Source of the DNA: a bacterium
Lineage (GTDB): Bacteria; Elusimicrobiota; Elusimicrobia; UBA1565; UBA9628
Reading direction: 5' to 3'
DNA: 64,000 nucleotides
Assembly: GCA_021799485.1 (NCBI GenBank)
Contig: JAJZAK010000003.1
Coordinates: forward strand, 1-64,000
Shown: piece after piece, positions 1 through 64,000 of the stretch
Layout: every line of letters begins with the position of its first letter
Numbering within the stretch: the first letter of the stretch is position 1
The notes under the pieces: model-generated
Databases searched by the model: none
Seen by the model: only the letters and a program-made list of their open reading frames with translations
What the model was told of the DNA's origin: nothing
Translations under genes and position numbers: made by a program

Positions 1-22
1 ATGAAATCACGGAGGATGGACC

Positions 23-634
23 ATGCAAGGACGAATCGTCGCTAAGAAAGGATGGTGGATCGGCGGGGGCGCGCTCCTCGCGGCCGTCGGCATCGCCGTC
101 ATCTTCGGCTGCGGCGGCGGCGGTGGCACCTCGTCAGGAGGAGGCTCCAGTGTTAAAGCTACGCCATATCAAGAGGCGGATGCCGTAATGTCTTTCTATT
201 TTGGCCAATGGGGTCTAGGATACCTCTATTCCGATAATACAATCCCCTGTGCCCCCGGATCGATGGTTATCTCAGGGGCGAGTTGCAATAATTGCGGTGG
301 TGTTGGGACTGAAAGCGGCGGCGGAACCATTACAATGACGACTTGCGATGCCGGTTCAGATTTCTCCAACACGACATTTTCTTCCGCGACAATCTCCTAT
401 GCCTGGACTTTGACGTTCACGGGATCGGGATGTAGCGCTAATGGGTGCTATTCCCACACCGTAACGGCCAGCAATCCAGTAAATATAACGATCGAGGTGC
501 CTCAGCCCAACGGTGGCATGATCAACCAAACCATCTCCTGCTCGTTTTCCCTTACCTTATCAGAACCCCAAAGCACCGGCCCATATTCGTTCACGGGCAC
601 AATCTGTGGCCAATCGGCATCCGGGCAATTGTAA
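23..634 (+). CDS. putative secreted lipoprotein, Gly-rich tether and Cys-rich C-terminal part, hypothetical
   Basis: ORF with N-terminal TM/signal segment followed by ...VIFGCGGGGG (lipobox-like), many Cys; locally lower GC than neighbours. Confidence 0.6.
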   Translation: MQGRIVAKKGWWIGGGALLAAVGIAVIFGCGGGGGTSSGGGSSVKATPYQEADAVMSFYFGQWGLGYLYSDNTIPCAPGSMVISGASCNNCGGVGTESGGGTITMTTCDAGSDFSNTTFSSATISYAWTLTFTGSGCSANGCYSHTVTASNPVNITIEVPQPNGGMINQTISCSFSLTLSEPQSTGPYSFTGTICGQSASGQL

Positions 635-730
635 ATCGGGTGAATTCAGGGACATGCTGAATTTGGGGTGGGTGTTCAGGATCAGCTTAAATTGGACACT
701 TTTGGCTTAAAAACAGCATAGGGGAAAACT

Positions 731-788
731 GGTGACACCATACTGATTACGGCCGTTTCGGCATAAGGGAAATCCGTATGGTGTCACC
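731..788 (+). repeat. palindromic repeat element copy 1 (GGTGACACCATAC family)
   Basis: 18-bp arms ggtgacaccatactgatt / aatccgtatggtgtcacc (1 mismatch), loop acggccgtttcggcataaggga homologous to the reverse complement of the copy 2 loop. Confidence 0.9.
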
Positions 789-858
789 GGGTTCCCTCGC
801 GTTCGGCAAGCCAGTCCGCCACCGCGGGGGACAGCGGCATGTCCACGAGGAACTTCAA
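784..858 (-). pseudogene. truncated DUF5615 PIN-like protein (toxin-type), ends inside repeat copy 1
   Basis: TTG start overlapping the DUF433 stop (TTGA); reads (M)KFLVDMPLSPAVADWLAEREGTR* , the N-terminus typical of DUF5615 proteins; stop codon is the TGA of the repeat (cggTGAcacc). Confidence 0.7.
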
Positions 859-1079
859 TGGCTGAATTCGACCGTCTCTTCCTCGGCCAGGATCGCGGCA
901 AAACGAAGGGCTTCGTCGATGTCCTCGGAGGCCAGGTAGGGATAATTCTTGAGGATGGAATCCTTCGTCTCCCCGGAAGCAAGAAGGCCCAGGAGCCGGG
1001 AAACGGGAAAGCGCAGGTCCCTGATGCAGGGCTTGCCCGAGCAGACGGCGGGATCGACGGTGATGCGCGGGAGGTTCAT
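855..1079 (-). CDS. DUF433 domain protein (antitoxin-type)
   Basis: MNLPRITVDPAVCSGKPCIRDLRFPVSRLLGLLASGETKDSILKNYPYLASEDIDEALRFAA is a classic DUF433 sequence. Confidence 0.9.
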   Translation of the reverse strand: MNLPRITVDPAVCSGKPCIRDLRFPVSRLLGLLASGETKDSILKNYPYLASEDIDEALRFAAILAEEETVEFSH

Positions 1080-1158
1080 GACAAATGCAGTGTAACAGTT
1101 GTTCCGGTTATCCGCAATGGCCCGCCATGCTCGACGTGCTGCGACCTTGAAATGACGG

Positions 1159-1986
1159 ATGAGGAGCGGATGGCGGATGGTCCCGCTGATTATGTTCGTT
1201 CTCTTGGCCCTTGCGGCGCCCGCGCGGGCGGCCGAGAGCTCGGCCTTCCCCCAAGGCGAGAGCCTCTTCGCGCCGGTCCTGGCCGACCCGCGCAGGGTCC
1301 AGAGCGGGCTCTATTTCTACATGCTCGACGGCCAGCCTACGGCCGACGTCGCGCTCGGGCGCAGCTGGGGCATGGAACGATGGACGTCGGGCGGCTGGTC
1401 CTGGCAATGGGACGTCGAGGGGATGGCCTATTCCAGAATTTATATCACCGGCACCCCCAGCACCTTTGAGACGATCGACTTCTTCGGGAAGCTCCCCCTC
1501 GAAATCCGTCGCGGACGGTTCTCGGCCAAGCTCCAGCTCTACCACCAAAGCTCCCATCTGGGCGACAACTATATAGAGAGCACGGGGCGGTTCGGGAGCT
1601 ATTTCAGTGTCGAGGGCTTTCGGGCCCAGGCCTCTTTCATGGCTTGGCCGTGGCTGAGGCTCTACGGCGGCGACACCCAGCTTGTGCATACCATCCCCGC
1701 CTTGCATCGCCAGATCCTTCAGGGCGGCTTTGAGGCCGCGAGCGTCGAAAATCCGCTTACGCACGACGTTCTCTGGAGCCTCTATCTCGCCCAGGACGTC
1801 CAGTCACAGGAGTACAACCACTGGAACCCGAGCGGCGACAGCGTGCTCGGCGTGCGGCTGACGGGGACGCAGTCCGGTCGGTCCCTGAGGCTTCAGCTCG
1901 GCTATTTCGCGGGGCATTCCCCCTTCGGGCAGTTCTATGACGTTCTCGAGCATTACGCCGACTGCGGGATCATCTTCGATTTTTGA
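1159..1986 (+). CDS. DUF1207 domain-containing protein, probable outer-membrane/periplasmic
   Basis: signal peptide; FPQGESLFAPVLADPRRVQSGLYFY and C-terminal HYADCGIIFDF are DUF1207-like. Confidence 0.8.
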   Translation: MRSGWRMVPLIMFVLLALAAPARAAESSAFPQGESLFAPVLADPRRVQSGLYFYMLDGQPTADVALGRSWGMERWTSGGWSWQWDVEGMAYSRIYITGTPSTFETIDFFGKLPLEIRRGRFSAKLQLYHQSSHLGDNYIESTGRFGSYFSVEGFRAQASFMAWPWLRLYGGDTQLVHTIPALHRQILQGGFEAASVENPLTHDVLWSLYLAQDVQSQEYNHWNPSGDSVLGVRLTGTQSGRSLRLQLGYFAGHSPFGQFYDVLEHYADCGIIFDF

Positions 1987-4786
1987 GGGGGATGCGGCGG
2001 CGCCAGCGACTCCCCCGCCGCCGGGCCTTGCCCGATTCTTTTTTCTCGGCGCGATCCTTTTCTCGGCGTCCCTGGGAGGCGCCGCGGAGGGGGCCTCGGA
2101 CGCGGATGACGGCTATCCCCTGCCGTCTCCCCCCAAGGCCGCGAGCGAGTCGCGGCTGCTGCGCTTCTCGGCGGGGCATGCCGACTATACGGAACGCCGC
2201 GAGATCGTCCATATGAGCAGCGCGGCCCGCGTCGACACGGGCGATCTGGCCGTCAAGTCGGACGAGCTTTACTTCAGCCTTCCGCGCTCCTACTTTTTCT
2301 CGCCCGATTTCATCATCATGGAGGGCTCGTCGCATACCTTCGCGGGGAGCCCCGGCCTCTTCAGGCTTCGCGGCGAGGACTGGAGCTCCGGCTGGGCCTG
2401 GAACGCCCGGGCTTCCTACGGACATTGGAACGTCGCCGCGTCGAGCGCCGAGTGGGCGGACGACGGGAGCGCGGTCTTCCGCCAAGCCGATATCACGAGC
2501 TGCCCCCTCTATCCCGACCCGGACTACCGCGTTCACTCAAGCTACGTCAAAATAACGCCGGCGGGCCGGCTTTGGGCCTTCAACGACGTGCTCTACCTGG
2601 GCGAGCGCCCGGTCTTCTATAGCCCCGTCCTCACGACCCGGCTGCCGCGCGACACGACGAGCCAGATCGGATCGGGTCTTGGCACCCAGGTCAACGTGGG
2701 CCAGATGGCCCGCAACGGCTACTTCGTTCGGAGCTGGACGCCCTTGACGCTCGGGCGGCTGCGCGCGAGGGCGCTCGTCGACTATTACCAGCTGGGAGGC
2801 CCCGCCGGCGGGCTTATTTTGGGCCGCAACGTGAAATCCCTCCAGAACTCGGCCCTCTTCTACGATGTCCAGGACCCCATCCTCAACCGCAATCGCTGGG
2901 TCGCCTTCGGCAACTATTCCGAGCGGCTGTCAAAGAGCCTGTCCTTCCAGGGACGGCTTCAGGACCAGTCGGATGCCAACGTCGGCAACGACTACCTGGC
3001 GAACACTCCCTACGACATGCCCAACCAGCTCATCAACAGCGCGGGACTCACCGGGCATTGGAGCAACGTCACCGCGGTCGCGGCCTACAGCCGGACGGAT
3101 CAGGCTCAGGCGCCGTTCAACTCGATCAACGACGCCGCGCCGCAGACGTTCGTCAAGGTCGCGGAATCGGAGTCCTTGAGCGCCCAGAGCGCGCCCGTGA
3201 GCCTAAGCTCCCATTCCTGGGTCTTCATGTATTCAGGCCAGGCGGCCAATGCCTATGCCCTTGGACAGGGGTATCTATCGAAAACGGCGCAGGGCTCCGT
3301 CAACGCGACCCGGACCTGGAGGCCGACTCGGAACATCTCCTTCGCCTCCAAGGTAGCCTACCAGGCGAACTATTCGAACGTGGAGGTCCTGCCGGGGGAT
3401 GTAAGCCCGTCCTCCAACGTGATCATGGGGCTTGCGACCGCGACGAACGACCTGCGCTGGCGCTCGCCGCTTGGAAGCTGGGACTTCAAGCACGCGATCG
3501 CCGTCAACCAGCGGCCCAACGGCTTGGCGCCCGCCAGCGGATCCCCGGACTACGGCATCCAGTCCAACCAAGCGACGATCGAGGACATGCTTCAGCCGAC
3601 GAGCCTCACGATGATACGCTTCCAGTCGGGCTACAATCTCCAGCAGACCCGCGGCCAGCCGATCGGCTTTCGCGACCGGGTCTCGCCCATCACGGCCGAC
3701 GCGGACTATTTCCCTGGATTTCACTCGATTGTCACCCTGCACGAGGTCTATCTTCTCGACGGCGGCAACCAGTCGACGATCGCGAGCGCGCAGTGGGGGG
3801 ACCGCAAGAAATCCTTTTTGAACGTCTCGGCGGGCTACTTGAACCCCGGGCTCTCGCCCGGGGCGCTGCAGACCTACAACGCGACCGTCCAGGCGGGCTG
3901 GCGGACGCCGGGAAGCCCCTGGCAGGTCACCGGGACGCTGGGCGCCCAGACCCAAACGGCGGCGGCTCTTCGCGATGGGACGCCGCCACAGTTGTTCGAC
4001 AAGGAAATCTCCATCTCAAGGGATTGGCATGACTTCCACGCGAACGTCTCCATCATCGAGCGGACGGGCAACGTCCGTTCGATCGGCGGCAACCTTCAAC
4101 TCGTCTTCCCGCCGGGGCCCAAGACCACCGCCGAGCGCAACGCCTATTGGGAGGGCCGCTGGGCGCCGGCCTCCTGGGCGGCGCGGGCGTCGTCGAGTTC
4201 GGCGGTTTCGCCTCTCGCGTCGGGTCCTTCGGCCCCAGCCAAGCCTCCGGCGGCCCGGGCGAAGAAGAAAGGCCTTCTGGCCGGATTTTTCTGCGCCCTC
4301 GGGATGGGGAAGGGATGCGCCGCCAAGCGTCCGCCCAAGGGCTGGAAGGCGCCCCCTCTCTATCTGCGTCCTCTCGTCAACAAAACGCAGCAGCCGGGGC
4401 TCGACTTGTCCTTCAACCAGCCGCTCTTGGACGAGATCATGCGGGACGGACGCCTCCACCTGGCGCCCGAGGGCCAAGCCGCCTACCAAATCCTCTTCAC
4501 GCTCACGCGCTACGATCTGCAGCCGCTCCAGACCTCGGCGGGGCTCGCCCCCAGCACTTACATGCTTAAGATATCCGGCGACCTTGCGCTCGACGATGGA
4601 AACGGGAAGAAGGTATGGAGCAAGGACAATGTCTTCGGGCTTCTTGTCTATACCGCGGACACGCTCTCGGGCGGGATCACGGAGCGGCAGGCCCGGGCGC
4701 AGATTTGGGATTTCCTGGCGCGCCGCGTCGTCGCGGAGACGATCAGCGGCCTCCTCGATTTAAACTCCCATGGCAAAAACCGGTGA
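1937..4786 (+). CDS. LptD-like LPS-assembly outer membrane protein fused to a C-terminal LptE-like domain; start codon uncertain
   Basis: N-terminal OstA/LptD-type region (ADYTERREIVHMSSAARVDTGDLAVKSDELYF...RQADITSCPLYPDPDYRVHSSYVKITPAGRLWAFNDVLYLGERPVFYSPVL), beta-barrel region, then a Pro/Ala/Ser/Lys linker and PPLYLRPLVNKTQQPGLDLSFNQPLLDEIMRDGRL...YQILFTLTRYD (LptE-like). ORF start overlaps DUF1207; no clear ATG before the signal-peptide-like LARFFFLGAILFSASLGGAAEGA. Confidence 0.75.
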   Translation: MTFSSITPTAGSSSIFEGDAAAPATPPPPGLARFFFLGAILFSASLGGAAEGASDADDGYPLPSPPKAASESRLLRFSAGHADYTERREIVHMSSAARVDTGDLAVKSDELYFSLPRSYFFSPDFIIMEGSSHTFAGSPGLFRLRGEDWSSGWAWNARASYGHWNVAASSAEWADDGSAVFRQADITSCPLYPDPDYRVHSSYVKITPAGRLWAFNDVLYLGERPVFYSPVLTTRLPRDTTSQIGSGLGTQVNVGQMARNGYFVRSWTPLTLGRLRARALVDYYQLGGPAGGLILGRNVKSLQNSALFYDVQDPILNRNRWVAFGNYSERLSKSLSFQGRLQDQSDANVGNDYLANTPYDMPNQLINSAGLTGHWSNVTAVAAYSRTDQAQAPFNSINDAAPQTFVKVAESESLSAQSAPVSLSSHSWVFMYSGQAANAYALGQGYLSKTAQGSVNATRTWRPTRNISFASKVAYQANYSNVEVLPGDVSPSSNVIMGLATATNDLRWRSPLGSWDFKHAIAVNQRPNGLAPASGSPDYGIQSNQATIEDMLQPTSLTMIRFQSGYNLQQTRGQPIGFRDRVSPITADADYFPGFHSIVTLHEVYLLDGGNQSTIASAQWGDRKKSFLNVSAGYLNPGLSPGALQTYNATVQAGWRTPGSPWQVTGTLGAQTQTAAALRDGTPPQLFDKEISISRDWHDFHANVSIIERTGNVRSIGGNLQLVFPPGPKTTAERNAYWEGRWAPASWAARASSSSAVSPLASGPSAPAKPPAARAKKKGLLAGFFCALGMGKGCAAKRPPKGWKAPPLYLRPLVNKTQQPGLDLSFNQPLLDEIMRDGRLHLAPEGQAAYQILFTLTRYDLQPLQTSAGLAPSTYMLKISGDLALDDGNGKKVWSKDNVFGLLVYTADTLSGGITERQARAQIWDFLARRVVAETISGLLDLNSHGKNR

Positions 4787-4847
4787 CACCATACGGATTT
4801 CCCCTGATGCCGAAACGATCATAATCCGTATGGTGTCACCGGTTTTT
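4775..4847 (-). repeat. palindromic repeat element copy 2
   Basis: perfect 25-bp inverted repeat aaaaaccggtgacaccatacggatt / aatccgtatggtgtcaccggttttt, 23-nt loop; inverted relative to copy 1. Confidence 0.95.
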
Positions 4848-4872
4848 CAGATGGGTGGCTAATCAAAAGAAG

Positions 4873-5022
4873 ATGTCTCGCTGGCAAAACACGCTGATCG
4901 CCATTCTGGTCGCGATCGCGGCGCTCGCGACGGCGGCGCTTGTGATCGTCGACCTTTGCGATAACGGGGGGAAGCCCCTGGATGCCGCGTCGTCCGCCGC
5001 GGCGGCCTTTCGCGCGCGGTGA
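4873..5022 (+). CDS. small (49 aa) single-TM hypothetical protein
   Basis: ATG ORF MSRWQNTLIAILVAIAALATAALVIVDLCDNGGKPLDAASSAAAAFRAR*, hydrophobic N-terminal half. Confidence 0.3.
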   Translation: MSRWQNTLIAILVAIAALATAALVIVDLCDNGGKPLDAASSAAAAFRAR

Positions 5023-5108
5023 TTGCGTTCGCGGAGGTCGCGAGAAAATACGCCGGCGCCCTTGGGGGCGGGAGATGAGATCTGTATCGATAGTCGGCAA
5101 ATATCCGG

Positions 5109-5114
5109 TATAAT
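5109..5114 (+). promoter_or_regulatory. putative -10 element (TATAAT) 8 nt before the ATG of the DUF4143 ATPase
   Basis: exact TATAAT at 5109-5114, ATG at 5123; no convincing -35. Confidence 0.4.
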
Positions 5115-5122
5115 AGCCATAT

Positions 5123-6271
5123 ATGTTTCAGAGGCTCCTTGCCAAGCCTTCCCGATCCATCCTGCTCGTCGGCCCGCGCGGCACGGGGAAGTCGACATGG
5201 ATCGGGTCGCATGTTCGGGGGGCGCTTTTCTACGATCTCCTCGATTCCCGCCAGTCCCTGCGTCTCAACAGGGACCCCGGCATCCTGCACCAGGAGGCCG
5301 CCGCGCTTCCCCGGGGCTCGTGGGTCGTCATCGACGAGGTTCAAAAGGCCCCCGCGCTTCTCAACGAGGTGCATCGCCTCATCGAGGAGAGGAAGCTGAA
5401 ATTCGTCCTCTCGGGATCGAGCGCCAGGCGGCTGCGCCGCGGCGGGACGAATCTCCTCGCCGGCCGGGCGATCCTGACCCCCTTTTTCCCCCTGGTATCC
5501 CGGGAAGTCGGCTTTAAGTTCCGCGGTCTCGGGCGCCTCCGCTACGGGATGCTCCCCGAGGCGTTCCTAGCGGACGATCCCGAGCCCTATCTGGAAACCT
5601 ATGCCCGCGTCTATCTCCAGGAGGAGATCAAGGCCGAGGCCCTGACGCGGAATATCGGAGCCTTCGCGCGCTTCCTTGAAGTGGCGGCCCGGCAGAACGG
5701 CCAGGTGACGAACGTCTCCAACATCGCCCGGGACGCCCAAGTCGCCCGGCAGACGGTGGAGGGCTATTTCCAGATCCTCGACGATACGCTGATCGGAGCG
5801 TGGCTGCCCGCCTGGAAGCTCAAGCGCGCCACCAAGCAGGTCCGCCACCCGAAGTTTTATTTCTTTGATCCGGGCGTCTGCCGGGCGCTCTCGGAACGCC
5901 TTCCCTATCCCCCGACGGACGAGGAATCGGGATTCTTGCTGGAGACATGGATCTTGGCCGAGCTGCGCGCCTACCTTTCCTATTCGCGTCTGGGCTATCC
6001 GCCCCATTACTGGAGCTCTCATGACGGGGTCGAAGCCGACTTCCTGGTCGAGACCGCGAGGGGCTTCGTCGCCTTGGAGGTCAAATGGGGGACGCGCTGG
6101 CGCGGGGCGTTCAATCGGGGCCTTCTGCGCCTGCGCGATGAGCTGGGTCGCGGGAGGGTGCGCTGCTTGGGCGTCTACACCGGGGAGCGGGAGGCGGATT
6201 TCAACGGCGTGCGCGTGCTGCCCTGGCTCGAATTTCTCAAGAGGCTCTGGGGCGGCGAGATCATTCGTTAG
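5123..6271 (+). CDS. AAA ATPase with DUF4143 domain
   Basis: Walker A GPRGTGKST, VVIDEVQKAP, FVLSGSSARRLRRGGTNLLAGRA, C-terminal FLVETARGFVALEVKWG nuclease-like region. Confidence 0.9.
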   Translation: MFQRLLAKPSRSILLVGPRGTGKSTWIGSHVRGALFYDLLDSRQSLRLNRDPGILHQEAAALPRGSWVVIDEVQKAPALLNEVHRLIEERKLKFVLSGSSARRLRRGGTNLLAGRAILTPFFPLVSREVGFKFRGLGRLRYGMLPEAFLADDPEPYLETYARVYLQEEIKAEALTRNIGAFARFLEVAARQNGQVTNVSNIARDAQVARQTVEGYFQILDDTLIGAWLPAWKLKRATKQVRHPKFYFFDPGVCRALSERLPYPPTDEESGFLLETWILAELRAYLSYSRLGYPPHYWSSHDGVEADFLVETARGFVALEVKWGTRWRGAFNRGLLRLRDELGRGRVRCLGVYTGEREADFNGVRVLPWLEFLKRLWGGEIIR

Positions 6272-6413
6272 GAGCTGTCAACGACCGCCTCGTCAATGAG
6301 CTCAAGGGTCGCTTTGCGCGCCACGGTTTTCATCATGGTCGGAATGCCGGGCATCGTATGCCTCCCCTGGCGAAATCGCCGTCGCGTATACTAAGCTGTC
6401 CCCAGGCGAAACC

Positions 6414-7373
6414 ATGCCCGACATCGATCCCCGGCTCGCGCGCTCGCTCATCTTGGACGAGCTCTTCGACCTGACGCTTTACCGGAGGCTGCGCGAGACG
6501 GCGGCCGGCGAGGCCCGAAACGTCCTCGACCGTCTCATCCCCGTCGAGGTGAAGCACTTCCATTTCTGGCAAAGCTTCTTCAAAACGACGGTCGACGGGC
6601 TCGATTATCCGCGCCGGATCAAGCTCGCGGCCGCCGTCGCCTTCTGCCGGCTCTTCGGCCCTTCCGCGATCCATTTGGTCCTGGAGGCGATCGAGATCCA
6701 CGGCGTGCAAAAGTACCTGGACGTCTGGGAGGCTTACAAGGATGGGCCGCTGGGGCAAGCCGTGCGCGATATCCTGGAAGACGAGTTCCGCCACGAGGAC
6801 GCGCTGGTGAGCGGGCTCGCCGCGCGAAAAATCAATCCGGAACGGATCCGCAGCCTCTTTCTGGGCTTTAACGACGGCTTGGTGGAGATTCTGGGGGCGG
6901 TGAGCGGCTTCTTCGCCGCCTTCGACAACCGCTCGACGATACTCATGGCGGGCGCCACGGTCTCGGTCGCCGGGGCGATCTCGATGGCCGCCGGAGCCTA
7001 TCTGGCCTCGTCTTCCGAACGCGAAATCGAGAAGATCGAGCGCGGCAAGGCCGCCTTTCTTGATCAAGCGTCCCGCGCGTCCCGCGCGGCCATGGAGGGC
7101 CATCCTTGGGGACTGGGCTTGCTCGTGGGCGTCAGCTACTTCCTGGGCGCCCTCATTCCGCTTCTTCCCGTCGCCGCGGGCTTTTCGGGGCTCTTCTTTT
7201 CACTTCTCTCCTCCGGGACGATGATCATCATCGTCTCGGCGCTTCTCTCCTTTCTCTCCGGCATGGAGATACGGCGCCGCATCCTCACGAACCTCCTCGT
7301 CATGGCGGCGGCCGTGGGGGTGAGCTACGCGATCGGGGAACTGGCCAAGGCCGTCTGGGGCGTCAGGATTTAA
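6414..7373 (+). CDS. ferritin-like domain plus VIT1/CCC1-type membrane transporter
   Basis: N-terminal metal-ligand residues (LDELFDLTLYRRL, VEVKHFHFW, LEAIEIHG, EDEFRHED) then FNDGLVEILGAVSGFFAA...AGAISMAAGAYLASSSEREIE, VIT1 hallmark. Confidence 0.85.
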   Translation: MPDIDPRLARSLILDELFDLTLYRRLRETAAGEARNVLDRLIPVEVKHFHFWQSFFKTTVDGLDYPRRIKLAAAVAFCRLFGPSAIHLVLEAIEIHGVQKYLDVWEAYKDGPLGQAVRDILEDEFRHEDALVSGLAARKINPERIRSLFLGFNDGLVEILGAVSGFFAAFDNRSTILMAGATVSVAGAISMAAGAYLASSSEREIEKIERGKAAFLDQASRASRAAMEGHPWGLGLLVGVSYFLGALIPLLPVAAGFSGLFFSLLSSGTMIIIVSALLSFLSGMEIRRRILTNLLVMAAAVGVSYAIGELAKAVWGVRI

Positions 7374-8841
7374 GGCGTCGGGACTTGTCCCCGTACGGAT
7401 ACCACCACGGCTTCGGGTTCTGCTCGAAGTCCCAGTGGACATGCTTGGACTGCCGGAAAGCCTCCAGGCCTTCCTCTCCCAGCTCCCGGGAGCCGCCGGA
7501 CGCCTTATAGCCGCCGAACGGCCCCGCGTCGTTGTCGGTCAGGGGGTCGTTGACCCAAACCGTGCCCGCCTGGGCCTCCTCGTAGAAGCGCTTGGCCTTT
7601 TTGGCGTCCAAGGTATAAAGGTTGGCTCCCAGTCCATAGATGGAATCGTTGGCGAGACGGATCGCCTCGTCGAAGCTGCCGTAGGATTTCACGGGGCAGA
7701 CCGGTCCGAAGGTTTCGTCGCGCATGACGGCCATCGAGTGGTCGACGTTCGCGAGCACCGTGGGCTCGTAGAAGTAGCCTTTCGAGAGCCGCGCCGGCTT
7801 CTTGCCGCCGGCCAAGAGCCTCGCTCCGCGGCGGACCGCCTCCCGGACGTGCGCGTCCACCTGGCGCCGATAGCGCGCGCCGATCATGGGACCGACGTCC
7901 GTCTCGGGGTCCATGCCGGGGCCGACTCGCAGGCTCTTCGTGAAGCCGACGAGCCGGTCCGTGAAAGTCTTGGCGACGCTCTGATGCACGTAGACGCGCT
8001 CGGCCGAGGTGCAGACCTGCCCGGCGTTGAGAAAGCTCGCCCAGGCGACGGCCTTCGCCGCGACGTCCAAGTCCGCGTCCTCGCAGACGACGAAGGCGTC
8101 CTTGCCTCCCAGCTCCAGGTGGCATTTCTTGACCGCCTCGGCGCAAATCCCTCCGATTCTCTTTCCCACCGCGAGGCTTCCCGTAAAAGCGACGTAGTCG
8201 ACGCCCGGGTCGCGCACGAGCGCCTCGCCCGCCGTTTCCCCGCGCCCCGTCACGATGTTGACGACGCCCTTCGGAAGGCCCGCGAAGACTTCGGAGAGCG
8301 CCAGGGTGGCGAGCGGGGTCTGCTCGGCGGGCTTGATGACGACGGCGTTGCCGGCCGCCAGGGCCGGGGCGACCTTCCAGGCGAGAAGCAGCAAGGGGTA
8401 GTTCCACGGGACGATCGCGAGCACGACCCCGTAGGGCTCCTTTAAGACGAGATTGAGCTGGGTCGTCTCTCCCGACGGGATGACGCGGCCGCGGCTGTTG
8501 CGCCCCAACTCGGCGTAGTAGTCGAAACACGCGGCGGTCCAGCCCAGCTCGTCGACGTTCTCGCGAAGGGGTTTGCCGCCTTCCAGGGTCAGCAGCGCCG
8601 CGAGTTCCCGCGTTTTTTCCCGCAATCCGCGGGCGATCTCATGGAGCATCTCGGCGCGCGCATGCGCGGCCGAGCGCCGCCAGGACTTCTCATAGGCCGC
8701 GCGCGCGGCGCGCACGGCCTCGCGGGCCTGGGCGGCCGTCGCGTCCGGGGCCTCGTCGACGATCTCCTCCGTCGCGGGGTTGACGACCTTGATGCGGGAT
8801 TTCCCGGAAACGAAATCGCCGCCGATCCACATGGGTTTCAT
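7363..8841 (-). CDS. aldehyde dehydrogenase family protein
   Basis: VPWNYPLLLLAWKVAPALAAGNAVVIKPAEQTP, LELGGKDAFVVCEDADL, NAGQVCTSAERVYV. Confidence 0.95.
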   Translation of the reverse strand: MKPMWIGGDFVSGKSRIKVVNPATEEIVDEAPDATAAQAREAVRAARAAYEKSWRRSAAHARAEMLHEIARGLREKTRELAALLTLEGGKPLRENVDELGWTAACFDYYAELGRNSRGRVIPSGETTQLNLVLKEPYGVVLAIVPWNYPLLLLAWKVAPALAAGNAVVIKPAEQTPLATLALSEVFAGLPKGVVNIVTGRGETAGEALVRDPGVDYVAFTGSLAVGKRIGGICAEAVKKCHLELGGKDAFVVCEDADLDVAAKAVAWASFLNAGQVCTSAERVYVHQSVAKTFTDRLVGFTKSLRVGPGMDPETDVGPMIGARYRRQVDAHVREAVRRGARLLAGGKKPARLSKGYFYEPTVLANVDHSMAVMRDETFGPVCPVKSYGSFDEAIRLANDSIYGLGANLYTLDAKKAKRFYEEAQAGTVWVNDPLTDNDAGPFGGYKASGGSRELGEEGLEAFRQSKHVHWDFEQNPKPWWYPYGDKSRRLKS

Positions 8842-10421
8842 GGACGACCTCCCGCGAGCGTGACGTTGACGTCATTCCCGAAAAGCCGCGGGCTCTGGCG
8901 CCGGTTGTCGTCTCGAAGCGCCGTTCTCTCCACGCGGGGCTTGGCGTAGTCGTAGAGAGCCTGGAGCGAAATCCGGCCGCGCTTTTCCTGGAGCCCTTTC
9001 AAGAGATAGAACGTGAAAAGCCCGTGGCGCTGGCTGTCGATCGGCCCCGCGATCTGCGTTCTCCCGGCGGCGGTGGTCACCCCCATGTCCGAGGCGGACC
9101 AGAGCCCCGGGTCGAGCCGCACCAAGACCGAGCGCGCGCCGCCGGCCATGACCGAGCGTCCCCCGGCGCCCGAGAAGCAGCAGTCGAGGGCCACGAGAAC
9201 GTTCTTGGCCGGGAGAGCCGCCAGATCCCGGGAGAGGCTTTTTAAGGAATAGGCCGTATCCTTGAGGTATTGGGGGTCCCCATCCGACGGCAGAATATAG
9301 GCGTCCCCGGATGCCGGATCCGGCGCTCCGTGGCCCGAGTAATAGACGAAAACCGTCGCGCCGGGGTCCGTGCTCGTCTGATTGCGCAGCCACGTGGCGA
9401 TCATGGCCTTGATCTGGCTGTAGGTCGCCTGCTCGTCCTCGAGGAATCGGACGTTGCGGTCCTTGTATCCCAAGGCGCGCAGGTAGCGGCGCATGGTTTC
9501 GGCGTCCCGGTCGGCGTACAGCGCGGCCGGCAGGGATTCGGAATAGTGTTCGACCCCGATCACGACGGCGTAGGCGTGAGGGCGCGGGCGGTTCCTGAAT
9601 CCCGGCTCGTCGACTTCGGAGGGCCGGGGGGACGCCGGAGGAGCCGTCCCGGAGGACGGGAGCGCCGCCATGGCGAGGTTCCCCGTCACGGCGCTTTCGA
9701 GGAGCGAACGGATGAAAGGCCGGTCTTCCGCGGCCGCCAGCGTGGACGTGGTGACGGCCGCGCCGCGCTCGAGAAGAAGGCGGACCAATTTCTCGTTTCC
9801 TTTTTTGACCGCGGCCAAGAGAGGCGTGCCGTCCACGGGGCTTGCGGCGTTGGGATCGGCGCCGTGCTCGAGAAGAAGGCGCGCGACCTTCAGGGATCCC
9901 GAGCGGGCGGCGAGGATGAGCGGGGTCTCCCCGGAGGCGCTGCGGGCGTTGGCATCCGCCCCATGCCGGAGAAGAAGCTCGATGATGTCCGACTCGCCGG
10001 CCATGGCGGCGAAGAGCAGCGAGGTCATGTGGTAGGCTCCCCGGGAGTTGGGGTTGGCGCCATGAGCGAGGAGGAACTTCACGATATCCGCGCGGCCCAT
10101 GTAGGACGCCCAGGCGATCAGCGGGCAGCGCTCGACGATAAAGGCGCTGCCGCTGGGGCAGTTGACCTTGGCGTGGACGTCGCCGCCTTTTTCCAGGAGG
10201 AGCTTGACGATGCCGGGATGGCGTTGGTAGGCCGCGATCTCGATGGCGGCTCCCGTTTGGTCGGCGCCGGCCTCAAGCGCGTCCCGGACTCCCTCGGCGT
10301 CTCCCGATCGCGCCGCGCCCAAAAGCTCCGAGTTCATGCCGCCGCAGCCCGCCGCGCCCAGGGCGAGGAGGGGCAGAAGACGGAAGAAGGAAGGCGCGAG
10401 AGAGAAAGGGGGCCGATTCAT
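8838..10421 (-). CDS. lipoprotein with ankyrin repeats and C-terminal caspase-like (peptidase C14) domain
   Basis: lipobox LALGAAGCGG; repeated LLLxHGADPNA units; caspase motifs YAVVIGVEHY, VFVYYSGHGAPD, VALDCCFSGAGGR. Confidence 0.9.
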   Translation of the reverse strand: MNRPPFSLAPSFFRLLPLLALGAAGCGGMNSELLGAARSGDAEGVRDALEAGADQTGAAIEIAAYQRHPGIVKLLLEKGGDVHAKVNCPSGSAFIVERCPLIAWASYMGRADIVKFLLAHGANPNSRGAYHMTSLLFAAMAGESDIIELLLRHGADANARSASGETPLILAARSGSLKVARLLLEHGADPNAASPVDGTPLLAAVKKGNEKLVRLLLERGAAVTTSTLAAAEDRPFIRSLLESAVTGNLAMAALPSSGTAPPASPRPSEVDEPGFRNRPRPHAYAVVIGVEHYSESLPAALYADRDAETMRRYLRALGYKDRNVRFLEDEQATYSQIKAMIATWLRNQTSTDPGATVFVYYSGHGAPDPASGDAYILPSDGDPQYLKDTAYSLKSLSRDLAALPAKNVLVALDCCFSGAGGRSVMAGGARSVLVRLDPGLWSASDMGVTTAAGRTQIAGPIDSQRHGLFTFYLLKGLQEKRGRISLQALYDYAKPRVERTALRDDNRRQSPRLFGNDVNVTLAGGRP

Positions 10422-10468
10422 GCTTCCCGCCGCGATGCCTTCCGCTTTTCCGCTTCCGTCCGCGTAGA

Positions 10469-11830
10469 CTAGACCTTCTTGATCTCGATGACGAGCTTGC
10501 CGACGGTGTCCTGGGCGTCGCCGTAGAGCATGCGGGTGTTGTCGCGATAGAAAAGCTCGTTTTCGACGCCCGAGAATCCCTTCCCCTGCCCGCGCTTCAA
10601 GACGATGACGGTCTTGGCGTTCTCGACGTCGAGGATCGGCATCCCCGCGAGAGGGCTCCCCGGCCGGTGGGCCGCGGGGTTGACCACGTCGTTGGCGCCG
10701 ATCACGAGCGCGACGTCGGTCGTCGCGAACTCGGAGTTGATCTCGTCGCGGTCGAAAAGGCGGTCGTACGGGACGTTCGCCTCGGCCAAGAGCACGTTCA
10801 TGTGCCCCGGCATGCGCCCGGCGACGGGATGGATCGCGAATTTGACCGACCCGCCCCGGGCCTCGATGGCGTCCATGAGATCCTTGACCTTGTGCTGGGC
10901 CTGGGCGACGGCCATGCCGAAGCCGGGGACGATCACGACCCTCGACGCGTAGGCGAGCGCCACGGCCGCGTCCGAAAGCTCGATGGGCTTCAAGCTCCCC
11001 TGGACCTCCGAGGCCTGTTCCGCGGCGCCGAAGGCGCCGAAAAGGACGTCCCCCAAGGATCGATTCATGGCCTTGGCCATAAGAAGGGTCAAGAGGGTTC
11101 CCGCCGCGCCGACGAGGATTCCGGAGACGCCCATCGCGGCGTTGCCGACCGCGAAGCCTTCCGCCGCGACGGCCAAGCCGGTGAGGGCGTTGTAAAGGGA
11201 GATGACGACCGGCATGTCGCCGCCGCCGATCGGGAGCGTCATCAAAAGGCCGAAGAGAAGCCCCAGGGCCAGGAAGGGGACGACGAGGGAACGGTCGCCC
11301 GCGTGGAGGAGGACGGCCGCGCAGGCCAGGGAGGAGGCGAGAACGAGGACGTTGCCGGTCTTTTGGAGAGGGTAGACGACGGCGCGGGAGCGCATCCAGC
11401 CTTGGAGCTTGAGGAAGGCGATGACGCTTCCCGAGAACGAGGTCGTCCCGATGAGCCCTCCCAGGACGGACAGGGGCGCCGAGAGAGGGGTCCAGCGGGA
11501 CCTCAACAGTTCGATCGCGGCGATCGCCGCCGCGGCGCCGCCGCCCATGCCGTTATAAATCGCGATCATCTGGGGCATGTCGGTCATCGGCACCTTTCCC
11601 GCGAGGATCCAGGCCGGCGCGCCTCCGACGGCGACGGCGGCGAGAACGAGCCCCAGATGCCCCAGGCCGGGCGTCAAAAAGGCGGCGAGGGTCGCCGCGA
11701 TCATGGCGCCCCCGGCCCAGAGGATGCCGCCTTTCGCCGTGGCGGGGCGGCTCATGCGCTTTAAGGCCAGGATGAAGAAGAGGACGGCGGCGAGATAAAC
11801 CGGCGGATCGAGGCGCGCGAGCATGCCCAC
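10469..11830 (-). CDS. pntB: NAD(P) transhydrogenase subunit beta
   Basis: YNGMGGGAAAAIAAIELL, VVIVPGFGMAVAQAQHKVKDL, FAIHPVAGRMPGHMNVLLAEANVPYD, IGANDVVNPAA. Confidence 0.97.
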   Translation of the reverse strand: MGMLARLDPPVYLAAVLFFILALKRMSRPATAKGGILWAGGAMIAATLAAFLTPGLGHLGLVLAAVAVGGAPAWILAGKVPMTDMPQMIAIYNGMGGGAAAAIAAIELLRSRWTPLSAPLSVLGGLIGTTSFSGSVIAFLKLQGWMRSRAVVYPLQKTGNVLVLASSLACAAVLLHAGDRSLVVPFLALGLLFGLLMTLPIGGGDMPVVISLYNALTGLAVAAEGFAVGNAAMGVSGILVGAAGTLLTLLMAKAMNRSLGDVLFGAFGAAEQASEVQGSLKPIELSDAAVALAYASRVVIVPGFGMAVAQAQHKVKDLMDAIEARGGSVKFAIHPVAGRMPGHMNVLLAEANVPYDRLFDRDEINSEFATTDVALVIGANDVVNPAAHRPGSPLAGMPILDVENAKTVIVLKRGQGKGFSGVENELFYRDNTRMLYGDAQDTVGKLVIEIKKV

Positions 11831-11831
11831 G

Positions 11832-12143
11832 CTATCGGGCTCCGGGAGCGCCCGGCTTTTTCTTTCCGGACTCGAACATGTCGAGCATCCGCGCGGTCAC
11901 GGCGTAGCCGCCCAGGACGTTCGCCGAGGCGAGGGCCACGGCGAGAAAGCCGATCGCCGTCTCAAGCGGCGTCTGGGCGCGTCCCAGGGCGAGGATCGCC
12001 CCCACGAGGACGATGCCGTGGATGAAGTTCGAGCCCGACATGAGGGGGGTATGGAGAAGCGCCGGAACCCGGGCGATGACCTCGAAGCCCGTGAAGGCCG
12101 CGAGGATCGCGATATAGAGGCTCGCCCACAGATCGGGGGTCAT
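11832..12143 (-). CDS. pntA2: NAD(P) transhydrogenase subunit alpha, membrane part
   Basis: VPALLHTPLMSGSNFIHGIVLVGA. Confidence 0.92.
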   Translation of the reverse strand: MTPDLWASLYIAILAAFTGFEVIARVPALLHTPLMSGSNFIHGIVLVGAILALGRAQTPLETAIGFLAVALASANVLGGYAVTARMLDMFESGKKKPGAPGAR

Positions 12144-13279
12144 CGCGCCTCCAAAAGCTGGCGGGTCGGCTCGTGTCTGAGAGAGCCCTCGCGGCATAGG
12201 AGAGTCGCGGCGAGGATTTCGTCTTTCTCCGCCGGAACGACGCGGCCGTCGGGGCCGATCAGGATTTTAAGGAAAGCCTCGATGTTCTTGGAGTACATAT
12301 AGCTCGCGTGATGCGCCAGTTCGCTTGGGAGGTTCACGGGGCCGACGATCACGACGCCGTTTTCCTCGACGCGCTGCCCCGGCTTCGTCAATTCGCAATT
12401 GCCGCCCGACTCGGCGGCGGCGTCGACGACGACGGCGGCGGGCCTCATGCGGGCCACCATGTCGCGGGTGACGATGAGGGGGGCTTTCTTTCCCGGGACG
12501 TTCGCCGTGGTGACGACGGCGTCCGCGGCCGCGACGGCCGAGGCCAGGAGGGCCTGCTGCTTGTGCCTCTCCGCGTCCGTGAGCTCGCGCGCGTACCCGC
12601 CGGAACCCGATGCCTCCAAGGGGAGGGCGAGGAACTTGGCGCCCAAGCTCTGGACCTGCTCCGCGGCGGCCGAGCGCACGTCATAGGCCTCGACCATCGC
12701 GCCCAGGCGCCGGAACGTCGCGATCGCCATCAAGCCCGCGACCCCGGCGCCGCAGACGAGGACCTTCGCCGGCCGTAGGGTCCCGAAGGCCGTCGTGAGC
12801 ATCGGAAGAAAGCGGGGGGAGAGCTCGGCCGCGAGGAGAGCCGCCCGGTAGCCCGCGGCGGTCGCTTGGGAGGAAAGGACGTCCATCGACTGGGCCCGCG
12901 AGATGCGGGGCATGAGATCCATGGCGTAGACGGCGATCCCGGCGGCGTTCATGGCGCGGACGGACTCGAGATGGCGGCCGGGATAGACGAGGGAGACCAG
13001 GATGCCGCCGGGCTTTTCGCAGGACCGAGCGTCCTCGGGGGTCGAAGGGCCGACCTGGACGACGAGGTCGGTCTTCGCGAAAAGCTCGGCTCTGTCCGAG
13101 GCCAAGAGCGCGCCGGCCTCCGCGTAGGCCGCATCCGGGAATGAAGCCCGGACGCCCGCGCCCTTCTCGATATGGACCTCAAGCCCCGATTTCGCGAGCC
13201 GGGCCGCCGTCTCCGGAACGAGGGCGACGCGGCGCTCCCCGGCCGCCGTCTCTTTGGGGACTCCGATTCTCAGGGGCAT
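12140..13279 (-). CDS. pntA1: NAD(P) transhydrogenase subunit alpha, nucleotide-binding part
   Basis: MPLRIGVPKETAAGERRVALVPETAARL; VLVCGAGVAGLMAIATFRRLGAMVEAYDVR. Confidence 0.95.
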   Translation of the reverse strand: MPLRIGVPKETAAGERRVALVPETAARLAKSGLEVHIEKGAGVRASFPDAAYAEAGALLASDRAELFAKTDLVVQVGPSTPEDARSCEKPGGILVSLVYPGRHLESVRAMNAAGIAVYAMDLMPRISRAQSMDVLSSQATAAGYRAALLAAELSPRFLPMLTTAFGTLRPAKVLVCGAGVAGLMAIATFRRLGAMVEAYDVRSAAAEQVQSLGAKFLALPLEASGSGGYARELTDAERHKQQALLASAVAAADAVVTTANVPGKKAPLIVTRDMVARMRPAAVVVDAAAESGGNCELTKPGQRVEENGVVIVGPVNLPSELAHHASYMYSKNIEAFLKILIGPDGRVVPAEKDEILAATLLCREGSLRHEPTRQLLEAR

Positions 13280-13347
13280 TCGGACCGGAAACGATTCTAT
13301 AAAACACTGGCCGTGGAAGGCCATATCATGATTTCGTGAGAATAATT

Positions 13348-13402
13348 GGTGACACCATACCGATTTCTCCGCATGGAGGCTGGAAATAGGTATGGTGTCA
13401 CC
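13348..13402 (-). repeat. palindromic repeat element copy 3 (diverged)
   Basis: ggtgacaccataccgatttc ... gaaataggtatggtgtcacc, same outer arm as copies 1 and 2 but different loop; orientation assignment not firm. Confidence 0.85.
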
Positions 13403-13422
13403 GGTTTACCTAATGGGGGGCG

Positions 13423-14361
13423 TTAAACGGGGACGGCTGTCTCGCGGAAATGCTCGATCGTCCGGCCCAGGCCTTCCTTTAGAGGAACGCGGGGCTCCCA
13501 GCCGAGCCTCCGCCGCGCTAGCCGGATATCCGGGCGCCGCCTCTTGGGATCGTCCGTCGGCAGGGGCTTATGGACGATCGGGGCCTTCGATCCCGCGAGG
13601 CCGCGGATCAGTCTGGCAAGCTCGAGGATCGTGACCTCGTCGGGATTGCCGAGGTTGACGGGCTCCTGGGGGCCTCGCTCGAGGAGCCGGATGATCCCGT
13701 CCACCAGATCCGAGACGTAGCAGAGACTTCTCGTCTGCGATCCTTTCCCGAAGACGGTGAGGGGGCGGCCTCGCAGGGCCTGGCAGATGAAGTTGGGCAC
13801 CGCCCGGCCGTCGTCGCGCCGCATGCGGGGGCCGTAGGTGTTGAAGATGCGCGCGATGCGCACCGGCATCCCGTGCGCGCGGCGATAGGCCATCGTCATC
13901 GCCTCGGCGAAGCGTTTCGCCTCGTCGTAGACGCCGCGGGGGCCGATGGGGTTGACGTTGCCCCAGTAGGATTCGGGCTGGGGGTTGACCAGGGGGTCGC
14001 CGTAGATCTCGGAGGTCGAGGCCAGCATGAAGACGGCTTTTTTGTCCTTGGCGAGCCCGAGCGCCTTATGCGTTCCCAGGGCGCCGACCTTGAGAGTCGG
14101 GATCGGGAAGCGGGCGTAGTCGACCGGGGAGGCGGGGCTCGCGAAATGGAGTACCGCGTCGAGCTTCCCCGGAACGTGGATGTAGTCGACGACGTTGTGC
14201 TTGACGAAGACGAAGCGCGGGTTCTGGAAGAAGGGCGAGAGATTGGAGAGGCGCCCGGTCGACAGGTCGTCCATCGCCGTCACGTCGTCGCCGCGGTCGA
14301 GAAAACGCTCGACCAGGTGGCTTCCGAGAAAGCCCGCGCCCCCGGTGATGAGGAGCCTCAT
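13423..14361 (-). CDS. NAD-dependent epimerase, UDP-glucuronate decarboxylase (UDP-xylose synthase)-like
   Basis: [111 protein letters not shown]. Confidence 0.92.
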
Positions 14362-15692
14362 CGATCCCTTGATTCCGGACGCTCGGGGCGGCCGACGCCG
14401 ACGTAGGAGAGCCCGGCCCGTCGGGCCTTCTCCGGGTCGAGGAGGTTGCGGCCGTCGAGGAGGAGGGGGCCGCGCATGAGCCCGGCGATCTTCTTGAGGT
14501 CGAGATCCGCGTAGTCGTCCCATTCGGTGACGATCGCGAGGGCGTCCGCGCCGCGAGCGCAGTCGTAGGGCCCGCGGCAGAACTTGACGCCCTTGAACTC
14601 CTTGAGCCCTCGGGCTTTCGCCATCGCCACGGGATCATGCGCCTGGACGCGCACCCCGCGGCTTCGCAGGGCCGAGGCGATCTCGAGGCTGGGGGCGAAG
14701 CGCAGGTCGTCGGTCTTGGGCTTGAAGGAAAGCCCCAAGAGGCCCACGGTCTTTCCCTCGAGATTCCAGAGCCGGGCCTCGACCTGCCGCGCGACCCAGC
14801 CCTTCTGGTGCTCGTTGATCGACTGGACGGCCTTGAGAAGGGCGAAGTCGCAGCCTTTTTTCCTCGCGATCCAGTGGAAGGCCTCGAGGTCCTTGGGAAA
14901 ACAGAAGCCGCCGAAGCCGATGCCGGGGCGCAGGAACTGGGGGCCGATGCGGCGGTCAAGCCCCATGCCGCGGGCGACCGCCGAGACGTCGGCCCCCGTC
15001 TTCTCGCAAAGATCGGCGACGGCGTTGATAAAGGAGATCTTGGCCGCCAAAAAAGAGTTGGAGGCGTGCTTGATGAGCTCCGCGGATTTCGGATCGACGA
15101 CGAGGATCGGCGCCGCGAGCGGGGCATAGAGCTCGCGCATGAGCTCTTCCGCCCGCTTCGAGGAGGAGCCGATGACGACGCGGTCGGGCTTGAGGAAGTC
15201 TTCCACGGCGGAGCCTTCGCTCAGGAACTCGGGGTTGGAAACCACGTCGTAGGGGACGCGCTTCTTGTTCCAGCGCTCGACGGTCCGCTGGACCCAATGG
15301 CAGGTCTCGACGGGAACGGTGGATTTCTCGGCGATGACGAGGTAGTCCTCCATGTGCCGCGCGATTTCCTCGGTCACGCGCTCGACGGCGGAAAGGTCGG
15401 CCGAGCCGTCGGGGCGCGGGGGGGTTCCCACGGCGATGAAGACGACCTGGACCCGTCCCGAGGGGAGCCGCAGGCCGTCCTTGACCCGGCGCGCGAAGCG
15501 CAGGAGTTTTTTCTTGACCGCCCGGGAGAAAATTTCCGGCAGCCCCGGCTCGAAAATCGGGACCGTTCCCGAGCGCAGGGTCCGGAGCTTGGAGGGGTCG
15601 GATTCGACAAGGACGACCTCATGACCCATGGAGGCGAGGCAAGAGCCCGTGACCAGCCCGACATAGCCGGCGCCGACGACGCAAACGCGCAA
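14358..15692 (-). CDS. ugd: UDP-glucose 6-dehydrogenase
   Basis: [73 protein letters not shown]. Confidence 0.95.
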
Positions 15693-15712
15693 GGGCCGCT
15701 AGTCCTCGTCGG

Positions 15713-16654
15713 TCAAGGCTGGAAGTTCAGGGAGGCGCCGAGTCCGACGAAATTCTGGTCCGGCTCCCCGATCTGGGTGTAGCGCTCGTAGTAGGCGCGG
15801 AAGCTCAGCATCATGAGGTTGACGTTGCAGCCGGCCGTGTAGGCGCCGGAGGGCCGCTCCTGGGCGGCCGCGCTTAGAAACGTCGTGTGAGCGTAGTCGA
15901 GGTAGGGCGTGACGTAGGGGATCATCCCCATCGAGAGCTTGAAGTTGGCCGAGAAGTCGGGGAAGCCTTGGATCTCCTGGTTGACGCCGGGGAGGATTTC
16001 GACGGCCAGGGGTTGGAGCCGCGGATCGGCGAGGTTGCCGCTATAGACGGACTTCGTGAGATCGACGCTGAGCAGGTTGTCGAAAAAGGCGGCCGCGGCG
16101 TCGGCGCGGAAGTTCGTCTGGCCGATGGGCTCGCTTCCGGTCGATTGGGGGCCGAAGCCGCTGACGTCCGCGCTGTGGTCCCAGTAGGAGGCGCCCGCGC
16201 CGACGAGGAACCCCGAGAGTCCGGCGGGAGGGGGCGTCCAGCCCCAGGGCTGCCAGGAGGCGCTGGCGTCGTGGAACTGCTGGAGGCGCCGGACCTTCCC
16301 GGAGCCGGGGGAGAAGCCCAGGACTCCATGGATGCCGAAAAAGCGGTTGCTGTAGTGGTCCCCGTCGCTTTGCGGGGTCGCTCCGCCATGGATGCTGAGG
16401 CCGAAATTCGCCGTGTCGTAGGCCGCGCGGATGGCGTAGGTTTTGTATCCGACGTCGCCGGTCAGGTCGGAGTGATAGTCGTAGTAGCTGGGCGTCACGT
16501 GGAAGGCGCCGCCGAAGTCCACGGAGGCGTCGGTGCCTTCGTAGGAATGGCTTCCCATCGTTTGGCTGATGTCGGGGTTGATGTAGAAGGCGCGCGCCGG
16601 GGCGGCCTCCAAGATCATCGCGATGATGAGGACGGCGAAATATCGTGGCTTCAT
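15713..16654 (-). CDS. secreted outer-membrane beta-barrel-like hypothetical protein
   Basis: signal peptide MKPRYFAVLIIAMILEAAPARA and amphipathic strand-rich sequence ending ...FVGLGASLNFQP. Confidence 0.6.
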   Translation of the reverse strand: MKPRYFAVLIIAMILEAAPARAFYINPDISQTMGSHSYEGTDASVDFGGAFHVTPSYYDYHSDLTGDVGYKTYAIRAAYDTANFGLSIHGGATPQSDGDHYSNRFFGIHGVLGFSPGSGKVRRLQQFHDASASWQPWGWTPPPAGLSGFLVGAGASYWDHSADVSGFGPQSTGSEPIGQTNFRADAAAAFFDNLLSVDLTKSVYSGNLADPRLQPLAVEILPGVNQEIQGFPDFSANFKLSMGMIPYVTPYLDYAHTTFLSAAAQERPSGAYTAGCNVNLMMLSFRAYYERYTQIGEPDQNFVGLGASLNFQP

Positions 16655-16725
16655 AAAAAACATTTCTAAAGAATCATACATTATCGCAAGACGGTCGATC
16701 ACTCAAAAGGTATGATAGGAACTCC

Positions 16726-18021
16726 ATGGCGCTTCTCGAACGCATCGAGGGATCGAAGGCCGCGATCGGGATCGTGGGCCTGGGCTACGTGGGGCTTCCC
16801 CTCGCGGCGGCCTTCGCCGAGAGGGGTTTCTCCGTGACGGCCTTCGAGTCGGATGCCGCGCGCGCCGCGGCGCTGCGGGCGGGGAGGTCCTATGTACCCG
16901 ACGTTTCCTCGGAACGATTGAAGCCGCTCGTGAGGGCCGGCGTCTTGCGCGTCGCGAAGGGGCCGGCCGATTTCGCCGCGCAGGATGTCGTCGTCTTCTG
17001 CGTCCAGACGCCTTGGCGCAAGACCCAGGAGCCGGACATGGGCCCTCTCGTGTCGGCGGCGACCGCGGCGGCGCGCCATCTCAAGCGCGGCTCGCTCGTG
17101 ATCGTCGAGAGCACGACATGGCCCGGAGCGACCGAGGAGATTTTAAGGCCCGTCCTGGAGGCGTCGGGCTTGAGGGCCGGAAGGGATTTCCATCTCGCCT
17201 TCTCCCCCGAGAGAATCGACCCGGGAAACCCCCGCTACGGGCTTGCGAACACCCCGAAGGTCGTGGGCGGCCTGGATGTCGCCGCGACGAAGCAGGCCGC
17301 CGCCCTTTACTCCAAGATCGTCGAACGCGTCGTCCCGGTGTCCTCCGCCCGGGCGGCGGAGCTCGTGAAGCTCCTTGAGAACTCCTTCCGCGCGGTCAAT
17401 ATCGCGCTCGTGAGCGAAATCGCCCGGATTTGCCGGGCGCTCCGGCTCGACGTCTGGGAGGTCATCGCGGCCGCCGCGACGAAGCCCTTCGGCTTCATGC
17501 CCTTCTACCCCGGCCCCGGCATCGGCGGCCACTGCATCCCGAAGGACCCCAAACTCCTCGCTTGGAAGATGAAGAGCCTCAATTTCGAGGCGCGCATGGT
17601 CGAGCTCGCCTCCGCGATCAACGCCGCGATGCCGCAGTACGCCGTGGAACGATTAACCGAAGCCTTGAACGACTCTCAAAAACCGCTTAAAGGAAGCCGC
17701 GTTTTGATCCTGGGCGTGGCGTACAAGCCCGGGGTTCCGGACACCCGGGAGTCCCCGGCGATCGACGTCATGACGCTTCTTTGGCGCGCGGGCGCCAAGG
17801 TTTTCTACCACGACCCCTTCGTGCCGGCGGTCGAGGCCGGAGGGCGCCGATTAAAGAGCGTCGGACTGACGGCCGCCGTCCTTTCCCGCGCGGACGCGGT
17901 CGCGATACTCACGGCGCACCCGGACGTCGACTATGAGCTCGTTTTCAAGCGCGCCAAGATTCTTTTCGACGCCCGCAACGCTCTCCCCAAGCGCAAGCGC
18001 CCGGGCCTCTACCGCCTGTGA
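16726..18021 (+). CDS. nucleotide sugar dehydrogenase (WecC/WbpA-type)
   Basis: IGIVGLGYVGLPLAAAFAERGFSVTAFESD, FSPERIDPGNPRYGLANTPKVVGG, GPGIGGHCIPKDP. Confidence 0.93.
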   Translation: MALLERIEGSKAAIGIVGLGYVGLPLAAAFAERGFSVTAFESDAARAAALRAGRSYVPDVSSERLKPLVRAGVLRVAKGPADFAAQDVVVFCVQTPWRKTQEPDMGPLVSAATAAARHLKRGSLVIVESTTWPGATEEILRPVLEASGLRAGRDFHLAFSPERIDPGNPRYGLANTPKVVGGLDVAATKQAAALYSKIVERVVPVSSARAAELVKLLENSFRAVNIALVSEIARICRALRLDVWEVIAAAATKPFGFMPFYPGPGIGGHCIPKDPKLLAWKMKSLNFEARMVELASAINAAMPQYAVERLTEALNDSQKPLKGSRVLILGVAYKPGVPDTRESPAIDVMTLLWRAGAKVFYHDPFVPAVEAGGRRLKSVGLTAAVLSRADAVAILTAHPDVDYELVFKRAKILFDARNALPKRKRPGLYRL

Positions 18022-18046
18022 GCCTCGGCGGGAAGGGGCCGCGGCC

Positions 18047-19081
18047 ATGAGCGACATCCTGGATCGTATCCGCAAGGCCCGCCGGGAGCGGTCTCTTGAC
18101 GGCCTTCTTCAAGTATTGATCGAACGCGCGGTGCCGGAAACCGAGCGCGCGGAGGCCCTCGAGCAAGCCCGCGCCCTGGCCGCGGAGGGACGGCCCTCCG
18201 CCGTGAGTCAAGCGGCGGAGGGGGCGAGAGCCCTTCCGGCGGTTCTTCAGTCGATGGCCGAAGGCCTGATGGTGGTCGACGAGCAGGGGCATATCCTCCT
18301 TCTTGAGGCGCCGCCCGAGGCCGAGTCGGCCCAACCGGGATCGGCGCTGGCGGTCACCGCCGAGGGGGAAAGGGAACTCGCCCACCTTGAGCGCGATTTC
18401 GTCGCGCGCGTGACCCACGATCTGCGGGCCCCCCTGACCTCCATCCGCGCGGCGCTCGAGATTCTTGAGGGAGAGCGCAAGGAGTCCCTTACGGAGGCCG
18501 AGAAGCGCCTTTTGGACACGGCGCTCGGCAACGCGGATCGCCTCGCCTCCATGATCAATACGATCCTCGACTTCTCGAAGATCGCCGAGGGCCAGATGTC
18601 GGTCCATCCGGCCAAGGAAGACGCCGCCGCGATCGCCCTCGAGGCCCGCGACTGCCTGGCCCCCTGGGCGAGGAAAAAAAGGATCGAGATCGAGCTATCC
18701 GCGGCGCCGGGGATGCTCCCTGTCGCGGCCGACCGTCTGCGCGTCGTCCAGGTCCTCGTCAATCTCCTCTCCAACGCCATCAAGTTCACTCCCGTGGGCG
18801 GCAAGATATCGATGTCGGTCGGGCCGGATTTCCGAACGCCGGAGAAAGCCGCGGTCTTTTCGGTCTCCGACAACGGCCTTGGCATCCCCAAGGACAGCCT
18901 GGGGAAGCTTTTCGAGAAGTTCTCCCAGGCTCCGAGCCCGCACGCCGCCGCCGGCACGGGGCTCGGTCTTGCGATATCGAAGGCGCTTGTTCACCTGCAC
19001 CAGGGGCGCATCTGGGCGGAGAGCGAGGAGGGGCGGGGCGCGGCCTTTTTCTTCACGATTCCTTTCTGGACGGCTCCGTAA
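18047..19081 (+). CDS. sensor histidine kinase
   Basis: HisKA FVARVTHDLRAPLTSIRAALEIL, HATPase NLLSNAIKFTPVGG, DNGLGIPKDSLGKLFEKF, GTGLGLAISKALV. Confidence 0.95.
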   Translation: MSDILDRIRKARRERSLDGLLQVLIERAVPETERAEALEQARALAAEGRPSAVSQAAEGARALPAVLQSMAEGLMVVDEQGHILLLEAPPEAESAQPGSALAVTAEGERELAHLERDFVARVTHDLRAPLTSIRAALEILEGERKESLTEAEKRLLDTALGNADRLASMINTILDFSKIAEGQMSVHPAKEDAAAIALEARDCLAPWARKKRIEIELSAAPGMLPVAADRLRVVQVLVNLLSNAIKFTPVGGKISMSVGPDFRTPEKAAVFSVSDNGLGIPKDSLGKLFEKFSQAPSPHAAAGTGLGLAISKALVHLHQGRIWAESEEGRGAAFFFTIPFWTAP

Positions 19082-19088
19082 GGGCTCC

Positions 19089-19841
19089 CTAAAACTGGCG
19101 GGCGAGAACATAGGCGCCGACCGCCGCCGCCCCCGCCCTTCGGAGCGTCCGGGCGCATTCCTCCAGCGAAGCGGTCGAGGTCGCGACGTCGTCGATCAGG
19201 AGAAAGCGGCGGCCATGGATCGCGCTTGCCGGCAGCGCGGGCTCAAAGGCGTCCGACACGGCCGCCATCCTTTCCTCGCGGGTCAGGCTGACGAGAGGCA
19301 TCGTGCGCCGGGAGCGGCGCAGGGCATGGACGATCGGGAGGCCCGTCTCGCGGAAGAAGCCTCGCGCGAGAAGTTCCGCCTGGTTGTAGCCGCGCTCCCT
19401 CATGCGCCGCCAGTGGAGAGGCATGGGGACCGCCGCCTCGAAGTCCGAGAGTTCGGGGTAGCAGGAGAATCGTCCCCCCATGGCCGAGCCCAGTTCCAGG
19501 GCGGCGCGCTGATGCCCCAGGTATTTGAAGGCCCGGATCGCCGAAACGGCGGCGTCGCGGTAGGCGTAGAGGGCGACGATGGGACGGCAGTCGCGCTTCT
19601 TGCCTCGGCAGGGCGGGCATTCAGGACGGCTTCCGGAGAGAGGCGAGCCGCAGGCGAGGCAGAAGGGCCGGAGAATCAGCCGCGTCTTCCTATGGAGGCA
19701 GTCGCGGCAGAGCCCGCCGCGACTTTCTTCCTTGATGTCTTGCAGGCAATGGGCGCAGCTTTCCGGCCAGAGCCACCGGCCGAGGAGCTTGCCGAGCCTG
19801 TCGATCAAGGGGCCGCGCAATCTTGGCCATGCCGCCTTCAT
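19089..19841 (-). CDS. comF: ComF family / double zinc ribbon phosphoribosyltransferase
   Basis: CAHCLQD..CRDC...CLACGSPL..CPPC; PMPLHWRRMRERGYNQAELLARG; FLLIDDVATSTASLEECARTL. Confidence 0.92.
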   Translation of the reverse strand: MKAAWPRLRGPLIDRLGKLLGRWLWPESCAHCLQDIKEESRGGLCRDCLHRKTRLILRPFCLACGSPLSGSRPECPPCRGKKRDCRPIVALYAYRDAAVSAIRAFKYLGHQRAALELGSAMGGRFSCYPELSDFEAAVPMPLHWRRMRERGYNQAELLARGFFRETGLPIVHALRRSRRTMPLVSLTREERMAAVSDAFEPALPASAIHGRRFLLIDDVATSTASLEECARTLRRAGAAAVGAYVLARQF

Positions 19842-19929
19842 ACTTATATAACGGTTTGCCCCCCTAAAAAGTTCAAAAAATATACAATGATTATTAAGTA
19901 GCCGCATTACTTTAATTAAGGAGGAGAAC

Positions 19930-20160
19930 ATGGCCGACGAGAAAAAGGAAGAGGGCGCCCAGAATTGCCGCAAGTGCGGCGGATGCAAGTTTTTTGCCGG
20001 AATGCTTGTGGGGCTTCTTCTCGCGGGGACGGGGCTGGGGATTTACCTGGCCGGCACATGCGGCCACTGCCGCTCGGTCTCGATGATGAAGGCGGGCTGC
20101 CCCTTCAGCGGGCCGATGGGCCAGATGGCCCCGATGGGCCGCGCCCCGGCGGGGCGTTAA
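19930..20160 (+). CDS. small Cys-rich single-TM protein, hypothetical
   Basis: strong SD aaggaggag; CRKCGGCKFF-TM-CGHCRS...C; Met/Gly/Pro-rich tail. Confidence 0.6.
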   Translation: MADEKKEEGAQNCRKCGGCKFFAGMLVGLLLAGTGLGIYLAGTCGHCRSVSMMKAGCPFSGPMGQMAPMGRAPAGR

Positions 20161-21529
20161 GAGAGCCCTGTCTTTTCAGAGACTCTAAAACTTCCTGGGC
20201 GAAGCCCGGGAGCGAAGGGTCGCGCGCCCCCATCACGAGGATGAGGTCGCCCGCTTTCGACTCCTTGGCGAGTTCCCGGGGGAGCTCCTCGCGCGCGGGC
20301 GCGAATACCGCCCGGCGTCCGCGCGCCGCGATTTCCCGGACGAAATCCTCCGCCGAGATGTCCTTGGCGGTCGTCCCGCCGGCGTAATAAATCTCGGTCA
20401 TCCACAGACGGTCCCCGGGCCGAAGCCCCGTCGAGAGAGCCTCGATGAATTCCTTCCTCATGAACCGCGCGGGAAAATATCCGTGGAGCTGGAAGACGGC
20501 GAGCACGCGCTTGGCGCGCAGGCGGGCGGCCGCGAGAGCGGCGGCGACTTTCGCCGGGTTGTGGGCATAATCGTCGACCACCTCGACGCCCCCCGCGCGG
20601 CCGACGAGCTCGAATCGGCGGGCGATGCCCGCGAAATTCTTGAGAGCCTTCGCCGCCGCCTCCAGGGGGACGCCGCAGGCATGCGCGGCGGCCGTTGCCG
20701 CGAGCGCGTTCTCGGCATTGTGGAGCCCCGGCCATGAGATGGAAAAGGGGATGCCTCGAAGCTCGAAGCGGGAGCCCTCGGGGCCCAGGGAGAGATTCTC
20801 CGCCCGGATATCGCCCCGCTCGAAGCCGAAGGTTCGCGCGCCTCCGTGGAAGGCGCCGAGGCCCGGGGCGTCGGCCGCAAGAAACGTCTTGGAGCGCGAT
20901 TGAAACTCGTGGAACATCCGCTCGAGCTCCGGGATGTCCTTGTGATCCTTGGAGATGTTGAGGAGGACGCCGATTTCCGGCCGGTGGCGGACAATCGTCC
21001 CGTCGCTCTCGTCCGCCTCGACGACGAGCCGCAGCGACCGCCCTCGCCAGGCGTTTCCGATGAGCCCCCGCGCCTTGAGGGCGACGAGTTCCCCTCCCGT
21101 GATGATCGAGGGGTCGAGACCCGCTTCCTCCAGGATTTCAAAGAGCATGCCGGCGACGGTGGACTTGCCGCTTGTTCCGGCGATCGCGACCGAGCGGAAC
21201 GCCTCGACGTGGGCCGAGAGCTCGTCGGCCCTGTGGCGCACGGGAATGCCGAGCGCCTTGGCGCGAGCCAAGTCGGGGATCTTGTCCTCGACGGCTCCGG
21301 AGGCGACGACGTAGTCGGGCTTATTATTAATGAAAGCGCTCGCGTCCTGCGGAAAGACCCTAAGCCCCAGCGCCGCGAGCTTTTCGCGGACGGCGCGGCT
21401 CTGCCCGCGGTCGAAGCTCCGGTCCGAGCCGCAGGCGCGGCCGCCGCCCATCAGGTGGAACTGAGCGAGAGCGCTCATTCCGCTTCCCGCGACGCCGACA
21501 AAATGGATCAGGGGGATCGATTGGGGCAT
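20105..21529 (-). CDS. murC: Mur ligase family protein (UDP-N-acetylmuramate-L-alanine ligase-like)
   Basis: HFVGVAGSGMSALAQF, VAIAGTSGKSTVAGML, VVEADESDGTI, VVDDYAHNPAKVAAAL. Confidence 0.88.
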   Translation of the reverse strand: MPQSIPLIHFVGVAGSGMSALAQFHLMGGGRACGSDRSFDRGQSRAVREKLAALGLRVFPQDASAFINNKPDYVVASGAVEDKIPDLARAKALGIPVRHRADELSAHVEAFRSVAIAGTSGKSTVAGMLFEILEEAGLDPSIITGGELVALKARGLIGNAWRGRSLRLVVEADESDGTIVRHRPEIGVLLNISKDHKDIPELERMFHEFQSRSKTFLAADAPGLGAFHGGARTFGFERGDIRAENLSLGPEGSRFELRGIPFSISWPGLHNAENALAATAAAHACGVPLEAAAKALKNFAGIARRFELVGRAGGVEVVDDYAHNPAKVAAALAAARLRAKRVLAVFQLHGYFPARFMRKEFIEALSTGLRPGDRLWMTEIYYAGGTTAKDISAEDFVREIAARGRRAVFAPAREELPRELAKESKAGDLILVMGARDPSLPGFAQEVLESLKRQGSLNAPPGRGPSGPSGPSAR

Positions 21530-21670
21530 GGCTGGCATCGACCGAAGGCTCGCCGGCGCGGAGCGCGCGCCTTTCGGAGCTCCATGTTATCAAACTGGGA
21601 CCATCGGTCCACCCGACTTGGCCTATTGGGCTCTTGCCTCGCGTCCCGCCGGCCGGGTATTCTGTTGGCG

Positions 21671-22372
21671 GTGAAGAGACTCGATCCTCTCCCCGCCGCT
21701 CCCGCCTCCGTCGTCTTTCTCCTGGACGTGGACAACACGCTGCTCGACAACGACCGGGTCACGGAGGATCTCCGCGAGCATCTCACGCGCGACTTCGGGG
21801 CCACAAGGCAGAAGCGCTATTGGGCCATCTTCGAGAGGCTTCGGGGGGATTTGGGCTACGCGGACTATCTCGGCGCCCTTCAGGCCTACCGGGCGGAGAA
21901 TCCCCGCGATCCTCACATGCTGCGCATGTCCTCTTATCTTCTCGAATATCCCTTCGCCGAGCGCCTGTTCCCCGGAGCTCTGGACGTGATCCGGCGCCTG
22001 TCCCAACGGGGTCCGGCCGTCATTCTTTCCGACGGCGATGCCGTCTTCCAGCCCCGCAAAGTGGAGCGCTCGGGCCTCTATGACGCCGTCGAGGGGCGGG
22101 TCCTCATCTACATCCATAAAGAGCATGAGCTCGACGACGTCGAACGCAGGTTCCCGGCGCGGCGCTATGTGCTCGTCGACGACAAGCCGCGCATTTTATC
22201 GGCCGTCAAATCGTCGTGGGGATCGAGGTTGACGACGGTCTTCGTTCGTCAAGGGCATTACGCCAGGGGTCCCGGCCTCATTCCCGCCCATCCACCCCCG
22301 GACGTGGCGTTGGAACGCATCGGGGACCTGCTTCAAATCGACCCAGACGCCCTGGCCGGCGGCGACATTTGA
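21671..22372 (+). CDS. HAD family hydrolase
   Basis: FLLDVDNTLLDND, VILSDGDAVFQPRKVERSGL, YVLVDDKPRIL; GTG start inferred. Confidence 0.85.
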   Translation: MKRLDPLPAAPASVVFLLDVDNTLLDNDRVTEDLREHLTRDFGATRQKRYWAIFERLRGDLGYADYLGALQAYRAENPRDPHMLRMSSYLLEYPFAERLFPGALDVIRRLSQRGPAVILSDGDAVFQPRKVERSGLYDAVEGRVLIYIHKEHELDDVERRFPARRYVLVDDKPRILSAVKSSWGSRLTTVFVRQGHYARGPGLIPAHPPPDVALERIGDLLQIDPDALAGGDI

Positions 22373-22405
22373 ATCGTCGAACGCTAAAAACATAATATTG
22401 AAAAC

Positions 22406-22900
22406 GTGCTGAGCGCTCCTCAGGCGGCCCTTGTTGTTGCCGGAGCCCTCGCCTGCTTCTTCGCGCTCAAGATGCTCTTCGAGCGCACCCTCTACGCGGC
22501 CGCGATTTGGTTTATGGCCGTGCTCATGCAAGGGGCGGCCTTCTTTTTCTTCTCCGGCGCGCCCCTGCTGGCCTTCCTTCAGATCATGATCTACGCGGGC
22601 GCCGTCATGTCCCTTGTCGTCATCACGATCATGGCGGCGCCGAGCGCCGCGGCGAAGCGCCTTGGCGACATGTCCCTCGGCAAGCCCCTGGCTTTCCTCG
22701 TCATCCTCATCCCCGCCGCGGAGCTGGCGCTCTTCATCGGGTCCGGAGGCTTTTCAAACGGCGCCCTGGGAGGGGCGCTGGCCGCGGAGAACTCCTTGGG
22801 CGCGGTTCTTTTCCAGCGCTACGCGGCCGCGACCGAGCTTGTGACGGCGCTTCTCTTCCTCGCCGGCCTCGGCGTTTTGCAGGCGGAGCCCAAGCAGTGA
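22406..22900 (+). CDS. nuoJ: NADH-quinone oxidoreductase subunit J
   Basis: FLQIMIYAGAVMSLVVITIM; position before nuoK. Confidence 0.93.
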   Translation: MLSAPQAALVVAGALACFFALKMLFERTLYAAAIWFMAVLMQGAAFFFFSGAPLLAFLQIMIYAGAVMSLVVITIMAAPSAAAKRLGDMSLGKPLAFLVILIPAAELALFIGSGGFSNGALGGALAAENSLGAVLFQRYAAATELVTALLFLAGLGVLQAEPKQ

Positions 22901-23193
22901 CCCTCTGGGTCTGGGGCGTCTCCCTCTTTCTCTTCTTCGTCGGGCTCGCGATCGTCGTCCTGCGCCGCCAGCTTTTGCTGATGCTGCTGGGCCTCGAGCT
23001 CATGATCGCGGGGACGAACATCGTTCTCGTCTTTTACGGAGGCCTGCGCGCCGACGCCGATATCCTGGGCGCGGCGCTCTTGATCCTGGCGGTCGCCGCC
23101 GGGGAGGCCGTGGTGGGTCTGGCGCTCATCCTGCGGGCCTATAATTTGGGCCTGGAGCCGGACGCCCCGGCCCTGAGGGAATTAAGGGGATGA
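22897..23193 (+). CDS. nuoK: NADH-quinone oxidoreductase subunit K
   Basis: VVLRRQLLLMLLGLELMIAGTNIVLV, VAAGEAVVGLALILRAY; GTG start overlapping the nuoJ stop. Confidence 0.93.
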   Translation: MTLWVWGVSLFLFFVGLAIVVLRRQLLLMLLGLELMIAGTNIVLVFYGGLRADADILGAALLILAVAAGEAVVGLALILRAYNLGLEPDAPALRELRG

Positions 23194-25079
23194 TTCACGC
23201 TCCGTTCTCCCTCCTTCTCGTCCTGATCGCGCCGATCCTGGCGATCGTCGCGGGCGGCTTCCTTTATACCTTCAGGCCGCGGCTTGTCCATTGGCCCATG
23301 CTCGCCTCCTGCGCCGTGGTTTTTCTCGCGGCCTTGAGGCTCGCGTATCTCGTGTCGACGCGCGGCGCCATGGACGTCCTTCTTTACCGCTGGGCGGCCA
23401 CTTGGTCGCCCGGGAGCTCTTGGCTCGTGGACTTCGGCCTGAGGCTCGACGGCCTTTCGGCGATGATGCTCCTCCTGATCTCGACCGTCGGGGGGCTGAT
23501 ACACCTTTACTCCGTCGGCTACATGGAGGAAGACGCGAGCTTCGGCCGCTTCTTCCTCTATTTCCACTTCTTTTATTTCTCGATGCTCGGCCTCGTCGTC
23601 GCCGACAATTATGTCCAGATGTATCTCTTCTGGGAGCTCGTGGGCACGGCTTCCTATCTCCTGATCGGCTTCTGGTACCACAAGGACACGGCGCGGCGGG
23701 CGGCCCTTCAGGCCTTCCTGACGAACCGCGTCGGCGACTTGGGCTTCCTCGCGGCGGTCTTCATCCTGATGGCGATCGTGGGGCGAGGGGACAGCAATTT
23801 CACGGATCTTTTCCAGCTCGGCGCGTCCATCAATCCGACCCACCTCGCCTTGGTGGGGTTCCTCCTCTTCTGGGCCGCGACCGCGAAGTCGGCGCAGTTT
23901 CCCCTCTACTTCTGGCTTCCGGACGCCATGGAGGGCCCGACCCCCGTCTCGGCGCTGATGCACGCGGCGACCATGGTCACGGCGGGCATTTTCCTCCTGG
24001 CCCGCTCCTGGCCGCTCATCTCCCTCGTCGACGGGCTCCCCCAATGGGTCGCGGCGGTGGGAGCGCTGACCGCGATCGGCTCGGCGATCGTCGCCGTGAC
24101 AAAGACCGACTTGAAGCGCATTCTCGCCTACTCGACGGTGAGCCACCTGGGCATCATGGCGATGGGGATCGGCCTCGGAAAGGTCGGCGGGGCGCTGTTC
24201 CACCTTTTGACGCATGGGTTTTTCAAGGCGACCCTTTTCTTGTGCGCCGGCAACATCGCCCACGCCCTCCACAAGCCGACGGCGGACGTCTCGGAGGCGG
24301 GCGGCCTTCGCAAGCACATGCCCGTCACCTTCGGGGCCTTCACGGTCGCGGCGCTGTCCCTCGCCGGCGTGTTTCCCTTCGCGGGCTTTTTCAGCAAGGA
24401 CGCGATCATCGGAGCGGCGCTCGAGCGCGGCGGGGTCATGGCGGTCGCGGGCCTTCTGATCGCCTTTTTAAGCGCCCTCTATATTTTCCGGATGCTCTTT
24501 TTGGTTTTCTGGGGCCCCCGATCCTGGCAGCACCCGCCGGAGCGCCCGCATGAGGCCGGGACGGTCATGGCGGCGCCGGTCTCCCTGCTGGCCGCGGGCG
24601 CATTCGCCGTCGGGATGTTCGCCGTGTGGGGGCATCGTCTGACCGACCTTCTCTTGAGGGGCTGGGCGGGCTCCGCGGAGTCCCTCTCCATTCCCGGGTT
24701 TGAGTGGCCGTCGTTCTTCGCCGGGACGTCCATGCTCCTCTTCGGCGCCGGGGCGGCCTATTTCCTGACGACGGCCATGCCCGACTGGGACCCCGCCTGG
24801 CGAGCGAGCCGACCTTGGCTCGCGAGGCTCTTTGAAACCGACTTCTATTATAAAAGCTTCGTGAGCGGCGTCGTGGACGCCGTCCTCGCGGCGTCGCGGG
24901 CGATCGGGGAGATCTTCGATTCCAGGGTGGTGGACGGCGCCGTCGAGGGAACGGGACCGGCCGTTCGGGCGCTCTCGGCGCGGTTTTCAGCCGCCATATC
25001 GGGATCGCTCAACGATTATTTGTGGTGGCTCGCGGCTGGAGCGGCGGCGCTCCTGGGCCTGGCCTTGAGGACGCTATGA
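23190..25079 (+). CDS. nuoL: NADH-quinone oxidoreductase subunit L
   Basis: LYSVGYMEEDASFGRFFLYFHFFYFSMLGLVVADN, FWELVGTASYLLIGFWY, PTPVSALMHAATMVTAGIFLLARS. Confidence 0.97.
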   Translation: MIHAPFSLLLVLIAPILAIVAGGFLYTFRPRLVHWPMLASCAVVFLAALRLAYLVSTRGAMDVLLYRWAATWSPGSSWLVDFGLRLDGLSAMMLLLISTVGGLIHLYSVGYMEEDASFGRFFLYFHFFYFSMLGLVVADNYVQMYLFWELVGTASYLLIGFWYHKDTARRAALQAFLTNRVGDLGFLAAVFILMAIVGRGDSNFTDLFQLGASINPTHLALVGFLLFWAATAKSAQFPLYFWLPDAMEGPTPVSALMHAATMVTAGIFLLARSWPLISLVDGLPQWVAAVGALTAIGSAIVAVTKTDLKRILAYSTVSHLGIMAMGIGLGKVGGALFHLLTHGFFKATLFLCAGNIAHALHKPTADVSEAGGLRKHMPVTFGAFTVAALSLAGVFPFAGFFSKDAIIGAALERGGVMAVAGLLIAFLSALYIFRMLFLVFWGPRSWQHPPERPHEAGTVMAAPVSLLAAGAFAVGMFAVWGHRLTDLLLRGWAGSAESLSIPGFEWPSFFAGTSMLLFGAGAAYFLTTAMPDWDPAWRASRPWLARLFETDFYYKSFVSGVVDAVLAASRAIGEIFDSRVVDGAVEGTGPAVRALSARFSAAISGSLNDYLWWLAAGAAALLGLALRTL

Positions 25080-26524
25080 CCGCGCCCTTGACCCTTCTGT
25101 GGACGGCCCCTCTTTTAGGCGGCTTCCTGACCCTTCTTCTTGCCGGCGGTGGGGCGCCGCGGCTCCCGCGGCGGCTGGCGCTCTTTTTCGCGACCGCGCT
25201 GTTCCTCTATACCGCAGCCATGCCGCTCGCCTCCGGATCCTTTAATCTCGCGGAGTCGGGGCTCGATCTCGCGTTCGGGATCCGCTACTCGCTCGCGCTC
25301 GACGGATTGTCCTATGCGCTGGTCCTCCTCACGGCTTTTCTGACCATGATCTCGCTTCTGGGCTCCTGGAAGGAAGGGCATTCGGCGGGATTCTGGGCGA
25401 GCTTCCTCTTCCTCGAATCCGCCCTCATGGGGGTGTTCCTTGCCCGAGATCTTTTCCTCTTTTATATTTTCTGGGAGGCGAGCCTCATCCCCATGTTTTT
25501 CATCATCGGCCTTTGGGGATCGGCCAACCGGCGCCACGCCGCCGTCAAGTTTTTCCTTTACACCTTCGGCGGCAGCCTTTTCCTTCTCCTGGGCGCCCTT
25601 CTCCTCGTCAACGAGCGGCACGCCGCGACGGGGCTGTGGAGCTGGGACATGTCGGGGCTGCGGCTCGACGGCGGGGGGCCGCTGTCCGTCTTCATCTTCA
25701 TCTCGATGGCGATCGGCTTCGCGGTCAAGATCCCGGTCTTTCCTTTCCACACATGGCTTCCCGACGCCCACACCGAGGCGCCGGCCGCCGGCTCCGTGAT
25801 GCTGGCTGGAGTCATGCTCAAGATGGGCCTCTACGGCTTTCTTCGCATTCTCTATCCCGTCTTCCCGGGCGTGGGAGCCCGCCTTCTTCCCTGGATCGGC
25901 GGCTTGGCGGCCTTCAACGCGATCTATGGGGCCTTCGGCGCCATGGCCCAGACGGATTTAAAGAGGCTTATCGCCTACTCGAGCGTCGCGCACCTGGGAT
26001 TCTGCCTCATGGGAATCGCGTCGCTCACTCCCGAGGGGATCGCCGGCGGCTCGCTCCAAATGATCAATCACGGGCTCACGACCGGAGCTCTTTTTTTGAT
26101 GGTGGGCTTCATCTATGAGCGCAGCCATAAGCGCGGGCTCTCGGATTTCGGCGCGCTGGCGAGGACGGCCCCGGCGCTCGGCTTTTTCTTCGGCCTTGCC
26201 TGTCTCTCCTCCGTGGGGGTCCCGGGGATGAACGGCTTCGTCGGGGAATTCATGTCCCTGGCGGGAATGATGCGCGCCCTGCCGGTCGTGGCGATGGCGG
26301 CGCTGCTCGGGGTCGGCCTCGCGCCCGCCTATCTCCTGCCCGCCTTCGGGAAAGTTTTCTGGAACGACCCCGGCCCCGGTTCTTGCGCCTCCAAGGTGAC
26401 GGATTTGGACGGCCGCGAGCGCGCCATCCTCTGGGCCCTCTCGGGCCTCATGATCGTCATCGGCGTCTATCCGCGGCCGTGGCTGGATTTCTTCAGGGCC
26501 GCAGCCTCGCGGCTTTCTTTATGA
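25076..26524 (+). CDS. nuoM: NADH-quinone oxidoreductase subunit M
   Basis: FYIFWEASLIPMFFIIGLWG, FPFHTWLPDAHTEAPAAGSVMLAGVMLKMGLYG, AYSSVAHLGF. Confidence 0.97.
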   Translation: MTAPLTLLWTAPLLGGFLTLLLAGGGAPRLPRRLALFFATALFLYTAAMPLASGSFNLAESGLDLAFGIRYSLALDGLSYALVLLTAFLTMISLLGSWKEGHSAGFWASFLFLESALMGVFLARDLFLFYIFWEASLIPMFFIIGLWGSANRRHAAVKFFLYTFGGSLFLLLGALLLVNERHAATGLWSWDMSGLRLDGGGPLSVFIFISMAIGFAVKIPVFPFHTWLPDAHTEAPAAGSVMLAGVMLKMGLYGFLRILYPVFPGVGARLLPWIGGLAAFNAIYGAFGAMAQTDLKRLIAYSSVAHLGFCLMGIASLTPEGIAGGSLQMINHGLTTGALFLMVGFIYERSHKRGLSDFGALARTAPALGFFFGLACLSSVGVPGMNGFVGEFMSLAGMMRALPVVAMAALLGVGLAPAYLLPAFGKVFWNDPGPGSCASKVTDLDGRERAILWALSGLMIVIGVYPRPWLDFFRAAASRLSL

Positions 26525-27906
26525 TCCCGATCGATCCCATCCAGCGCCTCATCGCCGCGATGGGGCCCCCGGCGGCTTTCGCGGTCGGGCTTGCGCTCAT
26601 CGTCCTGGCGGGCTTCGGGAGGGGCCGCTCGCGGGTTTCGAAAGTTTTGGGCGTCTTGACGCTGCTCGCGGGCCTCGTCCTCGTCTTTCCGCGGGCCCGG
26701 CCCGCGCCGGCCGCCGGGGCGCTTCTCGCGCCGGACGGCTTCTCGACCGCCTGGCAGATCCTTTTTTACGCGGGCGCTCTCCCCTTCGCGATTTTGGGCG
26801 CCGCCGGAACGGAGGCCCCGGCGCTCCTTTACCTTGGCAGCGCCCTGGGGATGGGGATCATCGCGTTATCGAGGAATCTCCTGATGCTGTTCATCGGCCT
26901 CGAGCTCATGTCCATTCCCGCGTATCTTCTCGTCTCGGGGCTCGGCCGGCGGGAAAGGGCGTCGTCGGAGGCGGCTCTCAAGTATTTCTTCAGCGGCGGG
27001 GCGGCGAGCGCTTTTTTTCTTCTGGGGATCGCGCTGTATTACGCGCGGATGAAGACGCTCGCCTTCGCCCCCGGCTCCGCCCCCCCCGACCCGATTCTCG
27101 GCGCCTCCTTGGTCCTCATGGGAACGGCGGCGCTCTTTAAGATCGGGGCGGTGCCGCTTCATTTCTGGCTTCCCGACGTCTACGAGGCGAGCGCTCCGGA
27201 GCTCGCCGGGTTTTTCTCGACCGCTCTCAAGGCGGCGGCGGTTCTTCTTTTGATGCGCGTGGTCTCGATCGCTCCGTCGTCGGCTCTCGCGAGGGCCCTT
27301 CCCTGGGCGGGCGCGCTCACGATGTTCGTCGGCGCGGTCCTGGCCCTGGGACAGGACCGCCTTCAGCGGCTTTTGGCCTATTCATCGATCGCCCACGCCG
27401 GCAATATCATCCTGGGCGTCGGGGCCTGGGCGGCGATGGGGGCTTCCCCGGCGGCGGCCTACGCGATTTATTTCTATCTTGCGGCGTATCTTTTCATGAA
27501 CAACGGCGCCTTCTCGTTCCTCGCGGTTTCGGGGCTCAAGACCCGGGAAGATCTCAAGGGCTTCGCCAAAGGCTCCCCGGTCCTCGCGGGGCTCTTCGCC
27601 GTTTTCATGCTCGCCTTGGCCGGGGCGCCTCCGACGGCGGGCTTCCTGGCGAAGCTGCTTATTTTCTGGGAGGCCCTGAAGGCCGGACTCTATGCTCCGC
27701 TCGCCTTCGCCCTATTAAGCGCTCTCATCGCGCTCGTCTACTACCTGTCGCTGGTGCGGGACGCCTATTTTGAGGAAGGATCGGCGGTCTCCGTCCGGGG
27801 GAGCTTGGCCGGCCGGGCCGTTCTCTGGGCCTGCGCCGCGCCCTCGGCCGCGCTCGGGCTCTTCCCGATCGTGCTCGGCCCCATCCAGAGGCTGCTGGGA
27901 CCGTGA
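26521..27906 (+). CDS. nuoN: NADH-quinone oxidoreductase subunit N
   Basis: LMLFIGLELMSIPAYLLVSG, ALKYFFSGGAASAFFLLGIALYY, VPLHFWLPDVYEASAPELAGFFST. Confidence 0.95.
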   Translation: MIPIDPIQRLIAAMGPPAAFAVGLALIVLAGFGRGRSRVSKVLGVLTLLAGLVLVFPRARPAPAAGALLAPDGFSTAWQILFYAGALPFAILGAAGTEAPALLYLGSALGMGIIALSRNLLMLFIGLELMSIPAYLLVSGLGRRERASSEAALKYFFSGGAASAFFLLGIALYYARMKTLAFAPGSAPPDPILGASLVLMGTAALFKIGAVPLHFWLPDVYEASAPELAGFFSTALKAAAVLLLMRVVSIAPSSALARALPWAGALTMFVGAVLALGQDRLQRLLAYSSIAHAGNIILGVGAWAAMGASPAAAYAIYFYLAAYLFMNNGAFSFLAVSGLKTREDLKGFAKGSPVLAGLFAVFMLALAGAPPTAGFLAKLLIFWEALKAGLYAPLAFALLSALIALVYYLSLVRDAYFEEGSAVSVRGSLAGRAVLWACAAPSAALGLFPIVLGPIQRLLGP

Positions 27907-28262
27907 CCATGGGCGCTCTTGGGATCGTCCTCGACGTTCTCCTCGTCATGGGGGTCGTGATCTTTTTCACCCAGGCGAGCCGGCTTTTGGGTCCCAGGCC
28001 CCGGCATCAGGGCGACGCGGACATTCCCTACGAAACGGGCGAGCGCCCCATCGAGCTTGCGCTGCCGCGCATGTCCGTCCTTTATTGGCGCTTCGCGGTC
28101 CTATTTGTTATCTTTGATGTAGACCTCGCTTTTCTCCTCCCCTGGGCCTTGACCCGGCCTCGTCCGGGCGCCTTCGAAATGGCGGCGGTCACAGTCTTCG
28201 TCGCCATCGTCGGGCTCATGCTGGGATATTTTTGGAGGAAGGGGGAGCTCGAATGCCGATAG
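27903..28262 (+). CDS. nuoA: NADH-quinone oxidoreductase subunit A
   Basis: DIPYETGERPIE, FAVLFVIFDVDLAFLLPWAL. Confidence 0.95.
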   Translation: MTMGALGIVLDVLLVMGVVIFFTQASRLLGPRPRHQGDADIPYETGERPIELALPRMSVLYWRFAVLFVIFDVDLAFLLPWALTRPRPGAFEMAAVTVFVAIVGLMLGYFWRKGELECR

Positions 28263-28735
28263 ACGACTACGTTCCCGAGGGCGCGATCGCGACAAAGCTT
28301 GACGCGGCGCTTGGATGGGCGCGCAAATACTCGATTTTCCAGTATCCCTTCGTGACCGCCTGCTGCGGCATGGAATTCATGTCCGCGGCGGCCTCCCACT
28401 ACGACCTGGACCGTTTCGGCGCCGGCTTTCCGCGCTTTTCCCCGAGGCAGGCGGACTGTCTGATGGTGGTGGGGACGATCTCGCACAAGATCGCGCCGGT
28501 GCTGCGCCGCATCTACGACCAGATGGCCGAGCCCAAGTGGGTCGTGGCCTTCGGGGTCTGCACCTGCACGGGCGGCTTCTACAACAACTACGCCACCGTC
28601 CAGGGAATCGACACCATCGTCCCCGTCGACCTCTATATTCCCGGCTGCCCCCCGCGCCCCGAGATGGTGCTCCAAGGGCTCGTCATGCTGCAGGAAAAAA
28701 TCCAGAAGCAGCGGTCGAGGGCGAAGGTCCCATGA
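28253..28735 (+). CDS. nuoB: NADH-quinone oxidoreductase subunit B
   Basis: FQYPFVTACCGMEFMSAAASHYDLDRFGA, VVAFGVCTCTGGFYNNYATVQGIDTIVPVDLYIPGCPPRPE. Confidence 0.98.
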   Translation: MPIDDYVPEGAIATKLDAALGWARKYSIFQYPFVTACCGMEFMSAAASHYDLDRFGAGFPRFSPRQADCLMVVGTISHKIAPVLRRIYDQMAEPKWVVAFGVCTCTGGFYNNYATVQGIDTIVPVDLYIPGCPPRPEMVLQGLVMLQEKIQKQRSRAKVP

Positions 28736-29238
28736 GCGATCCGGCGGCGGCGAATCCCTGCCGGGGGGAGCGGCGCGAGGCGGAGCCCTCCGCGGCCTTC
28801 GACGCGCTGCGCGAGCTCAAGGATCGGGGCTATAACGTTCTCGTCGACATGACCGCGGTCGACTACCTGTCTCAAGGCCGCGAGCCGCGCTTCGAGGTGG
28901 TCTACCGCCTCATGAAGCTCGATCCCCTAAGCGGCGGCGACAAGGGCCGCGTGGAGCTCCACGTCAAGGCCCCGGAGGGCGCGCCCGTCCTGCGCTCGTG
29001 CTCGAGCTTGTGGCCGATCGCGGACTGGCTTGAGCGCGAAGTCTGGGATATGTTCGGGATCGGCTTCGTCGACCGCCCGAAGATCAAGAGGCTTTTGATG
29101 TACGAGGAGTTCCAGGGGCACCCCTTGAGGAAGGACTATCCGATCGCCAAGCGCCAGCCGCTCATCGGCCCGGCCTCCGGCGAACGGCCCGACAACCCGA
29201 GCTTCAACGCCATGCGGCCCTCGGTCACGTATGAATAA
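28732..29238 (+). CDS. nuoC: NADH-quinone oxidoreductase subunit C
   Basis: ATG overlapping the nuoB stop; REVWDMFGIGFVDRPKIKRLLMYEEFQGHPLRKDYPI. Confidence 0.95.
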   Translation: MSDPAAANPCRGERREAEPSAAFDALRELKDRGYNVLVDMTAVDYLSQGREPRFEVVYRLMKLDPLSGGDKGRVELHVKAPEGAPVLRSCSSLWPIADWLEREVWDMFGIGFVDRPKIKRLLMYEEFQGHPLRKDYPIAKRQPLIGPASGERPDNPSFNAMRPSVTYE

Positions 29239-30562
29239 CGCGCCGCGCGCCCGCAAGACCTTCATGCTCAACATGGGGCCCCAGCATCCCGCCATGCACG
29301 GCATCGTCAGGCTCATTCTCGAGTTGGAAGGAGAGCTCATCAAGGACGTGGACGTCGAGATCGGCTATCTCCACCGCGCCTTCGAGAAGCACGCCGAATC
29401 CGAGACCTGGAACAACGTCGTTCCTTGGACCGACCGCTTGAACTACGTGAGCCCTCTCATCAACAACGTGGGCTACGCGATGGCGGTGGAGAAGCTGGCG
29501 GGGATCGAGATTCCGGAGCGGGGCCAATACATCCGCACGATCGCCTGCGAGCTTTCTCGCGTGACGGACCATCTGACCTGCGTGGGCGCGAGCGCGATGG
29601 AGTTGGGAGCTTTCACGGTTTTCCTCTATCTCATCAAGGCTCGCGAGTATCTCTACCAGATCATCGACAACTTGACCGGCGCGCGGATCACGACCAACTA
29701 TGCCAGGGTCGGGGGCGTCAAGGCGGATCTTCCCCAGGGCTTCGAGGAGAAATGCCGGGACGTGTTCAAGAAGGTCCGCGAGGCGGTGCGCGACTCGGAT
29801 AAGCTCCTGACGAAAAACCGCATCTTCATGGACCGGGTCGACAAGACCGGGGTCATTTCCCAGTCGGACGCGCTCGCCTACGGAATCACGGGCCCCTTCC
29901 TGCGCTCGACCGGAGTCCCCTACGATGTGCGCCGCGCGCATCCTTATCTGGTCTACGACCGGCTCGACTTCGAGATTCCGGTCGGCACGACGGGCGACAA
30001 TTTCGACCGCTACCTCGTGCGCTTGGCCGAGATCGAGCAGAGCCTTCGCATCATCGAGCAATGCTTCAAGCAGATTCCTCCGGGCAAGCACTCCCTGGAG
30101 GCGGCCGAGATGAAGAACGCCTACGAATTCGAGGACGCCGGCAAATTCGGCGATACCGCGCTTCTCAAGAAATACGCGGCCAAGGTCGACCAGACCCTTG
30201 AGGGCGGGGGGAGGCTTCAGCACGGCGACATCGACAGCCCAAGCCGCTCCGCGGTGCTCCCGCCCAAGGAGGAGACCTACGGCAACATCGAGGGCCTGAT
30301 GAATCACTTCGAGCTCATCATGTGGAGCTGGGGGATCAAAATTCCCGCGGGGGAGACTTACATCGCGGTCGAGGGCGGCAACGGCGAGCTGGGTTTTCAC
30401 ATCGTGAGCGACGGCTCGGACAGGCCGTATCGCGTGCGGTGCCGCCCCCCCTGCCTCTACATCATGGCGGCCCTGCCGATCCTCCTCAAGGATTCCTACA
30501 TCGCGGACATCATCCCGACCTTCGGCTCCGTGAACATGATCGGAGGGGAGCTGGATCGATGA
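29231..30562 (+). CDS. nuoD: NADH-quinone oxidoreductase subunit D
   Basis: MLNMGPQHPAMHGIVRLILELEGE, DVEIGYLHRAFEKHAES, IPTFGSVNMIGGELDR. Confidence 0.98.
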   Translation: MNNAPRARKTFMLNMGPQHPAMHGIVRLILELEGELIKDVDVEIGYLHRAFEKHAESETWNNVVPWTDRLNYVSPLINNVGYAMAVEKLAGIEIPERGQYIRTIACELSRVTDHLTCVGASAMELGAFTVFLYLIKAREYLYQIIDNLTGARITTNYARVGGVKADLPQGFEEKCRDVFKKVREAVRDSDKLLTKNRIFMDRVDKTGVISQSDALAYGITGPFLRSTGVPYDVRRAHPYLVYDRLDFEIPVGTTGDNFDRYLVRLAEIEQSLRIIEQCFKQIPPGKHSLEAAEMKNAYEFEDAGKFGDTALLKKYAAKVDQTLEGGGRLQHGDIDSPSRSAVLPPKEETYGNIEGLMNHFELIMWSWGIKIPAGETYIAVEGGNGELGFHIVSDGSDRPYRVRCRPPCLYIMAALPILLKDSYIADIIPTFGSVNMIGGELDR

Positions 30563-32367
30563 GCTCCGGGAGCCCCGTTTTTTCGGCGGAGGAGGAAAAG
30601 ACTCTCAAGGCCTGGACCACGCGGTTTCCCCATCCGAACATGGGCCTCATCGAAGCCCTGCGCCAGGTCCAGGAATGGCGCCGCCACATCGGGACCGCGG
30701 AAGAGTCGCGCTTGGCGGAGATGTTCGGTCTGCCCCTGGGCCGGGTCCACGAAGTCGCGACCTTTTTCCCGTTCTTCACCCAAAAGCCTACGGGACGGCG
30801 CCGAATCGGCGTCTGCCGGGGGCTTTCCTGCGAGCTCGCGGGCACGAACAAGGCGGTTCGGGCGCTCGGGGAGAAGTTGGGCGTCGGCCCGGGCGAGACG
30901 ACCCCCGACGGGGAGTGGAGCTTCGAGGAGATGGAATGCCTTGGCGCCTGCGAGATGGCGCCGGCGGCGATCGTCAACGAAGAGCTTGTCGGCGCCGCGA
31001 CGGAGGAGACGGCGCGGCGCATCGTCGCCGAGCCTGGAAAGGATTTCAGGCCCCAGACCGTTATCGGCCCCGAGTCGACGGAGCATCGCCTCTTGACGGG
31101 GCGCTTCGGGGAGCCGGGCCTCGAGACCTTGGACGGCTATCGGAGGGCCGGCGGCTACGAGATTCTTAAGAAGGCGGTCGAGATGGGCCCCGCTAAGATC
31201 ATGGAGGAGGTCAAGAAGTCGAATCTTCGCGGCCTGGGAGGCGCCGGCTTTCCGACGGGGATGAAATGGGGAACGGTGCCCCCGAAGGAGAAGATGCCGG
31301 GCCCGCGCTACGTCGTCGTCAACTCGGATGAGTCCGAGCCGGGATGCTTCAAGGACCGCGTCCTCATCGAGAACTGCCCCCATGGGCTCATCGAGGGGCT
31401 CTTGATCGCCTCGCTCGCGATCGGGGCGGAGGAGTCCTTCATCTTCATCCGCGGCGAGTACAAGAGGCAGCACCATATTTTGGAGAAGGCCCTGGCCGAG
31501 GCGGAGAAGGCGGGGTTGATGGGGAAAAACATTCTCGGCAAGGATTTTTCCTGCGCGATCAAGCTCACGCGGGGCGCGGGCGCCTACATTTCCGGTCTCG
31601 ACACCGCGCTTCTCGAGACGATGGAGGGCAAGAAGGCCTGGCCCCGCCAGCCTCCGCCGTTTCCGACCACGCACGGTCTCATGAATCGTCCCACGGTCGT
31701 CAACAACGTCGAGACGCTCATGATGCTGCCGCCGCTTCTTCGGATCGGCGGCGAGGCCTTCGCCAAGATGGGAACGGCGAAATGCGGCGGGACCGCGGTC
31801 TTTTCGATCAGCGGCCACGTGGAGCGGCCCGGGGTCTATGAATTTCCGATGGGGACGCCGCTTCGCCGCATGATCGAGGCCGCGGGCGGCATCAAGGGCG
31901 GGCGCAAGCTCAAGGCCGTCATCCCCGGCGGCGCTTCGACGCCGGTCTTGACCGCCGCCGAGATCGACGTGGCGATGGATTTCGACAGCCTGCGCGGCGT
32001 GGGATCCTTCTTGGGCGCGGGCGGGATCATGGTGCTTGACGAGACCGTGAACATGGCCTTCGTCGCGAGGAACATCGAGCGTTTCTTGGCTCACGAATCC
32101 TGCGGGCAGTGCACGCCTTGCCGCGAGGGAAGCGAGTGGACCGTGCGCATTCTCGATCGGCTGATCGAAGGCGAGGGATGCCCGGAGGATGTCGTTAATT
32201 TGGATCGAACGGGGGAGAATATCGCCGGCAAGGTCATCTGCGCCCTGGGCGACACCGTCGGCTCGGTCACGCGCGCCATGATGAAGAAATTTCCCGAAGA
32301 TTTCAAATCAGAAGCCGGGGAGCGGAGTTCGGGGGCCGGCAAGCAGCCGGCGGGGACCGCGGCATGA
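30559..32367 (+). CDS. nuoEF: NuoE-NuoF fusion, NADH-quinone oxidoreductase subunits E and F
   Basis: N-terminal NuoE (CRGLSC...CLGAC [2Fe-2S] ligands), then continuous NuoF (RGLGGAGFPTGMKWG, VVNSDESEPGCFKDR, ESCGQCTPCREG) with no stop between. Confidence 0.95.
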   Translation: MSSGSPVFSAEEEKTLKAWTTRFPHPNMGLIEALRQVQEWRRHIGTAEESRLAEMFGLPLGRVHEVATFFPFFTQKPTGRRRIGVCRGLSCELAGTNKAVRALGEKLGVGPGETTPDGEWSFEEMECLGACEMAPAAIVNEELVGAATEETARRIVAEPGKDFRPQTVIGPESTEHRLLTGRFGEPGLETLDGYRRAGGYEILKKAVEMGPAKIMEEVKKSNLRGLGGAGFPTGMKWGTVPPKEKMPGPRYVVVNSDESEPGCFKDRVLIENCPHGLIEGLLIASLAIGAEESFIFIRGEYKRQHHILEKALAEAEKAGLMGKNILGKDFSCAIKLTRGAGAYISGLDTALLETMEGKKAWPRQPPPFPTTHGLMNRPTVVNNVETLMMLPPLLRIGGEAFAKMGTAKCGGTAVFSISGHVERPGVYEFPMGTPLRRMIEAAGGIKGGRKLKAVIPGGASTPVLTAAEIDVAMDFDSLRGVGSFLGAGGIMVLDETVNMAFVARNIERFLAHESCGQCTPCREGSEWTVRILDRLIEGEGCPEDVVNLDRTGENIAGKVICALGDTVGSVTRAMMKKFPEDFKSEAGERSSGAGKQPAGTAA

Positions 32368-33920
32368 GCGAGAAGAAAATGGTCTCGTTGACGATCGACG
32401 GGAAGCCCGTCTCCGTGCCGGAGGGCACTCTCGTCATCGAGGCGGCGCGGGCGCTTGGCATCAAGATCCCCCATTACTGCTATCACCGCGGCCTGGGCAA
32501 TCCGGGCAATTGCCGCATCTGCGCCTGCGAGTTCGAGGGGGCGCCCAAGCCCATCCAGATGTCCTGCCGCACGATCGCGGCCGAGGGCATGAAGGTGAGG
32601 ACGTCCTCGCCGAACGCCCGGCGCTACCAGGCCTCCTCTCTTGAATTCCATCTTGAAAATCACCCGCTTGACTGCCCCGTCTGCGACCAGTCGGGGGAAT
32701 GCAAGCTCCAGGACTACTACATGCAGTACGGGCTCTATGGGAGCGAAGTGCGCGAGGACAAGCTCCACAAGGGCAAGCGCATCCCGATCGGCCCTCATGT
32801 GATGCTCGACCAGGAGCGCTGCATCCTCTGCACGCGCTGTACGCGCTTCACGGACAATGTCACGAAGACCCATGAGCTGGGCATCTTCGGGCGGGGGCAC
32901 CAGGAGAGAGTGGAGCTCGCGCCGGGCCGCTCTCTCGACAACGCCTATTCCGGGAACGTCGTCGACATCTGCCCGGTGGGCGCGCTCACGGACCGCGACT
33001 TCCGTTTCAGGGTGCGGGTATGGTACCTCGACGAGACGGAATCCATCTGTCCCGGCTGCGCCCGCGGCTGTTCGATCGACGTCCATACGAACACGAAGCG
33101 CCCATGGCATAATGAAGGACGCCGTGTGGCGAGGCTTAAGCCGCGGGAAAATCCGGAGGTCAACGGCTTCTGGATCTGCGACGAGGGCCGCTACGGCTAC
33201 AAGAACCTAGACGAGCGCCGCCTGGGCCGCGTCATGCGCCTGAAGCCCCGGCCCGAGGACCTCTCCTGGAGCTCGGCGCTGGACGAAGTCGCCCGCGGGA
33301 TCAAGGAAGCTTCGGCGGCCAAGGGGACGGAGGGGCTCGTGGTCGTCGCCTCCGGCATGCTTTCCAACGAGGACTGGTCTTCCTTCAAAGAGCTTTTCGT
33401 CAAGACGCTCAAGATCGGCCGTTTTCTTTTCGGCCCGGAGCCGGATCAGATCGGCGCCGAAGACGATTTCCTGCGGCGCAAGGAGAAGGTTCCGAATCTC
33501 CGCGGCGGGCTCGATCTGGGTTTCGGCAAGGAAATCAAGAGCCTTTCGTGGGATGATCTGGCGAAATCAATCGAGTCCGGAAAGACCTGGGGCCTTTACG
33601 TCGTCGAGCGCGACCCCGCCAAGGTTTGGGGATCGGAGCGCGCCAAGGCTTTGCTGGACAAGCTGGATTTCATGGCCTTTCAGAGCCCTTTTAAAGGAGA
33701 GGCCGGCGAATGGGCGCGGTATCGGCTCCCGGCCACGGCCTATGTCGAGGAGGAGGGGCATTTCACCAATTTCGAGGGCAAGGTCCAAAAGTACGGCAAA
33801 GCCCTGGAGCCTCTGGGCTCGGCCCGGCCCGACTGGCAAATCTTCGACGATCTGCGCGCGCGGTTCCTGTCGGAAGAAGGAAGCTCCGGACGCCGCGAGA
33901 AGGCGGGCGCTCTGGCGTGA
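32364..33920 (+). CDS. nuoG: NADH-quinone oxidoreductase subunit G, short form (518 aa)
   Basis: GIKIPHYCYHRGLGNPGNCRICACE, HPLDCPVCDQSGECKLQDYYMQYG, ERCILCTRCTRF, CPGCARGCSIDV. Confidence 0.93.
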   Translation: MSEKKMVSLTIDGKPVSVPEGTLVIEAARALGIKIPHYCYHRGLGNPGNCRICACEFEGAPKPIQMSCRTIAAEGMKVRTSSPNARRYQASSLEFHLENHPLDCPVCDQSGECKLQDYYMQYGLYGSEVREDKLHKGKRIPIGPHVMLDQERCILCTRCTRFTDNVTKTHELGIFGRGHQERVELAPGRSLDNAYSGNVVDICPVGALTDRDFRFRVRVWYLDETESICPGCARGCSIDVHTNTKRPWHNEGRRVARLKPRENPEVNGFWICDEGRYGYKNLDERRLGRVMRLKPRPEDLSWSSALDEVARGIKEASAAKGTEGLVVVASGMLSNEDWSSFKELFVKTLKIGRFLFGPEPDQIGAEDDFLRRKEKVPNLRGGLDLGFGKEIKSLSWDDLAKSIESGKTWGLYVVERDPAKVWGSERAKALLDKLDFMAFQSPFKGEAGEWARYRLPATAYVEEEGHFTNFEGKVQKYGKALEPLGSARPDWQIFDDLRARFLSEEGSSGRREKAGALA

Positions 33921-34972
33921 GCCCGCTTTTGACCTCCGTCCTTTGGACCTTGATCAAGGTCGCCTTCGCGCTTTTCGCGGTGGGCTTGAACATCGCGGGG
34001 CTGCTGGGCTGGGTCGAAAGAAAGCAGAGCGCCGTCCTTCAAGACCGCATCGGCGCCAACCGCGCCGACATCCTGGGTTTCAGGATCTTGGGCCTTTTCC
34101 ATCCTATCGCGGACGCGGTCAAGATGCTGACGAAGGAGGATTTCGTCCCGACCGGAGTCAACCGCCTCTTCCATACGATGGCGCCGTGCTTTTCATTGGG
34201 ATTCGCCTTCCTGGGCCTGGCGGCCATTCCCTACGGCGGCGTCGTCCACGTCGCCGGAAAGGCCTGGAGCCTGGTCCCGATCGAGAGTCCGGTCGGCCTC
34301 CTCTTCGTCCTCGCGATGCTGGGCCTTGGACTCCATGGCGTCATGATGGCGGGCTGGGCCTCCAACTCCAACTACGCGTTGCTGGGAGGCCTGCGGGGCG
34401 CCGCGCAGATGATCTCCTATGAAATCTGCATGGGCGCCATTCTCGCGGCGCCGGCCTTCCTTTATGGGACGCTCGACCTCGAGACCATGGTCGAGAAACA
34501 GGGTGGTTTTTTGTGGGGGATGATCCCCAACTGGGGGTGTTTCACCCAGCCCCTCGCCTTCATCCTGTTTTTGGTGGCGGGCACCGCGCTCTCGAAGCGG
34601 ACTCCCTTCGACCTTCCCGAGGGAGAGGCCGAGATCGTGGGCTACCACGTCGAGTATTCCGGCATGAAGTTCGGGATGTTCCTCATGACGGATTTTATCG
34701 AGACGATCGTCGTCTCGGGGCTCGCGGTCGCGATCTTCCTGGGAGGATGGCAAATCCCGGGGATGGCGCTCGACGGGCTCTCGGGCGCGGTCCTGATGCT
34801 CGCGAGCTTCATAACGAAATTGCTGGCCGTTCTCTTCGTCCTCATGCAGATCCGCTGGACGCTCCCCCGCTTCCGCTTCGACCAACTCTTGAGCCTCGGC
34901 TGGAAGAACATTCTCCCCCTGGCGCTCGCCAACTTTCTCGTCACGATCTGGGGGATCTATCTATGGCGATGA
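33917..34972 (+). CDS. nuoH: NADH-quinone oxidoreductase subunit H
   Basis: GWVERKQSAVLQDRIGANRA, LFHPIADAVKMLTKEDFVP, RTPFDLPEGEAEIVGYHVEYSGMKFGMF; GTG start at the nuoG stop. Confidence 0.96.
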   Translation: MSPLLTSVLWTLIKVAFALFAVGLNIAGLLGWVERKQSAVLQDRIGANRADILGFRILGLFHPIADAVKMLTKEDFVPTGVNRLFHTMAPCFSLGFAFLGLAAIPYGGVVHVAGKAWSLVPIESPVGLLFVLAMLGLGLHGVMMAGWASNSNYALLGGLRGAAQMISYEICMGAILAAPAFLYGTLDLETMVEKQGGFLWGMIPNWGCFTQPLAFILFLVAGTALSKRTPFDLPEGEAEIVGYHVEYSGMKFGMFLMTDFIETIVVSGLAVAIFLGGWQIPGMALDGLSGAVLMLASFITKLLAVLFVLMQIRWTLPRFRFDQLLSLGWKNILPLALANFLVTIWGIYLWR

Positions 34973-35550
34973 CCGTCCGCGAGGTCTCGCGCCCCGCCCG
35001 ATCCTTCATGGAACAGATCTTCCTGTGGGAAGTCTGCGTGGGCCTCATGGTGACGTTCCGGCATTTCTTCGTCAACCTCGCGCGGCACGCCCTGCGCGCC
35101 CTGGGACTCAAGGTCGAGCCGGGGGCCGTCACGATCCAATATCCCGAGGATCCCGCGGTTCTGGGAAAACGCGCCCGCACTCGCCATCGGCTCTTGAAGC
35201 GCGCGGACGGCTCGCCGCGCTGCACGTCCTGCCTCCTCTGCGAGACGATCTGCCCCGCGAAATGCATCCATATCACGCCCGAGGAAAGCCCGGACCCCCG
35301 AATCGAGAAGCGCGCGAAGACCTTCGACATCGACATCGGGCTGTGCATTTTCTGCGGCTACTGCGTCGAGGCCTGTCCGGTGGACGCGATCCACATGGAC
35401 GCCAACAAAGTCGAGCTTTCAAGCTACACGCGCGAGGACATGATCTGGACGATGCCCGAGCTCATGGACGACGTCCCGAAGCTTCCCCGCGCGCTGCGCC
35501 CCGCCCCCGGCATCGGCCCGACCGTTCCTTTCGTCTCTGGATCGCATTAA
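34963..35550 (+). CDS. nuoI: NADH-quinone oxidoreductase subunit I
   Basis: two 4Fe-4S motifs CTSCLLCETICPAKCIHI and CIFCGYCVEACPVDAI. Confidence 0.96.
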   Translation: MAMTVREVSRPARSFMEQIFLWEVCVGLMVTFRHFFVNLARHALRALGLKVEPGAVTIQYPEDPAVLGKRARTRHRLLKRADGSPRCTSCLLCETICPAKCIHITPEESPDPRIEKRAKTFDIDIGLCIFCGYCVEACPVDAIHMDANKVELSSYTREDMIWTMPELMDDVPKLPRALRPAPGIGPTVPFVSGSH

Positions 35551-35603
35551 GGCGTGGCATAGGCCGCTCCGGGCGATGCCCGGGATCTTTCTGCCGTTCT
35601 TTC

Positions 35604-35632
35604 TTGACATGGGCGAAGGCGACTGTTACACT
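35604..35632 (+). promoter_or_regulatory. sigma70-type promoter
   Basis: TTGACA (35604-35609) - 17 nt - TACACT (35627-35632), upstream of the radical SAM gene. Confidence 0.65.
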
Positions 35633-35652
35633 CCTCGGCGCAGCCCCTTAAA

Positions 35653-37248
35653 ATGCCCGCCGCCGTCCGACACGACGAACTCGAAACGATCAGCGTCAAG
35701 CCGACCTTGATCGGCCGCGAGCCTTATCTCCCCTCCGAACCGCCCCCCAAGACCCGCATCCTGCTCCTCGAGCCCTTCTATCCGGCGGAGGCGAAGTGGG
35801 GAAGCCTCAAGACCGAGCAGGGCTTCCTGCCGCCGATCGGCCTCATCTCGATGTATTCGTGGCTGCGCTGGAAGGGCTTCGACGTGGACTTCCAGGACAC
35901 GCAGTTCGGCCAGTTCACCGAGGCCTCCCTGCGGGAGTATCTGCGGCGCGGACGCTACGAGATCGTCGGCATCCCGGTGTTCACGCCGACCGCGGACTAC
36001 TGCTTCTGGACGGCGAGACTCTGCCGGGAGGTCCTGCCGGACTGCAAGATCGTCTTCGGCAACATCCACGCGAGCTCGACGCCCAAGCTGACGATGGAGC
36101 AATGCCCGGAGTGCGACTTCATCGTCCGCCATGAGGGGGAATACACTTTCGAAGAGCTCGTCCGCGCTCTCGCCCGCGGCGCCTCGCCCGACTTCGCCGC
36201 CATCCGCGGCCTCGTCTGGCGCCGCGGCGGCGAGATCGTCGTCAACCAGGATCGCCCCCTCATCGGCGACTTGGACACCCTCCCTCCGGGATTTTATTCC
36301 GACCTGGATCTCGCCGGCTACGTCCCGCACGTCACCCAGTACAGCGTGCTCCCGAACTACCCCCTCATCACCCAGCGCGGCTGCCCCTATCCCTGCAGCT
36401 ATTGCGAGGCCTCCAACATCCTGGGCAAGAAGCAAAGAGTCTACAGCCCCGCCCGCGTCGTCGAGGAGCTCAAGATTCTCAAGGAGAAAAAGGGCGCGCG
36501 CGGGATCTATTTCCAGGACTCGACTTTCACGATGAACCGCAAATACACGGTCGAGCTCCTAAGCCTCATGATCAAGGAGAAGCTGGGCCTCCTTTGGACC
36601 TGCAACACGCGCACCGACCGGGTCGATCCCGAGCTCCTCGCCATGATGCGCGAGGCGGGCTGCCGGACGATTTTCTACGGCATCGAGTCGGGCAACCCGG
36701 AGTCCCTGAAGGTCATCCACAAGCAGTGCACGGTCGAGCAGCAGACCCGCGGCGCGATGTGGACCCACGAGGCCGGCATCCGGATGCTGTGCAACTACAT
36801 CATCTGCCTTCCGGGGGAGGATGAAAAGATGGTGGAAAACACCATCCGATACGCGCGCAGCCTCAAGAGCCAGATGGCGCTTTTCTATCTTCCCGTGCCC
36901 TTTCCCGGATCCGCCCTTTACGAGGAGTGCCGCAAGGATGGAGGCCTGATCCGTCCCGACGCCCGTTGGAGCGACTACCTCTCGATCGACTTCGACAATC
37001 CCGTCTACGTCAATCCGAAGATCGGGAAGGAACGCATGAAGTATTGGTATCGGCGGGCCTTCCGCGATTATTATTTGACTCCGGGGGTGTGGTGGGCGAA
37101 CCTGCGCCAAGTCCGCTCCGCGCATGACGCGAGGCGCCTCCTGCGCGGGGGGCGGGCGCTTTCGATTCTGCTTGGATCGGGGATCCGGAGCCTCCTCAAG
37201 GGGTTCAACCGCGGCTACCATGGACAGGCGGCCCCGATCATCGACTAG
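35653..37248 (+). CDS. B12-binding-type radical SAM protein
   Basis: N-terminal Rossmann/B12-binding-like region; QRGCPYPCSYCEAS radical SAM CxxxCxxC motif; YGIESGNPESLKVIHK. Confidence 0.92.
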   Translation: MPAAVRHDELETISVKPTLIGREPYLPSEPPPKTRILLLEPFYPAEAKWGSLKTEQGFLPPIGLISMYSWLRWKGFDVDFQDTQFGQFTEASLREYLRRGRYEIVGIPVFTPTADYCFWTARLCREVLPDCKIVFGNIHASSTPKLTMEQCPECDFIVRHEGEYTFEELVRALARGASPDFAAIRGLVWRRGGEIVVNQDRPLIGDLDTLPPGFYSDLDLAGYVPHVTQYSVLPNYPLITQRGCPYPCSYCEASNILGKKQRVYSPARVVEELKILKEKKGARGIYFQDSTFTMNRKYTVELLSLMIKEKLGLLWTCNTRTDRVDPELLAMMREAGCRTIFYGIESGNPESLKVIHKQCTVEQQTRGAMWTHEAGIRMLCNYIICLPGEDEKMVENTIRYARSLKSQMALFYLPVPFPGSALYEECRKDGGLIRPDARWSDYLSIDFDNPVYVNPKIGKERMKYWYRRAFRDYYLTPGVWWANLRQVRSAHDARRLLRGGRALSILLGSGIRSLLKGFNRGYHGQAAPIID

Positions 37249-38108
37249 TGAAAACCCCCGGTTTCCCCGACGTCCTCGATATCGGCTTCGTCGCGACCCT
37301 CGTCTACGCGCTGCTCGTGTGGTTCAAGCAGACGAAGGCCGCCTTCGTCGCCATGGGATTTTTAGCCCTTTCGGCGATCTACCTCGCGGCGCGGATCGTC
37401 GACATGCGCATGACGACGGACATCTTCCGGGGGTTCTTCGACGTCTTCATCATCGCGATCGTCGTCATCTTCCAAGAAGAGCTCCGGCAGGCCTTCGAGC
37501 GCCTGGCTCTCCGGCTCCGGGGATTCGGCCGCGGCCCGGGCGTCGCGCCCGGGCCCAGGGAAATCGAGGTGCTCGTGAGAACGGCGGGGAAGTTCGCGCG
37601 GGAGAAGACAGGGGCGCTGATCGTCCTGCGCGGGAAAGACCCGCTGGACCGTCATCTGGAGGCGGGGTGGGATTTGGGCGGGATGATCTCCGAGGCGCTC
37701 ATCGAGAGCATCTTTGACTGGCATTCTCTCGGCCACGACGGCGCGGTGGTCGTCGAGGACGGGCGCATCAGCCGCTTCGGCTGCCATCTCCCCCTCTCCA
37801 AGGAGTCCTCCAAGGTGGAGGGTTTCGGCACGCGCCACGCCGCGGCCCTCGGGCTTTCCGAGAGGACGGACGCCCTCGCGATCGTCGTCAGCGAGGAAAA
37901 GGGAACGGTGTCCGTGGCCCAGGGAGGAGAGCTCGTCTATCTGGGGGACATCGGCGCGCTCCAGGAGAAGCTCGGCGCCTTCTATGCCGCAAACGCGCCT
38001 CAGACCGCCCGCGGCAAGCTCCGGCATTTTCTGCGCCGCAACATCAAGGAAAAGCTGGCCGCCCTCGCTATCGCGATCGTCGCCTGGATGCTTCTGGTGG
38101 GCTTGTGA
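37248..38108 (+). CDS. diadenylate cyclase-like protein (CdaA/DisA_N family) with N-terminal TM helices and a C-terminal TM
   Basis: FFDVFIIAIVVIFQEELRQAFERL; HSLGHDGAVVVEDGRI (DGA motif); FGTRHAAALGLSERTDALAIVVSEEKGTVSVAQGG. Confidence 0.85.
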   Translation: MKTPGFPDVLDIGFVATLVYALLVWFKQTKAAFVAMGFLALSAIYLAARIVDMRMTTDIFRGFFDVFIIAIVVIFQEELRQAFERLALRLRGFGRGPGVAPGPREIEVLVRTAGKFAREKTGALIVLRGKDPLDRHLEAGWDLGGMISEALIESIFDWHSLGHDGAVVVEDGRISRFGCHLPLSKESSKVEGFGTRHAAALGLSERTDALAIVVSEEKGTVSVAQGGELVYLGDIGALQEKLGAFYAANAPQTARGKLRHFLRRNIKEKLAALAIAIVAWMLLVGL

Positions 38109-39148
38109 TGCAAGTGACCCGCCGGGCGAAGGCCCTTCTCGATTTTCTCGCCGTCGAGGGCAAGAGGCTCTCGCCGCTTCTCATCCTCACCCACGACCAT
38201 CCGGACCCCGACGCGCTGGCCTCCGCCTGGGGGCTCGCGCATCTGGCGCGGCAGATGGGAGGCATCAGGGTTCGCATCGCCTACGGCGGCGCGATCGGCC
38301 GCGCGGAGAACAGGATGATGGCCGAAAGGCTCGGTATTCCCGCCGAAGTTTTGCGCCCTCGCGAGCTGGATTCTTTTGAGCACGCGGCCCTGGTCGACAC
38401 CCAGCCCGCCTTCCGCAACAACCGCTTCCCTCCGCGCAGGAAGCCCGCCATCATCGTGGACCATCATCCGTTGAATGCCGCGACGCGGGCGGATTTCGCG
38501 TGGATCGACAAGACGGCCGGCGCGACGACCACTCTGGTCGCGGAGGCCCTTCTCGCCTCCGGCGTGCGCGTGCCTCCCAGGCTCTCGACCGCGATCGTCT
38601 ATGGGATAGGGTCCGAGACGCAGAACCTGGGGCGGGAGGCGACCGGGCGGGACCTCGCCGTCTACCAGGCCTTCTGGCCGAAGGCGAGCGTCAAGACCCT
38701 GTGGAATATTTCCTACCCGCGCCGTTCAAGCGACTTTTTCGCGACGATCACCCGGGCGATTCGTCGCGCTTTCATCGCGCGCAACGTCATCGGAACGAAT
38801 CTGGGGCCGCTCAAGTCGCCGGATCGCGTGGCGCAGGTCGCGGATTTCCTTTTAACCCACGAAAACATGCGCTGGTCGATCGTCACGGGGCGCTACCGCG
38901 GCCGGCTCCACGTGTCATTGAGGACGACGGATCCGGCGGGCGCGGCGGGGCCGCTTCTGAAGAGGCTTTTGGGCGGCCGCAATCGCGCCGGGGGGCACCA
39001 GATGATCGCGGGCGGCGCGCTCGACGTCGGGGCCGACGCCTCCGAGGAGAAGTGGAGGGAGATCGAGGACGCGGTGACGCTGGCTTTCCTCGAGAGCCGC
39101 GGCGTCAAGCGCCCCGAGGACCGCGTCAGGCCCTACGAGAACGCCTAA
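38105..39148 (+). CDS. DHH/DHHA1 family phosphoesterase
   Basis: LTHDHPDPDALASAWGL, ALVDTQP, IIVDHHPLN, RNRAGGHQMIAGGAL. Confidence 0.92.
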   Translation: MMQVTRRAKALLDFLAVEGKRLSPLLILTHDHPDPDALASAWGLAHLARQMGGIRVRIAYGGAIGRAENRMMAERLGIPAEVLRPRELDSFEHAALVDTQPAFRNNRFPPRRKPAIIVDHHPLNAATRADFAWIDKTAGATTTLVAEALLASGVRVPPRLSTAIVYGIGSETQNLGREATGRDLAVYQAFWPKASVKTLWNISYPRRSSDFFATITRAIRRAFIARNVIGTNLGPLKSPDRVAQVADFLLTHENMRWSIVTGRYRGRLHVSLRTTDPAGAAGPLLKRLLGGRNRAGGHQMIAGGALDVGADASEEKWREIEDAVTLAFLESRGVKRPEDRVRPYENA

Positions 39149-39211
39149 AGCATCAGCGGCGTTCCCGCGGGCTGCTTTTCAGCTCGACCATCGTCCTCCG
39201 CGATTTGCATA

Positions 39212-39245
39212 TTCCTGAAAAAAAGTCTTGACTTTTTTTCAGGAA
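39212..39245. promoter_or_regulatory. perfect 16-bp palindrome (2-nt spacer) overlapping a TTGAC -35-like element
   Basis: ttcctgaaaaaaagtc tt gactttttttcaggaa, 26 bp upstream of the second DUF4143 ATG. Confidence 0.75.
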
Positions 39246-39270
39246 CCAATAAACTTAGTCCGGGGCTTTC

Positions 39271-40482
39271 ATGCGTTATCTATCGGGCGAGATCGAGCGC
39301 CTGCTGCGCGAGGAGCGCAAGATGGCCTTCATCGCCGGACCGCGGCAGGTGGGGAAGACGACGCTCGCCCGCCGCCTCCTGCGAGAGGCCGCTCAGGGCG
39401 GCAACTATTTCAACTGGGACGTGGAGAGCCACCGCCGGGCGATTCTTGCCCGCCCGGAGGGCTTCTGGGCCGTCGCGCCCGCCGGGCGACGGACGCGCGT
39501 GGCCCTCGACGAAATCCACAAATACCCTCGATGGAAGCGCTTCCTCAAAGGGATCTATGACGCCGCCGGACGGGAGACCGAGATCATCGTCACCGGAAGC
39601 GGCCGCTTGGACGTCTACCAGCGCGGCGGCGACTCCCTCTTCGGCCGCTACGGTCTTTACCGCCTCCATCCCTTCACGCTGGGGGAGCTTTTGTCTCCGG
39701 ATGGCGCCGGCGTCCGCGAGCCCGAGGTCCTCTGGCGCGAGGCGATCGAGCCCGCCGCGCCGGGGACCGCTCGGGCCTTGGCCGATCTGGAGCGCTTCAC
39801 CGGCTTCCCGGAGCCGCTTTTCGCGGCGAGCGAGAGCCGGCTGCGCCGCTGGAGGCGCGCCCGGCGCCATTTAATTTTGCGCGAGGACCTGCGGGACCTC
39901 ACTCGCATCCGCGACATCGGCCTCGTGGAGTCCCTCGCGGCGCTCCTGCCCGAGCGAGTGGGCTCGCCCCTTTCCCTCAACGCGCTCAGCGAGGACCTGG
40001 GAGTCGCCTTCGGGACCGTCCGGGCGTGGATGGAAACCTTGGCCCGTCTCTATTACGTCTTCGAAATCCGTCCCTACGCGGGCCGCCTGGCGCGGGCGTT
40101 GCGGCGGGAGGCCAAGATTTATTTGTTCGACTATTCCGAGGTTGCCGATCCGGGAGCGCGCTTTGAGAACATGGTCGCCGTCCATCTGCGCAAGCTCGTG
40201 GACGCCTGGAACGACTGGGGCGTGGGCGATTTCGAGATCCATTACGTGCGGGATAAGGAGAAGCGCGAGGCCGACTTCCTGATCGCCGAGTCGCGCCGCC
40301 CATTCCTGCTGATCGAGACCAAGCTCTCGGCCCGGGAGCCCTCCTCCTCTCTCCGCTATTTCCACGAGCGCCTCAGGCCCGCTCACGCGGCTCTCCTTTC
40401 CCGCGAGGAGCCCGCGCGCGGGCCGTCGTCGATCGGGGGCATTCGCGCCATCGGTGCGGCGCGGTTCTTGTCGCGCATCTGA
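39271..40482 (+). CDS. AAA ATPase with DUF4143 domain
   Basis: FIAGPRQVGKTTLARRLL, RVALDEIHKYPRWKRFLKG, IIVTGSGRLDVYQRGGDSLFGRY, FLLIETKLSAREPSSSL. Confidence 0.93.
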   Translation: MRYLSGEIERLLREERKMAFIAGPRQVGKTTLARRLLREAAQGGNYFNWDVESHRRAILARPEGFWAVAPAGRRTRVALDEIHKYPRWKRFLKGIYDAAGRETEIIVTGSGRLDVYQRGGDSLFGRYGLYRLHPFTLGELLSPDGAGVREPEVLWREAIEPAAPGTARALADLERFTGFPEPLFAASESRLRRWRRARRHLILREDLRDLTRIRDIGLVESLAALLPERVGSPLSLNALSEDLGVAFGTVRAWMETLARLYYVFEIRPYAGRLARALRREAKIYLFDYSEVADPGARFENMVAVHLRKLVDAWNDWGVGDFEIHYVRDKEKREADFLIAESRRPFLLIETKLSAREPSSSLRYFHERLRPAHAALLSREEPARGPSSIGGIRAIGAARFLSRI

Positions 40483-40540
40483 CGCCGCGCGCTCTCGAAT
40501 CCGGCGGCGCCAAAAATTTTTTTCCGCGGCGAAAAAAAGC

Positions 40541-40570
40541 TTGACAGAAATCGGCCGTTCGTGATATGAT
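40541..40570 (+). promoter_or_regulatory. rrn promoter
   Basis: TTGACA (40541-40546), 18-nt spacer, TATGAT (40565-40570), A/T-rich UP-like region just upstream. Confidence 0.7.
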
Positions 40571-40657
40571 GAGCAAAGTTCGCAACCGGAGCCTTGGGGC
40601 GCCGGGCAAAATAAAAAAGTTATCGTCGGCCTGAAGGAAAGGTCCTGCGGTAGCTTT

Positions 40658-40670
40658 TGCTCTTTGAAAA
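40658..40670 (+). promoter_or_regulatory. boxA-like rRNA antitermination element (16S leader)
   Basis: TGCTCTTTGAAAA resembles boxA TGCTCTTTAACA; a second one (GGTTCTTTGACA, 42669-42680) lies before 23S. Confidence 0.55.
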
Positions 40671-40838
40671 AATTTGCGGGTCAATGGGCGTCCTGATCCG
40701 GGCTCGTAAGGGTCCGGAAAGGATGAAAGGAAATAACGGTGTGGTGCCGCGCCCTTTATCGGACGCGGCAACGCATTGGTCAAACCAGCCATTTTGGGAG
40801 CCGTCCGGCCTCCTTAAAAAAAGACCGGATACCCTTTA

Positions 40839-42366
<1,528 letters not shown>

Positions 42367-42475
42367 GATTTTCGGTCTCACGTCCGGAAATCTGTCGCCC
42401 CTTGGGCCACAAGACCTGGTCGTTTCAGGCTTCTGGTTCGCGGGACGCCCATTGACTCGCAAATTTCCCTCGAGA

Positions 42476-42547
42476 GGGCTCGTAGCTCAGGGGTAGAGCA
42501 CACGCTTGATAAGCGTGGGGTCGGAGGTTCGAAACCTCCCGGGCCCA
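42476..42547 (+). tRNA. tRNA-Ile (GAT)
   Basis: GGGCTCG/CGGGCCC acceptor stem, CACGC-TTGATAA-GCGTG anticodon arm, GGTTCGAAACC; no encoded CCA. Confidence 0.95.
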
Positions 42548-42554
42548 AGTTTTT

Positions 42555-42627
42555 GGGCCCTTAGCTCAGCTGGGAGAGCGCCTGCTTTGCAAGCAGGAGG
42601 TCGGCGGTTCGATTCCGCCAGGGTCCA
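42555..42627 (+). tRNA. tRNA-Ala (TGC)
   Basis: GGGCCCT/AGGGTCC acceptor stem, CCTGC-TTTGCAA-GCAGG anticodon arm, GGTTCGATTCC; no encoded CCA. Confidence 0.95.
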
Positions 42628-42825
42628 TGCGGTTGGAGTGGCCGCGAGAGAGGGTTGGAGCCAATTTTGGTTCTTTGACAATGATAGCGCAGGCTTTGGA
42701 TACCGTCGTCCGATAAGTCCCTTGGGGGCGCGGCGCCGAATCCGAGGCCAAGAAATCAAGAAGGCCGAGCGTCTTTGGAGCGCAGATCTCCCCATGACCG
42801 GGAGATATGCGCGATGGAAGAATAT

Positions 42826-45838
<3,013 letters not shown>

Positions 45839-45931
45839 GTATTCTTCGATCGAAGAGAAAAGCTCGGTCTTCTTGGAAAGCGTTGGTCAATATCGTATGA
45901 TATGCTGTTTTGGCGAAATCTTGGGGTCTCG

Positions 45932-46052
45932 GCAAGGCCGGTGACAATTCCGGCGGGGAAACACCCGTTCCCATTCCGAACACGGCAGTTAAGCCCGCCA
46001 GGGCCGATGGTACTAGCGCCCAACTCGGCGCTGGGAGAGTAGGTCGTTGCCG
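45932..46052 (+). rRNA. rrf: 5S ribosomal RNA
   Basis: cccgttcccattccgaacacggcagttaagcccgccagggccgatggtact...ctgggagagtagg flanked by complementary ends; boundaries approximate. Confidence 0.9.
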
Positions 46053-46085
46053 GCCTTACCGAGACCCTGGGGCATCGGGGGCCCG

Positions 46086-46881
46086 TGGCATCCTGATCTT
46101 GGGCCTATCCTTTGGTTGCTCCGCTGGCGCGGGCGCGAAAACGCTCGGGCTGTCGGCGAGGCAGATGCCGGCGGGGTCGTTTCAAATCGTTCCGTACTTC
46201 TCCGGGTTTCAGGATCAAAAGTTGAACTTCGCGGTGACGCAGCCGGCGACGTGCAGCACGCCCAATGGTCTTCCGTTCTCTTGCACGGGGGGCGGGACGG
46301 TCGAGGCGAGCGGGAGCGGGCAGGCCGCCATGGTCAAGGTGGTGGCGCAGCCGTGGGAGGGATTTCAATATTATCTGTCGGCGGGCGCCGGGAGCTTCTC
46401 GGTGGCGATTCCGTCGGTGACGGTCACGAACACTCTCTCCGGCGACAATCCCGGGGTTATCTTCGACGGAGGCTTGCGCGCCGTGGTGGTGCCGGATACG
46501 ATCGTATCCCCGGCGGTCGCCGTCGACGCGGGCTTTTCGGGGTCTTGGTATCCGCTGGACCAGATTTCGGGGGCCTCGACGGGCGGCATCGACGATAGGC
46601 TGACGATTTTAAACGAGCAGGTTGCCGTCGAGACCAGCCATTTGTTTTGTCCCATGGGCGTCGGCGGCTGGAAGTTCGATCCCTACGGCGGCGTCGAATG
46701 GGTGCGGTATCAAACCGATTTGAAGGATCTCTCGGACGGGAGCCATGCGGGAGGCTTGACGGACGTCGTCACGCCTTTCGCCGGCATTCGCATCGGTCCG
46801 TATCCGCACGAGGGTGTTTTTGGCGAGGCTTCCTTCGTGGATGGCTATCATTACGCGGGGGGGCTTTATATCCAGTTTTAG
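46086..46881 (+). CDS. outer-membrane beta-barrel-like hypothetical protein; start codon unclear, may be 5'-truncated
   Basis: open frame from within 5S; signal-peptide-like ILILGLSFGCSAGAGAKT, then strand-rich sequence ending ...GEASFVDGYHYAGGLYIQF. Confidence 0.5.
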
Positions 46882-46907
46882 GGCGAGGCGGTTTGTACGG
46901 GAGAGCG

Positions 46908-47450
46908 ATGAAATACACGAAAAAAGAAAAGGTCGAAAAGTCAAAAGAGTTGGCCGTGGAGTTTGGGAAGACGGCCAATCTATTCTTCGCGGATTTCCAG
47001 GGGCTTAAGTTCCAGGAGATGGCGGAGTTGCGGAGCAAGGTGGCCCCCATGAAGGGCCGATTCCAAGTGCTCAAAAATACGATGCTCCGCTTCGCGCTTA
47101 AGGGCGCCGGCTTCGAGGGCGCCAAGCCCGACCTTTTTAAGGGACAGACGGCGATGCTGCTTGCGCCGGGGGAGGATCCTATCGCGGCGGCGAAGGTCTT
47201 GGCCGCATTCGCGAAGCAATTTCCGGCGTTCAAGCTTAAGGCTGGCTGGGTCGGCGGTGCGTGGCTGGGGGCGGAGGATGTCAAGAAGCTTTCGGCCCTG
47301 GCGACCAAACCCGAGCTGCTCACGAAGCTCGCCTCCGTCCTGTACGGCGCCATGTCGAATATGGCGGCGGTCCTGGCGGCGCCGGCGAGAGATTTGGCCA
47401 TGACGTTGAAGGCGTTGGAGGCCGAGCGGAGCAAGGCTCAGGCCGGCTGA
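46908..47450 (+). CDS. rplJ: 50S ribosomal protein L10
   Basis: ANLFFADFQGLKFQEMAELRSKV...FQVLKNTMLRFAL; followed by rplL. Confidence 0.93.
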   Translation: MKYTKKEKVEKSKELAVEFGKTANLFFADFQGLKFQEMAELRSKVAPMKGRFQVLKNTMLRFALKGAGFEGAKPDLFKGQTAMLLAPGEDPIAAAKVLAAFAKQFPAFKLKAGWVGGAWLGAEDVKKLSALATKPELLTKLASVLYGAMSNMAAVLAAPARDLAMTLKALEAERSKAQAG

Positions 47451-47456
47451 GGGGAC

Positions 47457-47478
47457 GTCGCGGGCCTTGGCCCGCGAC
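47457..47478 (+). other. perfect GC-rich hairpin between rplJ and rplL
   Basis: gtcgcgggccttggcccgcgac, CTTG loop, no following T-tract. Confidence 0.7.
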
Positions 47479-47511
47479 GAAGGCGATTAGACGATATTAA
47501 AGGAGGAAACA

Positions 47512-47913
47512 ATGGCGACTGCGACGAAGATGGGCAAGGAAGAAATCCTGGACGGAATCGCGAATTTGACGGTCTTGGAACTCTCGGAGCTGGTCAAGGC
47601 CATTGAGGAGAAGTTCGGCGTGAAGGCGGCTCCGGTCGCCGTTGCGGGAGCCGTTGCGGCCGCGGCGGCCCCCGCCGCCGGTGGCGCCGCCGCCGAGGAG
47701 AAGACGGAGTTCTCCGTCGTCTTGACGGGCGCCGGGGATAAGAAGATTCAGGTCATTAAGGTCGTGCGCGAGCTGACCGGTCTTGGCCTTAAGGAGGCCA
47801 AGGACCTTGTCGAGGCCGCCCCCAAGCCCGTCAAGGAAGGCGTGGCGAAGGCCCAGGCGGAGGAAATGAAGAAAAAACTGGTGGAGTCGGGGGCGACTGT
47901 TGAATTGCGCTGA
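47512..47913 (+). CDS. rplL: 50S ribosomal protein L7/L12
   Basis: [50 protein letters not shown]. Confidence 0.98.
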
Positions 47914-47939
47914 TCGGGCCAGATAGCCCAGGATCCCGC

Positions 47940-50900
47940 ATGGATAATACGCGCGCGAACAGCAAGGTCTCATTCGGACGGATACCGCAGGCGCTCGATC
48001 TGCCGGACATGCTCGCGATGCCGAAGGACTCCTTCAGGGAGTTCCTTCAGGAGGGCCGGTCCGTCGAGGAAAGAGAGGCCGTGGGCTTGCAGGCGGCCTT
48101 CGAGGATATTTTCCCGATCGAGTCCGCGGACGGAAGTCTTGTGCTGGAATTCGTGCGCTATGAACTCGCGGAACCGCGCTATAGCGGCCCCGAGGAAGCC
48201 CGCTTTCACGACGCCACCTATGCGCGCTCGTTGAAGGGCATTTTCCGGCTTTCGTCGCGCCAGCCGTCGGGAAAGCTCAAGGAGATTCTGGAGCAGGAGG
48301 TCGTTCTTTGCGAACTGCCGATCATGACGGAGAATGCCTCCTTCATCATCAACGGGGCGGAGCGCGTGATCGTCAGCCAGCTTCATCGTTCCCCCGGCAT
48401 CATCTTCGAGGAGGACGACGAGAAAAAGATATCCGCCCTCGGCAAGAAGCTCTTTTTCGCGCGCGTCATCCCTTACCGGGGGGCCTGGCTCGAGTTCGAG
48501 TTCGACCTCAACAACATCCTTTACGCCAAGATCGACCGGAAGAAGAAGGTGGAGGTCACGACGCTTTTGCGCGCGTGCGGCATCGAATCCGATGCGGACA
48601 TCCTGAAGATTTTCTATCCCTATGAGGAGGTTCCCGTCACCGAACAGTCCGTGCTTGCGATGCACCACCGCATCGCGGCCGAGGATGCCGTGGACAAGGC
48701 GACGGGAGAGATTTTGCTCGAGGCGGGCAAGAAGGTCGCCCATGAGGCGGTCAAGAAGCTCCTTGAGCGCAAAATCCCTTCCATCAAGCTTTTGCGCGGC
48801 GACCCCGAGAAGGACGATCCGGCGATCATCGAGACTCTTCGTAAGGACAAGATCAAGACCGTCAAGGAAGCCCAGCAGGACATTTATAAGAAGCTGCGGG
48901 GCCAGGAGTTCGTGGTCCCCGGCCAGGCCGAGGCCTATCTCGACTATCTTTTCTTCCGCAACCCGCACCGCTACGATTTGAGCCGCGTGGGCCGTCATAA
49001 GATCGCCGTCAAACTCCACCGCTTCCTTTGGGCCCTTGCCGCGCGGCGCGATGTGGCTCCAAGGCCGGAGGGGCGGCGGCATAAGTATTTCGCGTTGCCG
49101 TCGTTTTCCCGCAGGACGCTCTCCCTTGAGGATGTCGTCGCGACGATCCAGCATCTCGTCGCTTTAAACCGCGGCGCGACGCATCTCGTCGAGGGCGAGG
49201 CGAAGACGTTCGGAGCTCCCGTGATGCGCGTCGACGGCGCCTACGAGGGATTGGCCGAATACCGCAAGAGCTTCGAGCCGGGGTCGGCCCGCGTGGAGAC
49301 GGAATCGGCTTCGGAGTTGGCTGTGATCGACCTCTATGAGGCTGGCGGAGGCGACGAGGGGCGGACGGCCAAGGAGGATCTGCGCCGGGATCGTTTCTCC
49401 ATGGTCAAGTGGGGCGACGCCCTGCGCGAGTGGCAGGCGGCCGTGCCGCGGCTCTTGGACAAGCACTTCCCGGTGGCGCTTGACGACATCGACCACCTGG
49501 GCAACCGGCGCGTGCGCGGCGTGGGGGAGCTCCTTGAAAATCAGATCCGCGCCGCCCTCTCCCAGATGTCCCGTGTCATTAGAGACCGGATGAGCTTGCA
49601 GGACCGCTCGATGCTGACGCCGCGCTCCCTTATTAACGCGGCTCCTCTCGTGGCGATCGTCCGGAAGTTCTTCGGCACCTCCCAGCTTTCTCAATTCATG
49701 GACCAGATCAACCCTCTGGCCGAGGTGACGCATAAGCGCCGACTCTCCGCTCTTGGGCCCGGAGGCCTGCACCGCAAGCACGCGGGCTTCGAGGTCCGCG
49801 ACGTGCATTACACGCATTACGGCCGCATCTGCCCCATTGAGACGCCGGAGGGCCCGAATATCGGACTTATCACCTCGCTCGCGAGCTATGCGCGCATCAA
49901 CGAATTCGGCCTTATCGAGTCTCCTTATCGCAAGGTCAAGGACGGCAGGATCACGGGCGATGTGGAGTACCTGGTCGCCGACGCGGAGAGCGAGAAGATC
50001 GTGGCGCAGGCCAACACTCCCGTCGAAAAAGGACGGATCTCTTCCGATTTCGTCGCCTGCCGTTCCCGCGGCGACTTCCCGACCGTCGATCCCGCGCGGG
50101 TCGACTACATGGATATCTCTCCCATGCAGGTCGTCTCCGTGTCCGCGGGGCTCATCCCGTTTCTTGAGCATGACGACGCCAACCGCGCCCTCATGGGATC
50201 GAATATGCAGCGCCAGGCGGTGCCTCTCCTCCTGGCTCAGCCTCCTCTCGTCGGGACCGGCATCGAGGGGGCCGTCGCCAAGGATTCCGGCGCCTGCATT
50301 CGCGCCCGACGTCCCGGCCGGGTGCTCTACGCCTCGGGCGAGATGGTCGCCGTTTACGCGGACGACCGTTCCGGCGCGGATCCCACCGATCTTTACTTCC
50401 TGCGCAAATACGAGCGCTCCAACCAAGACACCTGCGTCAACCAGACGCCGCTGGTGCGCGGCGGGGATCTTGTGCGCGCGGGGGATGTCCTTGCCGACGG
50501 CCCGGCGACCTCCGGCGGGGAGTTGGCTCTCGGCTACAACCTTCTCGTGGCCTTCATGCCGTGGGAAGGTTATAACTTCGAGGACGCGATCTTGGTTTCC
50601 GAAAGACTCGTCCAGGACGACGTCTTCACGTCGATCCATATTTCCGAGTTTGAGTGCGAGGCCCGGGAGACCAAGCTCGGTCCCGAGGAAATCACCCGCG
50701 ATATCCCCAACGTGGGCACGGAGGCTCTGGAGTCCCTCGACGAGTGGGGGATCGTCGTCCCCTCGACGACGGTGCGGCAGGGAGACGTCCTTGTCGGCAA
50801 GGTGGCGCCCAAGGGAGAGCAGCAGCTGAGCCCCGAGGAAAGGCTTTTGAAGGTCATCTTCGGCAAGAAGGCGGAGGACGTCCAGGACGCGTCGTTGCGC

Positions 50901-52055
50901 GTGCCTCCGGGCGTCTCCGGGAAGGTCATAGGCCGCCGGATTTTCGTGCGCCGCGAGAAGATCGAGAAGACCGAGGAAAAGCGCCGTCTCGATGAGATCG
51001 CCCGCAAACTCGAGGAAGATTTGGAGACGGTGCGTCGCTTCGTGCAGGAATCGAAGGCCGCGCCGCGCGAGGGCGGATCGAAGGCCAAGGACGAGGAGCG
51101 CATCGCGGCTCTCGCCAAGGTTCTTGAAAAGCGTCTCAGGGACGAGGCCGCGAAGGCCAAGGAGAATTTGAAGTCCGGCGACGAGCTTGCGATTACCGTC
51201 AATAAGGTCGTGAAGGTTTATGTCGCCTCGCGCCGCAAGCTGCAGGTCGGCGACAAGCTCGCCGGCCGCCACGGCAACAAAGGCGTCGTCTCGAAGATCC
51301 TGCCGGTCGAGGACATGCCGTGCATGCCGGACGGCACGCCCGTGGATGTCGTCCTGTCCCCCCTGGGAGTCCCTTCGCGCATGAACGTCGGGCAGCTTTT
51401 GGAGACGATGCTCGGCTGGGCCGCCCATACCCTGGGCGTGCAGATGGTCAACCCCGTCTTTGACGGGGCCACCGAGGCGGAGATTCATGAGCATGTCCGC
51501 AAGGCCAAGGAGGTTCTGCGCAAGCGGGGCGTTCCTGAGAAATACCTTCCGACGGACGACTGCCGCATCGCGCTTTTTGACGGGCGCACGGGAGAGCCTT
51601 TCCAGGAAAAAGTTTCCTTCGGCTACATGTACGTCATGAAGCTCAATCACCTGGTCGAGGACAAGATTCACGCTCGTTCCACGGGACCCTACGCCCTCAT
51701 CACGCGCCAACCCCTGGGCGGCAAGGCCCAGTTCGGGGGCCAGCGTTTTGGAGAGATGGAAGTCTGGGCCATCGAGGGCTATGGCGCCGCCGCGGCGCTC
51801 CAAGAATTCTTGACCGTGAAATCCGACGATGTGACCGGGCGCACCAAGATGTACGAGGCCATCATCAAGAGCGACCCGCCGGCCGAGCCGGGAGTCCCGG
51901 AATCCTTCAAGGTTCTCGTCAAGGAGCTTCAGGCCCTGGGCCTCAACGTCGATCTTTTGAAGCTGGGCCATGAAAATGGATCGGAAGGCGCCGCCGCCAA
52001 CGGGACGCACGCGGCTACGAAAAAGCGGGCGGCCGCCAAGGCGGGCAAGGAATAA
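47940..52055 (+). CDS. rpoB: DNA-directed RNA polymerase subunit beta
   Basis: [66 protein letters not shown]. Confidence 0.99.
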
Positions 52056-52057
52056 CC

Positions 52058-56291
<4,234 letters not shown>

Positions 56292-56305
<14 letters not shown>

Positions 56306-56681
56306 TCAGCTTATTCGGCGCGGGCGCATTCGCTCGCGAGGGCGTACCAAGGCTCCGGCCTTGAGGGCGTGCCCTCAAAGGCGAGGCGTGTGCACCCGCG
56401 TCTCGACGACGACGCCCAAGAAGCCGAATTCGGCTCTGCGCAAAATCGCGCGCGTCAAGCTTACGACCGGGACCGAGGTCACGGCCTATATTCCCGGCGT
56501 GGGGCACAATCTTCAGGAGCACTCGATCGTCTTGATTCGCGGGGGCCGCGTGAAGGACCTTCCTGGCGTCCGCTATCATATGATCCGGGGTGTTTTGGAC
56601 GCCTCCGGCGTCGAGGGCCGGCGACAGGGGCGCTCCCTCTATGGAGCCAAGCGGCCCAAGGAGGCCGCGAAGGCGGAGTGA
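56292..56681 (+). CDS. rpsL: 30S ribosomal protein S12
   Basis: [36 protein letters not shown]. Confidence 0.99.
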
Positions 56682-56711
56682 CGATGCCGAGAATCAACGG
56701 AGGAAGCAATC

Positions 56712-57191
56712 ATGCCGCGTAGGGGATTAAGGCCGAGGGAGCGCCGGGGTTTTCCGGCAGCCGACTTTAAATACCAGTCCCAGCTGGTGTCGCGCTTCAT
56801 TAATAAGATCAATTTCCAAGGCAAAAAGTCGACGGCCGAGCGGGTGGTCTACGACGCCATGGCGATGGTCGGCGAAAAGTCGGGGCAGGAGCCGCTCGCC
56901 GTCTTTACCCAGGCGATAGAGAATGTCCGGCCTCTGCTCGAGGTCAAGGCCCGCCGAGTCGGCGGCGCGACCTACCAGGTCCCCATGGAAGTCCGCCAGG
57001 ACCGATCGACGACGCTGGCCATGCGCTGGCTCATCGGCGCGGCCCGCGAGAAGGCTGGGCGGCCGATGGCGCAGCGGCTCGCCGAGGAGCTTCTCGCCGC
57101 TTTTAAAAAGGAAGGAACCGCGTTTAAGAAGCGCGAGGATACCCATAAAATGGCCGAGGCCAACCGGGCCTTCGCCCATTACCGGTGGTAA
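56712..57191 (+). CDS. rpsG: 30S ribosomal protein S7
   Basis: [44 protein letters not shown]. Confidence 0.98.
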
Positions 57192-57198
57192 ATCCCTG

Positions 57199-59298
57199 AT
57201 GCCGAGAGAATATCCCCTGGAGAAGGTGCGCAATATCGGCATCATCGCGCACATCGACGCCGGCAAGACGACCACCACGGAGCGCATCCTTTATTACACG
57301 GGACGCATCCACAAGATCGGCGAGGTGCACGAGGGCTCGACGACCACCGACTGGATGCCCCAGGAGCGCGAGCGCGGCATCACCATCACCGCCGCCGCGA
57401 CCTACTGCAAGTGGCGTGACTGCCAGATCAACATTATCGATACCCCGGGACATGTGGACTTCACCGCGGAGGTCGAGCGCAGTCTGCGCGTGCTTGACGG
57501 AGCCGTCGTCGTCTTCGACGGGGTTCAGGGGGTCGAGCCGCAGTCCGAGACCGTCTGGCGCCAGGCGGACAAGTATCATGTTCCTCGCGTCGCCTACATC
57601 AATAAGATGGACCGAATCGGCGCCGATTTCTATATGTCGTACCAGTCCATCATCAAGATGCTGGGCGCCAACGCCTGCCCGATCCAGCTCCCCATCGGGG
57701 CCGAGGCGGGCTTCAAGGGGCTTGTCGATCTCATCGAGATGAAAGCCTTGATCTGGCTCGGCGAGGAACTGGGCGCCAAGTGGGAGGTTGTCGATATTCC
57801 CGCCGACATGCTCGACAGGGCGCGCGAATACCGCGAGAAGATGATCGAGAAGGCGGTGGAGTTCGACGACGCGGCGATGGAGCGCTACCTTGACGGCCAG
57901 CATGATTTTAAAGCCGAGGACATCCGACGCATGTTGCGCAAGGGAGTCCTCGCCTCGAAGATTTTCCCGGTCCTCTGCGGGTCTTCCTATAAGAACAAGG
58001 GCGTCCAGCCGATGCTCGACGCGGTGTGCGACTATCTGCCCTCGCCCAAGGACCTGTTGCCGGTCAAGGGGACGGACCCCGTGACCGACGCCCCGGCCGA
58101 ACGACCCGCCGCAGACGACGCGCCGTTCTCCGCGCTGGTTTTTAAGATTCAAACCGACCCTTACGTAGGCAAGCTTGCCTTCTTTCGCGTCTATTCGGGC
58201 GCCTTTAAGGCGGGAGAGACCGTCTTTTTTCCCGCCAAGAGGACGGCGGAGCGTGTCGGCCGGCTTCTGCGCATGCACGCCAATACGCGCGAGGAGATCA
58301 AGGAAGTGCGCGCGGGCGACATCGCGGCGACGGTCGCGATGAAGAACGTCGCGGTCGGCGCGACCATGTCGTCCGAGGAGAAGCCCATCATTCTCGAGCA
58401 GATCGTCTTTCCGACTCCCGTCATCTCCGTCGCGATCGAGCCCAAGTCGAAAGCCGACGAGGAAAAGATGTCCGTCGCCCTTGGACGGCTCGCCGAGGAG
58501 GATCAGACCTTCCGCGTCAAGGTGGATCATGAGACGGGGCAGACCATCATTTCCGGCATGGGCGAGCTCCACCTCGACATCATCGTCGACCGCATGAAAA
58601 GAGAATTCAACGTCCAGGCCAATGTCGGGAACCCCCAGGTGGCTTACCGCGAGACGGTGCGCCGCAAGGTGACGGAGGAGGGCAAGTTCATCCGTCAGTC
58701 GGGCGGCCGCGGCCAGTACGGCCATTGCATTCTCAATATCGAGCCCGTGGAGACGGGCAAGGGATTCGAATTCGTCAACGAGATCAAGCAGGGCCGCATT
58801 CCCCGGGAGTTCATACCGGCCGTGGAGAAGGGGGTGCGCGAGGCGCTCGACGGCGGAGCGCTGGCCGGCTATCCCATCGTCGACGTCAAGGTGACCCTCG
58901 TCGACGGCTCCTTCCATGAGGTCGACTCCTCGGAAATGGCCTTCAAGATCGCCGGCGCCATGGCCCTGCGCTCGGGCTGCAAGAAGGCCAACCCGACCAT
59001 TCTCGAGCCTATCATGAAGTTCGAGGTCATTACGCCCGAGCAATACATGGGAGACATCATCGGGGATTTGAACAGCCGCCGCGCGCGCGTCCAGGACATG
59101 GGCGACCGCGGCCATCTGAAGTTCGTGCGAGCCACCGTGCCGCTGGGCGAGATGTTCGGCTACGCGACGATCGTGCGCTCCATCTCGCAGGGGCGGGCCT
59201 CTTTCAGCATGGAGCCCAGCCACTACGAGGAAGTGCCGTCCAATATTTTGAGGGTGATCGTCGAAAAGAACGCCGCCTTGATGGCGGCGCAGAGATAG
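57199..59298 (+). CDS. fusA: elongation factor G
   Basis: [54 protein letters not shown]. Confidence 0.99.
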
Positions 59299-59313
59299 AG
59301 AGGGGGGATTCAC

Positions 59314-60501
<1,188 letters not shown>

Positions 60502-60524
60502 GGAATCGGGGAGGACTATAGAAC

Positions 60525-60851
60525 ATGCCCGAGACGGCGCCCCAGCAGGCGCAGCGGATCCGCATCCGTCTGCGGTCCTATGACCATCGGATTCTTGACG
60601 CGAGCGTCGCCAAGATCGTGGGGACGGCCAAGCGCACCGGCGCGGCCGTCTCCGGGCCGATCCTCCTTCCGACTCACATCAAGAAATACACCGTTTTGCG
60701 CTCTCCGCACGTGGACAAGAAGTCCCGGGACCAATTCGAGATGAGGATCCATAAGCGTCTCATCGAGCTCAATAACACGACGCCGAAGACGGTCGACGAG
60801 CTCATGGAGCTCGACTTGCCCGCCGGCGTCGATGTGGAGATCAAGCTCTAA
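60525..60851 (+). CDS. rpsJ: 30S ribosomal protein S10
   Basis: [44 protein letters not shown]. Confidence 0.98.
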
Positions 60852-61654
60852 TGGCCGAAGAAACAGCCCAGGCTGCGTCCGCGGCCGCGCAACCGGCCTC
60901 GGCCCAGGCGCCGGAGACTTTCCGGGCGATTCTCGGCGAGAAAGTGGGCATGACCCAGATGTTTCACCCGAAGACCAAGGCGCTTTGCGGCGTCACCATC
61001 GTGAAAACATCGCCGTGCCGCGTTCTCCGGGTTAAGACGGCCGGGGGCCCGGACGGCTACGCCGCCGTGCAGCTTTCCTATGGGGCTTGCGACGCCTCCG
61101 ATCTGGCCAAGCCGCAACGCGCTATTTTTGAGAAGGCGGGCATTCCTCCCGCGCGGATCATCCGCGAGGTCCGTGTGACGAAGATCGACGGCCTTGGGGC
61201 GGGCCAGATCGTCGCGGCGGAGAGGATTTTTAAGACGGGCGACTACGTGGACGTCTCGGGGCGCTCGAAAGGAAAGGGCTTCGCGGGCGTCATGAAGAGG
61301 CACGGTTTTCGAGGGCTTCCGGCTTCGCATGGAGCCTCCGACAAGCAGCGCTCGCCAGGCTCCCTGACGGCGCGGCGCTCTCTCGGACGGGTGTTGCCCG
61401 GGCAAAGGATGGCCGGCCATATGGGCGCCGTCGCCGTGACGTCGCCCAAGATCGAGGTCATCAAGGTCGAGCCGGAGCAAGGGCTCATCTATTTGGACGG
61501 TCCCGTTCCGGGGCCTGCCGGCAATTTGGTCGTGATCCGCGAGACGGTTAAGTCCCGTAAGTTCCGGCGCGAACCGCAGAAGCCCGCGGTGCGCAAGGAC
61601 AAGATGGGCAACATCATCCAGCCGGCGAAGAAGCCGACGCCGCCCAAGAAATAA
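60851..61654 (+). CDS. rplC: 50S ribosomal protein L3 with ~25-aa Ala/Gln-rich N-terminal extension
   Basis: ILGEKVGMTQMFHPK, GRSKGKGFAGVMKRHGFRGLPASHGAS, PGQRMAGHMG. Confidence 0.98.
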   Translation: MAEETAQAASAAAQPASAQAPETFRAILGEKVGMTQMFHPKTKALCGVTIVKTSPCRVLRVKTAGGPDGYAAVQLSYGACDASDLAKPQRAIFEKAGIPPARIIREVRVTKIDGLGAGQIVAAERIFKTGDYVDVSGRSKGKGFAGVMKRHGFRGLPASHGASDKQRSPGSLTARRSLGRVLPGQRMAGHMGAVAVTSPKIEVIKVEPEQGLIYLDGPVPGPAGNLVVIRETVKSRKFRREPQKPAVRKDKMGNIIQPAKKPTPPKK

Positions 61655-61658
61655 AATC

Positions 61659-62282
61659 ATGGAAGCCAAGCTCCTCGACGTTCAGGGCCGGGAAGTGGGC
61701 ACGTTGCCGTTGCGCGACGAGATTTTCGCCGCTCAGCCCTCGAAGGCCTTTCTGCATGAGTTCGTGACGGTCTTTCTGGCCAATCAGCGCCGCTACTCGG
61801 CCAACACCAAGACCCGGGCCGAAGTCTCCGGCGGAGGCCACAAGCCCTGGAAACAGAAGCACACCGGCCGCGCGAGGGCGGGCTCCATCCGTTCGCCCCT
61901 GTGGCGGCATGGCGGGACGATTTTCGGACCGCACGCCAAGGAATTGAGGCTTGAATTTCCACGGCGCAAGGCCAAGAAGGCCCTGGCGCAGGCCTTGACG
62001 GCCCGTTTCCAGGAGGGAGGCGTGGTCTTTGTCGAGGCCCTGGGCCTCGCGGAGCCCAAGACGAAGATCCTGGCCGGCGCCCTCAAGAGCCTGGGGCTTT
62101 CCAGCCGAGGAACCCTTCTCGTTCTGGACAAGCCGGACGCGGCCCTCGCCCGCGCCGGACGCAATCTGCCGGGACTTGAGATGGTCTGCGCGCGGGACCT
62201 GAACGCGTATTCGGTCCTGAGGAGCCGCAAGCTGTTGATGACCAAGCCGGCCTTGGAAAGCCTGGGGACTAGGTGGAATTGA
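61659..62282 (+). CDS. rplD: 50S ribosomal protein L4
   Basis: ANQRRYSANTKTRAEVSGGGHKPWKQKHTGRARAGSIRSPLWRHGG. Confidence 0.97.
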   Translation: MEAKLLDVQGREVGTLPLRDEIFAAQPSKAFLHEFVTVFLANQRRYSANTKTRAEVSGGGHKPWKQKHTGRARAGSIRSPLWRHGGTIFGPHAKELRLEFPRRKAKKALAQALTARFQEGGVVFVEALGLAEPKTKILAGALKSLGLSSRGTLLVLDKPDAALARAGRNLPGLEMVCARDLNAYSVLRSRKLLMTKPALESLGTRWN

Positions 62283-62283
62283 T

Positions 62284-62583
62284 ATGAGCGAACATGCGGT
62301 ATTCGGGACGATCGTCCGGCCGATTCTGACGGAAAGAAGCACGCTGTTGCGGGACAGCCGCAACCAATACTTCTTCGAGGTGCGTCCTCGCGCCGACAAG
62401 CGCGAGATCAAAAAGGCCGTCGAGGAGCTATTCAAGGTCCGGGTCGAGAATGTCCGGACGATGATCGTGCCGGGGAAGTTCCGCCGCCAGGGACGCTTCG
62501 GGGACTGGCGGTCGGACTGGAAAAAGGCGATCGTGACCGTCAAGGCTGGGCAGAAGATCGATTTCGGGGAGAAGGCGGCCTAA
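62284..62583 (+). CDS. rplW: 50S ribosomal protein L23
   Basis: [47 protein letters not shown]. Confidence 0.96.
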
Positions 62584-62588
62584 CTATC

Positions 62589-63431
62589 ATGGGAATCAAG
62601 AATTTTAAGCCGTACACGCCGTCCCGGCGCGGGATGAGCGGGCCGGATTTTTCGGAGTTGACGCGGTCGTACCCGGAAAAGAGCCTCGTGCGCCGTCTCC
62701 TCAAAAAAGGCGGGCGCAACAATACGGGGACGATCATGGTCCGGCACCAGGGCGGCGGGCATAAGCGCGCCTACCGCATCGTTGATTTCAAGCGGGACAA
62801 GTTCGGCGTTCCGGGAAAGGTCGTTTCGATCGAGTACGACCCGAACCGCTCCGCCCGAATCAGCCTCGTCCATTACGTCGACGGCGAGAAGCGGTACATC
62901 ATTCACGCCGCGGGCTTGGCCGTGGGCGACGCCGTGATGAGCGGTCCCCGCGCGGAGATCCGGACGGGCAACGCTCTCCCCCTTAAGAACATACCCGAAG
63001 GCTCCTTTGTCCATAATATCGAGATCACTCCCGGCCGCGGCGGGCAGCTTGTGCGAGCGGCCGGCGGCCAGGCGCAGCTCATGGCCAAAGAGGGCGGTTA
63101 CGCGCAGATCAAGATGGGTTCCGGCGAGGTGCGCCTCGTCCCCGACCAATGCCTCGCGACGCTCGGGCAGGTCTCCAACGCCGAGCATAATACGATCACT
63201 CTGGGGAAGGCCGGACGCTCCAGGCATCTGGGGATTCGTCCGACCGTTCGCGGCGGCGCCATGAACGCCGTCGATCATCCGCTGGGAGGCGGCCGCGGCA
63301 AGTCCAAGGGCGGCAACCATCCGCGTTCGCCATGGAATCAGCCGTCCAAGGGCTATAAGACCCGGCGCAAGCGCAAGATTTGGGGATGGCGCATCGTCGC
63401 CGACCGGCGGCGCGCCACGGCGGTGTCATGA
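62589..63431 (+). CDS. rplB: 50S ribosomal protein L2
   Basis: [70 protein letters not shown]. Confidence 0.99.
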
Positions 63432-63712
63432 GCCGATCGACCGCCAAGGGGCCGTACATCGACGCGAAGCTGCTCAAGAAGGTCCAGCGCATGAACCAAG
63501 CCAACGAGAAACGCTCCATCAAGACGTGGGCGCGGGACTGCACGATCATCCCGGAATTCGTGGGGCATACCTTCGCGGTTCACAATGGGCGCAAATTCCT
63601 GCCGGTGTATGTGACCGAGCAGATGGTGGGGCACAAGCTGGGGGAGTTCTCCTTCACGCGTTTTTTCAGATCTCACGGCGGCGTCCATAGAGAATCCAAG
63701 GAGCTAACGTAA
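63428..63712 (+). CDS. rpsS: 30S ribosomal protein S19
   Basis: [66 protein letters not shown]. Confidence 0.98.
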
Positions 63713-64000
63713 TGGAAGCCACGGCGCACGCTCGATTTCAGCGATACGGGACCAGGAAGGTTTCCCAGGTGCTCGCCCAGATCCGGGGGCGTCGCGTCCT
63801 CGAGGCGGAGGAGATGCTGCCCTCCTTTCCGAGGGCCTGCGCCGGCATGGTGGCCAAGACCTTGAAGTCCGCGGCGTCCAACTTCGCGGTCAAGGCGTCT
63901 CGTTCCGGGCGCAAGCTCGAACCCGCGCGGCTTTTCGTCAAGTCTTGCTGGGCGGGCCAGGGGCCGATGCTGCAAATGAAGCGCACGATGCCGGCTCCGA
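63712..64000 (+). CDS. rplV: 50S ribosomal protein L22 (truncated by window end)
   Basis: RFQRYGTRKVSQVLAQIRGRRVLEAEEML; ATG 4-bp overlap with rpsS stop. Confidence 0.9.
   Translation, partial: MEATAHARFQRYGTRKVSQVLAQIRGRRVLEAEEMLPSFPRACAGMVAKTLKSAASNFAVKASRSGRKLEPARLFVKSCWAGQGPMLQMKRTMPAP

Follow-up and report, generated by a model that had tools for sequence, protein, structure and literature searches.

Does the outer-membrane LPS translocon ever occur as a single polypeptide? The translocons characterised so far use two proteins, LptE being a lipoprotein of its own that plugs the LptD barrel. A gene in the 64,000-nucleotide stretch of Elusimicrobiota DNA analysed here (the window) was read in an earlier note, from the sequence alone, as an LptD joined by a linker to an LptE. 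If so, barrel and plug would lie on one chain, with a plug that is apparently non-lipidated, and the locus raises the questions of whether the two proteins are truly joined and what such a protein might do. We find that this natural LptD-LptE fusion is real and so far unique, known from one metagenome-assembled genome.

One open frame with LptD and LptE parts

The frame runs uninterrupted for 949 codons on the plus strand (1937..4786) and contains an LptD-like part (residues ~54-746), a linker and an LptE-like domain at the coordinates first noted. It opens with an N-terminal extension and a probable signal peptide (1937..2086, plus; hydrophobic stretch LARFFFLGAILFSASLGGAA), for which the position of the start codon is putative. 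LptD frames of this Elusimicrobiota family often lack an ATG near the signal peptide (window 1937-1990; L010, L088, L011), and some overlap the upstream gene; their start codons look unusual. When the whole protein was used as a query against 37 relatives, residues ~30-750 matched an LptD gene and residues ~807-940 matched a different, small gene. Since each half corresponds to its own single gene in the relatives that were searched, the two-domain make-up of the protein is not due to chance.

The window protein alone had no match in Pfam and none useful in the PDB by direct sequence search, and NCBIfam gave no name to it or to the DUF1207 protein encoded just upstream. Its relatives were more informative. 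The LptD half is 28–34% identical to unfused LptDs across the family, and among 32 LptD homologues, 18 match PF03968 (LptD_N) and seven match PF04453 (LptD). An alignment profile of these relatives together with the fused LptD retrieved LptD structures from the PDB (8h1r, 5e-20; 7omm, 1.3e-8). Alignments made with MAFFT from mixed LptD and LptE sequences misplaced rows, and a balanced sequence set was chosen by trial. The AlphaFold2 model of the full-length protein (56 aligned rows, mean pLDDT 72.5, pTM 0.49) folds into an LptA/OstA-like β-jellyroll (residues ~75-187; 2159..2497, plus), supported also by the relatives' PF03968 matches, followed by a large β-barrel (residues ~197-722; 2525..4102, plus). 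The top 32 Foldseek matches of this model in the PDB were all LptD chains, at 1e-28 to 1e-10, the best being E. coli LptD (4q35_A, 1.6e-28). Furthermore, the columns that are invariant in 32 LptDs, C189 among them, are retained by the fused copy. The N-terminal part is thus LptD by homology and predicted fold, and its role in LPS transport is putative. By profile and predicted fold it has the same jellyroll and barrel as the LptD-LptE translocons of E. coli (PDB 4q35/4rhb) and Neisseria (7omm), while the disulphide pattern of E. coli LptD is not evident.

The C-terminal domain (residues ~807-940; 4355..4756, plus) agrees in its computed limits with the LptE-like region first placed at ~4350-4760. 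Its resemblance to LptE is borne out through its relatives and its predicted topology, but not by direct matching. All 37 stand-alone sequences in an alignment of 38 match PF04390 (LptE; best 6.1e-11) and are 30–41% identical to the fused domain, whereas the fused domain itself has no Pfam match and no meaningful NCBIfam match (below every threshold). The LptE family profile likewise found no LptE in the PDB and did not match the single E. coli LptE by hhalign. Aligned with its relatives, the fused domain still shows their NKTQQ-G, TRY and GG-TE--A motifs and their C-terminal helix region; it is cut to a core that lacks their Y-x-P-x-x-Q N-terminal stretch and their Pro-rich C-terminal tail. 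LptE folds as two helices packed on a four-stranded sheet, and the element order expected of it is β-α-β-β-β-α. The AlphaFold2 model places a strand at 807-810, a helix at 822-837, strands at 850-866, 872-887 and 892-906, and a helix at 916-946 (pLDDT ~80). The identity of the domain therefore follows from its close stand-alone relatives and the model topology rather than from a direct family match, and on these grounds an LptE-family assignment is supported.

The linker and the rarity of the fusion

Between the two halves lies a Pro/Ala/Ser/Lys-rich linker, first described as ~60 residues long and delimited here by composition to residues ~751-806 (4187..4354, plus); it is predicted to be disordered, with pLDDT below 50 at residues 725-799. 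Within it, Cys794 of KKKGLLAGFFCALGMGKGC (4262..4318, plus) falls in the alignment column occupied by the lipobox cysteine in every one of the 37 stand-alone LptE relatives, so that the segment probably represents a decayed lipoprotein signal peptide. The GKGC motif at this cysteine is a poor, off-consensus lipobox and is internal to the protein. No ATG, GTG or TTG occurs in frame in residues 701-789; there is just a CTG at codon 781 and, four codons ahead of the cysteine, an ATG, and neither gives a usable start. The LptE domain thus has neither a signal peptide of its own at its N-terminus nor a good lipobox, and is not a separate polypeptide.

We considered whether a frameshift had joined two genes, which the earlier note had named as a way in which its reading could fail. 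Third-codon GC in the fused frame is 0.86 in LptD, 0.78 in the linker and 0.82 in LptE, and this steadiness, together with the absence of an in-frame start, gives nothing that points to such a join. A frameshift error is also argued against by the other reading frames, which encode no signal peptide across the linker.

The architecture was called unusual from the outset, and the genomes searched agree. Among 235 genomes of the class Elusimicrobia, the fused gene was found only in the window genome; the other LptD matches, among those listed, end near residue 750. The LptE relatives in 80 named loci, kept from 155 relatives found, are stand-alone, with a lipobox-like motif in every frame (98 frames), and none of these 80 loci has an lptD in its flanks up to ~3 kb. 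Read-through of a neighbouring lptD-lptE pair was accordingly rejected as the simple origin of the fusion. We also scanned 85,462 species genomes for the fused protein, a search that reaches close relatives only, and found none; nor did we find a natural LptD-LptE fusion described in the open-access literature searched.

An accessory copy in a variable island

Is the fusion the translocon on which this organism depends? That reading, implied by the earlier note, needs correction, because the same genome encodes an unfused LptD (contig C23, ~750 residues, ~32% identical to the fused LptD half) and an unfused LptE lipoprotein (C40, ~40% identical to the fused domain). The earlier note had named a separate canonical lptE as a finding that would refute it; the one present refutes just the notion that the fusion is the sole LptE of the cell, and the fusion itself stands. 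These ordinary proteins each have the same architecture as the corresponding fused half, but are encoded at separate loci. The stand-alone LptE also has a signal peptide, a lipobox, the Y-x-P-x-x-Q stretch and a Pro-rich tail, all of which the fused domain lacks. A PF04390 search of the genome found nothing although this lptE is present, the search being too strict for the lineage. In the family, lptD adjoins or lies near folC; here the C23 copy holds the folC locus and the fused copy lies elsewhere. A tree of 32 LptDs places the fused copy in the clade of genera g1, g5 and g6 with support of 100/100, not next to the organism's own copy, and its branch measures 1.83 substitutions per site, compared with 0.028 for the canonical copy. 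The placement of the fused domain in the LptE tree is unreliable. With unfused lptD and lptE present elsewhere in the genome, the fused gene is an accessory, long-branch paralogue.

The genome also encodes LpxC (1.4e-85) and a single detected LptF/LptG pair, and LPS is therefore probably made and exported. A 769-aa open frame had raised the suspicion of an LptF-LptG fusion, which was rejected when separate adjacent genes were found. In genus g6 we observed a short lipoprotein of 177 aa that resembles LptE and sits on a long branch (L049 at G007:C35, also in G015 and G019); G007 and G015 carry an ordinary LptE alongside it, and no second LptD was seen in the g6 genomes with the short protein.

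Directly upstream of the fused frame, and overlapping it by 50 nt, is a DUF1207 gene (PF06727, Pfam 8.6e-25; 1159..1986, plus), and the two are probably co-translated. It is the second DUF1207 copy in the genome, about 48% identical to the other (contig C52); LptD, LptE and DUF1207 are thus each encoded twice, in an ordinary copy and in this two-gene cassette. AlphaFold2 predicts the DUF1207 protein as a 12-strand outer-membrane barrel (pLDDT 86, pTM 0.80), and eight of the 15 Foldseek matches in the PDB at E ≤ 0.001 are to the outer-membrane phospholipase OmpLA (PldA), with the best TM-scores (0.52–0.64). Residues H129, S131 and D136 (H-x-S...D) are invariant in 25 DUF1207 relatives. E. coli PldA has H-D-S-N-G-R-S-D, in which the spacing of His, Ser and Asp agrees with that of DUF1207. 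The predicted DUF1207 barrel resembles the 12-strand barrel of OmpLA, and both sequences have H-x-S with an Asp at +7, but hhalign found no significant sequence match between them and any activity of DUF1207 is putative. We regard an OmpLA-like lipase as a lead with roughly even chances of being correct. DUF1207 was not mentioned in the open-access literature that we searched.

The surroundings of the cassette differ between congeners. Downstream, window 6412-19795 and congener G001 are syntenic, with 89–90% identity; this segment includes a gene whose predicted product is a lipoprotein combining a caspase (C14) domain with ankyrin repeats (window 8838-10421, minus). In G001 a VIT1-family gene directly adjoins glgP with no insertion, and in G002 the two are separated by other cargo, of which a GT9 gene and two probable barrels form part. 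Contig C43 of the window genome has glgP, two GT9 genes and an AAA_14 gene at its end, and the final 127 bases of this contig are identical to the first 127 bases of the window. This overlap suggests that the contigs join, which would place ~12 kb between glgP and VIT1. The cargoes of both G002 and the window genome (window side 1-6400) carry AAA_14/DUF4143 ATPases at this site. The DUF1207 and fused genes therefore sit in a variable island of roughly 12 kb with two glycosyltransferase-9 genes, an island absent from one congener.

A palindromic repeat (GTGACACCATACGGATT...AATCCGTATGGTGTCAC) forms a long terminator-like hairpin at the stop codon of the fused gene (4777..4846, plus; −42.6 kcal/mol, z −8.9). 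A second copy lies upstream (725..793, plus), such that copies flank the two-gene cassette, and a further copy is found at window 13340-13410. Related repeats recur at dozens of sites across three genomes of the genus, so that these elements may serve as terminators or be small mobile repeats.

Alternative explanations and a proposed tethered plug

We consider it likely that the fused gene encodes a self-contained, accessory single-chain LPS translocon of the outer membrane, in which a tethered, probably non-lipidated plug would dock in the barrel. One competing explanation is an artefact of assembly or sequencing, in which an indel error, a lost stop codon or a chimeric contig fused two real neighbouring genes, lptD and lptE. 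It would account for a fusion known from a single metagenome-assembled genome and close to a contig end, and for a signal-peptide-like stretch with an aligned lipobox cysteine at the junction, as two adjacent genes would have. However, the linker keeps the coding periodicity of a single frame, its lipobox departs from the consensus, no start was found in frame ahead of the cysteine and no signal peptide in other frames, and lptE adjoins lptD in no relative. Moreover, the contig (C12) remains syntenic with G001 downstream. Taken together, these observations make an artefact very improbable.

The gene could also be a real fused paralogue that is no longer an LPS translocon, either as a duplicate that is diverging or decaying, or as a barrel that serves a different purpose (for another glycolipid, or porin-like or adhesin-like). 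We think this unlikely: the 949-codon frame is intact, the invariant LptD columns are kept, jellyroll and barrel are both predicted, and the gene is located among putative outer-membrane-lipid genes and GT9 genes. Such a loss of function would nevertheless fit the long branch, an LptE domain that is only a core, and the absence of the fused gene from congeners. Somewhat more plausible, although still doubtful, is that horizontal transfer brought in the entire cassette from an unsampled Elusimicrobiota lineage whose ordinary translocon is a fused LptDE. No such lineage appeared in the 235 class genomes or the wider species-genome scan, and GC content and codon-position pattern are host-like; on the other hand, the island is patchy, the fused LptD groups away from the organism's own copy, and the two DUF1207 copies have diverged to about 48% identity. 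This alternative concerns origin and is compatible with a single-chain translocon as to function.

For the single-chain translocon, we propose that the gene began as an Elusimicrobiota LptD, either a duplicate or one taken up from an unsampled relative, which became joined to an LptE core via a flexible linker in the periplasm. Both the LptD C-terminus and the LptE N-terminus face the periplasm, and a linker of ~55 residues can therefore join them without changing the plug-and-barrel arrangement of the known LptD-LptE translocon, with which the domain, linker and order of the fused protein are compatible. The LptE domain would have lost its own start codon and good lipobox, with the covalent link replacing the lipid anchor at the barrel. 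Tethered in this way, LptE would plug its own barrel, and the two partners would stay matched even though the cell also makes ordinary LptD and LptE. The LPS for the fused translocon would come from the single LptF/LptG pair detected in the cell's genome and pass through the translocon's own jellyroll.

The overlap with the gene for a DUF1207 barrel, which may be an OmpLA-like lipase, and the two GT9 (heptosyltransferase-type) genes in the island suggest that the cassette adjusts outer-leaflet lipids. More tentatively, and as a possibility we would not yet favour, the single-chain translocon with its non-lipidated plug, an OmpLA-like DUF1207 lipase and dedicated glycosyltransferases may together form a horizontally variable 'second outer leaflet' cassette, which would insert a different form of LPS beside the ordinary LptDE.

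The LptD-LptE machine is essential and serves as a drug target, and its assembly needs two separately secreted proteins to meet. A natural fusion of the two gives direct genetic evidence that they act as a single unit. If our explanation is true, the lipid anchor of LptE is dispensable once the plug is tethered, and the fused gene would offer a one-gene translocon for structural work. The pairing with DUF1207 would likewise give a first functional lead for that family, and why this cell needs a second LptDE next to the first becomes a testable question.
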